A stretch of 64,000 nt of DNA from Noviherbaspirillum soli. GTDB taxonomy: Bacteria; Pseudomonadota; Gammaproteobacteria; Burkholderiales; Burkholderiaceae_D. The position numbers were made by a program, and so were the translations under genes. The notes under the pieces were generated by a model. It saw nothing but the letters and a program-made list of their open reading frames with translations. It searched no databases and had not been told where the DNA came from. The DNA lies in assembly GCF_015352955.1 (NCBI RefSeq), contig NZ_JACYOX010000031.1, positions 1 to 64,000 of the forward strand, read 5' to 3'. Of the stretch, positions 1 through 64,000 are shown in pieces (the stretch's first letter is position 1; each line of letters opens with the position of its first letter).

Positions 1-123
1 ATCGGCGGCGAGAAGACCCAGGCCACGCTGCCCAAGGAAAAGCCCATCAAGCTGACCTATGTGAACGGCGACATCATCGGCACCTGGGCCAACGGCACCA
101 CCATGTCCATCCCGATGCTGTGA
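1..123 (+). CDS. C-terminal fragment of an unidentified protein
   Basis: The window opens inside an open frame that ends with TGA at 121-123. The visible 40 residues end in ...GTWANGTTMSIPML and contain Lys/Pro-rich and Gly/Thr-rich stretches. I do not recognise the family and see no catalytic motif or membrane segment. It lies about 230 bases upstream of the PPIase gene on the same strand, so it could belong to the peptide-export locus or to an unrelated upstream gene. Confidence 0.5.
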   Translation: MGGEKTQATLPKEKPIKLTYVNGDIIGTWANGTTMSIPML

Positions 124-169
124 CGCGGCAATGCCGCGGCGTGAAGACGGATCGCTGCCAGGCGGAGAT

Positions 170-196
170 GGCGTAATGCCCTTCGGGTATTGCGCC
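170..196. repeat. REP-like palindrome, copy 1
   Basis: The sequence GGCGTAAT-GCCCTTCGGGT-ATTGCGCC forms a hairpin with 8-bp outer arms (one G-T pair) and an inner GCCC-TTCG-GGT stem. A near-identical element occurs at 34159-34185, with perfect arms there. Two intergenic copies in one window fit a dispersed extragenic palindrome. There is no T-tract, so terminator function is not supported. Confidence 0.7.
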
Positions 197-350
197 CTGC
201 GATCGGGGCGGCACTTCACCACCATGTCGCGCCGGTATTGAGCGATATCACGCGAGCCGCATGCGCAAGTCATAGACTTGCGGGAACCGGCCTGCGATGT
301 TCGCCCCGATGCCGGCGCCAACCCGCATTTCGCCCTCAGGAGAGGATGCC

Positions 351-1103
351 ATGGCGACGATCGTGCGTATCGACGACGAAATTATCAGCACCGAAGAATT
401 CATCCGTACCTTGAAGCTCACAGGCCAGTTCGAAGGCCTGCTGGACCAGCTGGTCCGCGACAAGGTGGCCGCGCTGTCGGCCAGGCAGCAGGATGTCACG
501 GTCACCCAGGAAGAAATCCAGGAGCGCGCGGACCAGTACCGGCGCGTGCGCGGCCTGCACCGCGCCGCCGACATGAACCGCTATCTGGATGCGATCAACG
601 TCAGCCTCGATGAATTCGAGAAATTCATCACGGACAGTCTGTACCAGGACAAGGCGCTGGCCAGGGTGTGCAGCGAACGCGCGGTGGAAGACTATTTCAA
701 GCTCAATTCGCCACGCTTCGATGCGATGGAGATCGGCCATATCGTGGTCGACAGCGAAGGCAAGGCGCGCGAGCTGATGGCCTACCTGGCCGACGACCCG
801 GACAGCTTCGCCGAGATGGCGGCGGAACACTCGGTGGCCGACAGCCGGGAGCGTGGCGGCGTGATCGGCCGCGTGCTGCGCGGCTCGCTGCGCAGCGACA
901 TCGAAGCCAAGGTGTTCAATGCCGCGCCGGGCGATCTGCTGGGGCCGTTCCCTTCGGCCGACCGCGGCAGCCATGAAATCTTCAAGGTATGCGCCCGCCA
1001 TCCGGCGCGGCTGGACGCGGACACCGCCACCGAGATCAGGCGGCTGCTGCGCGAGCAGTGGCTGCTGGCGCGGGCGCAGGAACACATGATCGAAGTGCAG
1101 TAA
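351..1103 (+). CDS. Parvulin-type peptidyl-prolyl isomerase (PpiC-like)
   Basis: This 250-aa protein has a helical N-terminal half (about residues 1-120) and a rotamase domain at about 125-230. The domain is recognised by EIGHIVVDSEGKARELM, then FAEMAAEHSV, then a GGVIGRVLRG loop and a GPFPSADRGSHEIFKV end. I chose ATG 351 over the upstream in-frame ATG 297 because AGGAGAGG lies just before it. No signal peptide is evident, so it should be cytoplasmic. It sits 58 bases upstream of the C39 exporter gene and is probably co-transcribed. By context it may help fold or present the exported peptides or assist the exporter. That role is inference; parvulin homology is clear. Confidence 0.85.
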   Translation: MATIVRIDDEIISTEEFIRTLKLTGQFEGLLDQLVRDKVAALSARQQDVTVTQEEIQERADQYRRVRGLHRAADMNRYLDAINVSLDEFEKFITDSLYQDKALARVCSERAVEDYFKLNSPRFDAMEIGHIVVDSEGKARELMAYLADDPDSFAEMAAEHSVADSRERGGVIGRVLRGSLRSDIEAKVFNAAPGDLLGPFPSADRGSHEIFKVCARHPARLDADTATEIRRLLREQWLLARAQEHMIEVQ

Positions 1104-1161
1104 CCCGGCGGCGGCGCGCCGGGAGGGTTCGGCCAGAAAATCTCGGAAAGGCAGGCGCGTA

Positions 1162-4100
1162 TTGAACACCCCTTCCGTCCAGCAGTCCCTTGCAGGCGTT
1201 CTGGCGTCAGCCGAGATACTGACGCCGCTTGCGCCTGCCGAACTGGAAGCGCTGGCTGCGCAGGCGGAAATACGCACCTATGGCTTCGGCGACACGGTCT
1301 GCAGCGCCGGCGATGCCGCGCCCGGCCTGATGCTGGTGAAATCCGGCTCTGTGCGGGTGTTCACCGTCGAGGCCGGCAAGGAAATCAGCATGGGAGTGAA
1401 GAAGCAGGGCGACTTCTTTGCCGAGCTTGCCATGCTGAGGGAATACCGGCACGAGTCGTCGGTGCGCGCTTCGGGCAAGACCGAACTGCTGGTGATACCG
1501 CGCGCGGCAATCGCGCCCGTGATTGCCGGCAACCTGCCTGCGCGCGACTTCATCACCAGCTATGTCGCCATCAGCTCCGCCGGTGGCTTTGTCACGCGTC
1601 TGTTCGACCTGCGCGGCAAGGTCGGCAAGGAAGAAATGGAAGAACTGGTGCGCAGCGTCGGCGTCAAGCGCATTGCGGCCGGCCGCGAGATCCTGAAGCA
1701 GGACAGCCGCGAGGACCGCCGGCTGTATGTGATCCGCAGCGGCGAAGTGCGGCTGGTGCGCAGCGACGGCGGCAGCGAGTATCCGCTGGCGGTGCTGGGG
1801 CAGGGCGAGCTGTTCGGCGAGAAGGCCTGCCTGATGCGCCAGGAACAGATGGCCTCCGCCATCGCCGTGACGGATACGACCTTGCTGGTGATTCCGGAAA
1901 AGACCATCCACCAGGTGCTGGAACGCAACCCCAGGCTGCGCGAGGTGCTGGAAGAGCGCATGCGCCACATCGAGCGCGAACTGGAACGGCAGAAGCGCCT
2001 GGCCGAGCGCCGCAAGCGGCCGGTGGTGCTGGACCTGCAGTCGCGCGCTGGCCTGAATGAGCGGCTGATCCGGCGTTTCGCGCTGGTGGAACAGGCCGAG
2101 GAGATGGACTGCGGCGCCGCCTGCCTGGCCATGCTGTGCCGGCATTACGGTATTGCGATCACGCTCGGCAAGCTGCGCGAGCTGGCCAACGTCACCACCG
2201 AAGGCGCCACGCTGGACAGCCTGGCGCGGGTCGGCGAGACCCTGGGCTTCACCACCCGCGGCATGCAGTGCACCTACGATTCGCTGCTCGGCTTCGAGCT
2301 GCCCTTCATCGTGCACTGGGAGGGTTATCACTACGTGGTGGTGTACGGCATTTCCAGCGAGCGGGTGTGGGTGGCCGATCCGGCGCTGGGCTTTCGCAAG
2401 ATGAGCGTCAGGGAGTTCGAGCGCGGCTGGAGCGGCACCTGCCTGGTCTTCACGCCGGGACAGGACCAGGCGCAACTGGCCGCCACCCGTTCCCCATGGA
2501 TACGTTTCGTCGGCTACCTGAAGCCCTACAAGAAAATTTTGCTGCAGGTGTTCATCGCCACCTTCGTGATCCAGATGCTGGGCATCGTGCCTCCCCTGAT
2601 CATCCAGAACATCCTTGATGGCGTGATCGTGCACCAGAACCTGAGCCTGCTGCACCTGCTGATCGTCGGCCTGATCATCTCCAACGTGTTTACCCAGATC
2701 ATGGCGACGATCCGCGCCTACCTTGCCAACTTCATGGTGCGCAACATGGATTTCGCGATGATGTCGCAGTTCTTCAAGCACACGATGTCGCTGCCCTTTT
2801 CCTTCTTCGCCAAGCGCAAGACCGGCGACATCCTGGCGCGCTTCCAGGAGAACCATACGATACGGTCCTTCCTGACCGAGTCCACCGTCACCACGCTGCT
2901 GAACCTGCTGATGGTGTTCATCTACTTCAGCATCATGTTCGTCTACAACGTCAAGTTGACGCTGCTCTTGATCGGCTTCGTCATTCCCATCGTGGCCCTG
3001 ACCGTGATCGCCACGCCGCGCATCAAGGCCTATGCGCGGGAGGTGTTTACCGCGTCGACCGATGCGCAGGCATTCCTGATGGAAGCGCTGGGCGGCGTGG
3101 AAACCATCAAGGGCATGGGCATGGAGCGGCCGGTGCGGCTGAAGTGGGAGAAGAAATATGTGAAGGCGCTCGAGACCCAGTACCGCGCGCAGGCCTTTCA
3201 TATCTGGGTCGGGCTTGCCAGCCAGCTGCTCAATGCGGCAGTCACCATTTCCATCCTCTGGGTCGGCGCCAACCTGGTGCTGGCGCGCGAGCTGACGATC
3301 GGGCAGCTGATTGCGTTCAATGCGCTGATGGGCAGCGTGCTGGCGCCGCTGATGGGCCTGGTGGGCTTGTGGAACCTGCTCAACGATGCCGGCGTGGCGA
3401 TGGAGCGGCTGGGCGACGTGCTGGACATGGAGCCGGAACAGAAAGCCGGGGATGTCGCCTCGCGGGTCGTGCTGCCCGACCTGAAAGGCCAGATACGGCT
3501 GGAAAACCTGTATTTCCGCTATGGCGGCAACGAGACCGCCTATGTGCTGGAAAACATCAGCCTGGACATCAACCCCGGCGAGCTGGTGGCCGTGGTCGGC
3601 CGCAGCGGTTCGGGCAAGACCACGCTGGCCAAGCTGCTGGTGGGCTTCTATCCGCCCAGCGAAGGCAAGCTGGTGGTGGACGGCTACGACATGAGCGTGA
3701 TCGACAAGGACAGCTACCGCGCCCAGGTCGGCTATGTCATGCAGAGCAACCTGCTGTTTTCCGGCACCATCGCCGCCAATATCGCCAGCGGCGAGGAAAG
3801 CCCGGACCGCAGGCGCATCGAGGAAGTGGCGAAGATGGCCGACGCCCATCCCTTCATCGCCAAGCTGCCGCTGGGCTATGAGCAGGTGGTGGGCGAGCGC
3901 GGCATGGGCCTGTCGGGCGGGCAGGTGCAGCGGCTGTGCATTGCGCGCGCTCTGTACCACGACCCGCGCCTGCTGGTGTTCGACGAGGCGACGTCGGCGC
4001 TGGATACCCAGTCCGAAAGCAACATCATGAGCAACATGAACGAAATACTGAAAGGCCGCACGGCCGTCATCATCGCGCACCGGCTCAGCACCATCATGCG

Positions 4101-4217
4101 GGCCGACAAGATCCTGGTGCTGTATGAAGGCGCCGTGGTGGAGCAGGGCCGGCACGAGGAGCTGGTGGAGCGGCGCGGCATGTATTACCAGCTGGTGCAG
4201 AAGCAACTGGGAAGCCA

Positions 4218-4221
<4 letters not shown>
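1162..4221 (+). CDS. C39-peptidase ABC exporter with two N-terminal cyclic-nucleotide-binding-like domains
   Basis: This 1019-aa fusion starts at TTG 1162 after GGAAAGGCAGG. Residues about 15-135 and 150-275 are two cNMP-binding-like beta-roll domains (FGDTVCSAGDAAPGLMLVKSGSVRVF, then LYVIRSGEVRLV...GELFGEKACL). Residues about 305-430 form a peptidase C39 domain with Gln and Cys in EQAEEMDCGAACLAML, His in GYHYVVV and Asp in VADPALG. Six membrane segments follow (about 450-750). The ATPase domain carries Walker A GRSGSGKTT, signature LSGGQVQR, Walker B LLVFDEATSALD and the H-loop IIAHRLST. C39 exporters cut leaders after Gly-Gly and secrete the core; the two GG-leader peptides at 6444-7078 are the obvious cargo. 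The gene overlaps the sigma54 activator by ATGA. The doubled cNMP module suggests gating by a nucleotide or other ligand, but neither copy was tested for ligand-binding residues. Confidence 0.93.
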
Positions 4222-5513
<1,292 letters not shown>

Positions 5514-5517
5514 CCGG

Positions 5518-6291
5518 TCAGGCCAGCGCCGGATTCAGCGCGGTGGCGTCATCATGCTCGGGCGATATGGCCCGCACGGTCACCACCGAGATGTTGTCGC
5601 GGCCGCCGTGCGCAAGAGCGCACCGCACCAGCTGCTGCGTTGCGGCCCGCACGTCGTGGGCGGCCAGCAGCGCCGCGATGTCCTCGTCCGCGGCTTCATT
5701 GCTGAGGCCGTCGCTGCAGAGCAGGAAGATGTCGCCATGCATCACCCCCAGTTCGACCTCGTCCATGTCGAACTGGTCGGCCACGCCGACCGCGCGGGTG
5801 ATCAGGTTGCGCGCCGGATGGCGCCTTGCCTCTTCGGGCGACAGCAGGCCGCGCGACACCAGTTCTTCCACATGGCTGTGGTCGCGGGTGAGCTGCTGCA
5901 GGCTGCCGTCGCGGTAGAGATAGATGCGGCTGTCGCCGGCCCACAGGCAGATGCAGCGCGCATCGCCAGCCAGCAGCACCGCCGCCGTGCTGCCTATGGT
6001 TTGCACCTCGCGCATGGCCGCCTCCGTCATCAGCCGGCGGTTCACGTCGGCAAGGCAGGCACGGACCTCGGCGGCGCGCGCAGCCAGGTCGCCGTCGCCG
6101 CTCATGCGCGCCAGCGCATCGACCACCATGCGGCTGGCGACGTCGCCCAGCGTATGGCCGCCCATGCCATCGGCCACGGCCCAGAGGCCGCGCTCGGGCT
6201 GCTCCAGGCAGGCGTCTTCATTGACGCTGCGCACCCGGCCCACATCGGAAAGGGAAGCGGATTGCCAACGAAACAGGGATGCTTGCGCCAT
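5518..6291 (-). CDS. PP2C-family serine/threonine phosphatase (Stp-like)
   Basis: This protein of about 257 aa has the PP2C metal-site motifs in order: SDVGRVRSVNEDA, VADGMGGH, GSTAAVLLAG, AGDSRIYLYRDG, DGLSNEAADEDI and a terminal RDNISVVTVR. It has no membrane segment and should be a soluble Mn/Mg-dependent phosphoprotein phosphatase. I prefer ATG 6291 (MAQASLFRW) to 6312. It is the third gene in a - strand series after the two GG-leader peptides, and its stop lies only 4 bases from the convergent sigma54 activator stop. No Ser/Thr kinase is visible in the window, so its substrate is unknown. Placement suggests a regulatory role in the peptide locus. Confidence 0.9.
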   Translation of the reverse strand: MAQASLFRWQSASLSDVGRVRSVNEDACLEQPERGLWAVADGMGGHTLGDVASRMVVDALARMSGDGDLAARAAEVRACLADVNRRLMTEAAMREVQTIGSTAAVLLAGDARCICLWAGDSRIYLYRDGSLQQLTRDHSHVEELVSRGLLSPEEARRHPARNLITRAVGVADQFDMDEVELGVMHGDIFLLCSDGLSNEAADEDIAALLAAHDVRAATQQLVRCALAHGGRDNISVVTVRAISPEHDDATALNPALA

Positions 6292-6443
6292 GGCGGTCTC
6301 CGGGGCGGGCATGGCCAGGCCGGGCGTGCCATGCAGCGGTGCGGAAGCACAGTATAAGGTCGCGCCATGCCGCTTCCACCGCGGCGCTGGCGAGCATTTT
6401 CAACCTGGCTCAATGTTTCGGCGCAGCGTGCCCGCGGGCGGAT

Positions 6444-6728
6444 TCATTTTTGCGTCAGGCCCACCATGGTCGGCACCACGTTCACCGTGGAAGCCGGCGC
6501 CGACGGTCCGACCTCGACGTTGAGCGCCTGTATCGTCATCTGCTCGGCGGTATAGATATTGTTGGTCTGGAAGAAGTTGACGATGGCGCCGGGCGCCCTG
6601 GCCACCGACTCGAGGAAAGGCCGGAAGGAAAATACCCATGGCGCGCCATCGCCGCCGCGCACGGCGCGCATCGATGCGCTGTCCAGCGTGGTAAGGGTGG
6701 CAAGGTCATGGATCATGATGGTGGCCAT
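6444..6728 (-). CDS. Double-glycine-leader secreted peptide A (putative bacteriocin or signal precursor)
   Basis: This 94-aa small protein has a leader of the C39 type: I-H-D-L-A...T-L-D...M-R-A-V-R-G-G with Gly-Gly at 25-26. The predicted core is 68 residues, Cys-free, rich in Val, Asn, Thr and Pro, and starts DGAPWVFSFRPF. Its leader aligns with that of the peptide at 6824-7078 (consensus I[HK]DLAxxxTLDxxxM...GG) although the cores do not resemble each other. SD AAGGAG lies at 6735-6740. It is 95 bases downstream of the second peptide and shares its sigma54 promoter by position. It could be a bacteriocin-like peptide, a signal or a secreted structural peptide. No modification enzyme is adjacent, so unmodified export is plausible. 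Confidence 0.8.
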   Translation of the reverse strand: MATIMIHDLATLTTLDSASMRAVRGGDGAPWVFSFRPFLESVARAPGAIVNFFQTNNIYTAEQMTIQALNVEVGPSAPASTVNVVPTMVGLTQK

Positions 6729-6766
6729 GTCGGTCTCCTTGATTCGAATTCGTTGCGTGCAACAGG

Positions 6767-6812
6767 AAGCCGGGCGGCGGAACTGCGGATGCGTTGCCGC
6801 CGCGCCGGGCTT
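6767..6812. other. Imperfect hairpin between the two peptide genes
   Basis: GC-rich complementary arms lie at 6767-6780 and 6797-6812 (AAGCCGGGCGGCGG against CCGCCGCGCCGGGCTT, with one bulge). A 16-base loop separates them. There is no U-tract on either strand, so it looks like an mRNA-stabilising or attenuating stem rather than a classical terminator. Confidence 0.45.
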
Positions 6813-6823
6813 GTATCACTGCA

Positions 6824-7078
6824 TCAGAACCATTTGGGCATCATCTTGCCGTAGCTGGTCGCGTGGCTGCTGGCATCCACATTGATGTCCAGATTGGTCT
6901 GCGTGACCACCGGGGTGAACACGCCGACCTGGGTGTTGGGGCTGCCCTTGCCGCCCAGGATGCCGGACTGGTTGAAGTCGCCTATTTTTGACAGGTTGGC
7001 ATTGAAGCCGCCGGAGATGCAGGACATTGCCTTCGCATCCAGGGTTTGGGAAACGGCGAGGTCTTTGATGATCAACAT
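6824..7078 (-). CDS. Double-glycine-leader secreted peptide B (putative bacteriocin or signal precursor)
   Basis: This 84-aa protein has the leader I-K-D-L-A-V-S-Q-T-L-D-A-K-A-M-S-C-I-S-G-G, with Gly-Gly at 23-24. The predicted core is 60 residues, Asn/Gly/Thr-rich, Cys-free, and ends YGKMMPKWF. SD AAGGAG is at 7086-7091, seven bases before ATG. It is the first gene after the sigma54 promoter at 7143-7159, with an expected 5' UTR of about 54 bases. The leader similarity to peptide A and the C39 exporter 2.6 kb away support joint export. The aromatic/basic C-terminus could favour membrane contact. Function is not known, and no immunity-like gene was found beside it. Confidence 0.82.
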   Translation of the reverse strand: MLIIKDLAVSQTLDAKAMSCISGGFNANLSKIGDFNQSGILGGKGSPNTQVGVFTPVVTQTNLDINVDASSHATSYGKMMPKWF

Positions 7079-7142
7079 GATGATGCTCCTTGAATCGGTT
7101 GGGTTGGTTGGGTGAGCTTTTGTTTGGGCTCGTCATCCCTAT

Positions 7143-7159
7143 TGCATCGACCGTGCCAG
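7143..7159 (-). promoter_or_regulatory. Sigma54 (-24/-12) promoter of the peptide operon
   Basis: Read on the - strand the site is CTGGCACGGTCGATGCA. It matches YTGGCACGrNNNTTGCW at all but one fixed position. The invariant GG (7157-7156) and GC (7145-7144) are separated by exactly 10 bases. Transcription should start near 7132, upstream of SD 7086-7091 and the peptide ATG at 7078. The sigma54 activator encoded at 4218-5513 is the natural partner. Confidence 0.85.
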
Positions 7160-7220
7160 CCCGCACAGCCGCTTCAAAACCGGTAAAAAGCCCCGTATTG
7201 TTGATTGACCGGAAAGGAAA

Positions 7221-7250
7221 TCGGGCCTGTCGGGCCTGATCGGCAGCCCG
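7221..7250. promoter_or_regulatory. Candidate upstream activator site of the sigma54 promoter
   Basis: A 9-bp tandem repeat TCGGGCCTG (7221-7229, 7230-7238) overlaps an inverted pair CGGGC (7231-7235) / GCCCG (7246-7250). It lies roughly 65-105 bases upstream of the -24 element on the - strand, the distance typical of enhancer sites for sigma54 activators. No binding evidence is available from sequence alone. Confidence 0.35.
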
Positions 7251-7412
7251 CGCTGTAAGATGAATACAGACAGCCGGGGACAGGGTGTCGGATGCGGGGC
7301 GACATTACCTGCTTCATGGCCGGCAACGCGGGCTCGGGAGCCGGTGCGCTTGCCTGGCATGTTCCATGCGTCAAGTATTGGAAGCCGGACGGGCAGAAAT
7401 GCAGGAGGATGC

Positions 7413-7634
7413 ATGGGTACCGTGATATCGATCGACTTCAGGCAGCGACGCCGCAAGCATGCAAGCCCTGACCAGGGTGTCATGCCCGGTATGCACGGCC
7501 AGGCTGTGGCGGTGGCTGTTTGCGTTGCATGCCTGGCCTGTCTGCATGCGCCGCTGCTGATGTTATGGACGCCTTGGCTGCCATCGGTGCATCCGCAGGC
7601 AAGGCGCTGCGGCGAGGCCGCTGAAGAAAGCTGA
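7413..7634 (+). CDS. Small putative membrane protein
   Basis: This 73-aa frame starts at ATG 7413, chosen because AGGAGG lies 6-10 bases upstream. The N-terminus MGTVISIDFRQRRRKH is basic, and a hydrophobic stretch of about 25 residues (AVAVAVCVACLACLHAPLLML) suggests one membrane-spanning segment with the N-terminus inside. I do not recognise a family. It lies between the peptide locus and a second small gene; no functional link is shown. Confidence 0.5.
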   Translation: MGTVISIDFRQRRRKHASPDQGVMPGMHGQAVAVAVCVACLACLHAPLLMLWTPWLPSVHPQARRCGEAAEES

Positions 7635-7785
7635 GCGCTGCCTGCGCCGTAACACACTGAAACAGTAAAGGCCTTTCCTTGCAGCGGCCAGGCACTATCT
7701 TATGGTCAGGTACAACGACAAACCGGCGTTCATGGCAGTCCCGGACAGTCCGGCTTGCGTGGTGCTGCACCGATGGAGGTGTGAA

Positions 7786-7944
7786 ATGGTCAATACGTCA
7801 AAACCAAGCAAGGAACAGGTCAGGGAGTACATGGCGCGCCGGCAGGCGCAGCACCAGCCGCCGCCGAGCTGCCAGGAAATCCGCCGCCAGCTGGGCTGGG
7901 AACTGGTGGAGGCGGAACGGGAGGAAAGAAGCAGGCGGCGCTGA
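7786..7944 (+). CDS. Small hypothetical protein
   Basis: This 52-aa protein starts at ATG 7786 after GGAGGTG. It is highly charged: KEQVREYMARRQ near the N-terminus, then CQEIRRQLGWELVEAERE, ending in a Ser/Arg tail. The pattern looks like a short two-helix protein of a type common and uncharacterised in Burkholderiales. The strong Shine-Dalgarno supports translation. No function can be assigned. Confidence 0.55.
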   Translation: MVNTSKPSKEQVREYMARRQAQHQPPPSCQEIRRQLGWELVEAEREERSRRR

Positions 7945-8009
7945 CGCGCCTGATGGCCTGCACCGGAAATCCCGCCCGCTCCCGCTTTGCGCTGCGTACA
8001 AGGAAGAAG

Positions 8010-9173
8010 CTAGGCCCGCAGGATTTCCTTCGCAATCGTATTGCGCTGGATCTCGCTGGTGCCCGTGACGATGCGGTACAGCCGCAGCCGGCGGAAGATG
8101 AATTCCACCGGATGGTTTTTCGTCACCCCCACATTGCCGTGGATCTGCATCGCCCGGTCGGCGATCTCGAAGCAGCGCTCCGAGACAAACAGCTTGCACA
8201 TCGAGGCTTCCTTGCGGATGTCCCGTCCCTGGTCGGCCAGCGCAGCCGCGGCCATCACCATGCTGTCGCAGGCGAACAGCGCGGTGGCCATGTCGGCCAG
8301 CATGTGCTGGATCGCCTGGAAGCGGCTGATCGGGCCGCCGAACTGCTGGCGGTGCTGCGCATACTCGACCGACAGCCGGTAAGCCTGGCGCGCCAGCCCG
8401 GTCATGGTGGGGCAGTGCAGCAGCCGGTTGACGCTGATGCGGTCCATCGCGATCCTGAAGCCCGCGCCTTCGCTGCCGATCAGGTTGGCCGCCGGCACCC
8501 GGACCTGCTGCATGTCGATGTCGGCATCCACATGCTGGCCCGTCATCGGCAGATAGTCATAAGAAAGGGTCACGCCAGGCCGGTCGAGGTCCACCAGGAT
8601 GGCGGAGATGCCGTCGGCGCCCTTGTCGGGGTCGGTGACGCACATCACGATGGCGAAGTCGGCAAAGGCCGACGCAGTGATGTAGTGCTTGCGCCCGGTG
8701 ATCAGGTAGTCGTCGCCGTCGCGCACCGCGCGGGTCTGGATGCTGGCCGCATCCGAGCCGGAGCCGGCTTCGGTCATGGCGAAGCAGGCGCCCTTTTCGC
8801 CGCGTATGCAGGGCAGGATATAGTTTTCCACCTGGTAGGGCGTGGCATGCCTGACCAGGTTGCCGATGCGGGCCGGCCCGCCCCAGTCGCCCAATACATG
8901 GGGGAACAGCACGGCGCCGGAAGCGGCGACATCATCCTTGAGCAGGCACAGCTGCGACACCGACAGGCCGGCCCCGCCGAGCGACCGCGGCAACTGGGGG
9001 CCATACAGGCCGAGTTCGCGCGAGCGCTGCCACAGGCCGCGCACGGTGTCCCTGGGCAGGCGGTCTTCGTAGCCGATGCCATGCCGCTGTTCAAACGGCA
9101 GCAGTTCGTCCTGCAGATACGCATGGAGCCGCTGGCGCAGTGCGGCGAAGTCGGGCTGGGCGGTATCGTTCAT
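8010..9173 (-). CDS. Acyl-CoA dehydrogenase family protein
   Basis: This protein of about 387 aa has standard family length and signatures: CFAMTEAGSGSDAASIQTRA (FAD/substrate loop), YITGRKHYIT-type strand, YAQHRQQFGGPISRFQAIQHMLADM, and the C-terminal GTSEIQRNTIAKEIL. It should oxidise an acyl-CoA at the alpha-beta bond, passing electrons to ETF. The residue before GTSEIQR is Thr (IVTGT) where medium-chain enzymes carry the catalytic Glu (YEGT), and the helix-G position used by isovaleryl-CoA dehydrogenase reads VNR rather than LER. Substrate and mechanism therefore need care. ATG 9173 is preferred to 9206. It is divergent from a LysR gene that probably controls it. Confidence 0.88.
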   Translation of the reverse strand: MNDTAQPDFAALRQRLHAYLQDELLPFEQRHGIGYEDRLPRDTVRGLWQRSRELGLYGPQLPRSLGGAGLSVSQLCLLKDDVAASGAVLFPHVLGDWGGPARIGNLVRHATPYQVENYILPCIRGEKGACFAMTEAGSGSDAASIQTRAVRDGDDYLITGRKHYITASAFADFAIVMCVTDPDKGADGISAILVDLDRPGVTLSYDYLPMTGQHVDADIDMQQVRVPAANLIGSEGAGFRIAMDRISVNRLLHCPTMTGLARQAYRLSVEYAQHRQQFGGPISRFQAIQHMLADMATALFACDSMVMAAAALADQGRDIRKEASMCKLFVSERCFEIADRAMQIHGNVGVTKNHPVEFIFRRLRLYRIVTGTSEIQRNTIAKEILRA

Positions 9174-9271
9174 TCGAAGCTCGCATGTATGGTTGGGATG
9201 ACCCATGTTGACACTGCCAAAGCCAGCGTGTGATGATGGCCCGCGGCATTTCGATAACGGGCGGGAATGAA

Positions 9272-10183
9272 GTGAGACTGGAAGACCTGGATTATTTTCT
9301 TGCCGTTGCCCACGCCGGCCACGTCGGCCGCGCCTCGGAGGCGGTGGGCGCCACCCAGCCGGCCCTGACCAAGGGCATCCAGCGGCTGGAACGCGAACTG
9401 CAGGTTCCCCTGTTCGAGCGCACTGCCAAGGGCATGGTATTGACTGTCGCCGGGCAGGCGTTCTACGAGCGCGTCAGGACAGCCCGCTCGGGGCTGGATG
9501 AAGCCGTCAAGGAAGCCAATGACCTGTACTTGGGCAAGGTGGGCCTGATCAGGGCCGGCATCTCGCCCAACTATGCCGAGCATTTCTTTGCCGAGGCCTG
9601 CGCGGCGCTACTGCGGCAGCGGCCGGCGGCACGCATGCAGGTGACGGTAGGCCTGAACGACAAGCTGTTCGCCGCACTGCGCCTGGGCGACCTGGATTTC
9701 TGCATCAGCGCGCTGATGCATGTCGAAGACGGCGACTTCGAGCAGCAGCCGCTGTTCACCGACGATCTGCAGGTCGTAGGGCGCGAGGGCCATCCGGTGT
9801 TTTCGGCGCCGCATCTGCGCTTCGACGATCTGGCCAGGCAGTCGTGGATACTGGCGGGCCCCAATGTGATGGCGCGGCGCGCGGTGGAAGCCCGCTTTGC
9901 CGAGCACGGCCTGCCGCCGCCGAACGTGGTGATCGAGTCGAATTCATCGATCGCTTCGCTGATGAGCGTGGTCAGGGCAACCGATTTGCTGAGCGTGACG
10001 GGGGAATCGACCCTGAAGCAGCACTTTGGCGAGGGCCTGGCGAGCCTGTCGCTGAGCGAGGCGCGCTGGCCGCGCGTGGTGGGCATCACCACGCGGCGCG
10101 GCGCTTACCTGTCGCCGCTGACGGTGCGCTTCATTGAATTGCTGCGCCAGCACTGCGCCGCTGACCAATTGCCGGCGCTCTAG
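9272..10183 (+). CDS. LysR-type transcriptional regulator
   Basis: This protein of about 303 aa starts at GTG 9272 (VRLEDLDYFLAVAHAGHVG), the normal LysR start. It has an N-terminal winged helix-turn-helix (ASEAVGATQPALTKGIQRLERELQVPLFER) and a periplasmic-binding-like effector domain (about 90-295). An upstream ATG at 9230 is possible but has no family support. It is divergent from the acyl-CoA dehydrogenase and convergent with the DUF6544-like gene, overlapping that gene by 4 bases. The effector is unknown, most likely an acyl-CoA pathway intermediate. Confidence 0.88.
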   Translation: MRLEDLDYFLAVAHAGHVGRASEAVGATQPALTKGIQRLERELQVPLFERTAKGMVLTVAGQAFYERVRTARSGLDEAVKEANDLYLGKVGLIRAGISPNYAEHFFAEACAALLRQRPAARMQVTVGLNDKLFAALRLGDLDFCISALMHVEDGDFEQQPLFTDDLQVVGREGHPVFSAPHLRFDDLARQSWILAGPNVMARRAVEARFAEHGLPPPNVVIESNSSIASLMSVVRATDLLSVTGESTLKQHFGEGLASLSLSEARWPRVVGITTRRGAYLSPLTVRFIELLRQHCAADQLPAL

Positions 10184-11034
10184 CCGGCGACCTGGTACTT
10201 GATGTCCGTGATGCTGCCGCGCCAGTAAGGCAGCGCGCCATCGGCCGTGAGCCACGACACTTCGCCTTCCAGCGGCACCAGCATGCCGGATCGCCTCCGG
10301 TAGTTCCAGAAGTGTCCCTGCCACGGCGTGGGAATGATGCGCTTGCCCACCATGCGCCCGCGCGCTTCGGCCCGCACGGTGTCGATCAGCCCTGCGGCAT
10401 TGAAGCGGAACTGCAGGGTCACGCTCACCGGGCCGTCGGTCAGCGTTGCGCGCGCCTGCTCGGCATCGACCGCTTCCCAGCGCACGCCCTGGCCGGGCAG
10501 CAGCGCCGTCGGATACCAGGCGGCCTCGGCCAGGAAGCGCATCAGTTCGCCCTGGGCGATGCCGGCGCCGCCGCGCATGTCGGCCAGCGAAACAAGGCCG
10601 AGCAGGGCGGCATGCAGCACGCCTTCGCCGGCGGCATAGGCATCATGGACATGGACAGGCAGCCCCGGCATCATCATGATCCGCGCATTCCAGTCGAAGC
10701 CGGGACGGCGGGTGACAACCAGTTGATCCGACCGGAACGGTTTCCAGCTCGTTGCCTGGCCACCCATGTTGAACCTGCCGCGATGCTGCATCCGCACGCC
10801 GGCCACCATCGGCATGCCCTGCTGCAGCACCGTGCGGAAATAGCGCTGCACCGGCGCGGGCAGCGCATCGAGCGCATCGAGATCGACGGTGCCCGGCACA
10901 ACAGGCAGGCGCGACGCTTCGATGCGCTCGCGCAGCGCACTCGTTCCTTCCCGCCAGCGGCGCTTGCCCAGCGCGATGCCCGCTAGCGAAACCGTGGCAA
11001 GCATGCCTGCCGCAATCAGAAGCTTTTCGCGCAT
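10180..11034 (-). CDS. DUF6544/DUF6920-like protein
   Basis: This 284-aa protein has an N-terminal hydrophobic segment (LIAAGMLATVSLAGIALG) that may be an uncleaved anchor or signal. A domain with LPAPVQRYFRTVL, WKPFRSDQLVVTRRPGFDW and TPWQGHFWNYRRRSGM follows. I associate these motifs, tentatively, with the DUF6544/DUF6920 group of bacterial proteins of unknown function. It lies immediately downstream of the Bug receptor on the same strand (27-base gap), so the two may be co-transcribed. No catalytic residues can be named. Confidence 0.65.
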   Translation of the reverse strand: MREKLLIAAGMLATVSLAGIALGKRRWREGTSALRERIEASRLPVVPGTVDLDALDALPAPVQRYFRTVLQQGMPMVAGVRMQHRGRFNMGGQATSWKPFRSDQLVVTRRPGFDWNARIMMMPGLPVHVHDAYAAGEGVLHAALLGLVSLADMRGGAGIAQGELMRFLAEAAWYPTALLPGQGVRWEAVDAEQARATLTDGPVSVTLQFRFNAAGLIDTVRAEARGRMVGKRIIPTPWQGHFWNYRRRSGMLVPLEGEVSWLTADGALPYWRGSITDIKYQVAG

Positions 11035-11061
11035 TGCCGCATCCTCCTGGCCAGGGCGCTG

Positions 11062-12039
11062 TCACTGCGCCATGATCTTGTTCTCGCGGACGACCTTGCC
11101 ATAGGCTTCGACCTCGCTTCGCAGCTGCTTGTCGAATTCCGCCGGCGTGTACGGCGAGAGCCTGAATGCCATCTCTTCCAGCTTGCGGCTGCTGCCGGGA
11201 TCGGCCAGGAAAGCATGCACGATGCCGTTCCAGCGCTGCACGATCTCGGGCGGCAGGTTCTTCGGTCCGGCCAGGCCCATCCAGCTGCCGGCATCCAGGG
11301 CCGGATAGCCCAGCTCCGACAGCGAGGGCACATCCGGCAATGCCGGCGAGCGTGCCTTGCTGGTTACTGCCAGCGGGCGGATGCGGCCGGTGCTGATGAA
11401 TTCCTTGGCGGGCGCCAGCGCGACGATGCCGGTCTTGATCTGGCCGGCGGCAAGGTCGGCCAGCATGTTGGCGCCGCCCTTGTAAGGCACATGCAGGATG
11501 TCCAGCCCGTAGTTGGCCTTGATCATCTCGAAGGTCAGGTGCATGGAGGTGCCGATGCCGGGGCTGCCGTAGCTCAGCGTGCCCGGACTTCGCCTGGCGA
11601 GGCTGACCAGTTCCGGGAAAGTGTTGACGGGCAGCGTGGCATTGACCAGCACCACATGCGGCGCCACCGTGACCATCGAGATCGGCGTGAAATCCGTCTC
11701 GATGCGATAGCCCGGCTTGGCATACAGCGCCTGGGCAATGGTGTGGTTGCCGCCCAGCGTAAGCAGGGTATAGCCATCGGCCGGCGCCGCGGCGACCTTG
11801 GCGGCGCCGATGTTGCCGCCGCCGCCGGGCACGTTTTCCACAATGACTGCCTGCCCGAGTTCCTTCGATGCAAACTGGGCCAGCATGCGGGCGGCAATGT
11901 CGAACTGGCCGCCCGCGGAAAAGGGCACCACCAGCTTCACCGGCCTGTCCGGATATTTTCCGGCGGCGCCGGCAAGCGCGGCGCATGACAGCATGGCGCC
12001 GGCGGCGAGCATGCGGCTGAGTCGTTTGAATCCGATCAT
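11062..12039 (-). CDS. Bug/TctC-family periplasmic solute-binding receptor
   Basis: This 325-aa protein has a signal peptide (KRLSRMLAAGAMLSCAALAGAAG). The Bug-family signature follows: YPDRPVKLVVPFSAGGQFDIAAR, ENVPGGGGNIGA, ADGYTLL, VPYKGGANMLADLAAGQI and LPDVPSLSELGYP. Such receptors bind carboxylates for tripartite tricarboxylate transporters or act as sensors. No TctA/TctB membrane genes are in the window, so it is an orphan receptor, as is usual in Burkholderiales. Its neighbours are an acyl-CoA ligase (divergent) and an acyl-CoA dehydrogenase, which suggests an aromatic or branched carboxylate ligand. That is inference. Confidence 0.92.
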   Translation of the reverse strand: MIGFKRLSRMLAAGAMLSCAALAGAAGKYPDRPVKLVVPFSAGGQFDIAARMLAQFASKELGQAVIVENVPGGGGNIGAAKVAAAPADGYTLLTLGGNHTIAQALYAKPGYRIETDFTPISMVTVAPHVVLVNATLPVNTFPELVSLARRSPGTLSYGSPGIGTSMHLTFEMIKANYGLDILHVPYKGGANMLADLAAGQIKTGIVALAPAKEFISTGRIRPLAVTSKARSPALPDVPSLSELGYPALDAGSWMGLAGPKNLPPEIVQRWNGIVHAFLADPGSSRKLEEMAFRLSPYTPAEFDKQLRSEVEAYGKVVRENKIMAQ

Positions 12040-12257
12040 CTTCAGTCTCCTTTGGAATCGTTGTGCCGGGATCAGCGTGTATTTTCCGCCAGCGATGGCG
12101 AAGCATCATTCCGCCATGCCGCCCGGCGATGCCGCGGCGTTATTGCGCCTTGGCGGCGGGCCATTCCGCAGAGTTATGAAAGCCACGCAAGGCATTATCA
12201 GCCGGCCGGCATGCCGCTCCTATCATCGTTTCCATCGATGACCAACAGGAGACTTTC

Positions 12258-13814
12258 ATGAATCAAGGGCGCTTCATCACACGCTGTGCGCAATACTGGC
12301 CGGATAGTCCCGCCATCATCTTCAATGATGCCGTCACCACCTTCCGGCAGCTCGATGAGCGTTCAAGCCGCCTGGCCAACGCCCTGCTGGCATTGGGCGC
12401 CAACAGGGGCGACCGCATTGCGGTGCAATCGTGGAACCGGCCGGAACTGATCGAGCTGGAATGCGCGCTGTACAAGGCCGGCCTGGTAAAGGTGGCGCTC
12501 AATGCGCGGCTGTCGCGCCCGGAAGTGCTCGATACCGCCGGCAATGCCGAGCCGGTGCTGATGCTGGCCGGGCCGGCGCATGCCGCCGCCATCGCCGAGC
12601 TGGCGCCGTCGCTGCCCAGCGTACGCAGTTTCATCGCCTTTGGCGCGGCCTGCGACGGCTTCCTGGACTACGAGGCGCTGCTGGCGCAGTCCGGCACGAC
12701 CAGCCCGGATGTCGACATGGCGCCGGACGAGCTGGCCGTGCTGCATTACACCTCGGGTTCGACCGGCAAGCTCAAGGCGGCGATGCAAACCGTGGGCAAC
12801 CGCATGGCCTCGCTGCGCAAGGTCGTGATGAACCGCCTGCGTGCCGAACCGGGCGACGTGCTGGCCCTGGCCGGGCCGATCACCCATGCCAGCGGCATGT
12901 TCATCCAGCCCTACCTGTTCCAGGGCGGCGCGATCCTGCTGCATGAACGCTTCGAGCCCGACACCTTCCTGGCGTCTATCCAGCGTTACCGGGTGAGCGC
13001 CTGTTTCCTGGTGCCGACCATGATCAACATGCTGGTGGCCCATCCGCGCGTGAAGGACTATGACCTCGGTTCCCTGAAACAGGTGACCTATGGCTCGGCG
13101 CCGATGGCACCGTCGCGTATCCGCGAGGCCTGGCAGGTGTTCGGGCCGGTGCTGTCGCAGGGATATGGCGCCGGCGAGACCACCGGCGGGCTAGTGGCGT
13201 TGAGCACGCAGGACCATCGCATCGCGCTGGAACAGGGACGCGAGGCGCTGCTGTCCTCCTGCGGCCGCATCTTCAGCGAATCGGAACTGCGGCTGGTCGA
13301 TGATGACGGCAAGCCGGTTGCGCAAGGGGAGGTTGGCGAGATCGTGATCCGCGGCCCGGATGTGTTCGCCGGCTACTGGCGCGAACCGGAACTGTCCGCC
13401 GCTGCGCTGAAGGATGGCTGGCTGCATACCGGCGACCTGGCGCACATGGACGCCCATGGCTATCTGTACATCGTCGACCGCAAGAAGGAGATGATCATCT
13501 CCGGCGGCTTCAATGTGTATCCGTCGGAAATCGAGCAGGCGTTGTACCGCCATGCCGCTGTCTACGAGACCTGCGTGGTCGGTGTGCCCGACCCGGTGTG
13601 GGGCGAGGCGGTGAAGGCGGTGGTGGTGCTGCGGCCCGGCCACGAGGCAAGCCAGGCTGACCTGATGGCGCATTGCCGCGACCTGCTGGCCGACTTCAAG
13701 AAGCCACGCTCGATCGATTTCGTCAGCGAGCTGCCGAAGAATGCGAACGGCAAGCTGTCGCGCAAGGAGGTCAGGGAGCGCTATTGGGTCGGACAGGAAC
13801 GGCGCGTCGCCTAG
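12258..13814 (+). CDS. AMP-dependent acyl-CoA synthetase
   Basis: This 518-aa protein is of the ANL superfamily. It has the P-loop-like LHYTSGSTGKLKAAMQT, the GYGAGETTGG motif, the adenylate-binding WLHTGDLAHMDAHGYLYIVDRKKEMI and the hinge GGFNVYPSEIE. The C-terminal catalytic Lys is in PKNANGKLSRKEVR. It activates a carboxylic acid with ATP and CoA. AGGAGA precedes ATG 12258. It is divergent from the Bug receptor, consistent with uptake followed by activation of the same acid, then oxidation by the acyl-CoA dehydrogenase at 8010-9173. Chain specificity is not readable. Confidence 0.92.
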   Translation: MNQGRFITRCAQYWPDSPAIIFNDAVTTFRQLDERSSRLANALLALGANRGDRIAVQSWNRPELIELECALYKAGLVKVALNARLSRPEVLDTAGNAEPVLMLAGPAHAAAIAELAPSLPSVRSFIAFGAACDGFLDYEALLAQSGTTSPDVDMAPDELAVLHYTSGSTGKLKAAMQTVGNRMASLRKVVMNRLRAEPGDVLALAGPITHASGMFIQPYLFQGGAILLHERFEPDTFLASIQRYRVSACFLVPTMINMLVAHPRVKDYDLGSLKQVTYGSAPMAPSRIREAWQVFGPVLSQGYGAGETTGGLVALSTQDHRIALEQGREALLSSCGRIFSESELRLVDDDGKPVAQGEVGEIVIRGPDVFAGYWREPELSAAALKDGWLHTGDLAHMDAHGYLYIVDRKKEMIISGGFNVYPSEIEQALYRHAAVYETCVVGVPDPVWGEAVKAVVVLRPGHEASQADLMAHCRDLLADFKKPRSIDFVSELPKNANGKLSRKEVRERYWVGQERRVA

Positions 13815-13830
13815 CGCTGTCCTGGCCCGC

Positions 13831-14817
13831 TCAGGCGGGTGGCAGCGGCAGGCCTTCTGTCCGCGCCAGCCTTTCCATCGCTTCTTCCAGAATCGTCCGC
13901 GCCTGGCCGGCAGCCAGCTGCAGCGCCTGGTGCAGTTGCGCATCGGCCTCGTTGCGCGATGCGCACTGCGCGCTGTAGCGCTCGAAGCTTGCCACCGTCA
14001 TCACGATGTCGGCGAGATGGCGCGGACACTCGCAGTCCACGCTGTTGGCGGCACCGGCCATGGCCAGCAGCGCCTCGTCGCTGAACCGGCGCGGACGCGG
14101 CGCTGCGGCGACAGGGCCGCGCTCGCGCAGCGGCGGCCGGGCATTTGCCAGCGCCGCCCTGCACAGCAGCAATAGCTCGCCAAGTTCCGGTGGCACCCGC
14201 GCCACCAGGCAGCCCTGCGCGCGCAACTGGCGTATCGTGGCGCTGGCGCAGAACCGGTACAACACCACGACGGCCACGGCGCCGCAGGCACGCCGGGCGG
14301 CGATGATCCGCGGCACGGCACTGTCATCGAGTTCGGACAGCTCCACCAGCAACAGGTCGGCATCCGCATCCTGCAATACCGATTCCGCCTGCGCCAGCTG
14401 GGCGCAACTGGCGCGCACCACCAGTCCCAGGCTGTCGCGGCCGCCGGCGGCGAGCCGCCGGATCAGGCTCTCCCCAAGCAGGGCGACCCGCATCAGCTGG
14501 TTCGTCGCAGCCGCGGGCAGTGCCTGCGATACCGTCATTTCCTCCAGCTGCCGCATCGGCAGGCCGGCCAGCACGCCGATCGGGTGTCCCTGGTCCACCA
14601 GCTGCTTGAGCAGGCCAAGCCGGCGCACCTGTTCCGCCGAATAAAGCCGCTGGCCATGCGCGGAGCGGTCGGTATCGGACAAGGCATAGCGGCGCTCCCA
14701 GACCCGCAAGGTTTCCACCGGCAAGCCGGCCAGCCGCGCCGCCACGCCCGTGCGATGCATGCCCTTGCGCTCGGATGGGTCCCCGGAAACTTCCTTGATC
14801 TGAATCGAATCCGACAT
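13831..14817 (-). CDS. MerR-family regulator of CarH/LitR type, B12 motif absent
   Basis: This 328-aa protein has a MerR winged helix at about 20-90 (GVAARLAGLPVETLRVWERRY...GQRLYSAEQVRRLGLLKQLVDQGHPIG). That is the subtype with TLRxWERRY seen in CarA/CarH/LitR. Those proteins carry a cobalamin domain with DxHxxG; here the C-terminal half has alpha/beta strands (ADLLLVELSEL, AVAVVVLYRF) but no such motif. It may therefore be a light- and B12-independent derivative. It is divergent from the fasciclin gene. Direct repeats with 11-bp spacing begin 3 bases before its start codon, suggesting autoregulation and control of the fasciclin gene. Confidence 0.85.
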   Translation of the reverse strand: MSDSIQIKEVSGDPSERKGMHRTGVAARLAGLPVETLRVWERRYALSDTDRSAHGQRLYSAEQVRRLGLLKQLVDQGHPIGVLAGLPMRQLEEMTVSQALPAAATNQLMRVALLGESLIRRLAAGGRDSLGLVVRASCAQLAQAESVLQDADADLLLVELSELDDSAVPRIIAARRACGAVAVVVLYRFCASATIRQLRAQGCLVARVPPELGELLLLCRAALANARPPLRERGPVAAAPRPRRFSDEALLAMAGAANSVDCECPRHLADIVMTVASFERYSAQCASRNEADAQLHQALQLAAGQARTILEEAMERLARTEGLPLPPA

Positions 14818-14819
14818 GT

Positions 14820-14852
14820 TTGAACCGTTATTGAACCGTTTATGACGCGATT
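14820..14852. promoter_or_regulatory. 11-bp direct-repeat operator next to the MerR gene
   Basis: TTGAACCGTT occurs twice with an 11-bp period (14820-14829 and 14831-14840). A third, degenerate unit (7 of 11 matches) lies at 14842-14852. CarH-type MerR proteins are known to bind head-to-tail on repeats of 11 bp, so this is the expected binding site of the adjacent regulator. Confidence 0.6.
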
Positions 14853-14857
14853 ATAAT
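14850..14857. promoter_or_regulatory. Bidirectional -10 candidate
   Basis: ATTATAAT contains TATAAT on both strands (14852-14857 on +, 14850-14855 on -). On + a TTGAAC of the second operator repeat lies 15 bases upstream as a possible -35, slightly short. The - strand -35 is poor. Regulator binding would overlap either promoter. Confidence 0.4.
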
Positions 14858-15068
14858 GGGACAAAAGCTGGACAGCCAGGACTTTTCCGCCTAACTTGCA
14901 GGCTCAGCGGTTCAGCATGGCCAGCACGGCAATGCAGCAGGTGCAAGGCCAGTCTGGCAGGCAACGCTAATCCGCCGGCCCGAACCGGCGGGCGCCGGCT
15001 GATCCGCATGGTTCCGTTTCCAGCGCGCTCTTTTGCGCTGTCTCGTCGTCCACATGAAGGAGTAGAGA

Positions 15069-15524
15069 ATGAAGAAAATCATCATCGCAGCTGCACTGAC
15101 TGTCGCAACCGGCCTGGCCCAGGCGGCCGACATCGTCGATACCGCCAAGTCGGCGGGCTCGTTCAACACCCTGGTGACGGCGGTGCAGGCAGCCGGCCTG
15201 GTCGATACGCTCAAGGGGCCGGGACCATTCACCGTGTTCGCGCCGACCGATGCGGCCTTTGCCAAGATACCCAAGGATAAGCTCGACGCGCTGTTGAAGG
15301 ACAAGGCGGCGCTGACCAAGGTGCTGACCTACCACGTGGTGCCGGGCAAGGTGATGGCCAGCGATGTGAAGGCCGGCAAGGTCAAGACGGTTGAGGGCAG
15401 CCCGATCACGGTGAGCATGAATGGCGGCAAGGTGGGCATCGACAATGCCACCGTCGTCAAGGCGGACGTCGCCGCCGACAATGGCGTGATCCACGCGATC
15501 GACTCGGTGATCATGCCGCAGTAA
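15069..15524 (+). CDS. Secreted fasciclin-domain (FAS1) protein
   Basis: This 151-aa protein has a clear signal peptide ([18 protein letters not shown]) and a single FAS1 domain. The domain is recognised by [49 protein letters not shown] and the C-terminal [13 protein letters not shown]. Bacterial FAS1 proteins are periplasmic or extracellular and are linked to adhesion or stress. AGGAG precedes the ATG by 5 bases. It is divergent from the CarH/LitR-like regulator and its operator repeats, so regulation by that protein is likely. Confidence 0.93.
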
Positions 15525-15536
15525 GCCTGCAGCAAG

Positions 15537-15735
15537 CCAGCGCGGGTGGGCGTCCCGGCCTCAAGGCCTGCCCGCGCTGGTCCCTGTGGCGCTGTTGTCC
15601 TGACTGGCTTGGCGACGCCGGCCGGATTGACCCCGGCACTGCGTTGCGGCGCTTCGCCGAACCCGCAACGGCGATCGGCGCACTTGGTCCGGGGCCTATA
15701 TGCCCGGCCTCGTTCAAGCCAGTCAGGCCAACAGC
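15537..15735. repeat. Nested inverted repeats in a convergent intergenic region
   Basis: Three inverted pairs are visible: 15537-15546 / 15571-15580 (10 bp, perfect), 15591-15611 / 15715-15735 (21 bp, one mismatch), and inside the latter 15642-15649 / 15663-15670 (8 bp, perfect). There is no T-tract. They fill nearly the whole gap between the fasciclin gene and the convergent membrane-protein gene and may act as a bidirectional transcription barrier or be a mobile repeat relic. Confidence 0.6.
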
Positions 15736-15738
15736 GTC

Positions 15739-16518
15739 TCAACGCCTGCGCCAGCTGGCGCGAAGCTGCGGATAGCGGATGCAGAACGTCACTGCCTGCA
15801 CCGCCAGAGCGCACACCAGCGCCAGCATGAAGCCAGGCACGATGCCCAGCAGCGGCAACGCCATCCCCACGGTAAAGCAGAAAGCGCTGAAGGCATACAG
15901 CCCGCCCACCACGCCGCCGAGCAGGCGGACTGCATGCGTCGGGCCGGCATGCAGATGCGAGAAAACCGCCAGCACCAGGCTCATCACCGGATAGACCGTC
16001 AAAATGCCGCTGACATGCGGCCCCAGGCGCTGGGCCAGGAAGGTGACCAGAGCCACCATGGCCGCGCCGGCCAGCATGCGCGCCAGCAGTTCGCCGCGCG
16101 CTGGCGCTGGCAGCGGCGTGTCGAGCTGCACGCGCGGGAAGGCGCGTGGCGCAAGCCACAGGCCGGCCAGCGTCAGCGCCAGCGCCGGCCACGGCGGCAG
16201 CGGATGCCACGACAGCGCCAGCGCGCCGGCGGCAAAGCCGATGCTGCCCGCCACCAGGCACAGCCACCAGGGCAGGCGCCTCGCCGCCCATGAATAGGCG
16301 ATGCCGAAACAGACATTGGCCAGCACCACGGAGAGCGACCAGAGCGCGGCATGCGACGCGAATGCCGGCCCCTGTTCAAGCGCTATCAGCAGCAGGATCG
16401 GGCCGGCGACGATCGGAAAGCCGGTCAGCCACCCGGCTACCGCCGGACCCCAGCGGCGGCCGGCCAGCGTCAGCAGCACCACCAGCACGGGCACCAGCAG
16501 CAGCCTGATCAGCAGCAT
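15739..16518 (-). CDS. Multi-pass membrane protein of unknown function
   Basis: This 259-aa, very hydrophobic protein has about eight predicted membrane segments (LLIRLLLVPVLVVLLTLA, GFPIVAGPILLLIAL, LVAGSIGFAAGALAL and others). A cytosolic Arg-rich tail (RASWRRR) ends it. I recognise no family motif or charged transport signature. It starts 39 bases after the DctM stop on the same strand and may belong to the TRAP operon, though it is not a standard TRAP subunit. Confidence 0.7.
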   Translation of the reverse strand: MLLIRLLLVPVLVVLLTLAGRRWGPAVAGWLTGFPIVAGPILLLIALEQGPAFASHAALWSLSVVLANVCFGIAYSWAARRLPWWLCLVAGSIGFAAGALALSWHPLPPWPALALTLAGLWLAPRAFPRVQLDTPLPAPARGELLARMLAGAAMVALVTFLAQRLGPHVSGILTVYPVMSLVLAVFSHLHAGPTHAVRLLGGVVGGLYAFSAFCFTVGMALPLLGIVPGFMLALVCALAVQAVTFCIRYPQLRASWRRR

Positions 16519-16557
16519 GCGCTGGCCTTCAGCTCAGGCATGCGGCTTGCGCCGGCA

Positions 16558-17862
16558 TCATCCGCCGGCCCGCATCGAGCGCGGCAGGCCCAGCACCAGG
16601 TCGGGAAATGCGTAGATCAGCACCAGTGCGGCGACGATCAGAAGGAACATGGGCACGGTCACCCTGGCGATCCAGGGAATCTGCTTGCTGGTCATGCCCT
16701 GCAGCACAAACAGGTTGAAACCCACCGGCGGCGTGATCTGCGCCATTTCCACCACCAGCACGATGAAAATGCCGAACCAGATCAGGTCGATGCCGGCCTT
16801 TTCCACCGTGGGCAGGATCACGCCCATGGTCAGCACCACCATCGATATGCCATCGAGGAAGCAGCCGAGCACGATGAAGAACACAGTGAGCATGGCGATC
16901 AGCATCGCGGTGGACAGGCCCAGCGAGGCGATCCACTCTGCCAGGTGGCGCGGCAGGCCGAGATAGCCCATCGCCAGCGTGAGGAACTGCGCGCCGGACA
17001 GGATCAGCGCGATCATGCAGAACAGGCGGGTGGCGCCCATCAGGCTGTCGATGAAGGTTTGCCGGTTCAGCGACCCTTGCGCGGCCGACAGGATCAGCGC
17101 GCCCAGCACGCCCACCGCGGCCGCCTCGGTCGGCGTGACCCAGGGCGAATAGACCGCGCCCAGCACCAGCACGATCAGCAGGCCGACCTGCGCCAGGTGG
17201 CGCGATGCATGCAGCTTCTGCATGAACGTCAGCTTCTCGGTGGCAGGGGGTATCGCGTCCGGATGGCCCAGCGCCCACACCACGATGTAGCCGGAGAACA
17301 GCGCTGCCAGCAGCAGCCCGGGCACGATGCCGGCAATGAACAGCTGCGCGATCGAGACGTTGGCCGAGACGCCGTAGACGATCATGATGATGGACGGCGG
17401 TATCAAGAGGCCCAGCGTGCCGGCGCCGGCCAGCGTGCCGATGATCTTGTCCTCGGGGTAGCCGCGCCGGGTGAGCTCGGGAATGGTCATCTTGCCGATG
17501 GTGGCGCAGGTGGCGGCCGACGAGCCCGAGACCGCGGCGAAGATGGCGCAGCCGATCACGTTGGTGTGCAGCAGCCGGCCCGGCACGTTCTCCAGCCACG
17601 GCGCCAGGCCCTTGAACATGTCTTCCGACAGCCGGGTGCGAAACAGGATCTCGCCCATCCACACGAACAGCGGCAGCGCGGTCAGGGTCCAGGAAGAGGA
17701 TGCGCCCCAGATGGTGACGGCCATGGCGTCGCCGGCGGGGCGGGCAGAGAACAGCGCCATCGCGATCCAGGCAACGCCCGACAGGGCCAGCCCGATCCAG
17801 ACGCCGGAAGCGAGTATTGCGAACAGCACCGCGATCAGCAACGCGGTAATCAGGAGATCCAT
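16558..17862 (-). CDS. dctM: TRAP transporter large permease (DctM)
   Basis: This protein of about 434 aa has 12 or more membrane segments and DctM-family motifs (GSSAATCATIGKMTIPELTRRGY, LGLLIPPSIIMIVYG, TPTEAAAVGVLGAL, EMAQITPPVGFNLFVLQG). I chose ATG 17862 (MDLLITALLIAV), preceded by AGGGAAGG, over a longer frame from 18021 whose extra 53 residues are hydrophilic and overlap dctQ. It forms the sodium-coupled translocation unit with DctQ. The gene order dctP-dctQ-dctM is on the - strand, divergent from the oxoprolinase gene. Confidence 0.95.
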   Translation of the reverse strand: MDLLITALLIAVLFAILASGVWIGLALSGVAWIAMALFSARPAGDAMAVTIWGASSSWTLTALPLFVWMGEILFRTRLSEDMFKGLAPWLENVPGRLLHTNVIGCAIFAAVSGSSAATCATIGKMTIPELTRRGYPEDKIIGTLAGAGTLGLLIPPSIIMIVYGVSANVSIAQLFIAGIVPGLLLAALFSGYIVVWALGHPDAIPPATEKLTFMQKLHASRHLAQVGLLIVLVLGAVYSPWVTPTEAAAVGVLGALILSAAQGSLNRQTFIDSLMGATRLFCMIALILSGAQFLTLAMGYLGLPRHLAEWIASLGLSTAMLIAMLTVFFIVLGCFLDGISMVVLTMGVILPTVEKAGIDLIWFGIFIVLVVEMAQITPPVGFNLFVLQGMTSKQIPWIARVTVPMFLLIVAALVLIYAFPDLVLGLPRSMRAGG

Positions 17863-17891
17863 GGATGCCTTCCCTTCTTGGTTGCCAGCGT

Positions 17892-18401
17892 TTATTCGTT
17901 GCGCAATTGCTCGGCGCTTGCCCGCAGCACCCGCTTGCCGCGCAATTCCAGCAGCAGCTCGTCGAGCAGGGCAATCAGCAGCACCACGGCGCCCACCGCC
18001 ATGCTTACCTGTGGAATCCACAGCGGCGTCGCATCGTTGCCGGTGGAGACGTCATGGAATTCCCAGGACTGCCAGGTCAGCTTGATGGAGTAGAAGCTCA
18101 GGGCGGCAGCCAGCAGGCTGGCCGCAAACAGCGACCAGATCTCCATGGCCCGCTGCATCCGCGGCGACGTCGCCTGCAGCAGCAGCGACACCCGGATGTG
18201 CTCGCCGCGCTTGAAGGTATGCGCCAGCGCCAGAAAGCCGCAGGCCGCCATCGCATAGCCTGCGTACATGTCGGTGCCGCGCCAGCCCAGCGCCAGCGCG
18301 CGGTCGGCGATGCCGGCGACCACCATCAGCAGCGTGGCCACCATGAAAAAGGCCGCGGCATAACCGGCGGCCATATAGAGTCTGTCGAGTAGAGCGCGCA
18401 T
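17892..18401 (-). CDS. dctQ: TRAP transporter small permease (DctQ)
   Basis: This 169-aa protein has four membrane segments (AAGYAAAFFMVATLLMVVAGI, GYAMAACGFLALA, a third near LFAASLLAAALSFY, and VSMAVGAVVLLIALLDELLLEL). FKRGEHIRVSLLL is the usual DctQ loop. It lies 29 bases upstream of dctM and 88 bases downstream of dctP. Confidence 0.92.
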   Translation of the reverse strand: MRALLDRLYMAAGYAAAFFMVATLLMVVAGIADRALALGWRGTDMYAGYAMAACGFLALAHTFKRGEHIRVSLLLQATSPRMQRAMEIWSLFAASLLAAALSFYSIKLTWQSWEFHDVSTGNDATPLWIPQVSMAVGAVVLLIALLDELLLELRGKRVLRASAEQLRNE

Positions 18402-18489
18402 GGTGGTCCGTGATCAGGCCGGTTTCAGGAAGATAAAAAGCCAGCAGGCGCCATGCCATGCATGGTGCCTGCTGGCCATCGGGCGCCGC

Positions 18490-19461
18490 TCAGTTCTTGC
18501 GGTAGGCGTCCATCACGGCCTGGCCTTCCGGCCCGGCTTTCTTCAGCCAGTCCGCCTGCATCACCTGGCCAACCTGCTTCATGTCGGCCTGCAGCTTGGC
18601 CGACGGCTTGTGTATCGTCATGCCTTTTTCCTTCAGCGCATTCAGGTACCACTCGTTCTTCTCGGCCGATACCTTCCAGCCGCGCGCCTCGGCCGTTTCG
18701 GCCGCCTTCAGCAGGGCGTCGCGGGTCGGCTGGTCCAGCGCATCGAATGCCTTCTTGTTGACGACCACCGCGTTCTTCGGCAGCCATGCCTGGGTGTCGT
18801 AGAAGTTCTTGACCTGCTCGTAGACCTTGGAGTCATAGCCGGTGGAGCCGGAGGTCATGAAGGACTCGACCACGCCCGTGGCCAGCGCCTGCGACAGCTC
18901 CGACGCCTGCACCGTGACCGGCTGCGCCCCGACCAGCTCGGCGATCTTGCTGGTGGACGGACTGTAGGCGCGCCATTTCAGGCCGCGCATGTCGGCCGCC
19001 GACTCGATCGGCTTCTTCGAGTAGATGCCCTGCGGCGGCCAGGCCACCGCATACAGCATCATCATGCCCTGCTTGCCCAGCAAGTCGTTCTGCGCCTTCT
19101 TCGACGCCTTGTACAGCTTCATCGATTCCTCGTAGGAGGTGGCCAGGAAGGGAATGCCGTCGACGCCATAGAGCGGATTCTCGTTCTCGAAATTGGCCAG
19201 CAGGATCTCGCCGATCTGGGCCTGGCCGCCCTGCACCGCGCGCTTGATCTCGGGCGCCTTGAACAGCGAGGCATTCGCATGCACCGTGATCTTGAGCTTG
19301 CCGCCGGTGGCCTTGTCGACATCGGCGGCGAACTGCTGCACGTTCTCGGTATGGAAGTTATTGGCGGGATAGGCGGTTGGCATGTCCCACTTGGTCTGGG
19401 ACTGGGCCGCGGCGGAAAGGCCGATGAAGGAAAGGGCGACTGCAAGCTTGTTCAAACGCAT
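18490..19461 (-). CDS. dctP: TRAP transporter substrate-binding protein (DctP)
   Basis: This protein of about 323 aa starts at ATG 19461 with a signal peptide (RLNKLAVALSFIGLSAAAQSQ). I preferred this to 19509, which would add a non-signal extension. DctP-family features include KWDMPTAYPANNFHTENVQQFAADV, the conserved carboxylate-binding Arg region (GLKWRAYSPSTSKIAELVGAQPV) and ALATGVVESFMTSGSTGYD. It should deliver an organic acid to DctQM. The ligand is unknown. Divergence from a 5-oxoprolinase/hydantoinase gene suggests a cyclic amide or 5-oxoproline-like acid, but this is context only. Confidence 0.92.
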   Translation of the reverse strand: MRLNKLAVALSFIGLSAAAQSQTKWDMPTAYPANNFHTENVQQFAADVDKATGGKLKITVHANASLFKAPEIKRAVQGGQAQIGEILLANFENENPLYGVDGIPFLATSYEESMKLYKASKKAQNDLLGKQGMMMLYAVAWPPQGIYSKKPIESAADMRGLKWRAYSPSTSKIAELVGAQPVTVQASELSQALATGVVESFMTSGSTGYDSKVYEQVKNFYDTQAWLPKNAVVVNKKAFDALDQPTRDALLKAAETAEARGWKVSAEKNEWYLNALKEKGMTIHKPSAKLQADMKQVGQVMQADWLKKAGPEGQAVMDAYRKN

Positions 19462-19668
19462 GGGTGATCCCCTGGTGACTGGCATGTTAAGGAAAGAATC
19501 GCGCGGCAAGAGTAGCGCTAACGGCTGCTTTTCTCAAGGGCAAGCGTGTTCATGGAGCTTGTGCCACCGCAAGCCGCTTTCCAGTTCCGTGCGGCTGCCG
19601 CTATCATGGCCGGTGCCGGGCAAAAGATGAGGGCCTGCCCGCCAACCAAACTGAAAGGGTGGTTTCGC

Positions 19669-22600
19669 ATGCAACGCTGGCAATTCTGGGTAGACAGGGG
19701 CGGCACCTTCACCGACATCGTCGCGAAGCGGCCGGATGGCAGCCTGACGACGCACAAGCTCCTCTCCGACAATCCGGAACAGTACCGGGATGCGGCGGTG
19801 GCCGGCATACGGCACCTGCTGGGGCTGGCCGCCGGCGACACCATTCCCTCCGACCTGGTGGAAGCCGTGAAGATGGGCACCACGGTGGCCACCAACGCAC
19901 TGTTGGAGCGCAAGGGCGAACGCACCGTGCTGGCCATTACCCGGGGCTTCCGGGATGCGCTGCGCATCGCCTACCAGAACCGGCCGCGCCTGTTCGACCG
20001 CCATATCGTGCTGCCGGAACTGCTTTACAGCAGGGTCATCGAGATTGATGAGCGCATCGGCGCCCATGGCGAGACAGTGCTGGCGCTGGACGAGGCGGGT
20101 GCGGCGTCCGCATTGCGCGCAGCCTATGACGAAGGCTACCGGGCGCTGGCCATCGTCTTCATGCATGGCTACCGCTATACCGCGCATGAGGCCGCAGTCG
20201 AGCGGATGGCGCGCGAGATCGGCTATACCCAGGTGTCCGCCTCGCACCAGACCAGCCCGATGATGAAGCTGGTCTCGCGCGGCGACACCACCGTGGTCGA
20301 TGCCTACCTGTCGCCCATCCTGCGGCGCTATGTCGACCAGGTGGCGCATGAGATGCCGGGCGTGCATCTGCAGTTCATGCAGTCCAGCGGCGGCCTGACC
20401 AATGCCCATGCCTTCCAGGGCAAGGACTCGATCCTGTCGGGGCCGGCAGGCGGCATCGTCGGCATGGCGCGCACCAGCGAACTGGCCGGCTTCGACAAGG
20501 TGATCGGCTTCGACATGGGCGGCACCTCGACCGACGTCTCCCATTACGCCGGCGAGTTCGAGCGGGTATTCGAGACGCAGGTCGCCGGCGTGCGCATGCG
20601 CGCGCCGATGATGAGCATCCACACGGTGGCCGCCGGCGGCGGCTCCATCCTGCATTTCGACGGCGTGCGCTACCGGGTCGGGCCCGACAGCGCCGGCGCC
20701 AATCCCGGCCCGGCAAGCTACCGCCGCGGCGGGCCGCTGACGGTGACCGACTGCAACGTCCTGCTGGGCAAGATCCAGCCTGCGCATTTTCCGACCGTGT
20801 TCGGCCCCAGCGGCGACCAGCCGCTGGACCTGGAAGCGGCGCGCACCGGCTTTGCCCGCATGGCGGCCGAGATCGGCCAGGCCACCGGCAGGACGCCCTT
20901 GCCCGAGCAGGTCGCCGAGGGCTGCATTGCGATTGCGGTGGCCAACATGGCCAATGCGATCAAGCAGATCTCGGTGCAGCGCGGCCATGATGTAACGGAA
21001 TATGTGCTCGCCACTTTCGGCGGCGCCGGCGGCCAGCATGCCTGCCTGGTGGCCGACGCGCTCGGCATGACGCGGGTGTTCTGCCACCCCTTGGGCGGCG
21101 TGCTGTCGGCCTATGGCATGGGTCTGGCCGATCAGACCGCAATGCGCGAGGCCGCGGTCGAGACCAGGCTTTCCGACGACGCGATGGCTGCGGTGGAAGA
21201 GCAGCTGGCGCAGCTGGCTGACGCGGCAAGGCAGGAGCTGACGGCGCAGGGCGTGCCGTTACAGCGCATCATCGAACTGCGCCGGGTCCATCTGCGCTAT
21301 GAAGGCACCGATTCGGCGCTGGTGGTGCCGTTCGGCACGCTGGCAGAGATGCAGTCCGGCTTCGAAGCAGCCTATCGCAAGCGCTTCTCCTTCCTGATGC
21401 AGGGCAAGGCCCTGATCGTCGAGGCGGTGTCGGTAGAGGCGGTCGGGCCATCGGACGCGCCGCGCGAGCGGCCGGCATCGCGGCCGGTGCGCCAGGGGCC
21501 GCTGCATGCGGCGCACGCGCTGAGCTTCTACTCCGGCGGCGCCTGGCATGAGGCCGGCATGTTCCGGCGCGACGACACCCGTCCCGGCGACCTGATCCGC
21601 GGTCCGGCCATCATTGCCGAAGCCAATGCCACCACGGTGGTGGAGCCGGGCTGGCAGGCTGAAGTCACCGTGCTGGACCATCTGGTGCTGACCCGCATCG
21701 AGGCGCGTCCGGAGCGGCGCGCGCTGGGCACCAGCGCCGACCCGGTGATGCTGGAGATCTTCAACAACCTGTTCATGTCGATCGCGGAGCAGATGGGGCT
21801 GCGGCTGCAGAACACCGCCTACTCGGTCAACATCAAGGAAAGGCTGGACTTTTCCTGCGCCATCTTCGACGCCGGCGGCCACCTGATCGCCAATGCGCCG
21901 CACATGCCGGTACACCTGGGCTCGATGGGCGAGAGCATCAAGACGGTGATGCAGGAGAACCGCGGCGCGATGCGGCCGGGCGACGTGTTCATGCTCAACG
22001 ATCCCTATCACGGCGGAACCCATCTGCCGGACGTGACCGTGATCACACCGGTATTCGACGAGGCCGGCAGGGACATCCTGTTCTACGTCGGTTCACGCGG
22101 CCACCATGCCGACATCGGCGGCACCACGCCGGGTTCGATGCCGCCGGATTCCACGGTGATCGAGGAAGAGGGCGTGCTGATCAATAACTTCAAGCTGGTG
22201 GAAGCCGGCCGCCTGCGCGAAGCCGAGACCCGCGCGCTGCTCTGCGGCGCCCGCCATCCGGCCCGCAATCCCGAACAGAACATGGGCGACCTGCGGGCCC
22301 AGATCGCCGCCAACCAGAAGGGCGTGGAAGAGCTGGGCAAGATGGTGGCCCACTTCGGGCTCGACGTGGTCCAGGCCTACATGGGCCATGTGCAGGACAA
22401 TGCCGAGGAAGCGGTGCGGCGCGTGATCACGGCGCTGCATGACGGCGCCTACACCTATGCACTGGACAACGGCGCGGTGATCAAGGTCGCAATCAGGGCG
22501 GACCAGACTACGCGCAGCGCCGATATCGATTTCACCGGCACCTCGGCCCAGCTTGCCAACAACTTCAATGCGCCTTCGGCGGTCTGCATGGCGGCGGTGC

Positions 22601-23262
22601 TGTATGTGTTTCGCACTTTGGTCAATGACGACATACCGCTCAACGCCGGCTGCCTCAAGCCGCTGAACGTGATCATCCCGGAAGGCTCGATGCTCAACCC
22701 GCGCTACCCGGCGTCCGTCGTGTCGGGTAATGTGGAAACCTCGACCTGCATCACCAATGCGCTCTATGGCGCACTGGGCGTGATGGCCGCTTCCCAGGGC
22801 ACGATGAACAACTTCACCTTCGGCAATGACCGCTATCAGTACTACGAAACCATCTCCGGCGGCTCCGGCGCGGGGGAGGGCTTCGATGGCACGGACGTGG
22901 TGCAGACCAACATGACCAACTCGCGCCTGACCGACCCGGAAATCCTGGAATTCCGTTTTCCGGTCAGGCTGGAAAGCTACGAGATCAACGCCGGCACCGG
23001 CGGCCACGGGAAATGGCATGGCGGCAACGGCGGCATCCGCAAGGTGCGCTTCCTCGAGCCGATGACGGCCTCTATCCTGTCCAACAACCGGCTGCATGCG
23101 CCGTTCGGCATGGCCGGCGGCGAGCCGGGCGCGAAGGGCCGCAACTGTGTGCTGCGTGCCGATGGCAGCAGGGAGGAACTGCGGCATGTGGACAAGACCG
23201 AGATGCAGGCGGGCGATGTGTTCGTGATCGAGACGCCGGGGGGCGGGGGCTATGGGAAATAG
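19669..23262 (+). CDS. Fused hydantoinase A/B, 5-oxoprolinase-type ATP-dependent amidohydrolase
   Basis: This protein of about 1197 aa joins HyuA (about 1-680) and HyuB (about 690-1197), as in eukaryotic-type 5-oxoprolinase. HyuA begins [19 protein letters not shown] with later [16 protein letters not shown] and [18 protein letters not shown]. HyuB begins [19 protein letters not shown], with [34 protein letters not shown] and GGGGYGK at the end. ATG 19669 follows AAAGGGTGG and places the HyuA motif at the usual distance; 19546 would add 41 atypical residues. It hydrolyses 5-oxoproline or hydantoin-like rings using ATP. Divergent from the TRAP operon, it probably acts on what that system imports. 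Confidence 0.92.
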
Positions 23263-23334
23263 CTGTCCTGTGTTTTGGGGTTAAATGGGGGATTGGTTGG
23301 GGCGCGAAGGTGCGGCTATGGAAGTTGCAGTTGC

Positions 23335-23594
23335 AGTTGCTTTTGAAGTGGCCGTTGCCGTTGCCGTGAAATCCCGTTGAGCGCGCCGTGACGTCGACGC
23401 TTGAAGCGGGAAAAGGTGCGGCGTCTGTCTGAGCCAAGCGCAGCTTGGCGAGTTTAGCCGCGCCCCGCTTCAAGCGTCGACGTCACGGGGACCCCGCGTT
23501 AGCGGGGCGCGATCACCGGGTCGCCTTTTTTTGCCTACTTTTTTTGGCGACCGCAAAAAAAGTAGGTCGCCTGCCGGGGCGAACTCCCGGCTTG
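23335..23594 (+). repeat. Structured repeat, copy 1
   Basis: About 260 bases that recur inverted at 23766-24017. The core has a perfect 23-bp stem (23388-23410 with 23464-23486) enclosing a 53-base loop, then a 6-bp hairpin CCCCGC-GTTA-GCGGGG (23492-23507), then a 12-bp stem CCTACTTTTTTT / AAAAAAAGTAGG (23534-23545 with 23555-23566). Stem bases differ from copy 2 but pairing is kept. Open frames over it are not protein-like. Confidence 0.8.
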
Positions 23595-23765
23595 GTCATG
23601 ATGCGAGGACATGCGTGTCGGGTTATCAGGTGTAAAGACGTCACTGCGAAGCAGCAGTTGCTTTTGAAGTTACGCAGTGAGATTGCCTTCACTGCTAAAG
23701 GCTTAAAGGCTATGACGCTGCCTGTCGTTGCCAGGTGACGCAACACGCATGCACTGCCGTGGAGA

Positions 23766-24089
<324 letters not shown>

Positions 24090-24282
24090 CCTCACCCGCG
24101 TATGAACATCCTCATCATGGACATTGCACCAGCCTTCAAGGCCGGCAAAACCTGCATCCCTGCATTCCCCGCTGCAGCACGAGCCGCTGCCCGCCCCGAA
24201 CGCCTTTCTATTTCACACGCATAAGGTCAATAGAAACCGTCCCGGTGCCTCGATCCTGCTGGATCGAAGTCCTGCAACCGCA

Positions 24283-25029
24283 TCAGGCAGCCTCGGGCGA
24301 CGCCTTGGCTTCCTGTGCCTCGCGCCCGGCATCCGGCGCCGCCAGCCCCTTGATCACCGCGTCCCGCTTTTCCAGCAGGTGCTGGCGCAGCAGCTGGCCC
24401 AGCCGCGCGCCATCGCGGGCTTCCAGGGCCTTGATCATTTCCTCGTGTTCCTGGATCGCGTTGTCCCATTTTCCTGGCTGGAAATTGGACTTGAAGCGCA
24501 GCGCCAGCAGGCGACGATTCATCGACAGGTACATCTGGCGAAGCACGGAATTGCGGGCGGCTTCATTGATCTTGTTGTGTATGGTCTGGTTGCGGCTGTA
24601 ATAGCCGGGCAGGTCGTTCTGGGCGCGGCAGGCCAGCATCGCGTAATGCAGCGCCTTGATCTCGGCAATTTCCACCGGGGTGATGCGCGCAGCAGCCAGT
24701 TCGCCTGACATCGCTTCCAGGCCGCTCATCACCTCGAAGGTTTCCCAGATCTCGTTCTCCGACATGCGCGAGACGAAGGCGCCACGGTTCGGGAAGGTGT
24801 CGATCAGGCCCTCGGCCGCCAGCACCTTCATCGCCTCGCGCAGCGGAGTGCGGGAAATGCCCAGGGTTTCGCAGAGTTCGCGTTCGTTGAGCTTCATGCC
24901 GGGAGCCAGCGCGCCCTCGATGATCAGGTTGCGCAGGTGGTTGACTACCGTGTCGTGCAGCCGCTGGCGTTCCACCTTGGTGACAAGGACACGGCCCGTT
25001 TCCATCCCACTGTTATCTGTATTTTGCAT
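24283..25029 (-). CDS. GntR-family regulator (FCD subfamily)
   Basis: This 248-aa protein has an N-terminal winged helix (VVNHLRNLIIEGALAPGMKLNERELCETLGISRTPLREAMKVLAAEGLIDTFPNRGAFV) and an all-helical FCD effector domain. The domain has the expected metal/ligand residues in FEVMSGLEAMSGELA, NQTIHNKINEAARN and EHEEMIKALEARDGARLGQLLRQHL. It is divergent from the aminotransferase gene. An inverted repeat at 25209-25224, and a similar half-site over its own start codon (25021-25036), suggest it controls both itself and the aminotransferase/dehydrogenase pair. Confidence 0.92.
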   Translation of the reverse strand: MQNTDNSGMETGRVLVTKVERQRLHDTVVNHLRNLIIEGALAPGMKLNERELCETLGISRTPLREAMKVLAAEGLIDTFPNRGAFVSRMSENEIWETFEVMSGLEAMSGELAAARITPVEIAEIKALHYAMLACRAQNDLPGYYSRNQTIHNKINEAARNSVLRQMYLSMNRRLLALRFKSNFQPGKWDNAIQEHEEMIKALEARDGARLGQLLRQHLLEKRDAVIKGLAAPDAGREAQEAKASPEAA

Positions 25030-25208
25030 ACTAAACCTCCGATTGGCGGTATTTTAACCGAAGTACCTGCAAGTCAACTGCGGGCCCCGGTTTCCTTTGC
25101 CTGCCAAGTGGAAACAACAAGCACAGAAAATGGCTTGAGCCATCCGGCCGGTCCATGCAGCACGACGCGCACAAATTAGTTTACGTCAGCCACTCTCGCT
25201 GTTAAAGT

Positions 25209-25224
25209 ATTTTGTATTCAAAAT
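25209..25224. promoter_or_regulatory. Putative GntR/FCD operator
   Basis: ATTTTG-TATT-CAAAAT is a perfect 6-bp inverted repeat 25 bases before the aminotransferase ATG. A related sequence, ATTTTGCATACTAAAC, overlaps the start codon of the divergent GntR gene. FCD regulators commonly bind short A/T-rich palindromes of this shape. Confidence 0.55.
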
Positions 25225-25249
25225 CCAAAAGAAGAGACAAAGGACTCCG

Positions 25250-26467
25250 ATGCTGACCCTCGACTTCCATCCCGCCGGCCGCCACTTCCTGCAGATCCCC
25301 GGCCCGAGCCCGGTGCCCGACCGCATTCTGCGTGCGATGAGCTATCCCACCATCGACCACCGCGGTCCGGAATTTGGCGCGCTCGGTCTGAAGGTACTGG
25401 AAGGCATCAAGAAGATATTCAAGACCGAGCAGCCGGTCATCATCTATCCGGCTTCCGGCACCGGCGCATGGGAGGCGGCGCTGTCGAATGTGCTGAGCCC
25501 CGGCGACCATGTGCTGATGTACGAGACCGGCCACTTCGCCACGCTCTGGAAGAAGATGGCCGAGGCGCTCGGCCTGAAGCCCGAGTTCCTCGGCCTGCCG
25601 GGCATCGAGGGCTGGCGCCGCGGCGTGCAGGCCGACCAGATCGAGGCGCGTTTGAAAGCCGATCCGGATCATCGGATCAAGGCAGTCTGCGTGGTGCATA
25701 ACGAAACCTCGACCGGCGTCACGTCCGACATCGCCGCGGTGCGCCGCGCCATCGATGCCGCCGGCCATCCGGCGCTGCTGCTGGTCGACACGATTTCCGG
25801 CCTGGCCGCGGCGGATTACCGGCATGATGAATGGGGCGTCGACGTCACGGTGTCAGGCTCGCAGAAGGGCCTGATGCTCCCGCCCGGCATCAGCTTCAAC
25901 GCGGTGTCGAAGAAGGCCATCGCGGCCAGCAGGAACGCCAGGCTGCCGCGCGCCTTCTGGGACTGGACCGACATCATCGAGATGAACAAGACCGGCTACT
26001 GGCCCTATACCCCCAACACCAATCTGCTGTACGGCCTGCATGAAGCGCTGGAAATGATCCTCGGCGAAGGCCTGGACAATGTGTTTGCCCGCCACCAGCG
26101 CCTGGCCGCCGCCGCCCGCGCCGCGGTGCGCGCATGGGGCCTGGAGATCCAGTGCGCCGACCCGAATGTGTATTCGCCTATCCTGACCGGCGTGGTGATG
26201 CCGGAAGGCGTCGATGCCGACCAGGTGCGCCGCATCATCTACGACAACTTCGACATGTCGCTCGGCACCGGCCTGGGCAAGCTGAAGGGCCGCATGTTCC
26301 GCATCGGCCACCTCGGCGAAGCCAATGACCTGACGCTGATGGCAACGCTGTCGGGCTGCGAGATGGGCCTGAGGCTGGCCGGCGTGCAGCTGGCCGGCAG
26401 CGGCGTGAATGCGGCGATGGAACAGCTGATGAGCGGCAAGGACCAGGCGCGCAGGCAGGCGGCCTGA
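25250..26467 (+). CDS. PLP-dependent serine/alanine-glyoxylate aminotransferase
   Basis: This 405-aa class V aminotransferase has GPSPVPDRILRAM, HRGPEFGAL, YPASGTGAWEAALSNVLSPGD, the PLP Asp region LLVDTISGLAA and the Schiff-base Lys in VSGSQKGLMLPPG. The length fits serine-glyoxylate (SgaA) and alanine-glyoxylate enzymes. The ureidoglycine-glyoxylate enzyme PucG of purine breakdown is a close relative and cannot be excluded. It is 49 bases upstream of the FAD/Fe-S dehydrogenase, so a pathway interconverting glyoxylate, glycine or serine and a 2-hydroxyacid is likely. Confidence 0.9.
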   Translation: MLTLDFHPAGRHFLQIPGPSPVPDRILRAMSYPTIDHRGPEFGALGLKVLEGIKKIFKTEQPVIIYPASGTGAWEAALSNVLSPGDHVLMYETGHFATLWKKMAEALGLKPEFLGLPGIEGWRRGVQADQIEARLKADPDHRIKAVCVVHNETSTGVTSDIAAVRRAIDAAGHPALLLVDTISGLAAADYRHDEWGVDVTVSGSQKGLMLPPGISFNAVSKKAIAASRNARLPRAFWDWTDIIEMNKTGYWPYTPNTNLLYGLHEALEMILGEGLDNVFARHQRLAAAARAAVRAWGLEIQCADPNVYSPILTGVVMPEGVDADQVRRIIYDNFDMSLGTGLGKLKGRMFRIGHLGEANDLTLMATLSGCEMGLRLAGVQLAGSGVNAAMEQLMSGKDQARRQAA

Positions 26468-26515
26468 TAGGCAGCCTGAACCGCCGCCGCAATGCATAGA
26501 CCAGGAAACGCAGAC

Positions 26516-29500
26516 ATGCATACCAAGCCACTCCATTTCATGCCGCCCGGCGCCGCTGCTGCGGCCAGCCCGCTGGAAAGGCAGTTGCGGCAGGAACTGC
26601 GCGGCGACGTGCTGTTCGGCCGCGCCGACCGCGGCCGCTATGCCACCGATGCCTCGATCTACCAGATCATGCCGCTGGGCGTGGCGGTGCCGCGCGACCA
26701 GCAGGACCTGCTGCGCTGCCTGGACGTGGCGCGGCATCACGGGGCGGCGGTGCTGGCCCGCGGCGCGGGCACCAGCCAGTGCGGCCAGACCGTGGGCGAG
26801 GCGCTGGTGATCGACAACAGCAAGTGGCTCAACCAGGTGGTCGCGTTCGACCGCGAGGCGCGCACCGTGACCGTGGAGCCGGGCATGGTGCTGGACCACC
26901 TGAATGCATGGCTCAAGCCGCATGGACTGTGGTTCCCGGTGGACGTGTCGACCGCCGCGCAATGCACCATCGGCGGCATGGCCGGCAACAATTCCTGCGG
27001 CTCGCGGTCGATCGAATACGGCAACATGGTGCATAACGTGCTGGCGGTGGATGCGGTGCTGGCCGATGGCAGCCAGGGCTGGTTCGGTCCGCAGGCCGGC
27101 ATGGCCCGCGATGGCCGCATCGGCGCCATCATGGCCGGCATCGAGCAGATCGCGCGCCGCGAGCGCGATGAAATCATCGAGCGTGTGCCCAAGGTGCTGC
27201 GCCGGGTGGCGGGCTACAACATCGATCTGTTCGACTGCCAGAATCCGCGCGCCTACACCGACGACGGCAGCGCCAACCTGGCCCATATCCTGGTGGGCTC
27301 GGAAGGCACGCTGGCCTACAGCCGGCAAATCACGCTGAAGCTGGCGCCGCTGCCCGCGCACAAGGTGCTGGGCGTGGTCAACTTCCCGACCTTCTACCAG
27401 GCCATGGACATGACCCGGCACATCGTGAAGCTGGGTCCGACCGCGGTCGAGCTGGTGGACCGCACCATGATCGACCTGTCGCTGACCAATCCCGCATTCG
27501 AGCCGGTGATAAGGCGCGCACTGGTGGGCCAGCCGCAGGCCATCCTGCTGGTGGAATTCGCCGGCGACGACCTGGCCGCGCTGGCTGTGAAGCTGGCGCA
27601 GCTCGACGAACTGATGGGCGACCTGAAGCTGCCGGGCTCGGTGGTGCAGATGCCGGACGCGAACCAGCAGAAGGCGCTGTGGGAAGTGCGCAAGGCCGGC
27701 CTGAACATCATGATGAGCATGAAGGGCGACGGCAAGCCGGTGTCCTTCATCGAGGACTGCGCGGTGCCGCTGGAGCACCTGGCCGAGTACACCAGCCAGC
27801 TCACCGAGGTGTTCCACAGCTATGGCACCGAGGGCACCTGGTATGCCCATGCCAGCGTCGGCACCCTGCATGTGCGGCCCATCCTCGACATGCGGCGCAA
27901 CGGCGCGAAGGACATGCGCGAGATCGCCGAAAAAGCGTCGGCGCTGGTGCGCAGGTACAAGGGCGCCTATTCCGGCGAGCATGGCGACGGCCTGTGCCGC
28001 GGGGAATGGGTGGCATGGCAGTACGGCCCGCGCATCAACCAGGCCTTTTCCGAGATCAAGGCGCTGTTCGACCCAGACAACCGCTTCAACCCGGACAAGA
28101 TCGTGCGGCCGCCGAAGATGGACGACGCCGTCAATTTCCGCTTTGCGCCGGGCTACCAGGAACAGGCGCTGGAAACCCGGCTGGACTGGTCGGCATGGAA
28201 TGTCAGGCGCGACCCGCTGACCGGCGAGGAAAGCGCGCCCGGCACCGGTGGCGACCGCACCGGCGGCCTGGCCAAGCTGGTGGAGATGTGCAACAACAAT
28301 GGCCACTGCCGCAAGTTCGACGCCGGCACCATGTGCCCGAGCTACCGCGTCACCCGCGATGAAAAGCACCTCACGCGCGGCCGCGCCAACACGCTGCGGC
28401 TGGCCATCTCCGGCCAGCTCGGCACTGAAGGCCTGGCCAGCCCGGAAGTCAAGGAGGTGATGGACCTGTGCGTGTCATGCAAGGGCTGCAAGCGCGACTG
28501 CCCGACCGGGGTCGACATGGCCAAGGTCAAGATCGAGGCGCGCGCCGCCTGGGCAGCGAAACACGGCACGACGCTGCGCGACAGGATGGTGGCAACCATG
28601 CCGCGCTATGCGCCGCTGGCCAGCCGCTTCGGCCGCCTGCTCGCCGCGGCCGATGGCGTTCCGGTGCTGTCAGGCTGGGTGAAAGGCAGGCTGGGCCTGG
28701 CCAGGCAACGGGCCTTCCCGCGCTTTAAAAAGTCCTTCCTGTCCGGCGCAATGTCACGCCCGGCGCAGGCCGGCGGCAGGGAAGTGCTGCTGTTCGTCGA
28801 TACCTTCAACAACTACATGGAGCCGGAAAACGCGGCCGCCGCGCGCGACGTGCTGGAAGCGGCCGGCTACGCGGTGCACTTCAATGCCCGCGCCGGCGAA
28901 CGGCCGCTGTGCTGCGGCCGCACCTACCTGGCGGCCGGCATGGTCGATGAGGCCAGGGCGGAGGCGCGCCGCAGCCTGGATGTGCTGCTGCCTTATGTCG
29001 AACGTGGCGTGGCCGTAGTGGGCCTGGAGCCGTCCTGCCTGCTGTCGCTGCGCGATGAATTCCTGAACTATGGCTATGGCGAGGAAGCGGAAAAGCTGGC
29101 TGCGGCCTCCTTCCTGTTCGAGGAATTCCTGGTGCGCGAGAAGGCGGCCGGCCGGCTTGCGCTAAACCTGAAGCCATTGGCCACCGGCAGCGCGCTGGTG
29201 CATGGCCACTGCCACCAGAAGGCATTCGACGCGGTGCGGCCGGTGCAGAGCGTGCTGGGCTGGATACCGCAACTGCAGGTGTCCATGATCGAGTCGTCCT
29301 GCTGCGGCATGGCCGGCAGCTTCGGTTACGAGGCCGAGCACTACGAGGCCTCGCAGGCCATGGGCGAGCTGGCGCTGTTCCCGGCGGTGCGCAAGGCCGG
29401 CGCGGATACGCTGCTGGTAGCCGATGGCACCAGCTGCCGGCACCAGATCGAGGACGGCACCAGCAGAAAGGCGGTCCATGTCGCCCGGGTGCTGGCCTCG

Positions 29501-29524
29501 GCCCTCGATGCGCGCCGTTCGTAA
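26516..29524 (+). CDS. FAD-linked 2-hydroxyacid dehydrogenase fused to Fe-S/CCG domains
   Basis: This protein of about 1002 aa has an N-terminal FAD-binding type 4 domain (VLARGAGTSQCGQTVGEALVID, VEPGMVLDHLNAWL, TIGGMAGNNSCGSRS, LVGSEGTLAYSRQITLKLAPLP). A FAD C-terminal oxidase domain follows (GTLHVRPILDM, YSGEHGDGLCRGEW). It continues with two 4Fe-4S clusters (CNNNGHCRKFDAGTMCPSYR; CVSCKGCKRDCPTGVD) and two CCG domains (CCGRTYLA; SSCCGMAGSFG). This is the GlcD-GlcF-like fusion used to oxidise D-lactate, glycolate or D-2-hydroxyglutarate with electron transfer to the quinone pool. ATG 26516 has AGGAAA upstream; 26492 is an alternative. It probably forms an operon with the aminotransferase. 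Confidence 0.93.
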   Translation: MHTKPLHFMPPGAAAAASPLERQLRQELRGDVLFGRADRGRYATDASIYQIMPLGVAVPRDQQDLLRCLDVARHHGAAVLARGAGTSQCGQTVGEALVIDNSKWLNQVVAFDREARTVTVEPGMVLDHLNAWLKPHGLWFPVDVSTAAQCTIGGMAGNNSCGSRSIEYGNMVHNVLAVDAVLADGSQGWFGPQAGMARDGRIGAIMAGIEQIARRERDEIIERVPKVLRRVAGYNIDLFDCQNPRAYTDDGSANLAHILVGSEGTLAYSRQITLKLAPLPAHKVLGVVNFPTFYQAMDMTRHIVKLGPTAVELVDRTMIDLSLTNPAFEPVIRRALVGQPQAILLVEFAGDDLAALAVKLAQLDELMGDLKLPGSVVQMPDANQQKALWEVRKAGLNIMMSMKGDGKPVSFIEDCAVPLEHLAEYTSQLTEVFHSYGTEGTWYAHASVGTLHVRPILDMRRNGAKDMREIAEKASALVRRYKGAYSGEHGDGLCRGEWVAWQYGPRINQAFSEIKALFDPDNRFNPDKIVRPPKMDDAVNFRFAPGYQEQALETRLDWSAWNVRRDPLTGEESAPGTGGDRTGGLAKLVEMCNNNGHCRKFDAGTMCPSYRVTRDEKHLTRGRANTLRLAISGQLGTEGLASPEVKEVMDLCVSCKGCKRDCPTGVDMAKVKIEARAAWAAKHGTTLRDRMVATMPRYAPLASRFGRLLAAADGVPVLSGWVKGRLGLARQRAFPRFKKSFLSGAMSRPAQAGGREVLLFVDTFNNYMEPENAAAARDVLEAAGYAVHFNARAGERPLCCGRTYLAAGMVDEARAEARRSLDVLLPYVERGVAVVGLEPSCLLSLRDEFLNYGYGEEAEKLAAASFLFEEFLVREKAAGRLALNLKPLATGSALVHGHCHQKAFDAVRPVQSVLGWIPQLQVSMIESSCCGMAGSFGYEAEHYEASQAMGELALFPAVRKAGADTLLVADGTSCRHQIEDGTSRKAVHVARVLASALDARRS

Positions 29525-29650
29525 CCGCGAGTTAATGCGGTAACTGAAAGTCTCCCTGTCGCGGCGTGTCGTTGCGGCGGCAGGGCGGTTGACCCTTCAC
29601 GGCATTCGCCTTTTCAAACTGTCCAGGCTGCATTTCGCTTACCATGCGGG

Positions 29651-32356
29651 ATGTTTTCCGGTAACGACGATCCAGCACGAGGGCGCACACGGCGCTGCCT
29701 GGCACACCATCTCCAGCAGCCTGCCGACAACAAGCCCGACCCTTCGCTCCAGCCGGCACTGGGGGGCCGGGCTGCGCGCGCGGCAATGTGGCTGCTGCTG
29801 GTGCTGATCGCAGTGCTTGCCGGCCCGGCGCGCATTGCGATCGCACGCGATGTCAGGCTGGGCGTGTATGACAATCCGCCCAAGATCTTCATGCAGCCGG
29901 AGAACAGGCCCGGCGGAATATTCATTGACCTGGTGCGGCAAATCGCGGCCGAGAAAGGCTGGCAGCTGCAATTCGTCCCATGCCAGTGGCAGCAGTGCCT
30001 CGCTGCGCTGGAAAGCGGCGAACTCGACCTGCTGCCGGATGTCGCCTATTCCAGCGAAAGGGCAGAGATGCTGGATTTCCATGCGACCCCGGCGCTGTTC
30101 AGCTGGTCGCTGATTTACCGCCGCCGCGACGTGACGATCAACTCGCTGTTCGACTTGAACGGCAAGCGCGTTGCCCTGCTGCGCGGCAGCGTGCAGCAGG
30201 CGTATTTCAACGAACTGCTGCGGCATTCCAGCATTCAGGTGACCTTCGTGCCTGCCGAGAACCTGGCCCAGGTCTTCCGCATGGCCGGCAGCGGTGAAGC
30301 GGATGCTGCCATCGCCAACAAGTATTTCGGCGACTTCGCCGCGCACGACAGCGGCCTGCGCGACACGCCCATCGTGTTCCAGCCGGTGCGGCTGTTCTAT
30401 GCGACGGGCAAGGGCCGCAACGCTGATCTTCTGGACGCGATCAACAGCCGCCTAATCGAATGGCAGGCCGATCCGCAGTCCTTCTACTTCGACACGCTGC
30501 GCTACTGGCAGCAGGGCGGCGAGGCGCGCATCCCGCCCGCGCTCTGGTGGGCCATGGGCGGCGCGATGCTGCTGCTGCTTTGCGCATTTGGCGCAGCCGC
30601 CTATCTGCGCCGCGAGGTGGCGGCACGCACGCTGGCGCTGCGCAGGAGCGAGCAGTCGCTGCGCATCGCCGCGGCTGTATTCCAGTCGCAGGAAGCCATG
30701 TTCGTCATTGGCCCGGACCGCAAGGTCATCGAGGTCAACCAGGCCTACACCGACATGACCGGCTATGTTCCGGACACCCTGCCGGAGCGCACGATTCCGT
30801 CCTTCACGCTGGAAGACAGCGTGCTGGATCAGCGCGCCGCGATGTGGGAGACGGTTCAACGAAGCGGCCGCTGGCAATCCGAGATCTGGTCCAGAAAGCA
30901 GGGAGGCGAACATTTCGCGGCCTGGCTGACGGTGACAGCGGTGCCGGCGCCCGACGGCGCCATCAGCCATTATGTCGGCACCCAGACCGACATCACCGAG
31001 CGCAAGCTGGTGCAGGACCAGGCAATGCGGCTGGCCTTCTACGATCCGCTCACCGGGCTGCCCAACCGCCGCCTGCTGCTGGACCGGATCCAGCATGCGC
31101 TGGCGATGAATGCGCGCCATGGCCGCGTCGGCGCGCTGCTGTTCATCGACCTGGACAACTTCAAGGATCTCAACGACACGCTCGGGCATGAGGTCGGCGA
31201 CCAATTCCTGCAGCAGATTGCCCAGCGTCTCTCCCATAGCAGCCGGGAAGCCGACACCATCGCCCGCCTCGGGGGGGACGAATTCGTGATCCTGATGGAA
31301 GACATGGGCGCGAGCGAGGAGGCGGCAACGCAGCAGAGCCATGTGGCCGCGCGCAAGGTGCTCGCCGCGGTGACCCAGTCCTATGCCTTGTCCGGCGGCA
31401 GCCACCATACCACCTGCAGCATCGGCATCGCGCTGTTTTCCGGCGCCGGCCTGTCTGCGCAGGACCTGCTGCGACGCGGCGATCTCGCGATGTACCAGGC
31501 CAAGAAGGCAGGCCGCAATACCCTGTGCTTCTTCCAGCCGGAAATGGAACGCGCGCTGACCCTGCGCACCTCGCTGGAACTGGACCTGCGGGAAGCGGTC
31601 GCTGGCAACCAGCTGATGCTGCATTACCAGCCGCAATTCGACGGCGAGAACCGCATGACAGGAGCGGAGGCCCTGCTGCGCTGGCATCATCCGGGGCGCG
31701 GCGCAGTGCCGCCCGGCCTCTTCATCCCGGTGGCCGAATCGTCCGGCCTGATCCTGCAGATCGGCGCATGGGTGCTGCGCCAGGCATGCCTGCAACTGGC
31801 CGAGTGGAGCGGCGACCCTGTGCTTTCGCAACTGCAGATATCGGTCAATGTCAGCGCCCGCCAGTTCCGCGATGCCACGTTTCCCCGGCAGGTAACCGAT
31901 CTGCTCGGGCAGACCGGCGTCCGGCCGTCCAGGCTCAAGATCGAGTTGACCGAGACCATGATGATCGAGGACATCGAGGACACCATCGCCAAGATGCGCC
32001 TGCTGCGCGACCTTGGCGTGTGCTTTGCGCTGGATGACTTCGGCACCGGCTACTCGTCGCTGTCCTACCTGAAGCGGCTGCCGCTTGACCAGCTCAAGAT
32101 CGATCAATCCTTCGTCGCCGACATCCTGACCGATCCGAACGACGCCGTGATCGCCAGAAGCGTCGTCGCCCTGGGCACCGCGCTGGGACTGGGCGTCATC
32201 GCGGAAGGCGTCGAGACTGCCGAACAGCGCGACTTCCTGGCGAGCATCGGCTGCCACCACTACCAGGGTTACCTGTATGCCCGGCCCGGGCCGGCATCCA
32301 TGGTGGGCGAACTGGTCCGCGCCGATCGTACGGTCGTTGCCATAAAGAATGCCTGA
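29651..32356 (+). CDS. Membrane c-di-GMP enzyme: periplasmic SBP, PAS, GGDEF, EAL
   Basis: This 901-aa protein has a first membrane segment or signal ([21 protein letters not shown]) and a periplasmic amino-acid-binding-like sensor (about 65-285). A second membrane segment is at about 293-318. Then come a PAS domain (about 335-450), GGDEF with intact GGDEF and the upstream inhibitory RxxD (READ), and EAL with intact GAEAL and the later [10 protein letters not shown] and DDFGTGYSS metal motifs. Both catalytic domains look active, so it could make or degrade c-di-GMP in response to a periplasmic ligand. The start is uncertain; a start nearer the hydrophobic segment is possible. A chemoreceptor gene follows 80 bases downstream. 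Confidence 0.9.
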
Positions 32357-32436
32357 ATGTTGCCGTTACAGGAAGGATCGCCGCTGTCCGGGGACAGCGC
32401 CTTTTCCTCACGCATCAGACTTACTACAACAGAGAC

Positions 32437-34053
32437 ATGGCCATTCACGATTTATCCGTCGCCAGGCGCCTGGCGCTGGTCGCCGGCACCGGCATCGCAG
32501 CAAGCATGATCATCGGCGTCTTCGCCATCAGGCAACTGGCCAGCATCAATGCCGCCGAAGTCCAGCTCGCGCAAGGCACGCTGCCGGGGATGCAGATCAT
32601 CAACGAACTCAATGACGGCCTGAACAACCTGCGCGAGCGCGAGCTGAGCTATGTGATCGCCCAGACGCCGGAACAGCTTGCCGAAGAAGAGAAATCGGCC
32701 GTCAAATTGCGCGCCCAGGTCGAGCGCAGCATCGCGGCCTACGCGGCGCGCGCTAAGGGGGCTGAGGAAGGCAAGGCGCTCGATGGCCTGCTGCAGCAGA
32801 TCAGGCGCTACCAGGCCGACCATGACAAGACGCTCAACGCCACCAAGGGCAATCTGGGCGGACGCGATATCGACCTCGCCAGGCAGGTGCGCGTGGTGTC
32901 GGGCAAATCCTTCGATGCCGTGGCGGCGCAGAGCAGTGCGCTGCTGCGCTTGAACAGCGAGGCCGTGGCGGCCAGCCACAAGGAAGCAGAGCGCGTCTAT
33001 GGGCAGGCGCGCAACTGGATCATGCTGCTGATCGCGGCGGCGCTGGCCACGGCCGGCGGCCTGACGGTGTGGATCGCGCGCGGCCTGCTGCGGCAGTTGG
33101 GCGGCGAGCCGGCGCAGGCGGCCGCGGTGGCGGCCAGCATCGCCCGCGGCGACCTGAGCGCGAGCGTCGCGGTGAAGACCGGCGACCGTTCCAGCCTGAT
33201 GTACTCGATCGGCGAAATGCGCGACAGCCTGGTGCGCATCGTTGCCGAGGTGCGCGGCGGCACCGATGCCATCGCCGCCGAATCCGGCCAGATCTCGGTG
33301 GCCAGCAGCGACCTGTCCGCCCGCACCGAGCAGCAGGCCGGCTCGCTGGAGGAAACCGCTTCATCGATGGAAGAGCTGACTTCCACCGTCAGGCAAAACG
33401 CCGACAATGCGCGCCAGGCCAGCCAGTTCGCGGTGACGGCATCGGACGTGGCCGCCAGGGGCGGCGCGGTGGTGGCCGACGTGGTCGACACCATGGGCGC
33501 GATCGACCGGTCGGCCCGCAGGATCGTCGACATCATCTCGGTCATCGATGGCATTGCCTTCCAGACCAACATCCTGGCGCTGAACGCGGCGGTGGAAGCG
33601 GCGCGCGCCGGCGAGCAGGGCCGCGGCTTCGCCGTGGTGGCGACCGAGGTGCGCGGCCTGGCGCAGAAGAGCGCCGCCGCCGCCAGGGAGATCAAGGAAC
33701 TGATCGGCGATTCGGTGGAAAAGGTCGACGCCGGCAGCAAGCTGGTGGCGCAGGCCGGCAGCACGATGCAGGAAGTGGTCGGCAGCGTCAGGAGGGTGAC
33801 CGACATCATGGCCGAGATCAGCGCCGCCAGCAGCGAGCAGAGCGCCGGCATCGAGCAGGTCAACCACGCGATCAGCCAGATGGACCAGGTCACGCAGCAG
33901 AACGCAGCCCTGGTGGAGGAGACCGCCGCGGCGGCCGAGTCGCTGAAGATGCAGTCGGCCCGGCTGGCCGAGACGGTCAGCGTGTTCCGGTTGGACGGCA
34001 ATGCAGCTGCGGTCGCGTTACCGGCGACTGCGGCGCCGCTGCGGCTGCAGTAA
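32437..34053 (+). CDS. Methyl-accepting chemotaxis protein
   Basis: This 538-aa protein has an N-terminal membrane segment ([21 protein letters not shown]) and a four-helix-bundle periplasmic sensor (about 30-185). A second membrane segment follows ([24 protein letters not shown]), then HAMP (about 210-270) and a cytoplasmic signalling domain. The conserved hairpin tip is [34 protein letters not shown], seen here in parts. The arrangement is Tsr/Tar-like without a C-terminal NWETF pentapeptide. It follows the GGDEF/EAL gene, suggesting joint control of motility. Confidence 0.94.
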
Positions 34054-34158
34054 TGGAGGCGCGCCTGGCATGGGCTGCCGTGCAATAACGTGCGGGAATA
34101 TTGCGGCAAGGCCGATGAATGAAGTCGACCGGCAACGCCATTCCGGTTTGTGACCCAC

Positions 34159-34185
34159 GGCGCAATGCCCTTCGGGTATTGCGCC
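34159..34185. repeat. REP-like palindrome, copy 2
   Basis: GGCGCAAT-GCCCTTCGGGT-ATTGCGCC has perfect 8-bp arms and matches the element at 170-196 except for one base. It is the only notable element in the 295-base gap between the chemoreceptor and the next gene. Confidence 0.75.
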
Positions 34186-34348
34186 CTACGCAGGCTACGC
34201 AAGCGGCAGTTGCAGCAGCATCCAACGTTGAGCATGCCGGCACTGCCGCGCCTGCGTGCCCCGATCGCCGTGGCTTCTCCGCCGCCAGTCAACCCACCGG
34301 CTGGCCGGCGTGGTATGTTCGCAGCACCTTGTCAATAAAGAACGATCC

Positions 34349-34603
34349 ATGGCGCCCGAAAACATGCTCTGGCTGATTTCATCCATCTTCCTGGCCGTGA
34401 TCTCGTTCCTGCGGGCGATCCAGGGGCCGCAGCGAATAGGCGCCTTCGTGGTCGGCGCCGCCATGTCGGCCCAGGCGCTGGCCATCGTCACCGGGCACGA
34501 CAGCCTGGCGATGTGGTTCGGCGCGCTTGGCGTCGGCGTCGTGCTGCTGCTGTTCGTCGGCGAGCTGCTGTGGAGGAAGCGCCACGGCAAGGACCTGGAG
34601 TGA
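34349..34603 (+). CDS. Small two-helix membrane protein
   Basis: This 84-aa protein starts at ATG 34349 (MAPENMLWLISS). Three hydrophobic stretches are visible (MLWLISSIFLAVISFL, FVVGAAMSAQALAIV, GVGVVLLLFVGELLW), followed by a charged tail WRKRHGKDLE. No family is recognised. The longer frame from 34256 is unsupported. It is convergent with the LacI gene. Confidence 0.55.
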   Translation: MAPENMLWLISSIFLAVISFLRAIQGPQRIGAFVVGAAMSAQALAIVTGHDSLAMWFGALGVGVVLLLFVGELLWRKRHGKDLE

Positions 34604-34621
34604 TCCGGGTCGCTTAGCCTG

Positions 34622-35680
34622 CTATGTGCTGTCCCGCTGCACCAGCTCGAAACCCACGTCCACGCTTGTCTGCGTCACCGTCCGTCCTTCGATGCGGTCC
34701 ACCAGCATGCGCGCTGCCAGCTTGCCGATCTGGGTGCCATCGATGCGCATGGTCGACAGCGGCGGGTCGGTGTGGCGGGCGAAGTTCTGGTCGCCATAGC
34801 CCAGCACCTTCAACTGGCCGGGCACGGCCAGGCCCCTGGCGCGCGCCTCGATCAGCGCGCCCAGCGCCAGGCTGTCGGCGCCGCAGAACACCGCATCCGT
34901 CTCCGGATGTTCCCGCAGCAGCAGCGCCAGCGCCTCGCGGCCATTGCCGAGGTGGGTCGGGGAGGGCATGGGATAGACCGGCACCGGCCGGCCGCACAGC
35001 GCCTGCATGGCCTTGCAGAAGGCGGCGCTGCGCACCAGCGCGCGGGCGTCGCCGGGTGTGATCACCGCCGCATGCCGGGCGCCGCGCGCATGCAGGTGGC
35101 GCGCCGCTTCCTGTCCGACCGCGGCATGGGAAAAGCCAACCAGCATGTCGACCGGCGTGTCGGTCAGGTCCCAGGTCTCGACCACCGGCACGCCGGCGCC
35201 GCGCAGCCGCTCGCGCGATATCGGCGAATGCATCACGCCGGTCAGCACGATGCCGGCCGGACGGCGTCCGATCACGGCGTCGATCAGGGCATCCTCACGC
35301 GCCTTGTCATAGCCGCCCTGGCCGATCAGGAGCTGGTAGCCGGCATCGGCCAGCGCGGTGGTCATGGCCTCGGTGGTTTCCTGGAATACCGAGCCGGCCA
35401 GCGAAGGCACCAGCGCCATCACCAGCCGGCTGCGGTTCGACGCCAGCGAGCCGGCCACCAGGTTGGGCACGTAACCGGTCTGCCTCACCGCTTCCTGGAT
35501 TTTCTGCAGGGTCTCGGGCGACACCCGCTCGGGCGTGTTCAGCGCACGGGAAATCGTGACCTTGGTCACGCCCACCATCTGCGCCAGTTCACGCAGCGTG
35601 ATGCCGCCCGAGCCGCGGCGCGCCCGCTTTGCCGGCACGGACTCGGCTGCCTGCGCTCTACCAGTCGGATTGTTATTCAA
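34622..35680 (-). CDS. LacI-family regulator of GntR (gluconate)-repressor type
   Basis: This 352-aa protein has a LacI helix-turn-helix (ITLRELAQMVGVTKVTISRALNTPERVSPETLQKIQEAVRQTGYVPN), a hinge, and a periplasmic-binding-like effector core. The N-terminal VGVTKVTISR...YVPN and the core LVMALVPSLAGSVFQE resemble the E. coli GntR/IdnR branch. It is divergent from an aldarate-type catabolic operon, with a 16-bp palindrome between them that matches the GntR-box style. It should repress that operon until a sugar acid binds. Confidence 0.92.
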   Translation of the reverse strand: MNNNPTGRAQAAESVPAKRARRGSGGITLRELAQMVGVTKVTISRALNTPERVSPETLQKIQEAVRQTGYVPNLVAGSLASNRSRLVMALVPSLAGSVFQETTEAMTTALADAGYQLLIGQGGYDKAREDALIDAVIGRRPAGIVLTGVMHSPISRERLRGAGVPVVETWDLTDTPVDMLVGFSHAAVGQEAARHLHARGARHAAVITPGDARALVRSAAFCKAMQALCGRPVPVYPMPSPTHLGNGREALALLLREHPETDAVFCGADSLALGALIEARARGLAVPGQLKVLGYGDQNFARHTDPPLSTMRIDGTQIGKLAARMLVDRIEGRTVTQTSVDVGFELVQRDST

Positions 35681-35750
35681 GGGAAATTCCAGAATTATTT
35701 TGGCTCCGATTGTAGCAATGTAAAAAGTTTTGGATTACGATGCGATGCGT

Positions 35751-35766
35751 ATGTTACCGGTAACAT
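35751..35766. promoter_or_regulatory. LacI/GntR-type operator
   Basis: ATGTTACCGGTAACAT is a perfect 16-bp palindrome in the 139-base divergent region between the LacI gene and the Bug-receptor operon. It is one base from the ATGTTACCGATAACAT box known for the E. coli gluconate repressor. Confidence 0.8.
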
Positions 35767-35819
35767 CAGCTTTGCCGAAAAAACCATAGCCAGCGCCCCG
35801 AGCGCAACAGGAGACCATC

Positions 35820-36824
35820 ATGGATACACCCCGCATCGATATCAAACGCCGGCAGCTGCTGCTGGGCGCGGCTTCCGGCCTGGCCGGCGCCGCGCTCCCG
35901 CTCGGCCCGGCGCTGGCGCAGTCGGATTACCCGAACCGCCCGATCACCTTCCTGTGCCCGTGGCCGGCAGGCGGCACCGCCGACGTGACCATGCGCGCGC
36001 TGGCCAAGGTGCTGTCGGACCACCTGGGCCAGCCGGTGGTGTTTGAGAACCGCGCCGGCGCCTCGGGCATGATAGGCGCGCGGGCGCTGGCGGTGGCCAA
36101 GCCGGACGGCTACACCATCGGCCAGATCCCGATCTCGGTGACCCGCTTTGCGCAGCTCGGCACGGTGACCTTCGATCCGCTGAAGGACTTCACCTACCTG
36201 GCCCGCACTTCCGGCCAGACCTTCGGCATCGTGGTGCGCGCCGACTCGCCCTACAAGACCCTGGCCGAGCTGGTGGCCGCCGCCAAGGCCAACCCCGGCA
36301 AGCTGACCTTCGCCAGCGCCGGCGTGGCCGGCGCCACCCACGTGGGCATGGAGGAATTCCTGCTGGCCGCGGGTGTGAGGATGAACCACGTTCCCTACAA
36401 GGGCGGCGCGCCGGCCCTGACCGACCTGATGGGCGGCCAGGTCGATGCGCTGGCCGACTCCAGTTCCTGGGCGCCGTATGTGGAGCAGGGCAAGCTGCGC
36501 CTGCTGGCCACATGGGGCGAGCAGCGTCCGCCGCGATTCGACAAGGCGCCGACGCTGAAGGAAGCCGGCTACAACCTGGTGGTGGATGCGCCCAATGGCA
36601 TCGGCGCGCCGGCCGGACTGGAGCCGCAGGTGGCCGAGAAGCTGCGCTCGGCGCTGAAGAAGGCGATCCTGAGCCCGGAATTCAAGCAGGCCTGCGACCG
36701 CATCGACGCGCCCGTGATGTACCAGGACGCCGAGGACTACCGCAAGTACGTGCTCTCGCAATATGTGAACGAGAAGCGCCTGATCGAGAAGCTCAACCTG
36801 AAGGAACAGATCAAGAACGGTTGA
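35820..36824 (+). CDS. Bug/TctC-family receptor of the aldarate operon
   Basis: This 334-aa protein has a twin-arginine-like or Sec signal with an RRQLLLGAASGLAGAALPLGPALAQ start. Bug-family motifs follow: YPNRPITFLCPWPAGGTADVTMRALAKVL, ENRAGASGMIGARALA, KPDGYTIGQIPISV and VPYKGGAPALTDLMGGQVDALA. As first gene behind the LacI operator it likely binds the sugar acid degraded by the following three enzymes. No permease subunits are encoded here. Confidence 0.92.
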   Translation: MDTPRIDIKRRQLLLGAASGLAGAALPLGPALAQSDYPNRPITFLCPWPAGGTADVTMRALAKVLSDHLGQPVVFENRAGASGMIGARALAVAKPDGYTIGQIPISVTRFAQLGTVTFDPLKDFTYLARTSGQTFGIVVRADSPYKTLAELVAAAKANPGKLTFASAGVAGATHVGMEEFLLAAGVRMNHVPYKGGAPALTDLMGGQVDALADSSSWAPYVEQGKLRLLATWGEQRPPRFDKAPTLKEAGYNLVVDAPNGIGAPAGLEPQVAEKLRSALKKAILSPEFKQACDRIDAPVMYQDAEDYRKYVLSQYVNEKRLIEKLNLKEQIKNG

Positions 36825-36860
36825 GCACCGCTGCGCGATCCGCACCCTTGACCGCATTCC

Positions 36861-38423
36861 ATGAATGGCCAGATGAATACCGTCACCGACAACCACTACA
36901 CCCGCAGCCTGATCCGGCTGCACGATACCGACAACGTGCTGATCGCCAAGGCCCAGCTGTCGCTGGGCCAGCAGATAGCCATCGACGGCGCCGCCGTGCG
37001 GCTGCGGGCGCAGGTGCCGGCCGGGCACAAGGTGGCTGCGCATGCGATCGCCAAGGGCGCCGCGATCCGCAAGTACGACACCATCATCGGCTTCGCCGCG
37101 CGCGACATCGAGGCCGGCGAGCATGTGCACTCGCACAACATCGAGCTGCGCGAATATGAGCGCGACCCCGGCTTCGGCCTGGATGTGCGGCCGGTCGACT
37201 ATGTGCCGGAAAACCAGCGCGCCACCTTCATGGGCATCGTGCGGCCGGACGGGCAGGTCGGCACCCGCAACTTCATCGGCATCTTCTCGTCGGTGAACTG
37301 CTCGGCCACCGCGATCAAGAAGATCGCCGAATGGTTCACGCCGGAGCGCCTGGCCGACTATCCCAACGTGGACGGCGTGGTCGCCTTCGCCCAGACCAGC
37401 GGCTGCGGCATGTCATCGCCCAGCTACCATTTCGACGTGCTGCGCCGGACCATCGCCGGCTATGTGCGCCATCCCAACCTGGCCGGCGCGCTGATCGTGG
37501 GCCTGGGCTGCGAGCGCAACCAGGTGGCTGACCTGGTCGCGTCGCAGGGCCTGAAGGAAGACGGCCTGCTGCGCACGATGGTGATGCAGGAAGTCGGCGG
37601 CACCCGCCAGACCATCGAGGCCGGCATTGCGATGATCAGGGAGATGCTGCCGGCCGCCAATGCGGTGCAGCGCCAGAAGGTGCCGGCCAGCCACATCAAG
37701 GTCGGCCTGGAATGCGGCGGCTCGGACGGCTTTTCCGGCATCACCGCCAATCCGGCGCTGGGCGCGGCGATGGACATCCTGGTGCGCCATGGCGGCACCG
37801 CCATCCTGTCCGAGACGCCGGAAATCCATGGCGTGGAAAACATGCTGACCCGGCGCGCGGTATCGCCGGAAGTGGGCCAGAAGCTGCTGGACCGGCTGGA
37901 ATGGTGGAAGGAATACACCCGCGGCCAGAACGCCCAGTTCAACGGCGTGGTAGGCCATGGCAATCAGCAGGGCGGCCTGGCCAACATCTTCGAGAAGTCG
38001 CTCGGCTCGGCCATGAAGGGCGGCACCACCCCGCTGCAGGGCGTCTATGAATATGCCGAGCCGATCGACCGCGCCGGCTTCGTGTTCATGGACTCGCCCG
38101 GCTACGACCCGGTGGCCGCCACCGGCCAGATCGCCAGCGGCGCCAACCTGATCTGCTTCACCACCGGCCGCGGCTCGATGTTCGGCTCCAAGCCCGCGCC
38201 GACCATCAAGCTGGCCAGCAATACCGCGATGTACGAGCGGCTGAAGGAAGACATGGACATCAACTGCGGCCTGGTGATCGATGGCGAGGCAACCATGCAG
38301 CAGATGGGCCAGATCATCTTCGACGAGATCCTGCGCGCTGCCTCCGGCGGGCCGACCAAGAGCGAGCTGCTGGGCCTGGGCGACCATGAATTCATCCCCT
38401 GGCATCTGGGCGTGGTCAGCTAA
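36861..38423 (+). CDS. UxaA/GarD-family sugar-acid dehydratase
   Basis: This 520-aa protein joins an N-terminal SAF-type domain (LHDTDNVLIAKAQLSLGQQI...PAGHKVA) to the large dehydratase domain. That domain shows GIVRPDGQVGTRNFIGI, SGCGMSS, GLGCERNQ, GLECGGSDGFSGITANPALG, GNQQGGLANIFEKSLGS, FTTGRGS and DMDINCG. The family includes altronate (UxaA) and galactarate (GarD) dehydratases, which are iron-dependent. With a HpaI-type aldolase and aldehyde dehydrogenase downstream, an aldarate route is likely. The exact substrate is open. ATG 36873 is an alternative start. Confidence 0.88.
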   Translation: MNGQMNTVTDNHYTRSLIRLHDTDNVLIAKAQLSLGQQIAIDGAAVRLRAQVPAGHKVAAHAIAKGAAIRKYDTIIGFAARDIEAGEHVHSHNIELREYERDPGFGLDVRPVDYVPENQRATFMGIVRPDGQVGTRNFIGIFSSVNCSATAIKKIAEWFTPERLADYPNVDGVVAFAQTSGCGMSSPSYHFDVLRRTIAGYVRHPNLAGALIVGLGCERNQVADLVASQGLKEDGLLRTMVMQEVGGTRQTIEAGIAMIREMLPAANAVQRQKVPASHIKVGLECGGSDGFSGITANPALGAAMDILVRHGGTAILSETPEIHGVENMLTRRAVSPEVGQKLLDRLEWWKEYTRGQNAQFNGVVGHGNQQGGLANIFEKSLGSAMKGGTTPLQGVYEYAEPIDRAGFVFMDSPGYDPVAATGQIASGANLICFTTGRGSMFGSKPAPTIKLASNTAMYERLKEDMDINCGLVIDGEATMQQMGQIIFDEILRAASGGPTKSELLGLGDHEFIPWHLGVVS

Positions 38424-38503
38424 TTGTTTGTGCCGGCATTGCCCCACGGTCGCCGATCGCTTAGGATCGACGCCGTCCCATTCCTTTTCCTTTTCGATAC
38501 GCC

Positions 38504-40000
38504 ATGACCCTGAACATTGACAACCCCGAGCTGCTGTGCAGCCAGAGCCTGATCAACGGCGAGTGGCGCCATGCCGCCGACGGCCGCCGCCTCGCGGTGA
38601 CCAATCCCGCCAGCGGCGAGCTGATCGCCGAGGTGCCCGACTGCACGCCTGAAGACGCGCAAGCCGCGGTGGATGCGGCGCAGCATGCCTTTGCCGCGTT
38701 CCGCCATGTGGTCGCGAAGGACCGTGCCGCGCTGCTCCGGCGCTGGCATGGGCTGGTGATGGCCAACCAGGAAGACCTGGCGCGGCTGATGTCGCTGGAG
38801 CAGGGCAAGCCGCTGGCGGAAAGCCGCACCGAGGTGGCGTACGGCGCGTCCTATATCGAATGGTTCGCCGAGGAAGCCAAGCGCGTCGACGGCGACATCA
38901 TTCCGCAGCAGAGCCAGAACCACAGGCTGCTGGTGATCAAACAGCCGGTCGGCGTGGTGGCTGCCATCACGCCCTGGAACTTCCCGATGGCCATGCTGGC
39001 GCGCAAGATCGCGCCGGCCATTGCCGCCGGTTGCGCCGTGGTCTGCAAGCCCGCCGAAGACACCCCGCTGACCGCGCTGGCAATGGCGCGCCTGCTGCAG
39101 CAGGCGGGCGCGCCCGCCGGCCTCGTCAATGTGCTGACCACCTCGCGCGAGCGCGCCGGTCCGCTGGCCGACGTCTGGCTGGCCGATGCCCGGGTGCGCA
39201 AGATTTCCTTCACCGGCTCCACCGCAGTCGGCAAGCATCTGGCGCGCGAGAGCGCCGGCACGCTGAAGCGGCTGTCGCTGGAACTGGGCGGCAATGCGCC
39301 CTTCATCGTGTTCGACGATGCCGATATCGATGCCGCGGTGGCCGGCCTGATGGTGGCCAAGTTCCGCAATGCCGGCCAGACCTGCATTTGCCCCAACCGC
39401 GTCTATGTGCAGCAGGGCGTGTATGAGCGTTTCATCGGCAAGCTGGCCGAGAAGGTCGGCAGCCTGAGCATAGGCCCGGCATCTGGCGGCAAGGCCGAGA
39501 TCGGCCCGCTGATCAATGCCCGCGCGGTGGAAAAGGTGGAGCAGCATGTGAAGGATGCGCTGGCGCAGGGCGCGCGGCTGGTGGTGGGCGGCCAGCGCCA
39601 TGCCTGTGCCGAAGCGCCCAACGGCCATTTCTTCACGCCCACGGTGCTCGCCGATGTCACCGCCGCGATGCGCATGTCGTGCGAGGAAACCTTCGGCCCG
39701 GTGGTGCCGGTCACGCCCTTCGCCACCGAGGCGGAAGTGGTGGACATGGCCAATGCCACGCCGTTCGGCCTGGCCGCCTATTTCTACTCGCGCGACATCG
39801 ACCGCATCTGGGAAGTGGCCGAGGCGATCGAGGCCGGCATGGTGGCGGTCAACGACGGCGCATTGTCGACCGAGATCGCGCCGTTCGGCGGCGTCAAGGA
39901 TTCCGGTTATGGCCGCGAAGGATCGCGCTATGGCCTGGACGAGTACATGAACATCAAGTACATCCGCCACGGCAGCCTGTCGCGCCGCCTGCCCGGCTGA
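38504..40000 (+). CDS. NAD(P)-dependent aldehyde dehydrogenase
   Basis: This 498-aa protein has the ALDH motifs [46 protein letters not shown] and the general base in [16 protein letters not shown]. The nucleophile Cys is in [13 protein letters not shown], and [10 protein letters not shown] is present. It resembles succinate-semialdehyde and 2,5-dioxovalerate dehydrogenases, the latter fitting an oxidative aldarate pathway to 2-oxoglutarate. It is third in the LacI-controlled operon. Confidence 0.92.
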
Positions 40001-40025
40001 ACAACATCAAGAAACCGGAGACAAC

Positions 40026-40832
40026 ATGAGCTACGACAACCGCTTCAAGGCCGCGCTGGCCGCCAAAAACCCGCAGATCGGCCTCTGGCTATCGCTGGCC
40101 AATTCCTACACCGCCGAGCTGTGCGCCAGCACCGGCTTCGACTGGCTGCTGCTCGACAGCGAGCATGCGCCCAATGATGTGCGCGCCATCCTGCAGCAGC
40201 TGCAGGCGGTGGCGCCGTATCCCTCGCATCCGATCGTGCGCCCTGTCACTGGCGACGTGGCATTGATCAAGCAGCTGCTCGACATCGGCGCCCAGACCCT
40301 GCTGATCCCGATGGTGGACACGGCAGAGCAGGCCGCCCACATGGTGTCGGCGGTGCGCTATCCGCCAGAGGGCATACGCGGCGTCGGCGCCGCCGCCGCG
40401 CGCGCCTCGCGCTGGGGCCTGCGCACCGACTACCTGGCCCGCGCCAACGACGAGGTGTGCCTGCTGGTGCAGGCCGAGACCCGCACTGCGCTGGACAACA
40501 TCGAAGCCATCTGCGCGGTCGATGGCATCGATGGCGTCTTCATCGGCCCGGCCGACCTGTCGGCCTCGCTCGGCCATCGCGGCAATCCGGGCCATCCGGA
40601 AGTGCAGGCGGCGATCGAGGACGCCATGCGCCGCATCATCGCCACCGGCAAGGCGGCTGGCACCCTGGTGTCGGACAATGCGCTGGCGCGGCGCTACCTC
40701 GACCTTGGCTGCACTTTTGTTGCGGTGGGACTGGAAGCTCGCCTGCTGGCAGTGGCCGCGCGCGAATTGCGCGCCGAGTTTGGCGGTGCCGCGCCGGCGG
40801 CCGCGGCGGATGGGGTGCCGGCGATTTATTAG
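40026..40832 (+). CDS. HpcH/HpaI-family class II aldolase
   Basis: This 268-aa protein carries [33 protein letters not shown], the metal-binding Glu/Asp set in [11 protein letters not shown]...[15 protein letters not shown], and [17 protein letters not shown]. This is the 2-dehydro-3-deoxyglucarate (GarL) / 4-hydroxy-2-oxoheptanedioate aldolase family, splitting a 2-oxo-4-hydroxy acid into pyruvate and an aldehyde. It is the last gene of the aldarate-type operon (26-base gap) and borders the low-GC island. Confidence 0.92.
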
Positions 40833-40847
40833 GGCGACGCTGGAGAA

Positions 40848-40931
40848 TTAACGCATCTCTTCAATCAGGCGGGCGGCGAGCTGGCATAGTTCGTCGGCGT
40901 TTAGGACGGAGAAGCCGAGTGCAGAAGTCAT
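40848..40931 (-). pseudogene. Possible IS66-type transposase remnant (N-terminal scrap)
   Basis: A 27-residue frame reads MTSALGFSVLNADELCQLAARLIEEM and then stops. The LNADELxQLAARLIEE part resembles the beginning of IS66-family TnpC proteins. The remaining bases to 41184 hold only broken frames (for example a - strand piece with GQLQALVTVPSARTLAADHAI) and no intact gene. The assignment rests on memory of the family and is weak. The scrap marks the left edge of the AT-richer island. Confidence 0.3.
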
Positions 40932-41184
40932 GAGTGGCACTGTGCTAGGACAATTGCCGCGTATGCACAGAACCTTTATCCGTACTGGCGTTAAATCACC
41001 GCAATGGCATGATCAGCCGCCAGCGTCCTCGCTGATGGCACGGTGACCAGTGCCTGCAACTGCCCGGTATCGAGCGCTAGGGTCACAGCTGATCCCGTTT
41101 AGTCCAGACGATGCGGCCGTCATTGAGGCGGCGAGTTAGCCCGCAATACACGGCACGGATGTCCGCATGTGATCTTTAGGCCGA

Positions 41185-42381
41185 TCACTGCGAAGTGGAT
41201 GACCGTATCGATTTCGATATGAGGCCATAGTCGAGCAGCTTTTCTAGTGCGATGTTGATATCCGACCAACCCATATCAGCTTCTGCTAAGCCTAATAGGT
41301 CGTCTGTAGATACGCTCCGGTCATGATAAAGATTGCTAAACACTCTAAACTCGCACCGGTTTAGAGTATGTTTTTTTCCTAGCGCAAGGATCACGTGTTC
41401 TTTTGATGAGTCGTCGATCAATGTCACTTCCCTTGCTGTGAATGGAACTCGTCTGAAAAAATCGCCAACCTGAGGTCGATTCAGATGCGGAAATGAAGGT
41501 TGAACTCGAAATGCCGCGTATTGCGCGTAGTACGAATCCAAGAAAGTCGCTATCGATTCCGTGTTAATTGCGGCCGCAAAGAATCCAGCAGATTTTTTGG
41601 CTAGAGAGTCGAGAACATCATTACTTAGTTTTATATCCTGGTATGGTAGTTCGTATTTGTGTTGAGCCAGCAACCACTGCACATAGTCGGCCACTGTCGG
41701 ATAAACAACGCTAATTGTCAAATGGAGGCTAGGCTCGTTAATTGCCACCACATCATGCCAAGTCCCTTTTGGTATAAATAGGACATCTCCTTCGTTTAGA
41801 ATAAGTATTTCAGAGACGTTTTCCTCGATCGGTTGCTTGATATCGTCAACTGTTGCCATAGTTGACTTCTCTTTTGTTCCAAAAAAGCGCCAGCTCTTTC
41901 GCCCCTCAATCTGCATGACGATGACGTCGTGGTCGTCGTTATGAGGGCCAAATCCAGAGCTCAACCCAAATGAGAAATAGGCATTCGCTGTGGAGCGTGC
42001 ATAGTATCGAGCACCAATCACTTCAGTAAAAGCGCCGATGTCTGGAAATAGTTCATTGGCGGCTTCGAGAACACCTGTAACTCCTTGCGCCAGCAAGCGG
42101 TGAAGCTCATTAATTGAGAGAGAGTCAGTAGGGCGCCCGAATGCATCGCGAACCTTGCGGAATGCCTGATTGTTAGGCTGTTCGTAATCATTTTCTATTG
42201 ACAAGCGTAGGCGATCATTCGTTATTCTATTTGTCGCCAATGCATGATTTAGGTGTTGCCACGAGAACAGATTGAGCATTTGCGCTCTAGAAATTTTGCT
42301 TTTCCAAAACTGTGAATTACTATAGGCATTAGTAAAGTCGCTATTTGCTAAAAGTTCAGCTGCTAAAGATTCGCCATGCAT
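41185..42381 (-). CDS. JmjC/ROX-like 2-oxoglutarate oxygenase (putative peptide hydroxylase)
   Basis: This 398-aa protein has a JmjC/cupin-8-type fold signature with an HxD pair at H147/D149 (FGPHNDDHDVIVMQIEGRKSW) and the distal iron His at H209 (EGDVLFIPKGTWHDVV). A Lys suited to 2-oxoglutarate is at 162. The C-terminal third (about 300-398) looks like the winged-helix tail of bacterial ROX (YcfD) ribosomal oxygenases. Real YcfD is a lone housekeeping gene. This copy is AT-rich, diverged, and last in a - strand series of peptide, HExxH protein, ABC transporter and oxygenase. It therefore probably modifies the small peptide, perhaps on its Asn-rich C-terminus. Confidence 0.8.
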   Translation of the reverse strand: MHGESLAAELLANSDFTNAYSNSQFWKSKISRAQMLNLFSWQHLNHALATNRITNDRLRLSIENDYEQPNNQAFRKVRDAFGRPTDSLSINELHRLLAQGVTGVLEAANELFPDIGAFTEVIGARYYARSTANAYFSFGLSSGFGPHNDDHDVIVMQIEGRKSWRFFGTKEKSTMATVDDIKQPIEENVSEILILNEGDVLFIPKGTWHDVVAINEPSLHLTISVVYPTVADYVQWLLAQHKYELPYQDIKLSNDVLDSLAKKSAGFFAAAINTESIATFLDSYYAQYAAFRVQPSFPHLNRPQVGDFFRRVPFTAREVTLIDDSSKEHVILALGKKHTLNRCEFRVFSNLYHDRSVSTDDLLGLAEADMGWSDINIALEKLLDYGLISKSIRSSTSQ

Positions 42382-42392
42382 AGAAGTCTCTT

Positions 42393-43751
42393 TTAATGTC
42401 TGATCTCGATGACGAGGAGCTTTGAGGCAATTTCGTCCAAAAGTTGATTGACTGTTTCCCTATTGCAGTGGTCAAGATTAGCGTCCCATTCATCAAATAA
42501 AACGACTCTGACATCATTCCCGCTCACTATCTCGCGTATTTGTTGCAAGGTTCTTTGTCCCGTTGAATGATTGGGGTTGCCGTCTCTCCATATAAGTCGC
42601 CCGTGATGTGCGGGCAGCATAATTGCCGACTCGCCGAAAAATTTCTTTAAAACCAGAAGTAGTGTGCTTTTCCCAGAGCCATTTCCGCCGCGAATCGTAA
42701 ACCGACCCTTCTGGACGGGTTTAAGCGCTTCCACCACGGATTCATAGTCATTGATCCGTTGCCCATTAAGAGTGATTTTTGATAGCGGTTTCGCAGGCAA
42801 GTCATCTTCTGACAACAAAAGATTTTCTGCCCTGAACATGACTTCGAGACGCGCATTCATAGACGGCCATTCCAATAGTTGACTCACCAAAGAACTAAGG
42901 GAATTTAGAATATGGAACACACGGGTAAGGTTGACAATAATTGCCGCAACCAATGCGGGCTGGGCTGCATTGTTTTCCACAGCGCTTAATACTAAATAAA
43001 TGGTAGGGCCTAATGCTGCTGCCGCCAGAATGAGATTTCCGCATTGTTTTAGCGACTGGAGATCATTGGATCCCTTGTAATAATTTTCTCCTAGGTCCTG
43101 GCTTTGAAATGCCCAATTATTATAATTAAGTTTGTTGCCAAGGGTAGTATTGTCCCAAATCGACGACAAGCTGTCGCTGTAGCTGATAAAGCGCCTCTCA
43201 TTCTCTGCTGAGTAGGTGCTGATCGCCTTGTTGACCAAAAGAATGAATGCGGCGCAAAGAATCACACTGAGGAAATAGCCGCCGAATAGATTGCCAGGAA
43301 GGAGCAATCCAAGTACGAGCATACTCAGTGCGCTATTCAAGACAAAGCCTAAAAATCCATGAACAAATGACAAATATTCTTTGATAGTAATGAACGAGTT
43401 CCGGGAAACTATCGATTCAACCTGTTCCCGAACGATCGAATTACGAAATTTCTCTGTCCGTCCATAGGCAGTCTGCGCAATCCCATAGATAAGGCTTTTA
43501 TGTGCCTGATTAATCCAGCGTTGCAGAGATATAAAGGAAAGACACCCAGGAAGATAGGGAATTAACATCGCGGCGAGATATAAATACAGGTAATGACTGT
43601 ACTCATCGCCTTGCTGAAACGATTCAATCAGCCTTGTCAGAAAATAGGATGACGAAGCGATTATCGACTGATGGATAGTTATAAGGGCTATAGTCAATAA
43701 TGCAGATGGATGCCTGAATACTGTAAGCCATCTTTGCCAATTCAGGCTCAT
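42393..43751 (-). CDS. ABC exporter with a shortened ATPase domain
   Basis: This 452-aa protein has an N-terminal transmembrane domain of about six segments (residues about 15-290). Its ATPase domain has Walker A GGNGSGKST (355-363), a non-canonical signature STGQR (396-400), Walker B VVLFDEWD (416-423) and a final His that could be the H-switch (VIEIRH). Only about 33 residues separate Walker A from the signature, where typical ABC ATPases have about 90-100, so the helical subdomain is largely missing. It lies between the HExxH gene (53-base gap) and the oxygenase gene (11-base gap) and is the obvious exporter of the peptide. No C39 peptidase domain is present. Confidence 0.82.
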   Translation of the reverse strand: MSLNWQRWLTVFRHPSALLTIALITIHQSIIASSSYFLTRLIESFQQGDEYSHYLYLYLAAMLIPYLPGCLSFISLQRWINQAHKSLIYGIAQTAYGRTEKFRNSIVREQVESIVSRNSFITIKEYLSFVHGFLGFVLNSALSMLVLGLLLPGNLFGGYFLSVILCAAFILLVNKAISTYSAENERRFISYSDSLSSIWDNTTLGNKLNYNNWAFQSQDLGENYYKGSNDLQSLKQCGNLILAAAALGPTIYLVLSAVENNAAQPALVAAIIVNLTRVFHILNSLSSLVSQLLEWPSMNARLEVMFRAENLLLSEDDLPAKPLSKITLNGQRINDYESVVEALKPVQKGRFTIRGGNGSGKSTLLLVLKKFFGESAIMLPAHHGRLIWRDGNPNHSTGQRTLQQIREIVSGNDVRVVLFDEWDANLDHCNRETVNQLLDEIASKLLVIEIRH

Positions 43752-43804
43752 AGTTGTTCTTTATTCATAATGATAGGCGCTGATAGCCTGTACGCGATTA
43801 ACAT

Positions 43805-44674
43805 TCAGGCTGATAAAGCTTTGACCTGCCGTTGTACGTTATGGAAAATTTCGTTCGCGCGTTCTGTAAATATTTTCCCGGCTCCTTTGTATTGCAAAAG
43901 CACCTTTTCAGTGGCAGCAATCGCGTCCTTCAGTTGAGTCAGCATGATATTGGTAGGCGGGTGGACTTTGGTCAGCACAGGATGGCCTATGTAATTTGCT
44001 CGCATAAGTAGTATTTCTGTTGCAACAACTGCGCTGTGCAAAACTTTATCGAGTGGCCGTGGTACGTTGAGAATCGCCGATAGTGCCCATGTAGATTTAT
44101 CCATTACATCGCTATAGCAATAATGGACGTAACGCAATTCATCGATGAACATCGCATGATGGGTCATTTCATGCACCAGAATCTCTATCATGTCATGCAG
44201 GGAGTACGTCGTTTTGGGATTGGCCCAAATTACGCCAATCGCTTGGGAAGTCGAGCCGGCTTTAGCCCGGGAGGATGGTAATATAAAAATATCGGTAATT
44301 AAAGTCTCAAGCAGCGCCTTGTGTACCTCGGAGTAAAGTCCCAACTCATGGATGGCGCGAAGGATAAGAGCCTTTTTATCAGTTGCTTCGTCATCTTTCG
44401 TTTCGGTGATGACATCCGCCTGCATTTTATCGTCTAGTAAAGAATCATTAACGAACAGCGGTCGAAGTGTTTTTGCCTTCTCAAAATCGGTAATAACGTT
44501 CACCGTGCCTGGCGCGCCGCCGGGAGTTCTCATTTGCATTTTTTGGATTAGTGAATGGTATTCAGTTTGGACTTCTTTCAAAGTAGTAATTTTCTTAGCC
44601 CTGTTGAAATCAATCGTTCCAATTAAATTTAACACATTATCGATTTGTGATTCAAATCCGAATTGCAGAATCAT
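43805..44674 (-). CDS. HExxH-motif putative peptide-modifying protein (alpha-ketoglutarate beta-hydroxylase type)
   Basis: This 289-aa protein has LVHEMTHHAMF with HExxH at 168-172. About 30 residues later comes STWALSAILNVPRPLDKVLHSAVVATEILLMR (PRP at 205-207, His 213). HExxH plus a later PRPL...H is the layout of the mod_HExxH family found in RiPP clusters, some members of which are described as alpha-ketoglutarate-dependent peptide beta-hydroxylases. A plain zinc protease is the alternative. SD AGGAGG (44681-44686) is strong. It directly follows the 53-aa peptide gene across a hairpin, supporting action on that peptide. Confidence 0.72.
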   Translation of the reverse strand: MILQFGFESQIDNVLNLIGTIDFNRAKKITTLKEVQTEYHSLIQKMQMRTPGGAPGTVNVITDFEKAKTLRPLFVNDSLLDDKMQADVITETKDDEATDKKALILRAIHELGLYSEVHKALLETLITDIFILPSSRAKAGSTSQAIGVIWANPKTTYSLHDMIEILVHEMTHHAMFIDELRYVHYCYSDVMDKSTWALSAILNVPRPLDKVLHSAVVATEILLMRANYIGHPVLTKVHPPTNIMLTQLKDAIAATEKVLLQYKGAGKIFTERANEIFHNVQRQVKALSA

Positions 44675-44711
44675 AGATATCCTCCTAAGTTATTTCCTTG
44701 ATCGGTCTTTT

Positions 44712-44744
44712 TTTACACGTTCCCTTTGATAGGGAACGTGTAAA
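44712..44744 (-). other. 14-bp stem-loop between precursor and modification genes
   Basis: TTTACACGTTCCCT (44712-44725) and AGGGAACGTGTAAA (44731-44744) form a perfect 14-bp stem with a 5-base loop, 6 bases after the precursor stop in the direction of transcription. An A-run rather than a T-run follows on the - strand. It is therefore better read as a partial terminator or 3'-end protector that raises precursor mRNA over downstream genes. Confidence 0.7.
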
Positions 44745-44750
44745 CATCAT

Positions 44751-44912
44751 TTACTTCTGATCTTCGTAGGCGATCATGTTCAGTGGCTGGTTCATGTTCC
44801 AAGCACGTCCTTCGATTTGACTAGCGACTTCTTGACTAGCAATAGCGACGTCTTTTTCGTTCACATTCGAAGCGGCAGATTTTACGACCGAATCAAAATT
44901 GATCTTGTTCAT
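44751..44912 (-). CDS. RiPP-like precursor peptide (53 aa)
   Basis: The peptide starts MNKINFDSVVKSAASN and ends AWNMNQPLNMIAYEDQK. ATG 44912 is chosen because AAAGGA (44920-44925) lies 7 bases upstream; a longer in-frame start at 45038 has no such site. The N-terminal 30 residues look like an amphipathic helical leader. The last 18 hold one Trp, one Tyr, four Asn and one Asp, typical hydroxylation targets. It has no Cys and no Gly-Gly leader site. It heads the HExxH, ABC and JmjC genes. A precursor role comes from size, position and the hairpin, not homology. Confidence 0.7.
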   Translation of the reverse strand: MNKINFDSVVKSAASNVNEKDVAIASQEVASQIEGRAWNMNQPLNMIAYEDQK

Positions 44913-45769
44913 GCAATGGTCCTTTAAGTTAAATGCCATCAATTCGATGGCGACACTATTATTACAATCCGCAGCGGCACTTTTAACTATTATTAAAGCT
45001 TGCTTCACTTGTTTGGGCAGGAACTGCCATGGCTTCAAAAGGTTTTTAAAAGAACTAAAGGGTGTCTCTAACTTCTTGACCGATTTAGTTCCTCTGTCCA
45101 GCCAAGAAATTCAGGATGCAGGAATGGGAAGGCTATCGTTGATAACGAATTATGGGGACTGATTGGTAATGTCCGCTGCCTCCGAAGCCGAGGCGGTTCA
45201 GCTATCCCGGGCGTATCCCCCTATCGCGCCATACCGCGCTGACGGCCAGCTGACATGCTCGGGAGCGGCCTGGGTTGGACCGAGCCAACAGGTGTAATGG
45301 CTTATGGTTCAGATCTGGGCTGCTAGCGTCGGCTAAGCAAGTGACAGCAAGCCGGCGTAACGGAGCGGTGGCAATGCGTATTGCCGTCCAGGCTGCGCGC
45401 TCCTAATCGCCTCGATATTTTCCGCGTTATCGTCGATGCTGATTTTTCACTTCGTGCTGTTGGGGCGGGGATCAAAAGCAGTTCTGAATCCCGCTGATCG
45501 TGCGCCGCCAGAGTTCAGGCAGCCTCTTGCCACCGCCGCAAATAGCACACAGCTCGTCGCGATCCAGGCTGGCGCCAATCGTAATAACGTCACCCGGCTT
45601 GCGCCGCCGGAGGCTGCAATCTCGCCCATTGTGTACGGTTGCGGCTTTGCGCTCCAGAGTTACCGGTCTAGGAAAATTGGCCACAGCGGTATCGCTGCAG
45701 CCGCATGCGGGTATGAAGAATTAATGGGCATGCGGTGCACGAGACTTTGGTGACCGATGTGGTCAGTGC
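44913..45769. other. Region without a confident gene at the right edge of the island
   Basis: The first 200 bases are AT-rich and should contain the precursor promoter (a weak - strand pair TTAAAA / TAATAA near 44962-44989). From about 45180 the composition returns to high GC. Several short frames overlap on both strands (45436-45753 on +, 45447-45684 on -), none with a Shine-Dalgarno or recognisable motif. It looks like decayed sequence. Confidence 0.5.
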
Positions 45770-46768
45770 CTAGCACCCGCCGCGCCGCTTCGTCCGCGCC
45801 TCGGTCACGAAGTACACCACGCAGGCCAGCAGCAGCGGCGCCAGGTAATACAGGAAGCGATACAAAATCAGCGCGGCCAGCAACTCATTGCGGCCCAATT
45901 GCTGCGACAGCAGCGCAATGAACACCGCTTCCAGCACGCCCAGGCCGGCCGGCACATGGGTGATCACGCCGGCGATGGCGGCGGTGAGCAGCACCGCCAC
46001 CACGGTGGGAAAGTCGATCTTCCGCTGCAGCAGCAGATACACCAGTCCCGACATCAGCAGCCAGTTGGCGCTGGAAACCAGCAACTGCACCACCGCCAGC
46101 CTCCATGGCGGCAGCGTGATGCCGTGGCCGCGCAGCGTCCAGTCGCGCTGTTTCGCGAAGGCGCACAGCAGCACATAGGCCAGCGCCGCGGCCACCATCG
46201 CCATGCCCACCAGGCGCAGTCCGCCGCTGTCGAGCTTCCACTCGTCCGGCAGCGGCAGGGGCCGCCACCAGAACGCCAGCCCGGCCAGCAGCAGGTAGCC
46301 GCTCCAGTTGGTCAGCATGCTGTTGGCGGCAATGCGGGTAATGACCGTGCTGTCGAGGCCAAAACGCGAATACAGCCGGTAGCGCATGGCGACGCCGCCG
46401 ATTACGCTGCCCAGGTTCAGGTTGAACGCATAGCAGACGAAGGTGATGCCCATGACTGTCTTGGCCGGCAGCCTGTGTCCCGTGAGATGCTTGCCCATCA
46501 GGTCAAAGCAGGCATAGAGCAGGTGGCTGGCAGCCGCTAGGCCGGCCGCTGCCAGCAGCGCGGGCACGCTGCGCTGGTAGATCGCCGCCGCGACCTTGTC
46601 CCATTCGATCGACCTGGCCTGCCTGAACAGCAGGTAAGCAACCAGGGCAAGGAAGCAGATCTTGAGCAGGCGCTTGGTCCAGTGCCACCAGGGCTTTGTC
46701 TGCCGCGCTGATTGTTCCCCCGCCGGCCGCCGTTCCCGCAGGCTCGCGGTGTCGCCGCTGGCGCTCAT
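45770..46768 (-). CDS. ybhN: YbhN/UPF0104-type flippase-like membrane protein
   Basis: This 332-aa protein has about eight membrane segments of the lysylphosphatidylglycerol-synthase TM family (FLALVAYLLFRQARSIEWDKV, GITFVCYAFNLNLGSVIGGVAMRYRLYSRFG, ITHVPAGLGVLEAVFIALL, LILYRFLYYLAPLLLACVVYF). It overlaps the clsB stop by ATGA, reproducing the clsB(ybhO)-ybhN order of E. coli. A role in phospholipid handling next to cardiolipin synthase is inferred. Confidence 0.88.
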   Translation of the reverse strand: MSASGDTASLRERRPAGEQSARQTKPWWHWTKRLLKICFLALVAYLLFRQARSIEWDKVAAAIYQRSVPALLAAAGLAAASHLLYACFDLMGKHLTGHRLPAKTVMGITFVCYAFNLNLGSVIGGVAMRYRLYSRFGLDSTVITRIAANSMLTNWSGYLLLAGLAFWWRPLPLPDEWKLDSGGLRLVGMAMVAAALAYVLLCAFAKQRDWTLRGHGITLPPWRLAVVQLLVSSANWLLMSGLVYLLLQRKIDFPTVVAVLLTAAIAGVITHVPAGLGVLEAVFIALLSQQLGRNELLAALILYRFLYYLAPLLLACVVYFVTEARTKRRGGC

Positions 46769-48051
46769 TGCATCGCCGACTGGTTCAGGTCGCCGGCACC
46801 ATCAGGATTGTCCGGCGCGCGCAGCGAGGCCAGGCGCGGCGTGTGCGCCGGCAGGAAGCCGGCCCAGGAGGGATAGCGGCGCAGCAGATGAAACAGGAAG
46901 AAGGTGCGTATCGGCCGCCAGGTATCGGATTCCTGCAGATCCTTGATGTCGATCCGGGTGCAGCTGTGCTGCATCAGGTTTTCCAGGCTTGCGCTCAGCT
47001 GCGCATTGAAGGCGGGGTCGTGGATCATTACATTGGCTTCGAGGTTCAGCGACAGGCTGAGCGGGTCGAGATTGCTGGAACCGACCGTGGCCCAGGTGTC
47101 GTCCACCAGCGCGACCTTGCCATGCAGCGGACGCTTGCAGTACTCGTGGATTTCGACGCCCGAACCGAGCAGGTGGTGATACAGCATGGAAGCCGCGGTC
47201 TTGACAATGGCCATGTCCGGCGTGCCCTGCAGGATTAGCGCCACTTTCACGCCGCGCCGCGCCGCCTTGCGCAGTTCGCGCAGGAAGCGATAGCCGGGGA
47301 AGAAATAGGCGTTGGCCACGATGATGCGTTCCCGCGCAAGCCGGAACGCCAGGCGGTACTGGCGCTCGATGTCATTCTTGTGTTCCTGGTTGTCACGCCA
47401 GACAAACAGCGCGCGGGCATCGCCAGCCGAAGGCAGGGAAGCCGGCTGCGGCCATTTCGGACGGCGATGAAACCAGCGGCGCTTCGGGGTTTCGCCAGCC
47501 ACGGCAGCCAGCGCGAAGCTGTGGATATGGGCCACGATCGGACCTTCGACTTCGACTGCATAATCCTGCTTGGCCTCGGGGCCGAAATCCGCCAGGTGGT
47601 CCGCCGAGTAATTGATGCCGCCGATGAAGGCGCGTTTGCCGTCCACCACCACCAGCTTGCGGTGCATGCGGCGAAACACATGGAATCGGCGAAACAGCTT
47701 GGGCGCAGGCTGGAACACATGGAAGATCACGCCGGCCTCGATCAGGGAGCCGATGAAGCTGTCCGACAGGTCGGGAGAGCCCCAGCCGTCAATCGTCAGC
47801 TCGATGCGCACCCCGCGCCGGGCGGCAGCCAGCAGGGTTGCATGCAGTTCGCGCCCCACCTTGTCCTCGAACAGGATGAAGGTCTCGATCAGCACTTCCC
47901 GTTCCGCTGCCGCGATCACTTCGAAGACACGCGGAAAGAAAGCCTCGCCGTTCTCCAGCAGCGTGAATCGGTTTCCGCTTATCCAGTTTTCTTTCACGGG
48001 CAGTGCTTTCGTTGGGGTTGTTGTCGATGATGCCGCTGCGACGGGCAGCAT
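46765..48051 (-). CDS. clsB: Cardiolipin synthase B (phospholipase D family)
   Basis: This protein of about 428 aa has two HKD motifs: HRKLVVVDGKRAFIGGINYS and HGKVALVDDTWATVGSSNLDPLSLSLNLEANV. FILFEDKVGRELHATLLAAARRGVRIE and YFFPGYRFLRELRKAARRGVKVALILQG match ClsB (YbhO) closely in order and spacing. It condenses phosphatidylglycerol with another phospholipid at the inner membrane. The start is uncertain: ATG 48126, ATG 48051 and GTG 47997 are all possible, and the family begins near the WISGNRFTLLENGE segment. It is translationally coupled to ybhN. Confidence 0.9.
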   Translation of the reverse strand: MLPVAAASSTTTPTKALPVKENWISGNRFTLLENGEAFFPRVFEVIAAAEREVLIETFILFEDKVGRELHATLLAAARRGVRIELTIDGWGSPDLSDSFIGSLIEAGVIFHVFQPAPKLFRRFHVFRRMHRKLVVVDGKRAFIGGINYSADHLADFGPEAKQDYAVEVEGPIVAHIHSFALAAVAGETPKRRWFHRRPKWPQPASLPSAGDARALFVWRDNQEHKNDIERQYRLAFRLARERIIVANAYFFPGYRFLRELRKAARRGVKVALILQGTPDMAIVKTAASMLYHHLLGSGVEIHEYCKRPLHGKVALVDDTWATVGSSNLDPLSLSLNLEANVMIHDPAFNAQLSASLENLMQHSCTRIDIKDLQESDTWRPIRTFFLFHLLRRYPSWAGFLPAHTPRLASLRAPDNPDGAGDLNQSAMQ

Positions 48052-48342
48052 GGACGCAATGCAGGCTGTACGGGCATGAACTGCAATGTGCCTCAAAAGG
48101 CCCGAAAGCGTCGTGCATTTGATCAACGAAAAGGCAAATGCTCCTCGTGACCCGACCGATGTCGTTCAATGCCGAATGGAAAGCCGGCAACCTTGGCGCA
48201 TGCATGAAATAAACCACCTGCACGGCGCTGAAGGTTGAAGGCGCGGGGCTTAGGCAGTAGACTCTGGCCGGGACTTGCCGGACGCCGCTTCGCAGCGCGC
48301 TGCCACATCTTCCTGCCTATAAATATCAATAAGGAGCAACAC

Positions 48343-48672
48343 ATGCAGACCCCCCGCCTCATCGCCGTTATCGCCGCCGCCCTGATCGCCACTGGATGCG
48401 CCGGAATGAAGGACACGGCTGACACCAGCAAGGCTTCCCAGCAGGGCGCCGGCCAGGCGATGGACGACAGCGCCATCACCGCGCGCGCCAAGGGCGCCTT
48501 GCAGGCAGACCCGGAACTGAATGCATTCAAGATCGACGTCAGCACCAGCGCCGGCGTGGTCAAGCTCAAGGGCGACATCAAGTCGCTGGCGCTGCGCCGC
48601 AAGGCCGAGGCGCTGGTCAAGGCAGTGCCGGGCGTGAAGTCGATCGACAACCAGATGATCATCACCGGCTAA
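48343..48672 (+). CDS. BON-domain lipoprotein
   Basis: This 109-aa protein starts at ATG 48343 after AAGGAG. The signal peptide ends in a lipobox (ALIATGCAG), so Cys becomes lipidated. One BON domain follows (DDSAITARAKGALQADPELNAFKIDVSTSAGVVKLKGDIKSLALRRKAEALVKAVPGVKSI, seen in pieces). BON proteins are periplasmic or outer-membrane attached and bind phospholipid, often under osmotic stress. It lies beside the cardiolipin genes but on the opposite strand. Confidence 0.9.
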   Translation: MQTPRLIAVIAAALIATGCAGMKDTADTSKASQQGAGQAMDDSAITARAKGALQADPELNAFKIDVSTSAGVVKLKGDIKSLALRRKAEALVKAVPGVKSIDNQMIITG

Positions 48673-48720
48673 TTGCCCATGGGCCGCCGCCGGCGGCCCG
48701 CTTCCTGTCTCTTTATCGCG

Positions 48721-50130
48721 ATGTCATCCGCCGCCAGCGACATTCCGGGCCGGCTTGACCGTTTGCCATGGTCCGGCTGGCACTGGCGCGTGGTCATGGC
48801 GCTGGGCATTGCCTGGGTGCTCGACGGCCTGGAAGTCACGCTGATCGGGTCCATCGGCAGCGTGCTGGAGCGGCCTGATACGCTGGCCTTGAGCGCCGCG
48901 CAGGTCGGCTGGACCGGATCGATCTATATTGCCGGCGCCGTGCTGGGCGCGCTAATCTTTGGCCGCCTGACCGACAGGCTGGGCCGCAAGAAGCTGTTCA
49001 TGATCACGCTGGCGGTCTACATGCTGGCCACCCTGGCCACCGCGTTTTCCACCAGCTTCCTGTTTCTTTCCATCTGCCGCTTCATCACCGGCCTGGGCAT
49101 AGGCGGCGAGTATGCCGCCATCAATTCCGCGATCGACGAACTGATCCCGGCGCGGGTGCGCGGCCGGGTGGCGCTGTTCATCAACGGCAGCTTCTGGGTC
49201 GGCGCCGCACTGGGCGCGGCACTGAGCCTGGTCATGCTGGATGCGCGGGTATTGGGGCCGGCGCTGGGCTGGCGCGCCTGCTTCGTGCTGGGCGCGGTGC
49301 TGGCGGTGGCGATCGTGCTGATCCGTCGCCATGTCCCTGAAAGTCCGCGCTGGCTGCTGATGCATGGCCGGGAGGAGGAAGCGCGGCGCATCATCGAAGA
49401 CATCGAGGCGCAGGTCGAACGCCAGCACGGCGCGTTGGCGCCAGCGGCCCCTGGCCTGCATGCCAGCGGCCGCGGCACGCCGCCATTGCGCGAAGTGTTT
49501 TCGCTGCTGCTGCTGGACTACCGCATGCGCAGCCTGGTGGTGCTATCGATGATGGTGGCGCAGGCCTTTGTCTACAACGCCATCTTCTTTACCTACGCCC
49601 TGGTGCTCACCCGATTCTTCCAGGTGCCGGACAACCGGGTGGCGCTCTACATCTTTCCCTTCGCGCTGGGCAATGTGCTTGGCCCCTTTTTCCTTGGCCC
49701 CCTGTTCGACAGCCTGGGCCGGCGCCGCATGATTTCGCTGACCTATATCGCCAGCGGCATAGGCCTGGCGTTGATAGGCTGGGCCTTCCTCGCGGATTGG
49801 CTGAGCGCGACTGGCCTGGCGATCTGCTGGAGCGCGGTATTCTTCATCGCTTCCGCTGCCGCCAGCTCCGCCTATCTCACCGCCAGCGAGGTCTTTCCGC
49901 TGGAAATGCGGGCGCTGGCGATCTCGATCTTCTATGCGATCGGCACCGGCACCGGCGGCTTCATTGCGCCGGTGCTGTTCGGCTGGCTGATCGACAGCGG
50001 CGACCGTGCCTCGGTGGCCGCCGGTTATGGGCTGGGCGGGGCGCTGGCCATACTCGCCGGCCTGCTGGCGATGCGGCATGCGGTGCATGCGGAACGCAAG
50101 TCGCTGGAGGAAGTGGCGAGGCTTGGGTAG
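48721..50130 (+). CDS. MFS transporter (sugar/acid porter type)
   Basis: This protein of about 469 aa has 12 membrane segments and the MFS loop motif GRLTDRLGRKKLFM. RFITGLGIGGEYAAINSAIDELIPARVRGR and PESPRWLLMHGREEEARRIIEDIE are the sugar-porter/aromatic-acid style signatures. A second-half motif is PLFDSLGRRRM. The substrate cannot be read. ATG 48721 (MSSAASDIPG) is preferred; TTG 48673 or ATG 48679 would add an Arg-rich extension. It follows the BON gene with no clear terminator. Confidence 0.9.
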   Translation: MSSAASDIPGRLDRLPWSGWHWRVVMALGIAWVLDGLEVTLIGSIGSVLERPDTLALSAAQVGWTGSIYIAGAVLGALIFGRLTDRLGRKKLFMITLAVYMLATLATAFSTSFLFLSICRFITGLGIGGEYAAINSAIDELIPARVRGRVALFINGSFWVGAALGAALSLVMLDARVLGPALGWRACFVLGAVLAVAIVLIRRHVPESPRWLLMHGREEEARRIIEDIEAQVERQHGALAPAAPGLHASGRGTPPLREVFSLLLLDYRMRSLVVLSMMVAQAFVYNAIFFTYALVLTRFFQVPDNRVALYIFPFALGNVLGPFFLGPLFDSLGRRRMISLTYIASGIGLALIGWAFLADWLSATGLAICWSAVFFIASAAASSAYLTASEVFPLEMRALAISIFYAIGTGTGGFIAPVLFGWLIDSGDRASVAAGYGLGGALAILAGLLAMRHAVHAERKSLEEVARLG

Positions 50131-50179
50131 TACGGCAAACAACGCGCCTTGTCGATCGGGCGTTTCGCTCGGCAACACA

Positions 50180-51100
50180 TTATTTTCCTACGCCCAACGC
50201 GCCCGCCGCTTGCTCGCTTAGCTCCCCCGCCAGCAGCCGCACCGGCAATGGCAGCGCCTCGATATCGCGCAAGCCCATCAGCAGGGTGCGCTGAGCCCAG
50301 GCGTCTGTCAGGCGGATCATCTTCAATCCCATCGACCTCACATGCGGCTGCGCAGCCAGTTGCGGCAGCACGCCGATGCCCAGGCCGGTGCGGATCATGC
50401 CGCACACGGCGTCGAAGCTGCGCACGTGGATGCGCAGCCGCAGCGGCTTTTCCAGCCGGCTGCTTTCCGCATGCAGGCGCTCGGCCAGCGAGGTGGCATC
50501 GGCCAGGCTGACGAAGTCATAGTCGAGTGCATCGGCCAGCGACAGGCTCTTGCGCTGCGCCAGCGGGTGATCCCTGGGCGTGACCAGCACCAGCTGGTCG
50601 CGGCGGTATTCAAAGACTGCCACGCCTTCGGTCTGGGTGCGTTCGGCGAAGATGCCGATATCGGCGCGGTTCTCGCGCAGCGCCGCCACCACTTCAATGC
50701 TGTTGCGCTCTTCCAGCGTGATGCGGATGCCGGGATGGGCGCGCATGAAGGCGCTCAGGTCGTCCGGTAGGAACTGGGTGATGGCGGAGGTGTTGGCCCA
50801 GATGCGGATCTGCCCGCGCAAGCCGGCCGCATAGTCCGACATCGCGCCGGACAGGCGCTCCACGCTCTCCAGCACGTCCAGCGCATGCTGGAAGCAGACA
50901 TGGCCGGCTTCGGTCAGCTTCACGCCGTTGGCATGGCGGTAGAGCAGCGACACGCCGAGATGCTTTTCTAGGTCCGATATGCGCTTGCTGGCCGCGGCCA
51001 CTGCCAGATGGCACTGGCTGGCGCCGCGGGTAATGCTGCCGCTGCGGGCAACGGCAACGAAAAGCTGGAGGCTGACGAGATCGAAGCGGGCGAGATTCAA
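50180..51100 (-). CDS. LysR-type regulator of the LeuCD-type operon
   Basis: This 306-aa protein starts at TTG 51100 (NLARFDLVSLQLFVAVARSGSITRGA). The longer frame to 51592 is an artefact overlapping leuD. It has a helix-turn-helix (LAVAAASKRISDLEKHLGVSLLYR) and an effector domain (GQIRIWANTSAITQFLPDDLSAFMRAHPGIRITLEE...). It lies downstream of, and on the same strand as, the LeuD-LeuC-HMGL-CaiB genes. A dyad with T-N11-A at 55514-55540 in front of the operon is a plausible binding site. Confidence 0.9.
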   Translation of the reverse strand: MNLARFDLVSLQLFVAVARSGSITRGASQCHLAVAAASKRISDLEKHLGVSLLYRHANGVKLTEAGHVCFQHALDVLESVERLSGAMSDYAAGLRGQIRIWANTSAITQFLPDDLSAFMRAHPGIRITLEERNSIEVVAALRENRADIGIFAERTQTEGVAVFEYRRDQLVLVTPRDHPLAQRKSLSLADALDYDFVSLADATSLAERLHAESSRLEKPLRLRIHVRSFDAVCGMIRTGLGIGVLPQLAAQPHVRSMGLKMIRLTDAWAQRTLLMGLRDIEALPLPVRLLAGELSEQAAGALGVGK

Positions 51101-51243
51101 GGCGGGTTCCTGGCGACTGGCTGCCGGTTGCGCGGGCAGCGGCGGCGCCGCCGGATGGCGGGCGCCGCGTCGCATTCTGCCACAACAGGCACGTGGCCTG
51201 CACACCGCTGTTCCAGCATGCCGACCCCGGTTGGCACGCCGGC

Positions 51244-51879
51244 TCAGACCGCCCAGGGCTCCTGCTGCCTCCGCATTGCCTCGTAGGCCCGCACCTTGTC
51301 CGCATGCTGCAGCGTCAGGCCGATGTCGTCCAGGCCATTGATCAGGCGGTACTTGCGGAACGGGTCGACCTCGAAGCCTATCGTCGCGCCATCGGGAAGA
51401 CGGATCACCTGGTCCTGCAGGCTCACCGCCATGCGAAAGCCTGGCGTGGCCGTCACCGCTTGGAACAGCGCATCGACTTCCTGCTCCGGCAGCACGATGG
51501 GCAGAAGGCCGTTCTTGAAGCAGTTGTTGAAGAAGATTTCCGCGAAGGAGGGCGCAATGACCACGCGAAAGCCATAGTCCGCCAGCGCCCACGGCGCATG
51601 CTCGCGCGACGAGCCGCAGCCAAAGTTCTCGCGCGCCAGCAGGATGGATGCGCCCTGGTAGCGCGGTTCATTCAGCACGAATTCCGGGTTGACGGGCCGG
51701 CCGCTGTTGTCCTGGTCGGGCTCGCCGATGTCGAGATAGCGCCAGGCGTCGAACAGGTTGGGGCCGAAGCCGCTGCGCCGTATCGACTTCAGGAACTGCT
51801 TCGGGATGATCGCGTCGGTATCGACATTGGCCCGGTCCAGCGGCGCCGCCAGGCCTTCATGGGCGATGAATTTTTCCAT
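51244..51879 (-). CDS. leuD: 3-isopropylmalate dehydratase-type small subunit
   Basis: This 211-aa protein has the LeuD swivel domain with [60 protein letters not shown] and [18 protein letters not shown]. The start ATG overlaps the LeuC stop (TAATG). The position in a CaiB/HMG-lyase operon away from leuA and leuB suggests a catabolic isomerase or hydratase acting on a citraconate- or malate-like acid rather than leucine synthesis. That is inference. Confidence 0.93.
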
Positions 51880-53282
51880 TACTGCCACTCCCTCACATCG
51901 ACGAAATGCCCCATGATCGCGGCGGCGGCCGCCATCTGCGGGCTGACCAGGTGGGTGCGGCCGCCTGCGCCCTGCCGGCCCTCGAAGTTGCGGTTCGAGG
52001 TCGACGCGCAGCGCTGCCCCGGCCGCAGTTGGTCGGCATTCATGCCCAGGCACATCGAGCAGCCGGGTTCGCGCCATTCGAAGCCGGCGTCGATGAAGAT
52101 GCGGTCCAGGCCTTCTTCCTCGGCCTGGCGCTTGACCATGCCGGAACCGGGCACCACCAGCGCCTGCTGCACGTTCGGCGCCACCTTGCGGCCGCGCACG
52201 ATCTGCGCCGCGGCGCGCATGTCCTCGATGCGGGAGTTGGTGCAGGAGCCAATGAAGACCACGTCCAGATGAATGTCGGTGATGGGCGTCGATGGCGACA
52301 GTCCCATGTAGGCCAGCGCCCGCGCCATGCCCTCGCGCCTGACCGGGTCGGCTTCCTGTGCCGGGTCAGGCACGCAGCCATCGACCGTGGTCACCATCTC
52401 GGGCGAGGTGCCCCAGGTTACCGCGGGGCTGATGCGGCTGACGTCGATCACCACCTGGCGGTCGAATGCGGCGCCGTCATCGCCTTTCAGGGTGTGCCAG
52501 TAGGCCACTGCCGCATCCCATGCTTCGCCCTGCGGCGCGCCGGGCCTGCCGCGCAGGTAGGCGATGGTCTTGTCGTCCACAGCCACCATGCCGCAGCGGG
52601 CACCGCCTTCCACCGTCAGGTTGCACAGCGTCATGCGGCCTTCCATCGACAGTGCTTCCACCGCGTCGCCGGCATATTCAATCGCATAGCCGGTGGCGCC
52701 GGCGGTGCCGATCCGGCCGATCAGGGCCAGCGCCATGTCCTTGGCGGTCACGCCGGCCGGCAGCGTGCCATCGAAGCGCACCAACATGTTCTTCGACTTC
52801 TTGCCCAGCAGGCACTGGGTGGCCAGCACATGCTCGACTTCCGAGGTGCCGATGCCGAAGGCCAGGCAGGCGAAGGCGCCATGGGTGCTGGTATGGCTGT
52901 CGCCGCATACCACAGTCAGGCCCGGCAATGTAATTCCCTGCTCGGGGCCGATCACGTGCACGATGCCCTGGCGCGCGTCGCGCATGCCGATCTCGGTGAC
53001 GCCGAACTCGCCGCAGTTTTTTGTCAGCGTCTCGACCTGCAGCTTCGATACCGGGTCGGCGATCTCCACCGAGCGGTCCGTGGTCGGGATGTTGTGGTCG
53101 GCCACGGCCAGGTTGGAACGGATGTTCCACACCTTGCGGCCCGCCATGCGCAGGCCTTCGAAGGCTTGCGGGCTCATCACTTCATTGAGCAGGTGGCGGT
53201 CGATGTAGAGCAGGGTGGTGCCGTCTTCCTCGACATGCACCGCGTGCCGTTCCCACAATTTGTCGTAGAGCGTTCTGTTCAT
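51879..53282 (-). CDS. leuC: 3-isopropylmalate dehydratase-type large subunit
   Basis: This 467-aa aconitase-family subunit starts at ATG 53282 after GGAGGAG. It shows [52 protein letters not shown], and the 4Fe-4S Cys positions in [17 protein letters not shown] and [40 protein letters not shown] is also present. It forms a heterodimer with the overlapping LeuD. Operon context argues for a catabolic paralogue. Confidence 0.94.
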
Positions 53283-53304
53283 GTCTCCTCCTTCTCGGTC
53301 AGTC

Positions 53305-54243
53305 TCAGGCCTGCGGGAATTTCTCTGCGAGCCAGACCGGGGGCGCATAGCGGCGCAGGCGGGTGCCGGCCTGTGCCAGCTGGCTCGTCACCGTGCGGCC
53401 CACCAGGCCGGACAGCGTGCCCACCACTTCCAGCAGCTGGTCGACATCGACGCCGGTTTCATAGCCCATGGCGTTGAACATGTGGACCAGTTCCTCGGTG
53501 CTGACATTGCCGCTGGCGCCGGGTGCGTAAGGGCAGCCGCCCAGGCCGCCGGATGCGGCGTCGAAGCGCCGGATGCCCGCGCCGTAAGCCGCCAGCGCAT
53601 TGGCCAGACCCATGCCGCGGGTGTTGTGGAGGTGGATCGTCACCGGGGTCTGCAATTGCTGCAGCAGCACGGTGCTGAGCTGGCGCACCTGCTCCGGGTG
53701 GGCCATGCCAGTGGTGTCGCAGGCGGTAATGCCCGCCGCGCCGGAATCAGCCAGCGCCTGCGCCAGGCGCAGCACTTCAGCCTGCTCGATCTCGCCCTCG
53801 AAAGGGCAGCCGAAGGCGGTGGACAGCGATACATTGCATGGCAGGCCGAGCTTTCCGGCTTCGCGCAGCACGTCCTGCAGGCCGGCCAGCGACTGCTCGC
53901 GCGTCATGCGCAGGTTGGCGCGGTTGTGGGTTTCGCTGACCGACATCACCAGGTTGATCTCGTCCGGCTTGCCTGCAACTGCGCGCTCCATGCCGCGCAG
54001 GTTGGGCACCAGCGCTGTGTAGCGCACGCCGGGCACGCGGCGGATGCCGGCCATTACAGCGTCGGCATCGGCCAGCGTCGGGATCGCCTTGGGCGAGGTA
54101 TAGGAGGTGACTTCGATGCGTGCAAAACCGCAGGCCGACAGCGCGTCGATATAGGCGATCTTGTTCTCGGTGGGCACGAATGCCTTTTCCATCTGCAGGC
54201 CGTCGCGCGGCGATACCTCGTTGATCTCGATGCGTTCGCTCAT
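53305..54243 (-). CDS. HMG-CoA lyase-family protein
   Basis: This 312-aa TIM-barrel protein has [45 protein letters not shown] and the HMGL signature region [15 protein letters not shown]. Metal-binding [20 protein letters not shown] and [23 protein letters not shown] follow. The family cleaves 3-hydroxy-3-methylglutaryl-CoA or citramalyl-CoA-like thioesters to acetyl-CoA and an oxoacid. It overlaps the CaiB stop by 4 bases and lies 22 bases before leuC. Confidence 0.92.
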
Positions 54244-55442
54244 GACACGATTCCCTTTGCTTTCAATGCATTGATGTCTTCGGCGGTGAGGCCGGCCTGG
54301 CCGAGTACGGCGTCGGTGTGTTCGCCCAGGGTCGGGCCGCGCGCATGGATTGCGCCCGGATTGCCCGACAGCCTGGGGATGATGCCCGGCACGTCCACTT
54401 CCAGGCCATCGGCGGAGCGCACCTTCTCGATCACGCCCCGCGCCCGGTAGTGCGGGTCCTCGGCGATGTCTTTGGCGGAATAGATGCGGCCGGACGGCAC
54501 CGAGGCGGCTGTCAGCCGTTCCAGCGCCGCATCGAGACCGAGCGTGCTGGTCCAGGCTTCGATGGCGGCGTCGATCTCCTCCACGCGCGCGGCGCGGCCG
54601 TCGTTGCGCGCCAGCGCCGGGTCGTCTGCCAGGTCCTGGCGGCCGATCAGGGCCATCAGGCGCTTGAAGATGGAGTCGCCATTGCCGGCGATGAGCACAT
54701 ATTCGCCATCGGCGCAGCGGTAGGCATTCGAGGGCGCGATGCCGGGCAGGGCGCCGCCGGCCGGCTTGCGGATGGCGCCGAAGGCCGAGTATTCCGGCAG
54801 CAGGCTCTCGCTCAGGTTGAAGATGGATTCGTACAGCGCCACGTCGATCATCTGGCCCACGCCGCCGCGGGCATCGCGCTGGTACAGGGCCAGCAGCACG
54901 CCCAGCGCGCCATGCAGGCCGGCGACGGTATCGCCCAGCGACACGCCGGCGCGCACCGGCACCCGGCCCGGCTCACCGGTGATGTAGCGGATGCCGCCCA
55001 TGGCCTCGGCAACGGCGGCAAAGCCCGGCTCGTCGCGCTTGGGTCCGTCCTGGCCGTAGCCCGAGATGCGCAGCATGATGAGCTTCGGGTTCAGCTTATG
55101 CAGTTCTTCCCAGCCCATGCCCCATTTCTCCATGGTGCCGGGGCGGAAGTTCTCGATCAGGATGTCGGCGGATTCCGCCAGGCGGCGCACCAGCGCCTGG
55201 CCTTCCTGCTGGCGCAGGTCGATGCAGACCGACTGCTTGTTGCGCGACTGCGCCTGCCACCAGACCGAGGTGCCGTTGTGCAGCATGCGCCATTTGCGCA
55301 GCGGGTCGCCGTCGCCCGGCGTTTCCACCTTGATGATCTCCGCGCCAAAGTCGGCCAGCGTCTTGGCCGCGAAGGGGCCGGCAATCAGCTGGCCCAGCTC
55401 CAGTACCCTGATGCCGGAAAGAATCTGCTTGTCCATGTCCAT
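54240..55442 (-). CDS. CaiB/BaiF-family CoA transferase
   Basis: This protein of about 400 aa is a class III CoA transferase with GIRVLELGQLIAGPFAAKTLADFGAEIIKVETPGDGDPLR. The catalytic Asp region is NKQSVCIDLRQQEGQALVRRLAESADILIENFRPG, and ISGYGQDGPKRDEPGFAAVAEAMGG follows. It moves CoA from a donor such as succinyl-CoA to a carboxylic acid. First gene of the - strand operon; ATG 55442 or 55436 is the start. With the lyase and isomerase it makes a complete activation-and-cleavage route for a C5-C6 hydroxyacid. Confidence 0.92.
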   Translation of the reverse strand: MDMDKQILSGIRVLELGQLIAGPFAAKTLADFGAEIIKVETPGDGDPLRKWRMLHNGTSVWWQAQSRNKQSVCIDLRQQEGQALVRRLAESADILIENFRPGTMEKWGMGWEELHKLNPKLIMLRISGYGQDGPKRDEPGFAAVAEAMGGIRYITGEPGRVPVRAGVSLGDTVAGLHGALGVLLALYQRDARGGVGQMIDVALYESIFNLSESLLPEYSAFGAIRKPAGGALPGIAPSNAYRCADGEYVLIAGNGDSIFKRLMALIGRQDLADDPALARNDGRAARVEEIDAAIEAWTSTLGLDAALERLTAASVPSGRIYSAKDIAEDPHYRARGVIEKVRSADGLEVDVPGIIPRLSGNPGAIHARGPTLGEHTDAVLGQAGLTAEDINALKAKGIVS

Positions 55443-55513
55443 TCCCGATGCTGAAAGAATGGCATGGAGTGTGCAGCGCGGCATGGCGCCGTCCAAAGTC
55501 GTATTTCGCTAAG

Positions 55514-55540
55514 CCGGCTTTCGCCAATGACGAAGGCCGG
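55514..55540. promoter_or_regulatory. LysR-type operator candidate
   Basis: CCGGCTTTCG-CCAATGA-CGAAGGCCGG is an inverted repeat with 10-bp arms (9 of 10 paired) and contains T-N11-A (55521 and 55533). It lies between the CaiB operon and the divergent Bug receptor gene, the expected place for the LysR protein encoded at 50180-51100. Confidence 0.55.
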
Positions 55541-55676
55541 GCATGCGCCGGCATGGCAAAACGATTATATGATCCGGCCTGCCAGCCAATCCCCGCGTGA
55601 TGACGCCGCGATCTGCGTAGACCGGGGCCAGCGGTGCCAGAACTTCCCTGTGACCTAAGAATGTTGGAGACAAACC

Positions 55677-56636
55677 ATGTTACGCAAACTCGCCTGCACC
55701 GCGCTGCTGGCCGCATCCGCCGCAACCGCCTACGCCCAGGACTTCCCGAGCAAGTCCATCACCATCGTGGTCCCCAATCCGCCCGGCGGTCTGGTTGACA
55801 CCTCGGCCCGCCTGGTCGGCGATCCGCTGGCGAAGGTGATCAAGCAATCGGTGGTCATCGACAACCGTCCGGGCGGCAGCGGCAACATTGCCTACCAGGC
55901 AGTGGGCCGCGCCAAACCGGACGGCTACACCCTGCTGGCTTCCTATTCCGCCTACCACACCGGCAATCCCTGGCTGATGAAGGACCTGCCCTGGGCGCCC
56001 AAGGACTTCGCGCCGGTGGCGCTGGTGGCGGTGGCAACCAATGTGATCACCGTGCATCCCTCGCTGCCGGTTAACACCCTGAAGGAATTGATCGACTACC
56101 TGAAGAAGAACCCGGGCAAGGTCAACTATGCATCGCAGGGCAATGGCTCGCTGTCGCATCTGGGCACCGAGCTGTTCAAGCAGCAGACCGGCACTTCCAT
56201 CACCCATGTGCCCTACAAGGGCTCGGGCCAGGCCATCCAGGACGTGCTGGCCGGCCAGGTGCAGATGTTCATCACCACGCCGCCCTCGGTGATCCAGCAT
56301 ATCCAGTCGGGCAAGCTGAAGGCGCTGGCGGTGGCCGGCAAGTCGCGCCATCCGAACCTGCCGAATGTGCCCACCACGGCCGAAGCCGGCGTGCCGGGCT
56401 TCGAGCTGGAAGCCTGGGTCGCCCTGTTCGCGCCAGCCGCCACGCCGCAGCCCGTGATCGCCAAGCTGACCCACGACATCAAGCTGGCGCTGGAGCAGCC
56501 TGAAACCATGACCCGCGCCGCCACGCAGGGCGTTGAAGTGCGTTACCTGCCGCCGGAAGCGCTGGGCAGCCTGGTGAAGAAGGAACTGGATTACTGGGGG
56601 GATGTGATCAAGAAGGCGCACATCACGCTGGATTGA
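55677..56636 (+). CDS. Bug/TctC-family receptor beside the CaiB-LeuCD operon
   Basis: This 319-aa protein has a signal peptide (LRKLACTALLAASAATAYAQ). Bug motifs follow: FPSKSITIVVPNPPGGLVDTSARLV, DNRPGGSGNIAYQAV, KPDGYTLLASYSAYHTG, VPYKGSGQAIQDVLAGQVQMF and LPNVPTTAEAGVPGFELEAW. TTGGAGA precedes the ATG. It is divergent from the CoA transferase and probably binds the acid that operon degrades. Confidence 0.92.
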   Translation: MLRKLACTALLAASAATAYAQDFPSKSITIVVPNPPGGLVDTSARLVGDPLAKVIKQSVVIDNRPGGSGNIAYQAVGRAKPDGYTLLASYSAYHTGNPWLMKDLPWAPKDFAPVALVAVATNVITVHPSLPVNTLKELIDYLKKNPGKVNYASQGNGSLSHLGTELFKQQTGTSITHVPYKGSGQAIQDVLAGQVQMFITTPPSVIQHIQSGKLKALAVAGKSRHPNLPNVPTTAEAGVPGFELEAWVALFAPAATPQPVIAKLTHDIKLALEQPETMTRAATQGVEVRYLPPEALGSLVKKELDYWGDVIKKAHITLD

Positions 56637-57424
56637 GTAGTGCGATGCGACCCTTGATTGAAGGGTAAGCGTGGGTAAGAAGCATAGCCCGGGTGGAGCG
56701 TAGCGAAACCCGGGACCAGCCGGTCTTATTTTTTGGCCCCAACTGCAAATGCCCCGGCATCCGGGTTGAAGCGGCAGCCCTGACGCTGAACCTAACCGCT
56801 TGCGCCGGGCAGGAGGTTCCTTCGAATGCCGGCTGCGCTCTTGTGAGGATTTTGGCGACTGGTTATCGGGTTATCCCGGGTTTCGCCTTGCTTCACCCAG
56901 GCTACGCTGGTTGGCGACGGAAGAGTGGCCAATGCTGCTTGTAGGTTGGCGTTGATAATGCGCTTCTGGTAACTGGGCTGGATATGGCGGCCTTTACTTA
57001 TCAAGCCAGGATAGCGCAGTACCTTTTCATGCGATGTCCCAATTACAACGCCTTTGCTTTGGTTCGATGAGGTCGTCATTCTTCCTTTAGAAAAAGCATT
57101 TTTGAGAGGCGAGTACAAACGTGAAGTGGAGAACGATTGTGAGAAGCTATACAGGAGTATGGAATTGGTCTACGTAAAGCATTGTTCACGCATTAATTCC
57201 ATCAACGCCAATCGCTGCAAGGTAAATACAGTAAAAATATTAAAAAAACTAGTTGTATCAGGCGATCAACTTGAGTACGATATTGCATTTGCGCAATAAA
57301 TTAATGATTTCAAGATGGATTCTGCATTCGCATACAACCTCGTTTAAAACATAAGGGAAACCAGGGCCGTTTCCTCATTTTTAAAAATTAAAAAGCTGTA
57401 ATCCGATAGTCGAAATTTATTGCC
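56637..57424. other. 788-base region with repeats and no confident gene
   Basis: It holds the repeat pair at 56688-56909 and then an AT-rich stretch before the HD-GYP gene. An 81-codon frame on + (57054-57299) and a 108-codon frame on - (56792-57118) overlap each other in part. Neither has a good Shine-Dalgarno or known motif. The promoter of the HD-GYP gene should lie within the last 120 bases. Confidence 0.5.
56688..56909. repeat. Inverted pair of a dispersed hairpin repeat
   Basis: CCCGGGT...ACCCGGG (56688-56714) encloses GGAGCGTAGCGAA. A diverged copy in opposite orientation lies at 56875-56909 (CCCGGGTTTCGCC...CACCCAGGCTACG). This GTAGCCCGGGTGGAGCG type is a common dispersed repeat in proteobacterial intergenic DNA. 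Confidence 0.65.
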
Positions 57425-58735
57425 ATGCTTAAACAGATAGATACAGCTGAGTTACAGCTAGGCATGTATGTAGCCAAGATCAGCGAAAGCTGGTTTGAGT
57501 CACCATTCTGGCGCTCAGCATTTTTGCTATCTAATGAACAGGATATTCACACCCTGTTGGAGCACGGTTTTACCAGCGTATGGATCGATACGAGCAAGGG
57601 AATCGATCTCGAATCCATCCCCGCGCAGTTCTCGACTGATAGTGAAGCGAAGCCTGAAAATGATGTTTCGAATGCAGATGGTGTCGCTAATAAGGCTGAG
57701 TCACCTTTAACGACAATACCCCTGGAAAGCAAAAGTCGCGCGGAATCGTATGGCTTTGGCGATCCTCGGCCAGTCGCGCCGGACGAGCCACGGCCGGCGC
57801 CATTGGATACCGAGCGGGCGCGCGCAGCAGCTATCTGCGGTAAGGCGCGACGCGCAATGGTGGCTATGTTTCAGGAATTACGCATGGGCCGGGCGGTCGA
57901 TGCGCAAACCATGTTGCCGGTGGTCGATGAGATTTCCCAATCGGTTTTGCGAAATTCCGATGCGCTGATCGGCTTGGTGCGTCTTAAGACCAAAAACGAT
58001 TATACCTATATGCATTCGGTGGCTGTTTGCGCGCTGATGGTAGCTCTTGCTCGCCAACTAGGCCTGGCCGAGAGTATCGTGCAGGAGGCTGGCTTGGCTG
58101 GCTTGCTTCATGACATTGGCAAGATGGTTGTACCGAATGACATCCTCAACAAGCCAGGCTCACTTACCGACGATGAGTTCCGAATCATCAAGTCGCACCC
58201 AATGTCTGGGCACCGGATTCTAATGCAGGGGCAAGGAGTGTCTGAAGGTGCCCTTGACGTGGTGTTGCATCACCATGAAAAATGGGATGGCTCAGGTTAT
58301 CCGCATGGACTGGCTAGCGAGCAAATCAGCCGCTTAGCGCGCATGGGCGCTGTCTGCGATGTCTACGACGCACTTACATCGAACAGACCGTACAAGGAAG
58401 GATGGTGTCCGAACAAGGCAATCCGCCAGATGGCAGGCTGGAAAGGTCACTTTGATCCAGTGATTTTCCAAGCGTTCGTCAAAAGTGTGGGGATCTACCC
58501 CGTTGGCACTCTGGTTCGCCTGGAATCGGGCCGGCTTGGCGTAGTTATGCAGCAAGGGCGTAATTCCCTGCTGCAGCCGCAAGTCAAGATCTTTTTCTCG
58601 ACGAAGTCAATGACACATATCGCCCCGGAAGTGTTGGATCTGGCAGCGTCACATGCGCGTGACAAGATTGTTGATTGGGAAAATCCGGATAAGTGGAAAT
58701 TCAAAAATCTCGATCAAATGTGGGTGCATGGCTGA
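57425..58735 (+). CDS. HD-GYP c-di-GMP phosphodiesterase with DUF3391 domain
   Basis: This 436-aa protein has an N-terminal DUF3391-like region (IDTAELQLGMYVAKISESWFESPFW...FLLSNEQDIHTLLEHGFTSVWID). A Pro/Glu-rich linker with low sequence complexity follows (about 75-135). The HD-GYP domain carries HDIGK (LLHDIGKMVVPNDILNKPG), IKSHPMSGHRIL and the intact HHHEKWDGSGYP. It should hydrolyse c-di-GMP to GMP, in contrast with the GGDEF/EAL protein at 29651-32356. Codon use is less GC-rich than in the core genes. Confidence 0.93.
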   Translation: MLKQIDTAELQLGMYVAKISESWFESPFWRSAFLLSNEQDIHTLLEHGFTSVWIDTSKGIDLESIPAQFSTDSEAKPENDVSNADGVANKAESPLTTIPLESKSRAESYGFGDPRPVAPDEPRPAPLDTERARAAAICGKARRAMVAMFQELRMGRAVDAQTMLPVVDEISQSVLRNSDALIGLVRLKTKNDYTYMHSVAVCALMVALARQLGLAESIVQEAGLAGLLHDIGKMVVPNDILNKPGSLTDDEFRIIKSHPMSGHRILMQGQGVSEGALDVVLHHHEKWDGSGYPHGLASEQISRLARMGAVCDVYDALTSNRPYKEGWCPNKAIRQMAGWKGHFDPVIFQAFVKSVGIYPVGTLVRLESGRLGVVMQQGRNSLLQPQVKIFFSTKSMTHIAPEVLDLAASHARDKIVDWENPDKWKFKNLDQMWVHG

Positions 58736-58759
58736 AACCAATAAGAGATGGCAGTATCC

Positions 58760-59345
58760 CGTGCGGCCAATGGATGAGAGACATCAGTCTGGCTGTCAGG
58801 GGCTCAGCAACAAATAAGTTGATCGATTTGGTCTGCATTCCGTTCGAGGTGATTTCATCGCTGTTCCGAACCTCCGCAGTGGAACGTCCGCCCGATTCAC
58901 GCTGATGAGGCTGAACGAGCGGTGCTCGAGTGGATTCCATTTTGAACATCCCCGGCGGATAGTGGCGCACCGTAATCGGCAAGACGGCAGTATCGCTGAG
59001 TGCCTGTAAGCATGCCTTCGATACACGCGGCGGGTAACTATGGGAGCCACCCGTATCGGCCAGGATCAATCAGCGATGCGAATTGCCATAGCGCTCCAGC
59101 CCCTCGACGAACCACCATTCGCCAGTCGCCTATGCGGCAAAGCCGGCCAAGCGGGGCGTGCAAGGCAATCCCCAACACAGACAAGTCCCTGATTGGCACT
59201 GAATTCATAAACGCGGTAGGGGATAGCCTGGCCAATTGCATCCTGCGGCCAATCATGCACCAGCACCGGCTCGGCTATTTGCACCAAGCGCTCCCTGCGT
59301 TTTCAAAATCGCCAATTAAGGCAATGCTGAATAAAGCAGGCGAGG
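58760..59345 (-). pseudogene. Decayed ISAzo13-family transposase (3' part)
   Basis: Reading 59345 to 58760 on the - strand, transposase pieces appear in several frames. In order these are LIGDFENAGSAW, then AEPVLVHDWPQDAIGQAIPYRVYEFSANQGLVCVG, then ILADTGGSHSYPPRV with ITVRHYPPG, then SKWNPLEHRSFSLISVNRADVPLRRF. This matches the usual order of ISAzo13 transposases (HDFP..GKAIPYGVYD, ADGGGSNGYR, SKWNxIEHRLFSFIS). At least three frame breaks and a missing N-terminal half show it is dead. No terminal repeats were identified. Confidence 0.72.
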
Positions 59346-59353
59346 GCCGCTCT

Positions 59354-59587
59354 TTACTTGTCGCGCAATCGGCTGGTGGACGCCTTCGGCCCATGATGGT
59401 AGGAAAGGAATGTAGCGCCCGCCGCAAAGCCCGCGAGGACAATGATTAATGGGTTAAAGCTCTTCTTTTTGCTCCGGCCTGCGGCACAGACACCTGTGAT
59501 CTGAAAATGGACGACTTGTTCGCCATAGTCCTGGATTGGAATTCTTTGGTGGTTCCAGAGCGCCGCGGGCATCTCTTCGCAGGCCAC
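59354..59587 (-). CDS. Doubtful small frame with one membrane segment
   Basis: A 77-codon frame has one hydrophobic segment (FNPLIIVLAGFAAGATFLSY) preceded by RSKKKS. There is no convincing Shine-Dalgarno and the upstream frame is broken by a stop near 59660. It may be the end of a broken gene interrupted by the transposon remnant. Confidence 0.25.
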   Translation of the reverse strand: MACEEMPAALWNHQRIPIQDYGEQVVHFQITGVCAAGRSKKKSFNPLIIVLAGFAAGATFLSYHHGPKASTSRLRDK

Positions 59588-60137
59588 AGATAGCTGCTTG
59601 GATTCCTGTTCTGATGAAGCATCGACGTCAGCATGTTGCTGAGTCGCTGCTCGCCGCTTTTATCCAAACGTTTGCTTGCCAGAATCGTATTTCAGCTTTA
59701 GTGGCATAACGGCAGTAGCGAGCACGCAAAGTCTGCCTGAAAGGAGACATGCCAAGCGGGGTTCCTAGAGAAACGTTGCTTGCAACCAAAGCAGTGGTGG
59801 TCCGTACGCAAATCATTGCGGGAATAGATTTTTGCATAAAGCTGGTATAGACACTTGCGAATGAGAGAAAGTTATTGCGATTGAAAATAAGCAAGATTAA
59901 GAAATGCGCTATTTCTGAAGATCATCCTGGGTGAATTCTTTGAAGCAAAAACGAGTGCATGAAATCAATCAGATTTCACGCACCTGTAACGCTGATTGAA
60001 CAGCTCTATTGCCGTGATAGGTTTTTATGTTTTGATGACGCTGCAGCAACTACCTATACTCGGTATGCCGTTGGAACCGACTGTCAGTCTTGTCCCTGCG
60101 GATATCCCATTCAAAATACAAAAAGGAAGACGACGCT
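59588..60137. other. Region upstream of the sugar dehydrogenase without a confident gene
   Basis: Short overlapping frames occur on the - strand (59628-59894) and + strand (59959-60189), none with recognisable motifs. The last 100 bases should carry the promoter and 5' UTR of the dehydrogenase gene. Confidence 0.45.
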
Positions 60138-61403
60138 ATGCGCTATATACGATTCGTTAGCTCCATGTTTTTGGCAACCGCCGGGGTAGTTGCTTCGGGT
60201 GCTGCCGCCGCGGCCGCTCCAAATCTGTCCGCTGCACCGGTCTTATCCAAGTTGACCAATCCCTGGGATATGGCCTTCTTGCCAGACGGCACGATGTTCT
60301 TCACTGAAAAGTGCAATGGTTTATCGGTACGATCCTCTTCAGGTACCGTTACCAAACTGCTGGGAATGAAGGATTCGAAGGATTACGATACAACGGCAGC
60401 CGACCTGTTTTGCGAAGGCCAAGCCGGCATGAATGGGGTAGCAGTTGATCCCGACTTTGCCAAAAACCGTTTTATATACGTGTATTCAGCTTCCAACATG
60501 ACGGCGCCCGGGACCAATCGTGTCATGCGTTTCGTCGTCAACGCAGACAATACCAAGGTTTCCGACCGCAAGGACATTGTCACTGACATCGCCTACAAGC
60601 CAGCAGCCAGCGACCATCCGTTCGGCGGGCCGGGCGCGCACAATGGCGGGCGCATCCGCTTCAGCCCTGGCGACGGATTCCTCTATGTAACCACAGGCGA
60701 CACCCACAACGGCGAAGTGCCACAAAGCCCGACCAAGATTGGCGGCAAGGTGCTGCGTATCGACCGCGAAGGCAACGCTGCCCCCGACAACGGTGCCCCA
60801 AAGGGGTTCGATCCGCGCATTTATACCTACGGCCATCGCAATCCGCAAGGCATTGCGTTCCGCCCAGGTACCAATCAGGCGGTGACGGCTGAAAACGGTC
60901 CGTGGCATAGCGATGAAGTCACGGTATTGAAAGCTGGCGGTAATGGCGGCTGGGATCCTCGACCGAATGTCAACGGCCGCAAAGACTGTCCGGATAATTA
61001 CTGCGGCTACAGTCCAAACCAGATGGGTGCAATGGATCCGAAAGAACGGGTGAAGTTTATGCCCATGACCGACTTGAAAGCGTATCCAAATGCGATGAAG
61101 ACGGCCTGGAACAACGACGGCCTGTCGCAAGGCCTGTCGTCGGGCGCTTTCCTTAGCGGCAAGCGGTGGAAGGACTGGGATGGCAAGATGATTGTGTCCT
61201 TCATGGGCATCGGCATTCACGGCACGCCAGTTGGCAACCGCCTGGACTTGCTTGATATCTCCAAGGATGGCACCTCTGCGAAGCGCACAACGATATCGCT
61301 GCCAATGCCTGCAGGACGCTTCCGCTCGGTGGTTCAAGGGCCCGATGGCAATCTCTATGTTGCCACCGACGAAGGCGAAATCTATAAGATGACCCCGAAA
61401 TAA
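60138..61403 (+). CDS. PQQ-dependent sugar (glucose/sorbosone-type) dehydrogenase
   Basis: This 421-aa secreted protein starts at ATG 60138, chosen because AAGGAAGA lies 10-17 bases upstream and a signal peptide follows (RYIRFVSSMFLATAGVVASGAAAAAA). The six-bladed GSDH fold is indicated by LTNPWDMAFLPDGTMFFTEK, GMNGVAVDPDFAKNRFIYVYSA, GPGAHNGGRIRFSPGDGFLYVTTGD, IYTYGHRNPQGIAFRPG, ENGPWHSDEV and RFRSVVQGPDGNLYVATDEGEIYKM. Such periplasmic enzymes oxidise aldoses with PQQ. No PQQ biosynthesis genes are in the window. The cytochrome c gene 167 bases downstream is the likely electron acceptor. Confidence 0.92.
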   Translation: MRYIRFVSSMFLATAGVVASGAAAAAAPNLSAAPVLSKLTNPWDMAFLPDGTMFFTEKCNGLSVRSSSGTVTKLLGMKDSKDYDTTAADLFCEGQAGMNGVAVDPDFAKNRFIYVYSASNMTAPGTNRVMRFVVNADNTKVSDRKDIVTDIAYKPAASDHPFGGPGAHNGGRIRFSPGDGFLYVTTGDTHNGEVPQSPTKIGGKVLRIDREGNAAPDNGAPKGFDPRIYTYGHRNPQGIAFRPGTNQAVTAENGPWHSDEVTVLKAGGNGGWDPRPNVNGRKDCPDNYCGYSPNQMGAMDPKERVKFMPMTDLKAYPNAMKTAWNNDGLSQGLSSGAFLSGKRWKDWDGKMIVSFMGIGIHGTPVGNRLDLLDISKDGTSAKRTTISLPMPAGRFRSVVQGPDGNLYVATDEGEIYKMTPK

Positions 61404-61570
61404 CCTCTGCAGGGCGCGATTTCCATTGAGATCGCGCCCTGGCGCAACGCTAGAGACCCAGCACTGCATGGGCTGTTTTCAATGCTGATAAACAGTACGT
61501 TAATTGGTAGATTTGTGCCCGCGTGCCGGCATTACAAGGTCGAAGACCATTTTTAAATAAGGATTAATGT

Positions 61571-61882
61571 ATGCGTAGAGTCTTGTCTGTATGCGTCACG
61601 ACGAGCTTCTTGTTTGCAGCAGGATCTGCAGTTGCAGACGCAGAGTTGTTCAAGAAATCCAACTGCATGGCGTGTCATGCCGTTGATCAAAAGCGATTTG
61701 GGCCATCTTTGAAGGACGTGGCCGCAAAATACAATGGCGATGCCACCGCGGTGGACAAGTTGGCCAAGAAGATCAAGGCTGGGGGCGCCGGGGTGTGGGG
61801 ACAGGCACCCATGCCTCCCCAACCACAAGTGTCCGAAGCAGACGCAACGAAACTGGCCGAATACGTCCTGGCAACCAAATAA
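61571..61882 (+). CDS. Small periplasmic cytochrome c (c551/c552 type)
   Basis: This 103-aa protein has a signal peptide (RRVLSVCVTTSFLFAAGSAVA) and one heme-binding CMACH. Distal Met ligand candidates lie in APMPPQPQVSEADATKLAEYVL, and KRFGPSLKDVAAKY is typical of class I c551/c552. It should accept electrons from the preceding sugar dehydrogenase and pass them to a terminal oxidase. Confidence 0.93.
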   Translation: MRRVLSVCVTTSFLFAAGSAVADAELFKKSNCMACHAVDQKRFGPSLKDVAAKYNGDATAVDKLAKKIKAGGAGVWGQAPMPPQPQVSEADATKLAEYVLATK

Positions 61883-62349
61883 GTTGGTGTAATGGCTTTG
61901 GAGGCGATCCACGGGCGTGATCAGACTGAACTTATGATTGGTGGTAACTATTGAGCGTCAGACTGTCAAGTCTCTTCATTTAAGCGCATAGTGCGATGCC
62001 ATGAGGTTTCGATCACTGATCCAAGCGCTCAGCGGCATCGCAAATGGCATCTGACTGGCGGTTTAACGCGAAAATCAACGACGGCCATGCCTTCGGCATT
62101 TTCACGGCCATCGCGGTTCCCTCTGCGCCTGGCGCTCCGACGCCAGTTAGTCTGAGTATTGAACCCCTTCTTCGGGGAAAGACGACTGTCCGCTACGAGT
62201 CGCGTCCGCTTCGGCGCCAGGCGCGTCCTGACCAAAAGCGGACGACCGGCCTTGCCGTTGAGTGTCTGTCGTGAAGATCCAGGAAACCAGCTTGTAACCC
62301 GGAACTGACGTACAAATCCCTTTGGGGCGGAGCGGCTCGGTTTCTTTTC
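61883..62349. other. 467-base region without a confident gene
   Basis: No protein-like frame or clear repeat was found. A few short dyads (for example GGCATGCC-like and GCGCCAGGCGC near 62214) are visible. It separates the cytochrome gene from the convergent TetR gene. Confidence 0.45.
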
Positions 62350-62907
62350 TCAATCTCCCAACCGCGCCAGCAGGCAGGTTAACGCATGCCGGTACTGTTC
62401 CCGCAGCAGGACGGCCCGCTGTGGGTTGGCTTGAGCGGAAATGATCGCCAGACCACTGCCATGCGCATGGTCGATTAATATATCCCGCCAGAGAACTGGC
62501 TCCGCCGTGAGCATGGCAAGCAGCGAGGTCAGGCGAGCGGTAATCAGTTGGACCGCGCCGGCAAACGCTTTAGGGTCGGCAAAAATTTCCAGAGTCAGTT
62601 GCGGATGCCTTCCGACGGCATCGTGATAACGGGTTAGCAGTTCCTGAATTTCAACGCAAGGGTTCGTCGGTACAGCGATTGCGCCCAGTACTTCGCCGTA
62701 GACCCGCTCTGCCAACGCCAGTAACAGTCCTGCACGATCGGCTACGTGGTGATAAAGACTCATTGGGGTAACATCCAACCGCGCGGCGAGGGATCGCATT
62801 GTCAACCCTTTTCCGCCGCCTTCATCCAGCAGTCGCAGCGCAGCGTCCAGGATTTCCTCTCGCATCACTCCCGTGCCTTGTACGGGACGGCCGCGCGCTC
62901 GCGTCAC
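62350..62907 (-). CDS. TetR-family transcriptional regulator
   Basis: This 185-aa protein starts at GTG 62907 (VTRARGRPVQGTGVMREEIL), overlapping the upstream gene's TGA as GTGA. The longer frame to 63252 is a shadow of that gene. It has a TetR helix-turn-helix (ILDAALRLLDEGGGKGLTMRSLAARLDVTPMSLYHHVADRAGLLLAL) and a helical ligand domain with the TetR_C pattern typical of antibiotic/dye sensors. Co-transcribed with the DHFR-like gene, it probably autoregulates through the palindrome at 63455-63473. Confidence 0.9.
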   Translation of the reverse strand: MTRARGRPVQGTGVMREEILDAALRLLDEGGGKGLTMRSLAARLDVTPMSLYHHVADRAGLLLALAERVYGEVLGAIAVPTNPCVEIQELLTRYHDAVGRHPQLTLEIFADPKAFAGAVQLITARLTSLLAMLTAEPVLWRDILIDHAHGSGLAIISAQANPQRAVLLREQYRHALTCLLARLGD

Positions 62908-63440
62908 CGGGAGATCCGGTAAGTGGATTGCACCAGGCCTGAAGGAAAGCTGCGACTGGAAACAAGTGCCAGATTCAAATCTTGCGGCAATGTGCCAAAC
63001 AACGATTTTCCAGCGCCGATCAGTACCGGCACCGTGGTAATCACCATGTCCTCGATCAGTCCGTTTCGCAGGAAAGACTGAACCAGCTGCCCCCCATCCA
63101 CATACACCTTCCGCACGTTCTGGCGCGCAAGTTCTTCCATCGTCTGTGATGGGGACAGGTTGGAGAATCGCACCTTTCCCTGCAGCGAGTCCGGCATTGG
63201 CGTGCCGGTTAGTTGTTTTGACAGAACGACGACCGGCAGATCGTAAGGCCAAATGTCGAACGATACGATTTTCTCATAGCTCCCTCTTCCCATCACGATG
63301 ACATCCTTGTCAATGATGAAATCGGCATAGCCGTGATCTTCCGCCGCGTCATCGCGCTCCATTAGCCAGCTCACGTCGCCGTCAGAACGCGCAATGAAGC
63401 CGTCCACGCTTATAGCAATAAAAACATGTGCTGTAATCAC
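62904..63440 (-). CDS. RibD C-terminal/dihydrofolate reductase-family protein
   Basis: This 178-aa protein has ITAHVFIAISVDGFIAR at the N-terminus, VIVMGRGSYEKI, LPVVVLSKQL, VRKVYVDGGQLVQSFLRNGLIEDMVITTVPVLIGAGKSLF and a RibD-like end. It binds NADPH but is not the housekeeping folate enzyme by motif. Members are often paired with TetR or sigma factors and have unknown substrates. It is first in a two-gene operon behind a 19-bp palindrome. Confidence 0.9.
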   Translation of the reverse strand: MITAHVFIAISVDGFIARSDGDVSWLMERDDAAEDHGYADFIIDKDVIVMGRGSYEKIVSFDIWPYDLPVVVLSKQLTGTPMPDSLQGKVRFSNLSPSQTMEELARQNVRKVYVDGGQLVQSFLRNGLIEDMVITTVPVLIGAGKSLFGTLPQDLNLALVSSRSFPSGLVQSTYRISR

Positions 63441-63454
63441 GTTCGCCCCAGCTT

Positions 63455-63473
63455 ATATATACAACGTATATAT
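63455..63473. promoter_or_regulatory. TetR-type operator
   Basis: ATATATAC-AAC-GTATATAT is a perfect 8-bp inverted repeat with a 3-base spacer, 15 bases before the DHFR-like ATG (63440). Its size and symmetry fit a TetR dimer site, and it probably overlaps the promoter. Confidence 0.7.
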
Positions 63474-63746
63474 TACAGATTTTTCAGCATCTCCGCGATG
63501 CGTCAACTCCAAGCGAAAAATCGGTGTTCTGACGCCTGCAAAGCCCTAGGATATTCAGTTTCGAATCAATGCGTGCGGGGTTCGGCGGTGGTCCACGTAG
63601 GGATACTGAGCCGGAACCGAATGTTTTCGCATAAGAAGGGACATCAGCCTTCCCGTACATTGCAGCGAAATCAATATAATGACTTTCCGGTTGAACCGAA
63701 GTAATCAATAGCTCTGGATCTTTTGATCTCCATTTTTAGTGCAGCT

Positions 63747-63773
63747 GACCGACTTCCATGGATGAAGTTGGTC
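63747..63773. promoter_or_regulatory. Dyad upstream of katG
   Basis: GACCGACTTC-CATGGAT-GAAGTTGGTC has 10-bp arms (9 of 10 paired) and ends 31 bases before the katG ATG. It contains T-N11-A (63754 and 63766), compatible with a LysR/OxyR-type protein, but the canonical OxyR ATAG spacing is not evident. A 5'-UTR hairpin is the alternative. Confidence 0.4.
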
Positions 63774-63803
63774 GTTGAAATTCATTCGTTAAAGGAACGT
63801 CCC

Positions 63804-64000
63804 ATGTCCGAAGAAGCGAAGTGCCCGGTCGCACACGAGAAAAAGCAAACCCGCACCAATGCACATTGGTGGCCAGATCAGTTGAACCTCAGCATGCTGC
63901 ACCAGCACGGAAAACTGGGTGATCCCATGCTTGAGGATTTTGATTACAAAAGAGAATTCGAAAAACTCGATCTGAAAGCTGTCATTGCAGATCTGCATGC
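63804..64000 (+). CDS. katG: Catalase-peroxidase, N-terminal part
   Basis: The frame runs off the window after 65 codons. It starts at ATG 63804 after AAAGGAA and reads KCPVAHEK, then [39 protein letters not shown]. This matches the KatG N-terminus (WWPNQLNLxxLHQxxxxxDPMGEDFxYxxEF). The catalytic heme residues lie beyond the window. Role: peroxide detoxification. Confidence 0.93.

Follow-up and report, generated by a model that had tools for sequence, protein, structure and literature searches.

A putative RiPP cluster pairing aKG-HExxH and JmjC enzymes on a low-GC genomic island of Noviherbaspirillum soli

Background

Ribosomally made, post-translationally modified peptides (RiPPs) are encoded by gene clusters in which a leader peptidase is common, though not required. 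In the biphenomycin clusters bip and bpm, as described in excerpts of PMC12707348 and PMC12257519, a JmjC hydroxylase (BipG/BpmG) is combined with an aKG-HExxH hydroxylase (BipH/BpmH), and BipG hydroxylates ornithine, but not Arg or Asn. The bip cluster is further credited there with an MNIO, a B12 radical SAM enzyme, an arginase-type enzyme, an MFS transporter, a TldD-type protease and an FRF core. Enzymes of the aKG-HExxH type are reported to act on His, Asp, Phe, Gln and Pro (PMC13060819, in part), and the Pseudomonas pfl and pos clusters, according to excerpts of PMC12636437, encode such an enzyme together with a small precursor, transporter genes, an MNIO-nitroreductase and a GNAT protein, with a Gln run and an ARMD motif and without an in-cluster protease. 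The locus analysed here appears to pair the same two enzyme types; the first-pass annotation, which knew of no described system with this pair, was thus wrong on that point.

Results and discussion

Gene order and genomic island

Within the window, which denotes the whole 64,000-nucleotide stretch analysed, the four closely packed minus-strand ORFs proposed at 41185-44912 were all recovered. The precursor peptide gene (44751..44912, minus strand; 53 aa plus stop, with a leader of ~1-37 and a core of ~38-53) is followed by a putative aKG-HExxH-type peptide hydroxylase (43805..44674, minus; 289 aa; TIGR04267 profile and Foldseek), an ABC half-transporter with a shortened ATPase domain (42393..43751, minus; 452 aa; motif alignment) and a putative NO66/MINA-like JmjC oxygenase (41185..42381, minus; 398 aa; PF08007, sequence and fold). 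The intergenic gaps along the operon, from precursor to JmjC gene, measure 76, 53 and 11 nt.

As first noted, the DNA is AT-richer, with a GC content of 0.44 for 41185-44912 versus 0.63 for the whole window. The 2-kb windows outside the cluster mostly range between 0.62 and 0.69, while the 56-64 kb region is likewise low (0.50-0.56). The cluster is contained in a low-GC genomic island of 4.95 kb (40829..45778, no strand assigned), delimited by comparison with one genome of the same genus (G015) from which it is missing; there, 97 bases separate the two homologous flanks, which share 92.0 % and 86.6 % identity. The four-gene cluster was probably gained by horizontal acquisition. No leader peptidase or protease-like gene, regulator or immunity gene was seen when the ORF list of the island was inspected by eye. 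Phage carriage was considered and rejected, as the pattern matches on viral contigs included no HExxH relative and only four JmjC matches, at 24-30 % across part of the protein.

Folding of the gap between the precursor and HExxH genes placed a hairpin followed by an A run at 44712..44744 (minus strand). The stem-loop forms part of the minimum-energy fold of this gap in 12/12 loci folded, and in 8/12 at most 2/200 shuffles, the sole control, were equally stable. An Rfam scan of 40000-46800 gave no match at the gathering score, and a promoter scan returned six sites versus 7.0 in shuffles and was therefore left unused.

Distribution among relatives

Counting the window, thirteen loci have an L(N/R)MI motif, and all of them retain the order precursor-HExxH-ABC; a homologue of the precursor gene occupies the same position in the twelve others. 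The recurrence of this gene order and small gene in other genera argues that the cluster is not a chance arrangement. The HExxH gene is split in one of the thirteen loci and fused to the ABC gene in another (G609). A JmjC gene occurs in 7/13 loci, being broken in one of the seven, and the JmjC-containing loci fall on one side of a branch with support of 77/86 in the HExxH tree and 94/94 in the ABC tree.

Searches of genome contigs recovered no loci with a single protein query and seven with an alignment query. The ABC alignment, run at class level with a threshold of E 1e-20, recovered the window's own genome only (1/274), while in the family of genome G341 there were weak partial matches (7-8e-4) in 2/379. 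Excluded from membership were genome G004 (a weak HExxH match, L020; also L026), Staphylococcus and Nocardia plasmid matches, two HExxH loci of other kinds (L010 in G158 and L052 in G1648) and L051 (G1702), where HExxH and ABC genes accompany a small ORF that lacks the L(N/R)MI motif and little sequence follows the ABC gene before the contig ends. A Duganella MAG locus (L011) was retained in the precursor counts despite its decayed look, the first HExxH His being replaced by Tyr and the JmjC frame broken close to the contig end.

A conserved precursor core

The WNMNQPLNMIAYEDQ stretch of the precursor is near-invariant across the seven JmjC-containing loci, and this near-unchanged stretch by the end of the peptide spans several bacterial genera. 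It lies in the conserved core WNMNQPLNMIAYEDQK (44754..44801, minus strand; residues 38-53), of which the last residue is variable. Across the seven, the leader (residues 2-37) has a pN/pS of 0.47, against 0.018 for residues 38-52; five of the seven are identical across residues 38-52, with single changes in L011 (D51G) and L016 (P43R). The C-terminus had been described as Asn/Asp-rich, a loosely accurate label: NMNQPLNMIAYEDQK, its final 15 residues, has three Asn and one Asp, but also two Gln and one Glu.

In six related clusters without JmjC, PLRMI(A/S)(Y/F) replaces the core motif of the JmjC-containing loci. The residue preceding MI is Asn in 7/7 loci with JmjC and Arg in 6/6 without, a rule which rests on one clade, since the former all fall on one side of the branch. 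With its variable leader, conserved core and adjoining modifying enzymes, the precursor family has the features of a RiPP; judged from this conservation, the 53-aa ORF is a real gene. The proposed RiPP-like layout of small gene, enzymes and exporter is thereby supported, and the small gene, on whose conservation in homologous loci that proposal depended, is indeed present in them.

The HExxH protein

The HExxH protein carries HEMTHH at residues 168-173 and PRPLDKVLH at 206-213 (HExxH codons 44159-44173; His213 codon 44036-44038). The HExxH site is intact in the window protein and in 7/8 aligned rows, the exception being L011, while His213, probably the third metal ligand, is kept in 8/8. The first-pass annotation had assigned the protein to the mod_HExxH type. 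It scores 67.7 bits against TIGR04267, the NCBI aKG-HExxH peptide hydroxylase model (cut-off 40), which picks up 8/8 members with E values no worse than 1, the best being 3.2e-25. With the predicted structure (pLDDT 89.4), the best Foldseek match is the HExxH oxygenase domain of ChlB (8s5f; E 1.1e-8), with the first peptidase at 5.7e-3; the 8s5f match covers the core rather than the whole fold, given a TM of 0.53 by query and an rmsd of 10.8 over 320 columns. SjiH ranked fifth, and a literature search on it gave no relevant title.

Profile and predicted fold thus support the aKG-HExxH type and make an ordinary zinc protease, the identity that would have spoken against the earlier assignment, unlikely. 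A broader variant, in which the protein is mainly a zinc protease for leader removal and JmjC alone oxidises the peptide, could draw on a weak SprT-like match (15 bits, cut-off 25.6) and on the hydrolysis of leaderless peptide by PflC (PMC12636437, in part). We consider it very unlikely: the TIGR04267 and fold matches count against it, peptidases lying far behind ChlB and SjiH, as do the clusters without JmjC, where no other modifying-enzyme gene was noticed in ORF lists read by eye and HExxH would hence be the sole modifying enzyme.

A different activity is conceivable within the RiPP reading, with which it is compatible, and would replace simple hydroxylation. With PflC and PosC, cleavage falls before the Ala in ARMD and the end so formed becomes an amide (PMC12636437, in part), and by oxidative backbone cleavage of this kind the present enzyme would attack Ala48, leave a C-terminal amide at Ile47 and shed AYEDQK. 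All 12/12 aligned precursors have Ala or Ser at position 48, and the island has no protease ORF visible by eye. However, ARMD and the run of three Gln are absent from all twelve precursors, position 48 is Ser in 2/12, and with an Ala-to-Ser change PosA kept its backbone intact (same excerpts). Conservation also extends over residues 49-51, although trimming would throw them away. Such trimming is thus unlikely.

The JmjC protein

The claim of a ROX-like JmjC protein with an intact HxD...H triad was upheld by PF08007 (JmjC_2; 82.7 bits, cut-off 22; 6/6 members matched) and by resemblance in sequence and fold to NO66, MINA and YcfD, with NO66 the best match. The triad (HND at 147-149, comprising H147 and D149, and distal H209) is kept in 15/15 rows of an alignment of cluster, Streptomyces and presumed housekeeping ROX proteins, while K162 sits at the presumed 2OG-binding place, where the housekeeping rows carry Arg. 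The names of the closest solved ROX identify them as hydroxylases of His and Arg.

This family and fold membership would also suit a passenger gene, whose product modifies ribosomal proteins rather than the peptide. That is highly improbable, however, as a separate ROX-like gene is present in each of the four JmjC-containing genomes scanned, the JmjC gene starts 11 nt past the ABC gene, and the cluster JmjC proteins form one group with three Streptomyces JmjC proteins (support 100/100), apart from six presumed housekeeping ROX, against which the present JmjC protein scores 43.5-55.5 bits (blastp). Among 133 matching records of the Streptomyces plasmid relatives, a conserved small gene precedes JmjC in 3/3 loci read. 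Four genomes scanned whose clusters lack JmjC contain distant ROX genes only (20.8-38.3 bits).

The C-terminal region (41209..41460, minus strand) is modelled as a winged-helix-like domain, of strands then three helices with one strand more before, at a modest block pLDDT of 55-87. Winged-helix and PqqD-related profile matches are weak and below cut-off (PqqD_rel_X, E 0.019 in 1/6 members), a PF05402 search gave nothing at the JmjC gene, and a comparison against a single PqqD-like stretch came out negative. The model thus hints weakly at a RiPP recognition element (RRE).

The ABC protein

Walker A, signature, Walker B and H-loop motifs, named by eye, are present in the ABC alignment and kept in eight aligned rows, apart from STGE in L013 and GKT in L017; the L014 protein has four extra residues beyond the last His. 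The spacer from Walker A to the signature is 33 aa, versus 79-104 in four other proteins with the same pattern, and the PF00005 score of 17.1 bits lies below the cut-off of 25. No C39-type peptidase family was among the profile matches listed. The protein is an exporter candidate whose ATPase domain lost much between these motifs.

Proposed pathway and significance

We favour, at a probability of about 0.7, a horizontally acquired RiPP cluster whose precursor is hydroxylated by the aKG-HExxH and JmjC enzymes and exported by the compact ABC protein, with the leader removed elsewhere. The N-terminal leader would precede a fixed C-terminal core. The aKG-HExxH enzyme would catalyse beta-hydroxylation within the L(N/R)MI(A/S)(Y/F) segment and the following acidic pair, common to clusters with and without JmjC, with Asp51 as the best single guess. 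The JmjC enzyme, found only where the core reads WNMNQxLN, may add a second hydroxylation there, perhaps at Asn45, else Asn39 or Asn41; Asn is a guess, given the ornithine specificity of BipG and the His and Arg specificities of the nearest solved ROX. Its winged helix probably helps to hold the leader, which would be cut off by a protease encoded outside the operon, and the exported product may have some bioactivity.

By gene order and phylogeny, ribosomal-oxygenase-type JmjC proteins are tied to small peptide genes, and the cluster offers a small natural test bed, with one precursor, two fold-unrelated oxygenases, one exporter and matched clusters without one oxygenase. More speculatively, and in our view doubtfully, it may represent a class of peptide natural products built by nothing but 2OG oxygenases of two unrelated folds, with the NO66/MINA-type JmjC enzyme binding the leader through an RRE-like winged helix of its own. 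In that case, the winged helix of ribosomal oxygenases, human ones too, and the RRE would be the same module, and the whole NO66-like clade of cluster and Streptomyces proteins would be RiPP enzymes, not ribosome modifiers.

Comparison with known systems

The biphenomycin clusters resemble the present one in combining a single peptide with a JmjC and an aKG-HExxH hydroxylase, the JmjC likeness being one of broad enzyme type. None of the extra biphenomycin-type genes was seen in the island, the four cluster genes belonging to other families, and FRF occurs in 0/12 precursors. The pfl and pos clusters resemble the present one in enzyme type, small precursor, transporter and lack of an in-cluster protease, but QQQ and ARMD occur in 0/12 precursors and no MNIO-nitroreductase is among the island genes; the present cluster has instead an L(N/R)MIAY core, JmjC in one branch and one compact ABC protein. 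The ChlB HExxH domain (PDB 8s5f) is alike in predicted fold, although ChlB is a radical SAM fusion acting on a cyclophane (PMC12636437, in part), whereas the present enzyme is standalone, or ABC-fused in G609. PF08007-RRE fusions, with JmjC_2 and a possible RRE-like winged helix in a RiPP-like context, are mentioned in excerpts of PMC12710340, which describe no such cluster. The ribosomal oxygenases NO66, MINA and YcfD share the JmjC domain, triad and C-terminal winged-helix region, whereas the present JmjC lies in a peptide operon, is distant from presumed housekeeping ROX and has Lys for Arg. Set beside these systems, the minimal layout, the precursor family and the ABC protein with its much shortened ATPase domain look new.

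Layout and genomic context of the cluster

Four minus-strand ORFs occur at 41185-44912, as the first-pass annotation had proposed, and encode a precursor peptide (53 aa), an HExxH protein (289 aa), an ABC protein (452 aa) and a JmjC protein (398 aa), separated in that order by 76, 53 and 11 nt. The GC content of this region is 0.44 versus 0.63 for the window, and a single HExxH gene of this type is found in the genome. The flanks (36001-40828 and 45779-48577) are 92.0 % and 86.6 % identical to locus L033 of a congeneric genome, G015, which has 97 bases between both aligned flanks; the 4.95-kb cluster-bearing stretch thus represents a gain or loss at one site, with the low GC favouring gain. 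When the flank gene was scanned against three other genomes of the genus, a match at 88 % was obtained in G015 and one of no more than 27 % in G055, while G078 gave none, so that the island comparison is with one genome. A second lower-GC stretch (56000-64000; 0.50-0.56) includes an ORF at 57425-58735 judged by eye to be HD-GYP-like.

Distribution of related loci

HExxH protein matches were found in 5/294 genomes of the family, four with this cluster type, in 3/399 genomes of the order (one weak), in 2/268 genomes of the family of G609 and in 2/379 of the family of G341 (both weak). At E 1e-10, the genus containing the L017 genome gave matches in 4/149 genomes and that containing the L012 genome in 2/60, the second Cupriavidus match being L013 by its coordinates. 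The genome-contig search yielded seven loci, with L015 and L016 being the same loci as L007 and L008, while six plasmid records were matched, including two Acinetobacter plasmids with equal scores, one of which (L022) was read. The small gene of the proposed RiPP-like cluster recurs: a precursor with an L(N/R)MI motif lies beside the HExxH and ABC genes in thirteen distinct loci, the window included. A JmjC gene is present in seven (JmjC+; window and L011, L012, L013, L014, L015 and L016) and absent from six (JmjC-; L009, with a split HExxH gene, L017, L022, L025, L034 and L050). Locus L051, with HExxH and ABC genes, a divergent small ORF lacking the motif and a contig end soon after, was left out of the counts. 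The closest relative, L011 (7777-10777) of a Duganella MAG (81 % for the HExxH protein), shows signs of decay: Tyr replaces the first HExxH His, the precursor carries D51G, and the JmjC reading frame is interrupted close to the end of the contig.

Several other arrangements were observed. LuxR-type regulator-like and thiamine-phosphate-synthase-like ORFs (judged by eye) follow the JmjC gene in Herbaspirillum L007 (5272-6768). In L010 of G158 (8069-9972), a different HExxH gene (395 aa) closely follows an ORF in which AQYVWGSQ occurs twice, along with a variant copy; this ORF may encode a multi-core precursor. The Staphylococcus aureus plasmid locus L024 (5716-7549) carries two adjoining genes, each with the annotation of a HEXXH putative peptide modification protein, and an MFS transporter gene alongside.

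Precursor peptide and intergenic hairpin

Precursor residues 38-52 (WNMNQPLNMIAYEDQ) are identical in 5/7 JmjC+ loci, with one difference in each of the other two. Across all pairs of these seven loci, pS and pN are 0.94 and 0.017 for residues 38-52, and 0.76 and 0.359 for residues 2-37. The JmjC- precursors carry PLRMI(A/S)(Y/F)(D/E/N)(D/E) close to their end, and the residue before MI is Asn in all JmjC+ (7/7) and Arg in all JmjC- loci (6/6). The trees (12 rows, without L050) place the JmjC+ loci on one side of a branch (support 77/86 and 94/94), and the Asn/Arg split may therefore reflect a single evolutionary event; a link of this residue to the JmjC gene is suggestive and no more. Genome-wide JmjC searches in G111, G609, G994 and the L017 genome recovered only distant genes for ribosomal oxygenases (ROX; 20.8-38.3 bits) and a search of the L022 plasmid recovered none, while in G1703 a 14-kb stretch was covered.

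The gap between the precursor and HExxH genes contains a stem-loop in the lowest-energy fold of 12/12 loci. At most 2/200 shuffles were as stable in 8/12 loci, with 9/200 in L012 and L025, 35 in L016 and 51 in L034. As an A run, rather than a U run, follows the stem in the window, a stabilising or processing hairpin appears more likely than a terminator.

Putative modification and transport proteins

The assignment of the HExxH protein to the aKG-HExxH/TIGR04267 type held in the profile search (67.7 bits; cut-off 40), and TIGR04267 matches 8/8 aligned members. A sequence search for related solved structures gave none at E 10. The best fold match of its AlphaFold2 model (pLDDT 89.4) is the ChlB HExxH oxygenase domain (8s5f; E 1.1e-8, TM 0.53 by query, large rmsd), followed by SjiH (2.1e-5), with the first peptidase at 5.7e-3. 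H168, E169, H172 and H213 are kept across the aligned rows, except that the Duganella MAG protein has Tyr in place of H168.

Pfam ABC_tran scores 17.1 bits on the window ABC protein, under the cut-off of 25. All eight aligned rows retain Walker A (GxNGxGKS/T), an STGQ/STGE signature, DEWDAN and a terminal E(I/V/T)RH, followed in L014 by four more residues. A motif pattern run over the loci collected by then caught twelve distinct cluster ABC proteins, with Walker A-to-signature spacers of 33 aa (11/12) or 35 aa (one), and four other proteins with spacers of 79, 96, 98 and 104 aa. Judging from these sequences, the helical subdomain of the cluster ATPase would have to be much reduced. In G609 (L025, 6413-8677) the HExxH enzyme and compact ABC exporter form one 754-aa ORF.

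The JmjC protein matches PF08007 (82.7 bits; cut-off 22), as do 6/6 members. NO66, MINA and YcfD are its PDB relatives by sequence, followed by a YcfD-like protein and YxbC, and the suggested likeness to YcfD/ROX extends to the predicted structure (pLDDT 76.8, pTM 0.64), for which NO66, MINA and YcfD are the top fold matches, then YxbC and FIH. HxD...H is present in 15/15 aligned rows. K162, presumably a 2OG-binding residue, also occurs in the Streptomyces proteins, with Arg in six presumed housekeeping rows. The C-terminal region is modelled as strands, then three helices; PMC12710340 defines the RiPP recognition element (RRE) as three strands, then three helices, and describes PF08007 proteins with RRE-like folds as having bacterial relatives in RiPP-like contexts. 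Sequence tests of an RRE in this region were weak or negative.

JmjC protein matches were found in 133 plasmid records, the best 15 of which were listed. In the three Streptomyces plasmid loci L053 (6799-8179), L054 (6731-8074) and L055 (6710-8143), a JmjC_2-like gene (annotated as cupin domain-containing) is directly preceded in 3/3 neighbourhoods by a small ORF ending DGGGTG(R/K)xDGND (annotated in two, found in this analysis in the third), and an aldo/keto reductase gene follows in 2/3. These three and six cluster JmjC proteins group at 100/100, apart from six presumed housekeeping ROX, in a tree with long branches and tool warnings on the Streptomyces letter make-up. The Streptomyces loci may represent a second RiPP family with JmjC proteins of this clade.

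Proposed pathway and comparison with known systems

The likeliest target of the HExxH enzyme, which the clusters share, is the precursor segment that they also share. Asp51 is our best single, if tentative, guess for the residue modified, since His, Asp, Phe, Gln and Pro are the reported targets of aKG-HExxH enzymes (PMC13060819); such enzymes can also cleave the backbone, as PMC12636437 describes for PflC/PosC. For the JmjC protein, the most probable target would be one of the Asn residues within WNMNQPLN, with Asn45 as the first choice. Counting against Asn, solved ROX carry the names of His or Arg hydroxylases, and BipG of the biphenomycin clusters acts on ornithine. The product would be exported by the ABC protein, and the leader presumably removed by a protease from outside the cluster. 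Full-text literature searches, judged by title, abstract opening or text passages, gave no description of this cluster, in a collection outside which most subscription journals fall. The earlier view that the pairing of JmjC and aKG-HExxH enzymes was undescribed must be abandoned, as PMC12707348 and PMC12257519 show the pair to be known already from biphenomycin, whose clusters share this JmjC and HExxH enzyme pair with the present one.
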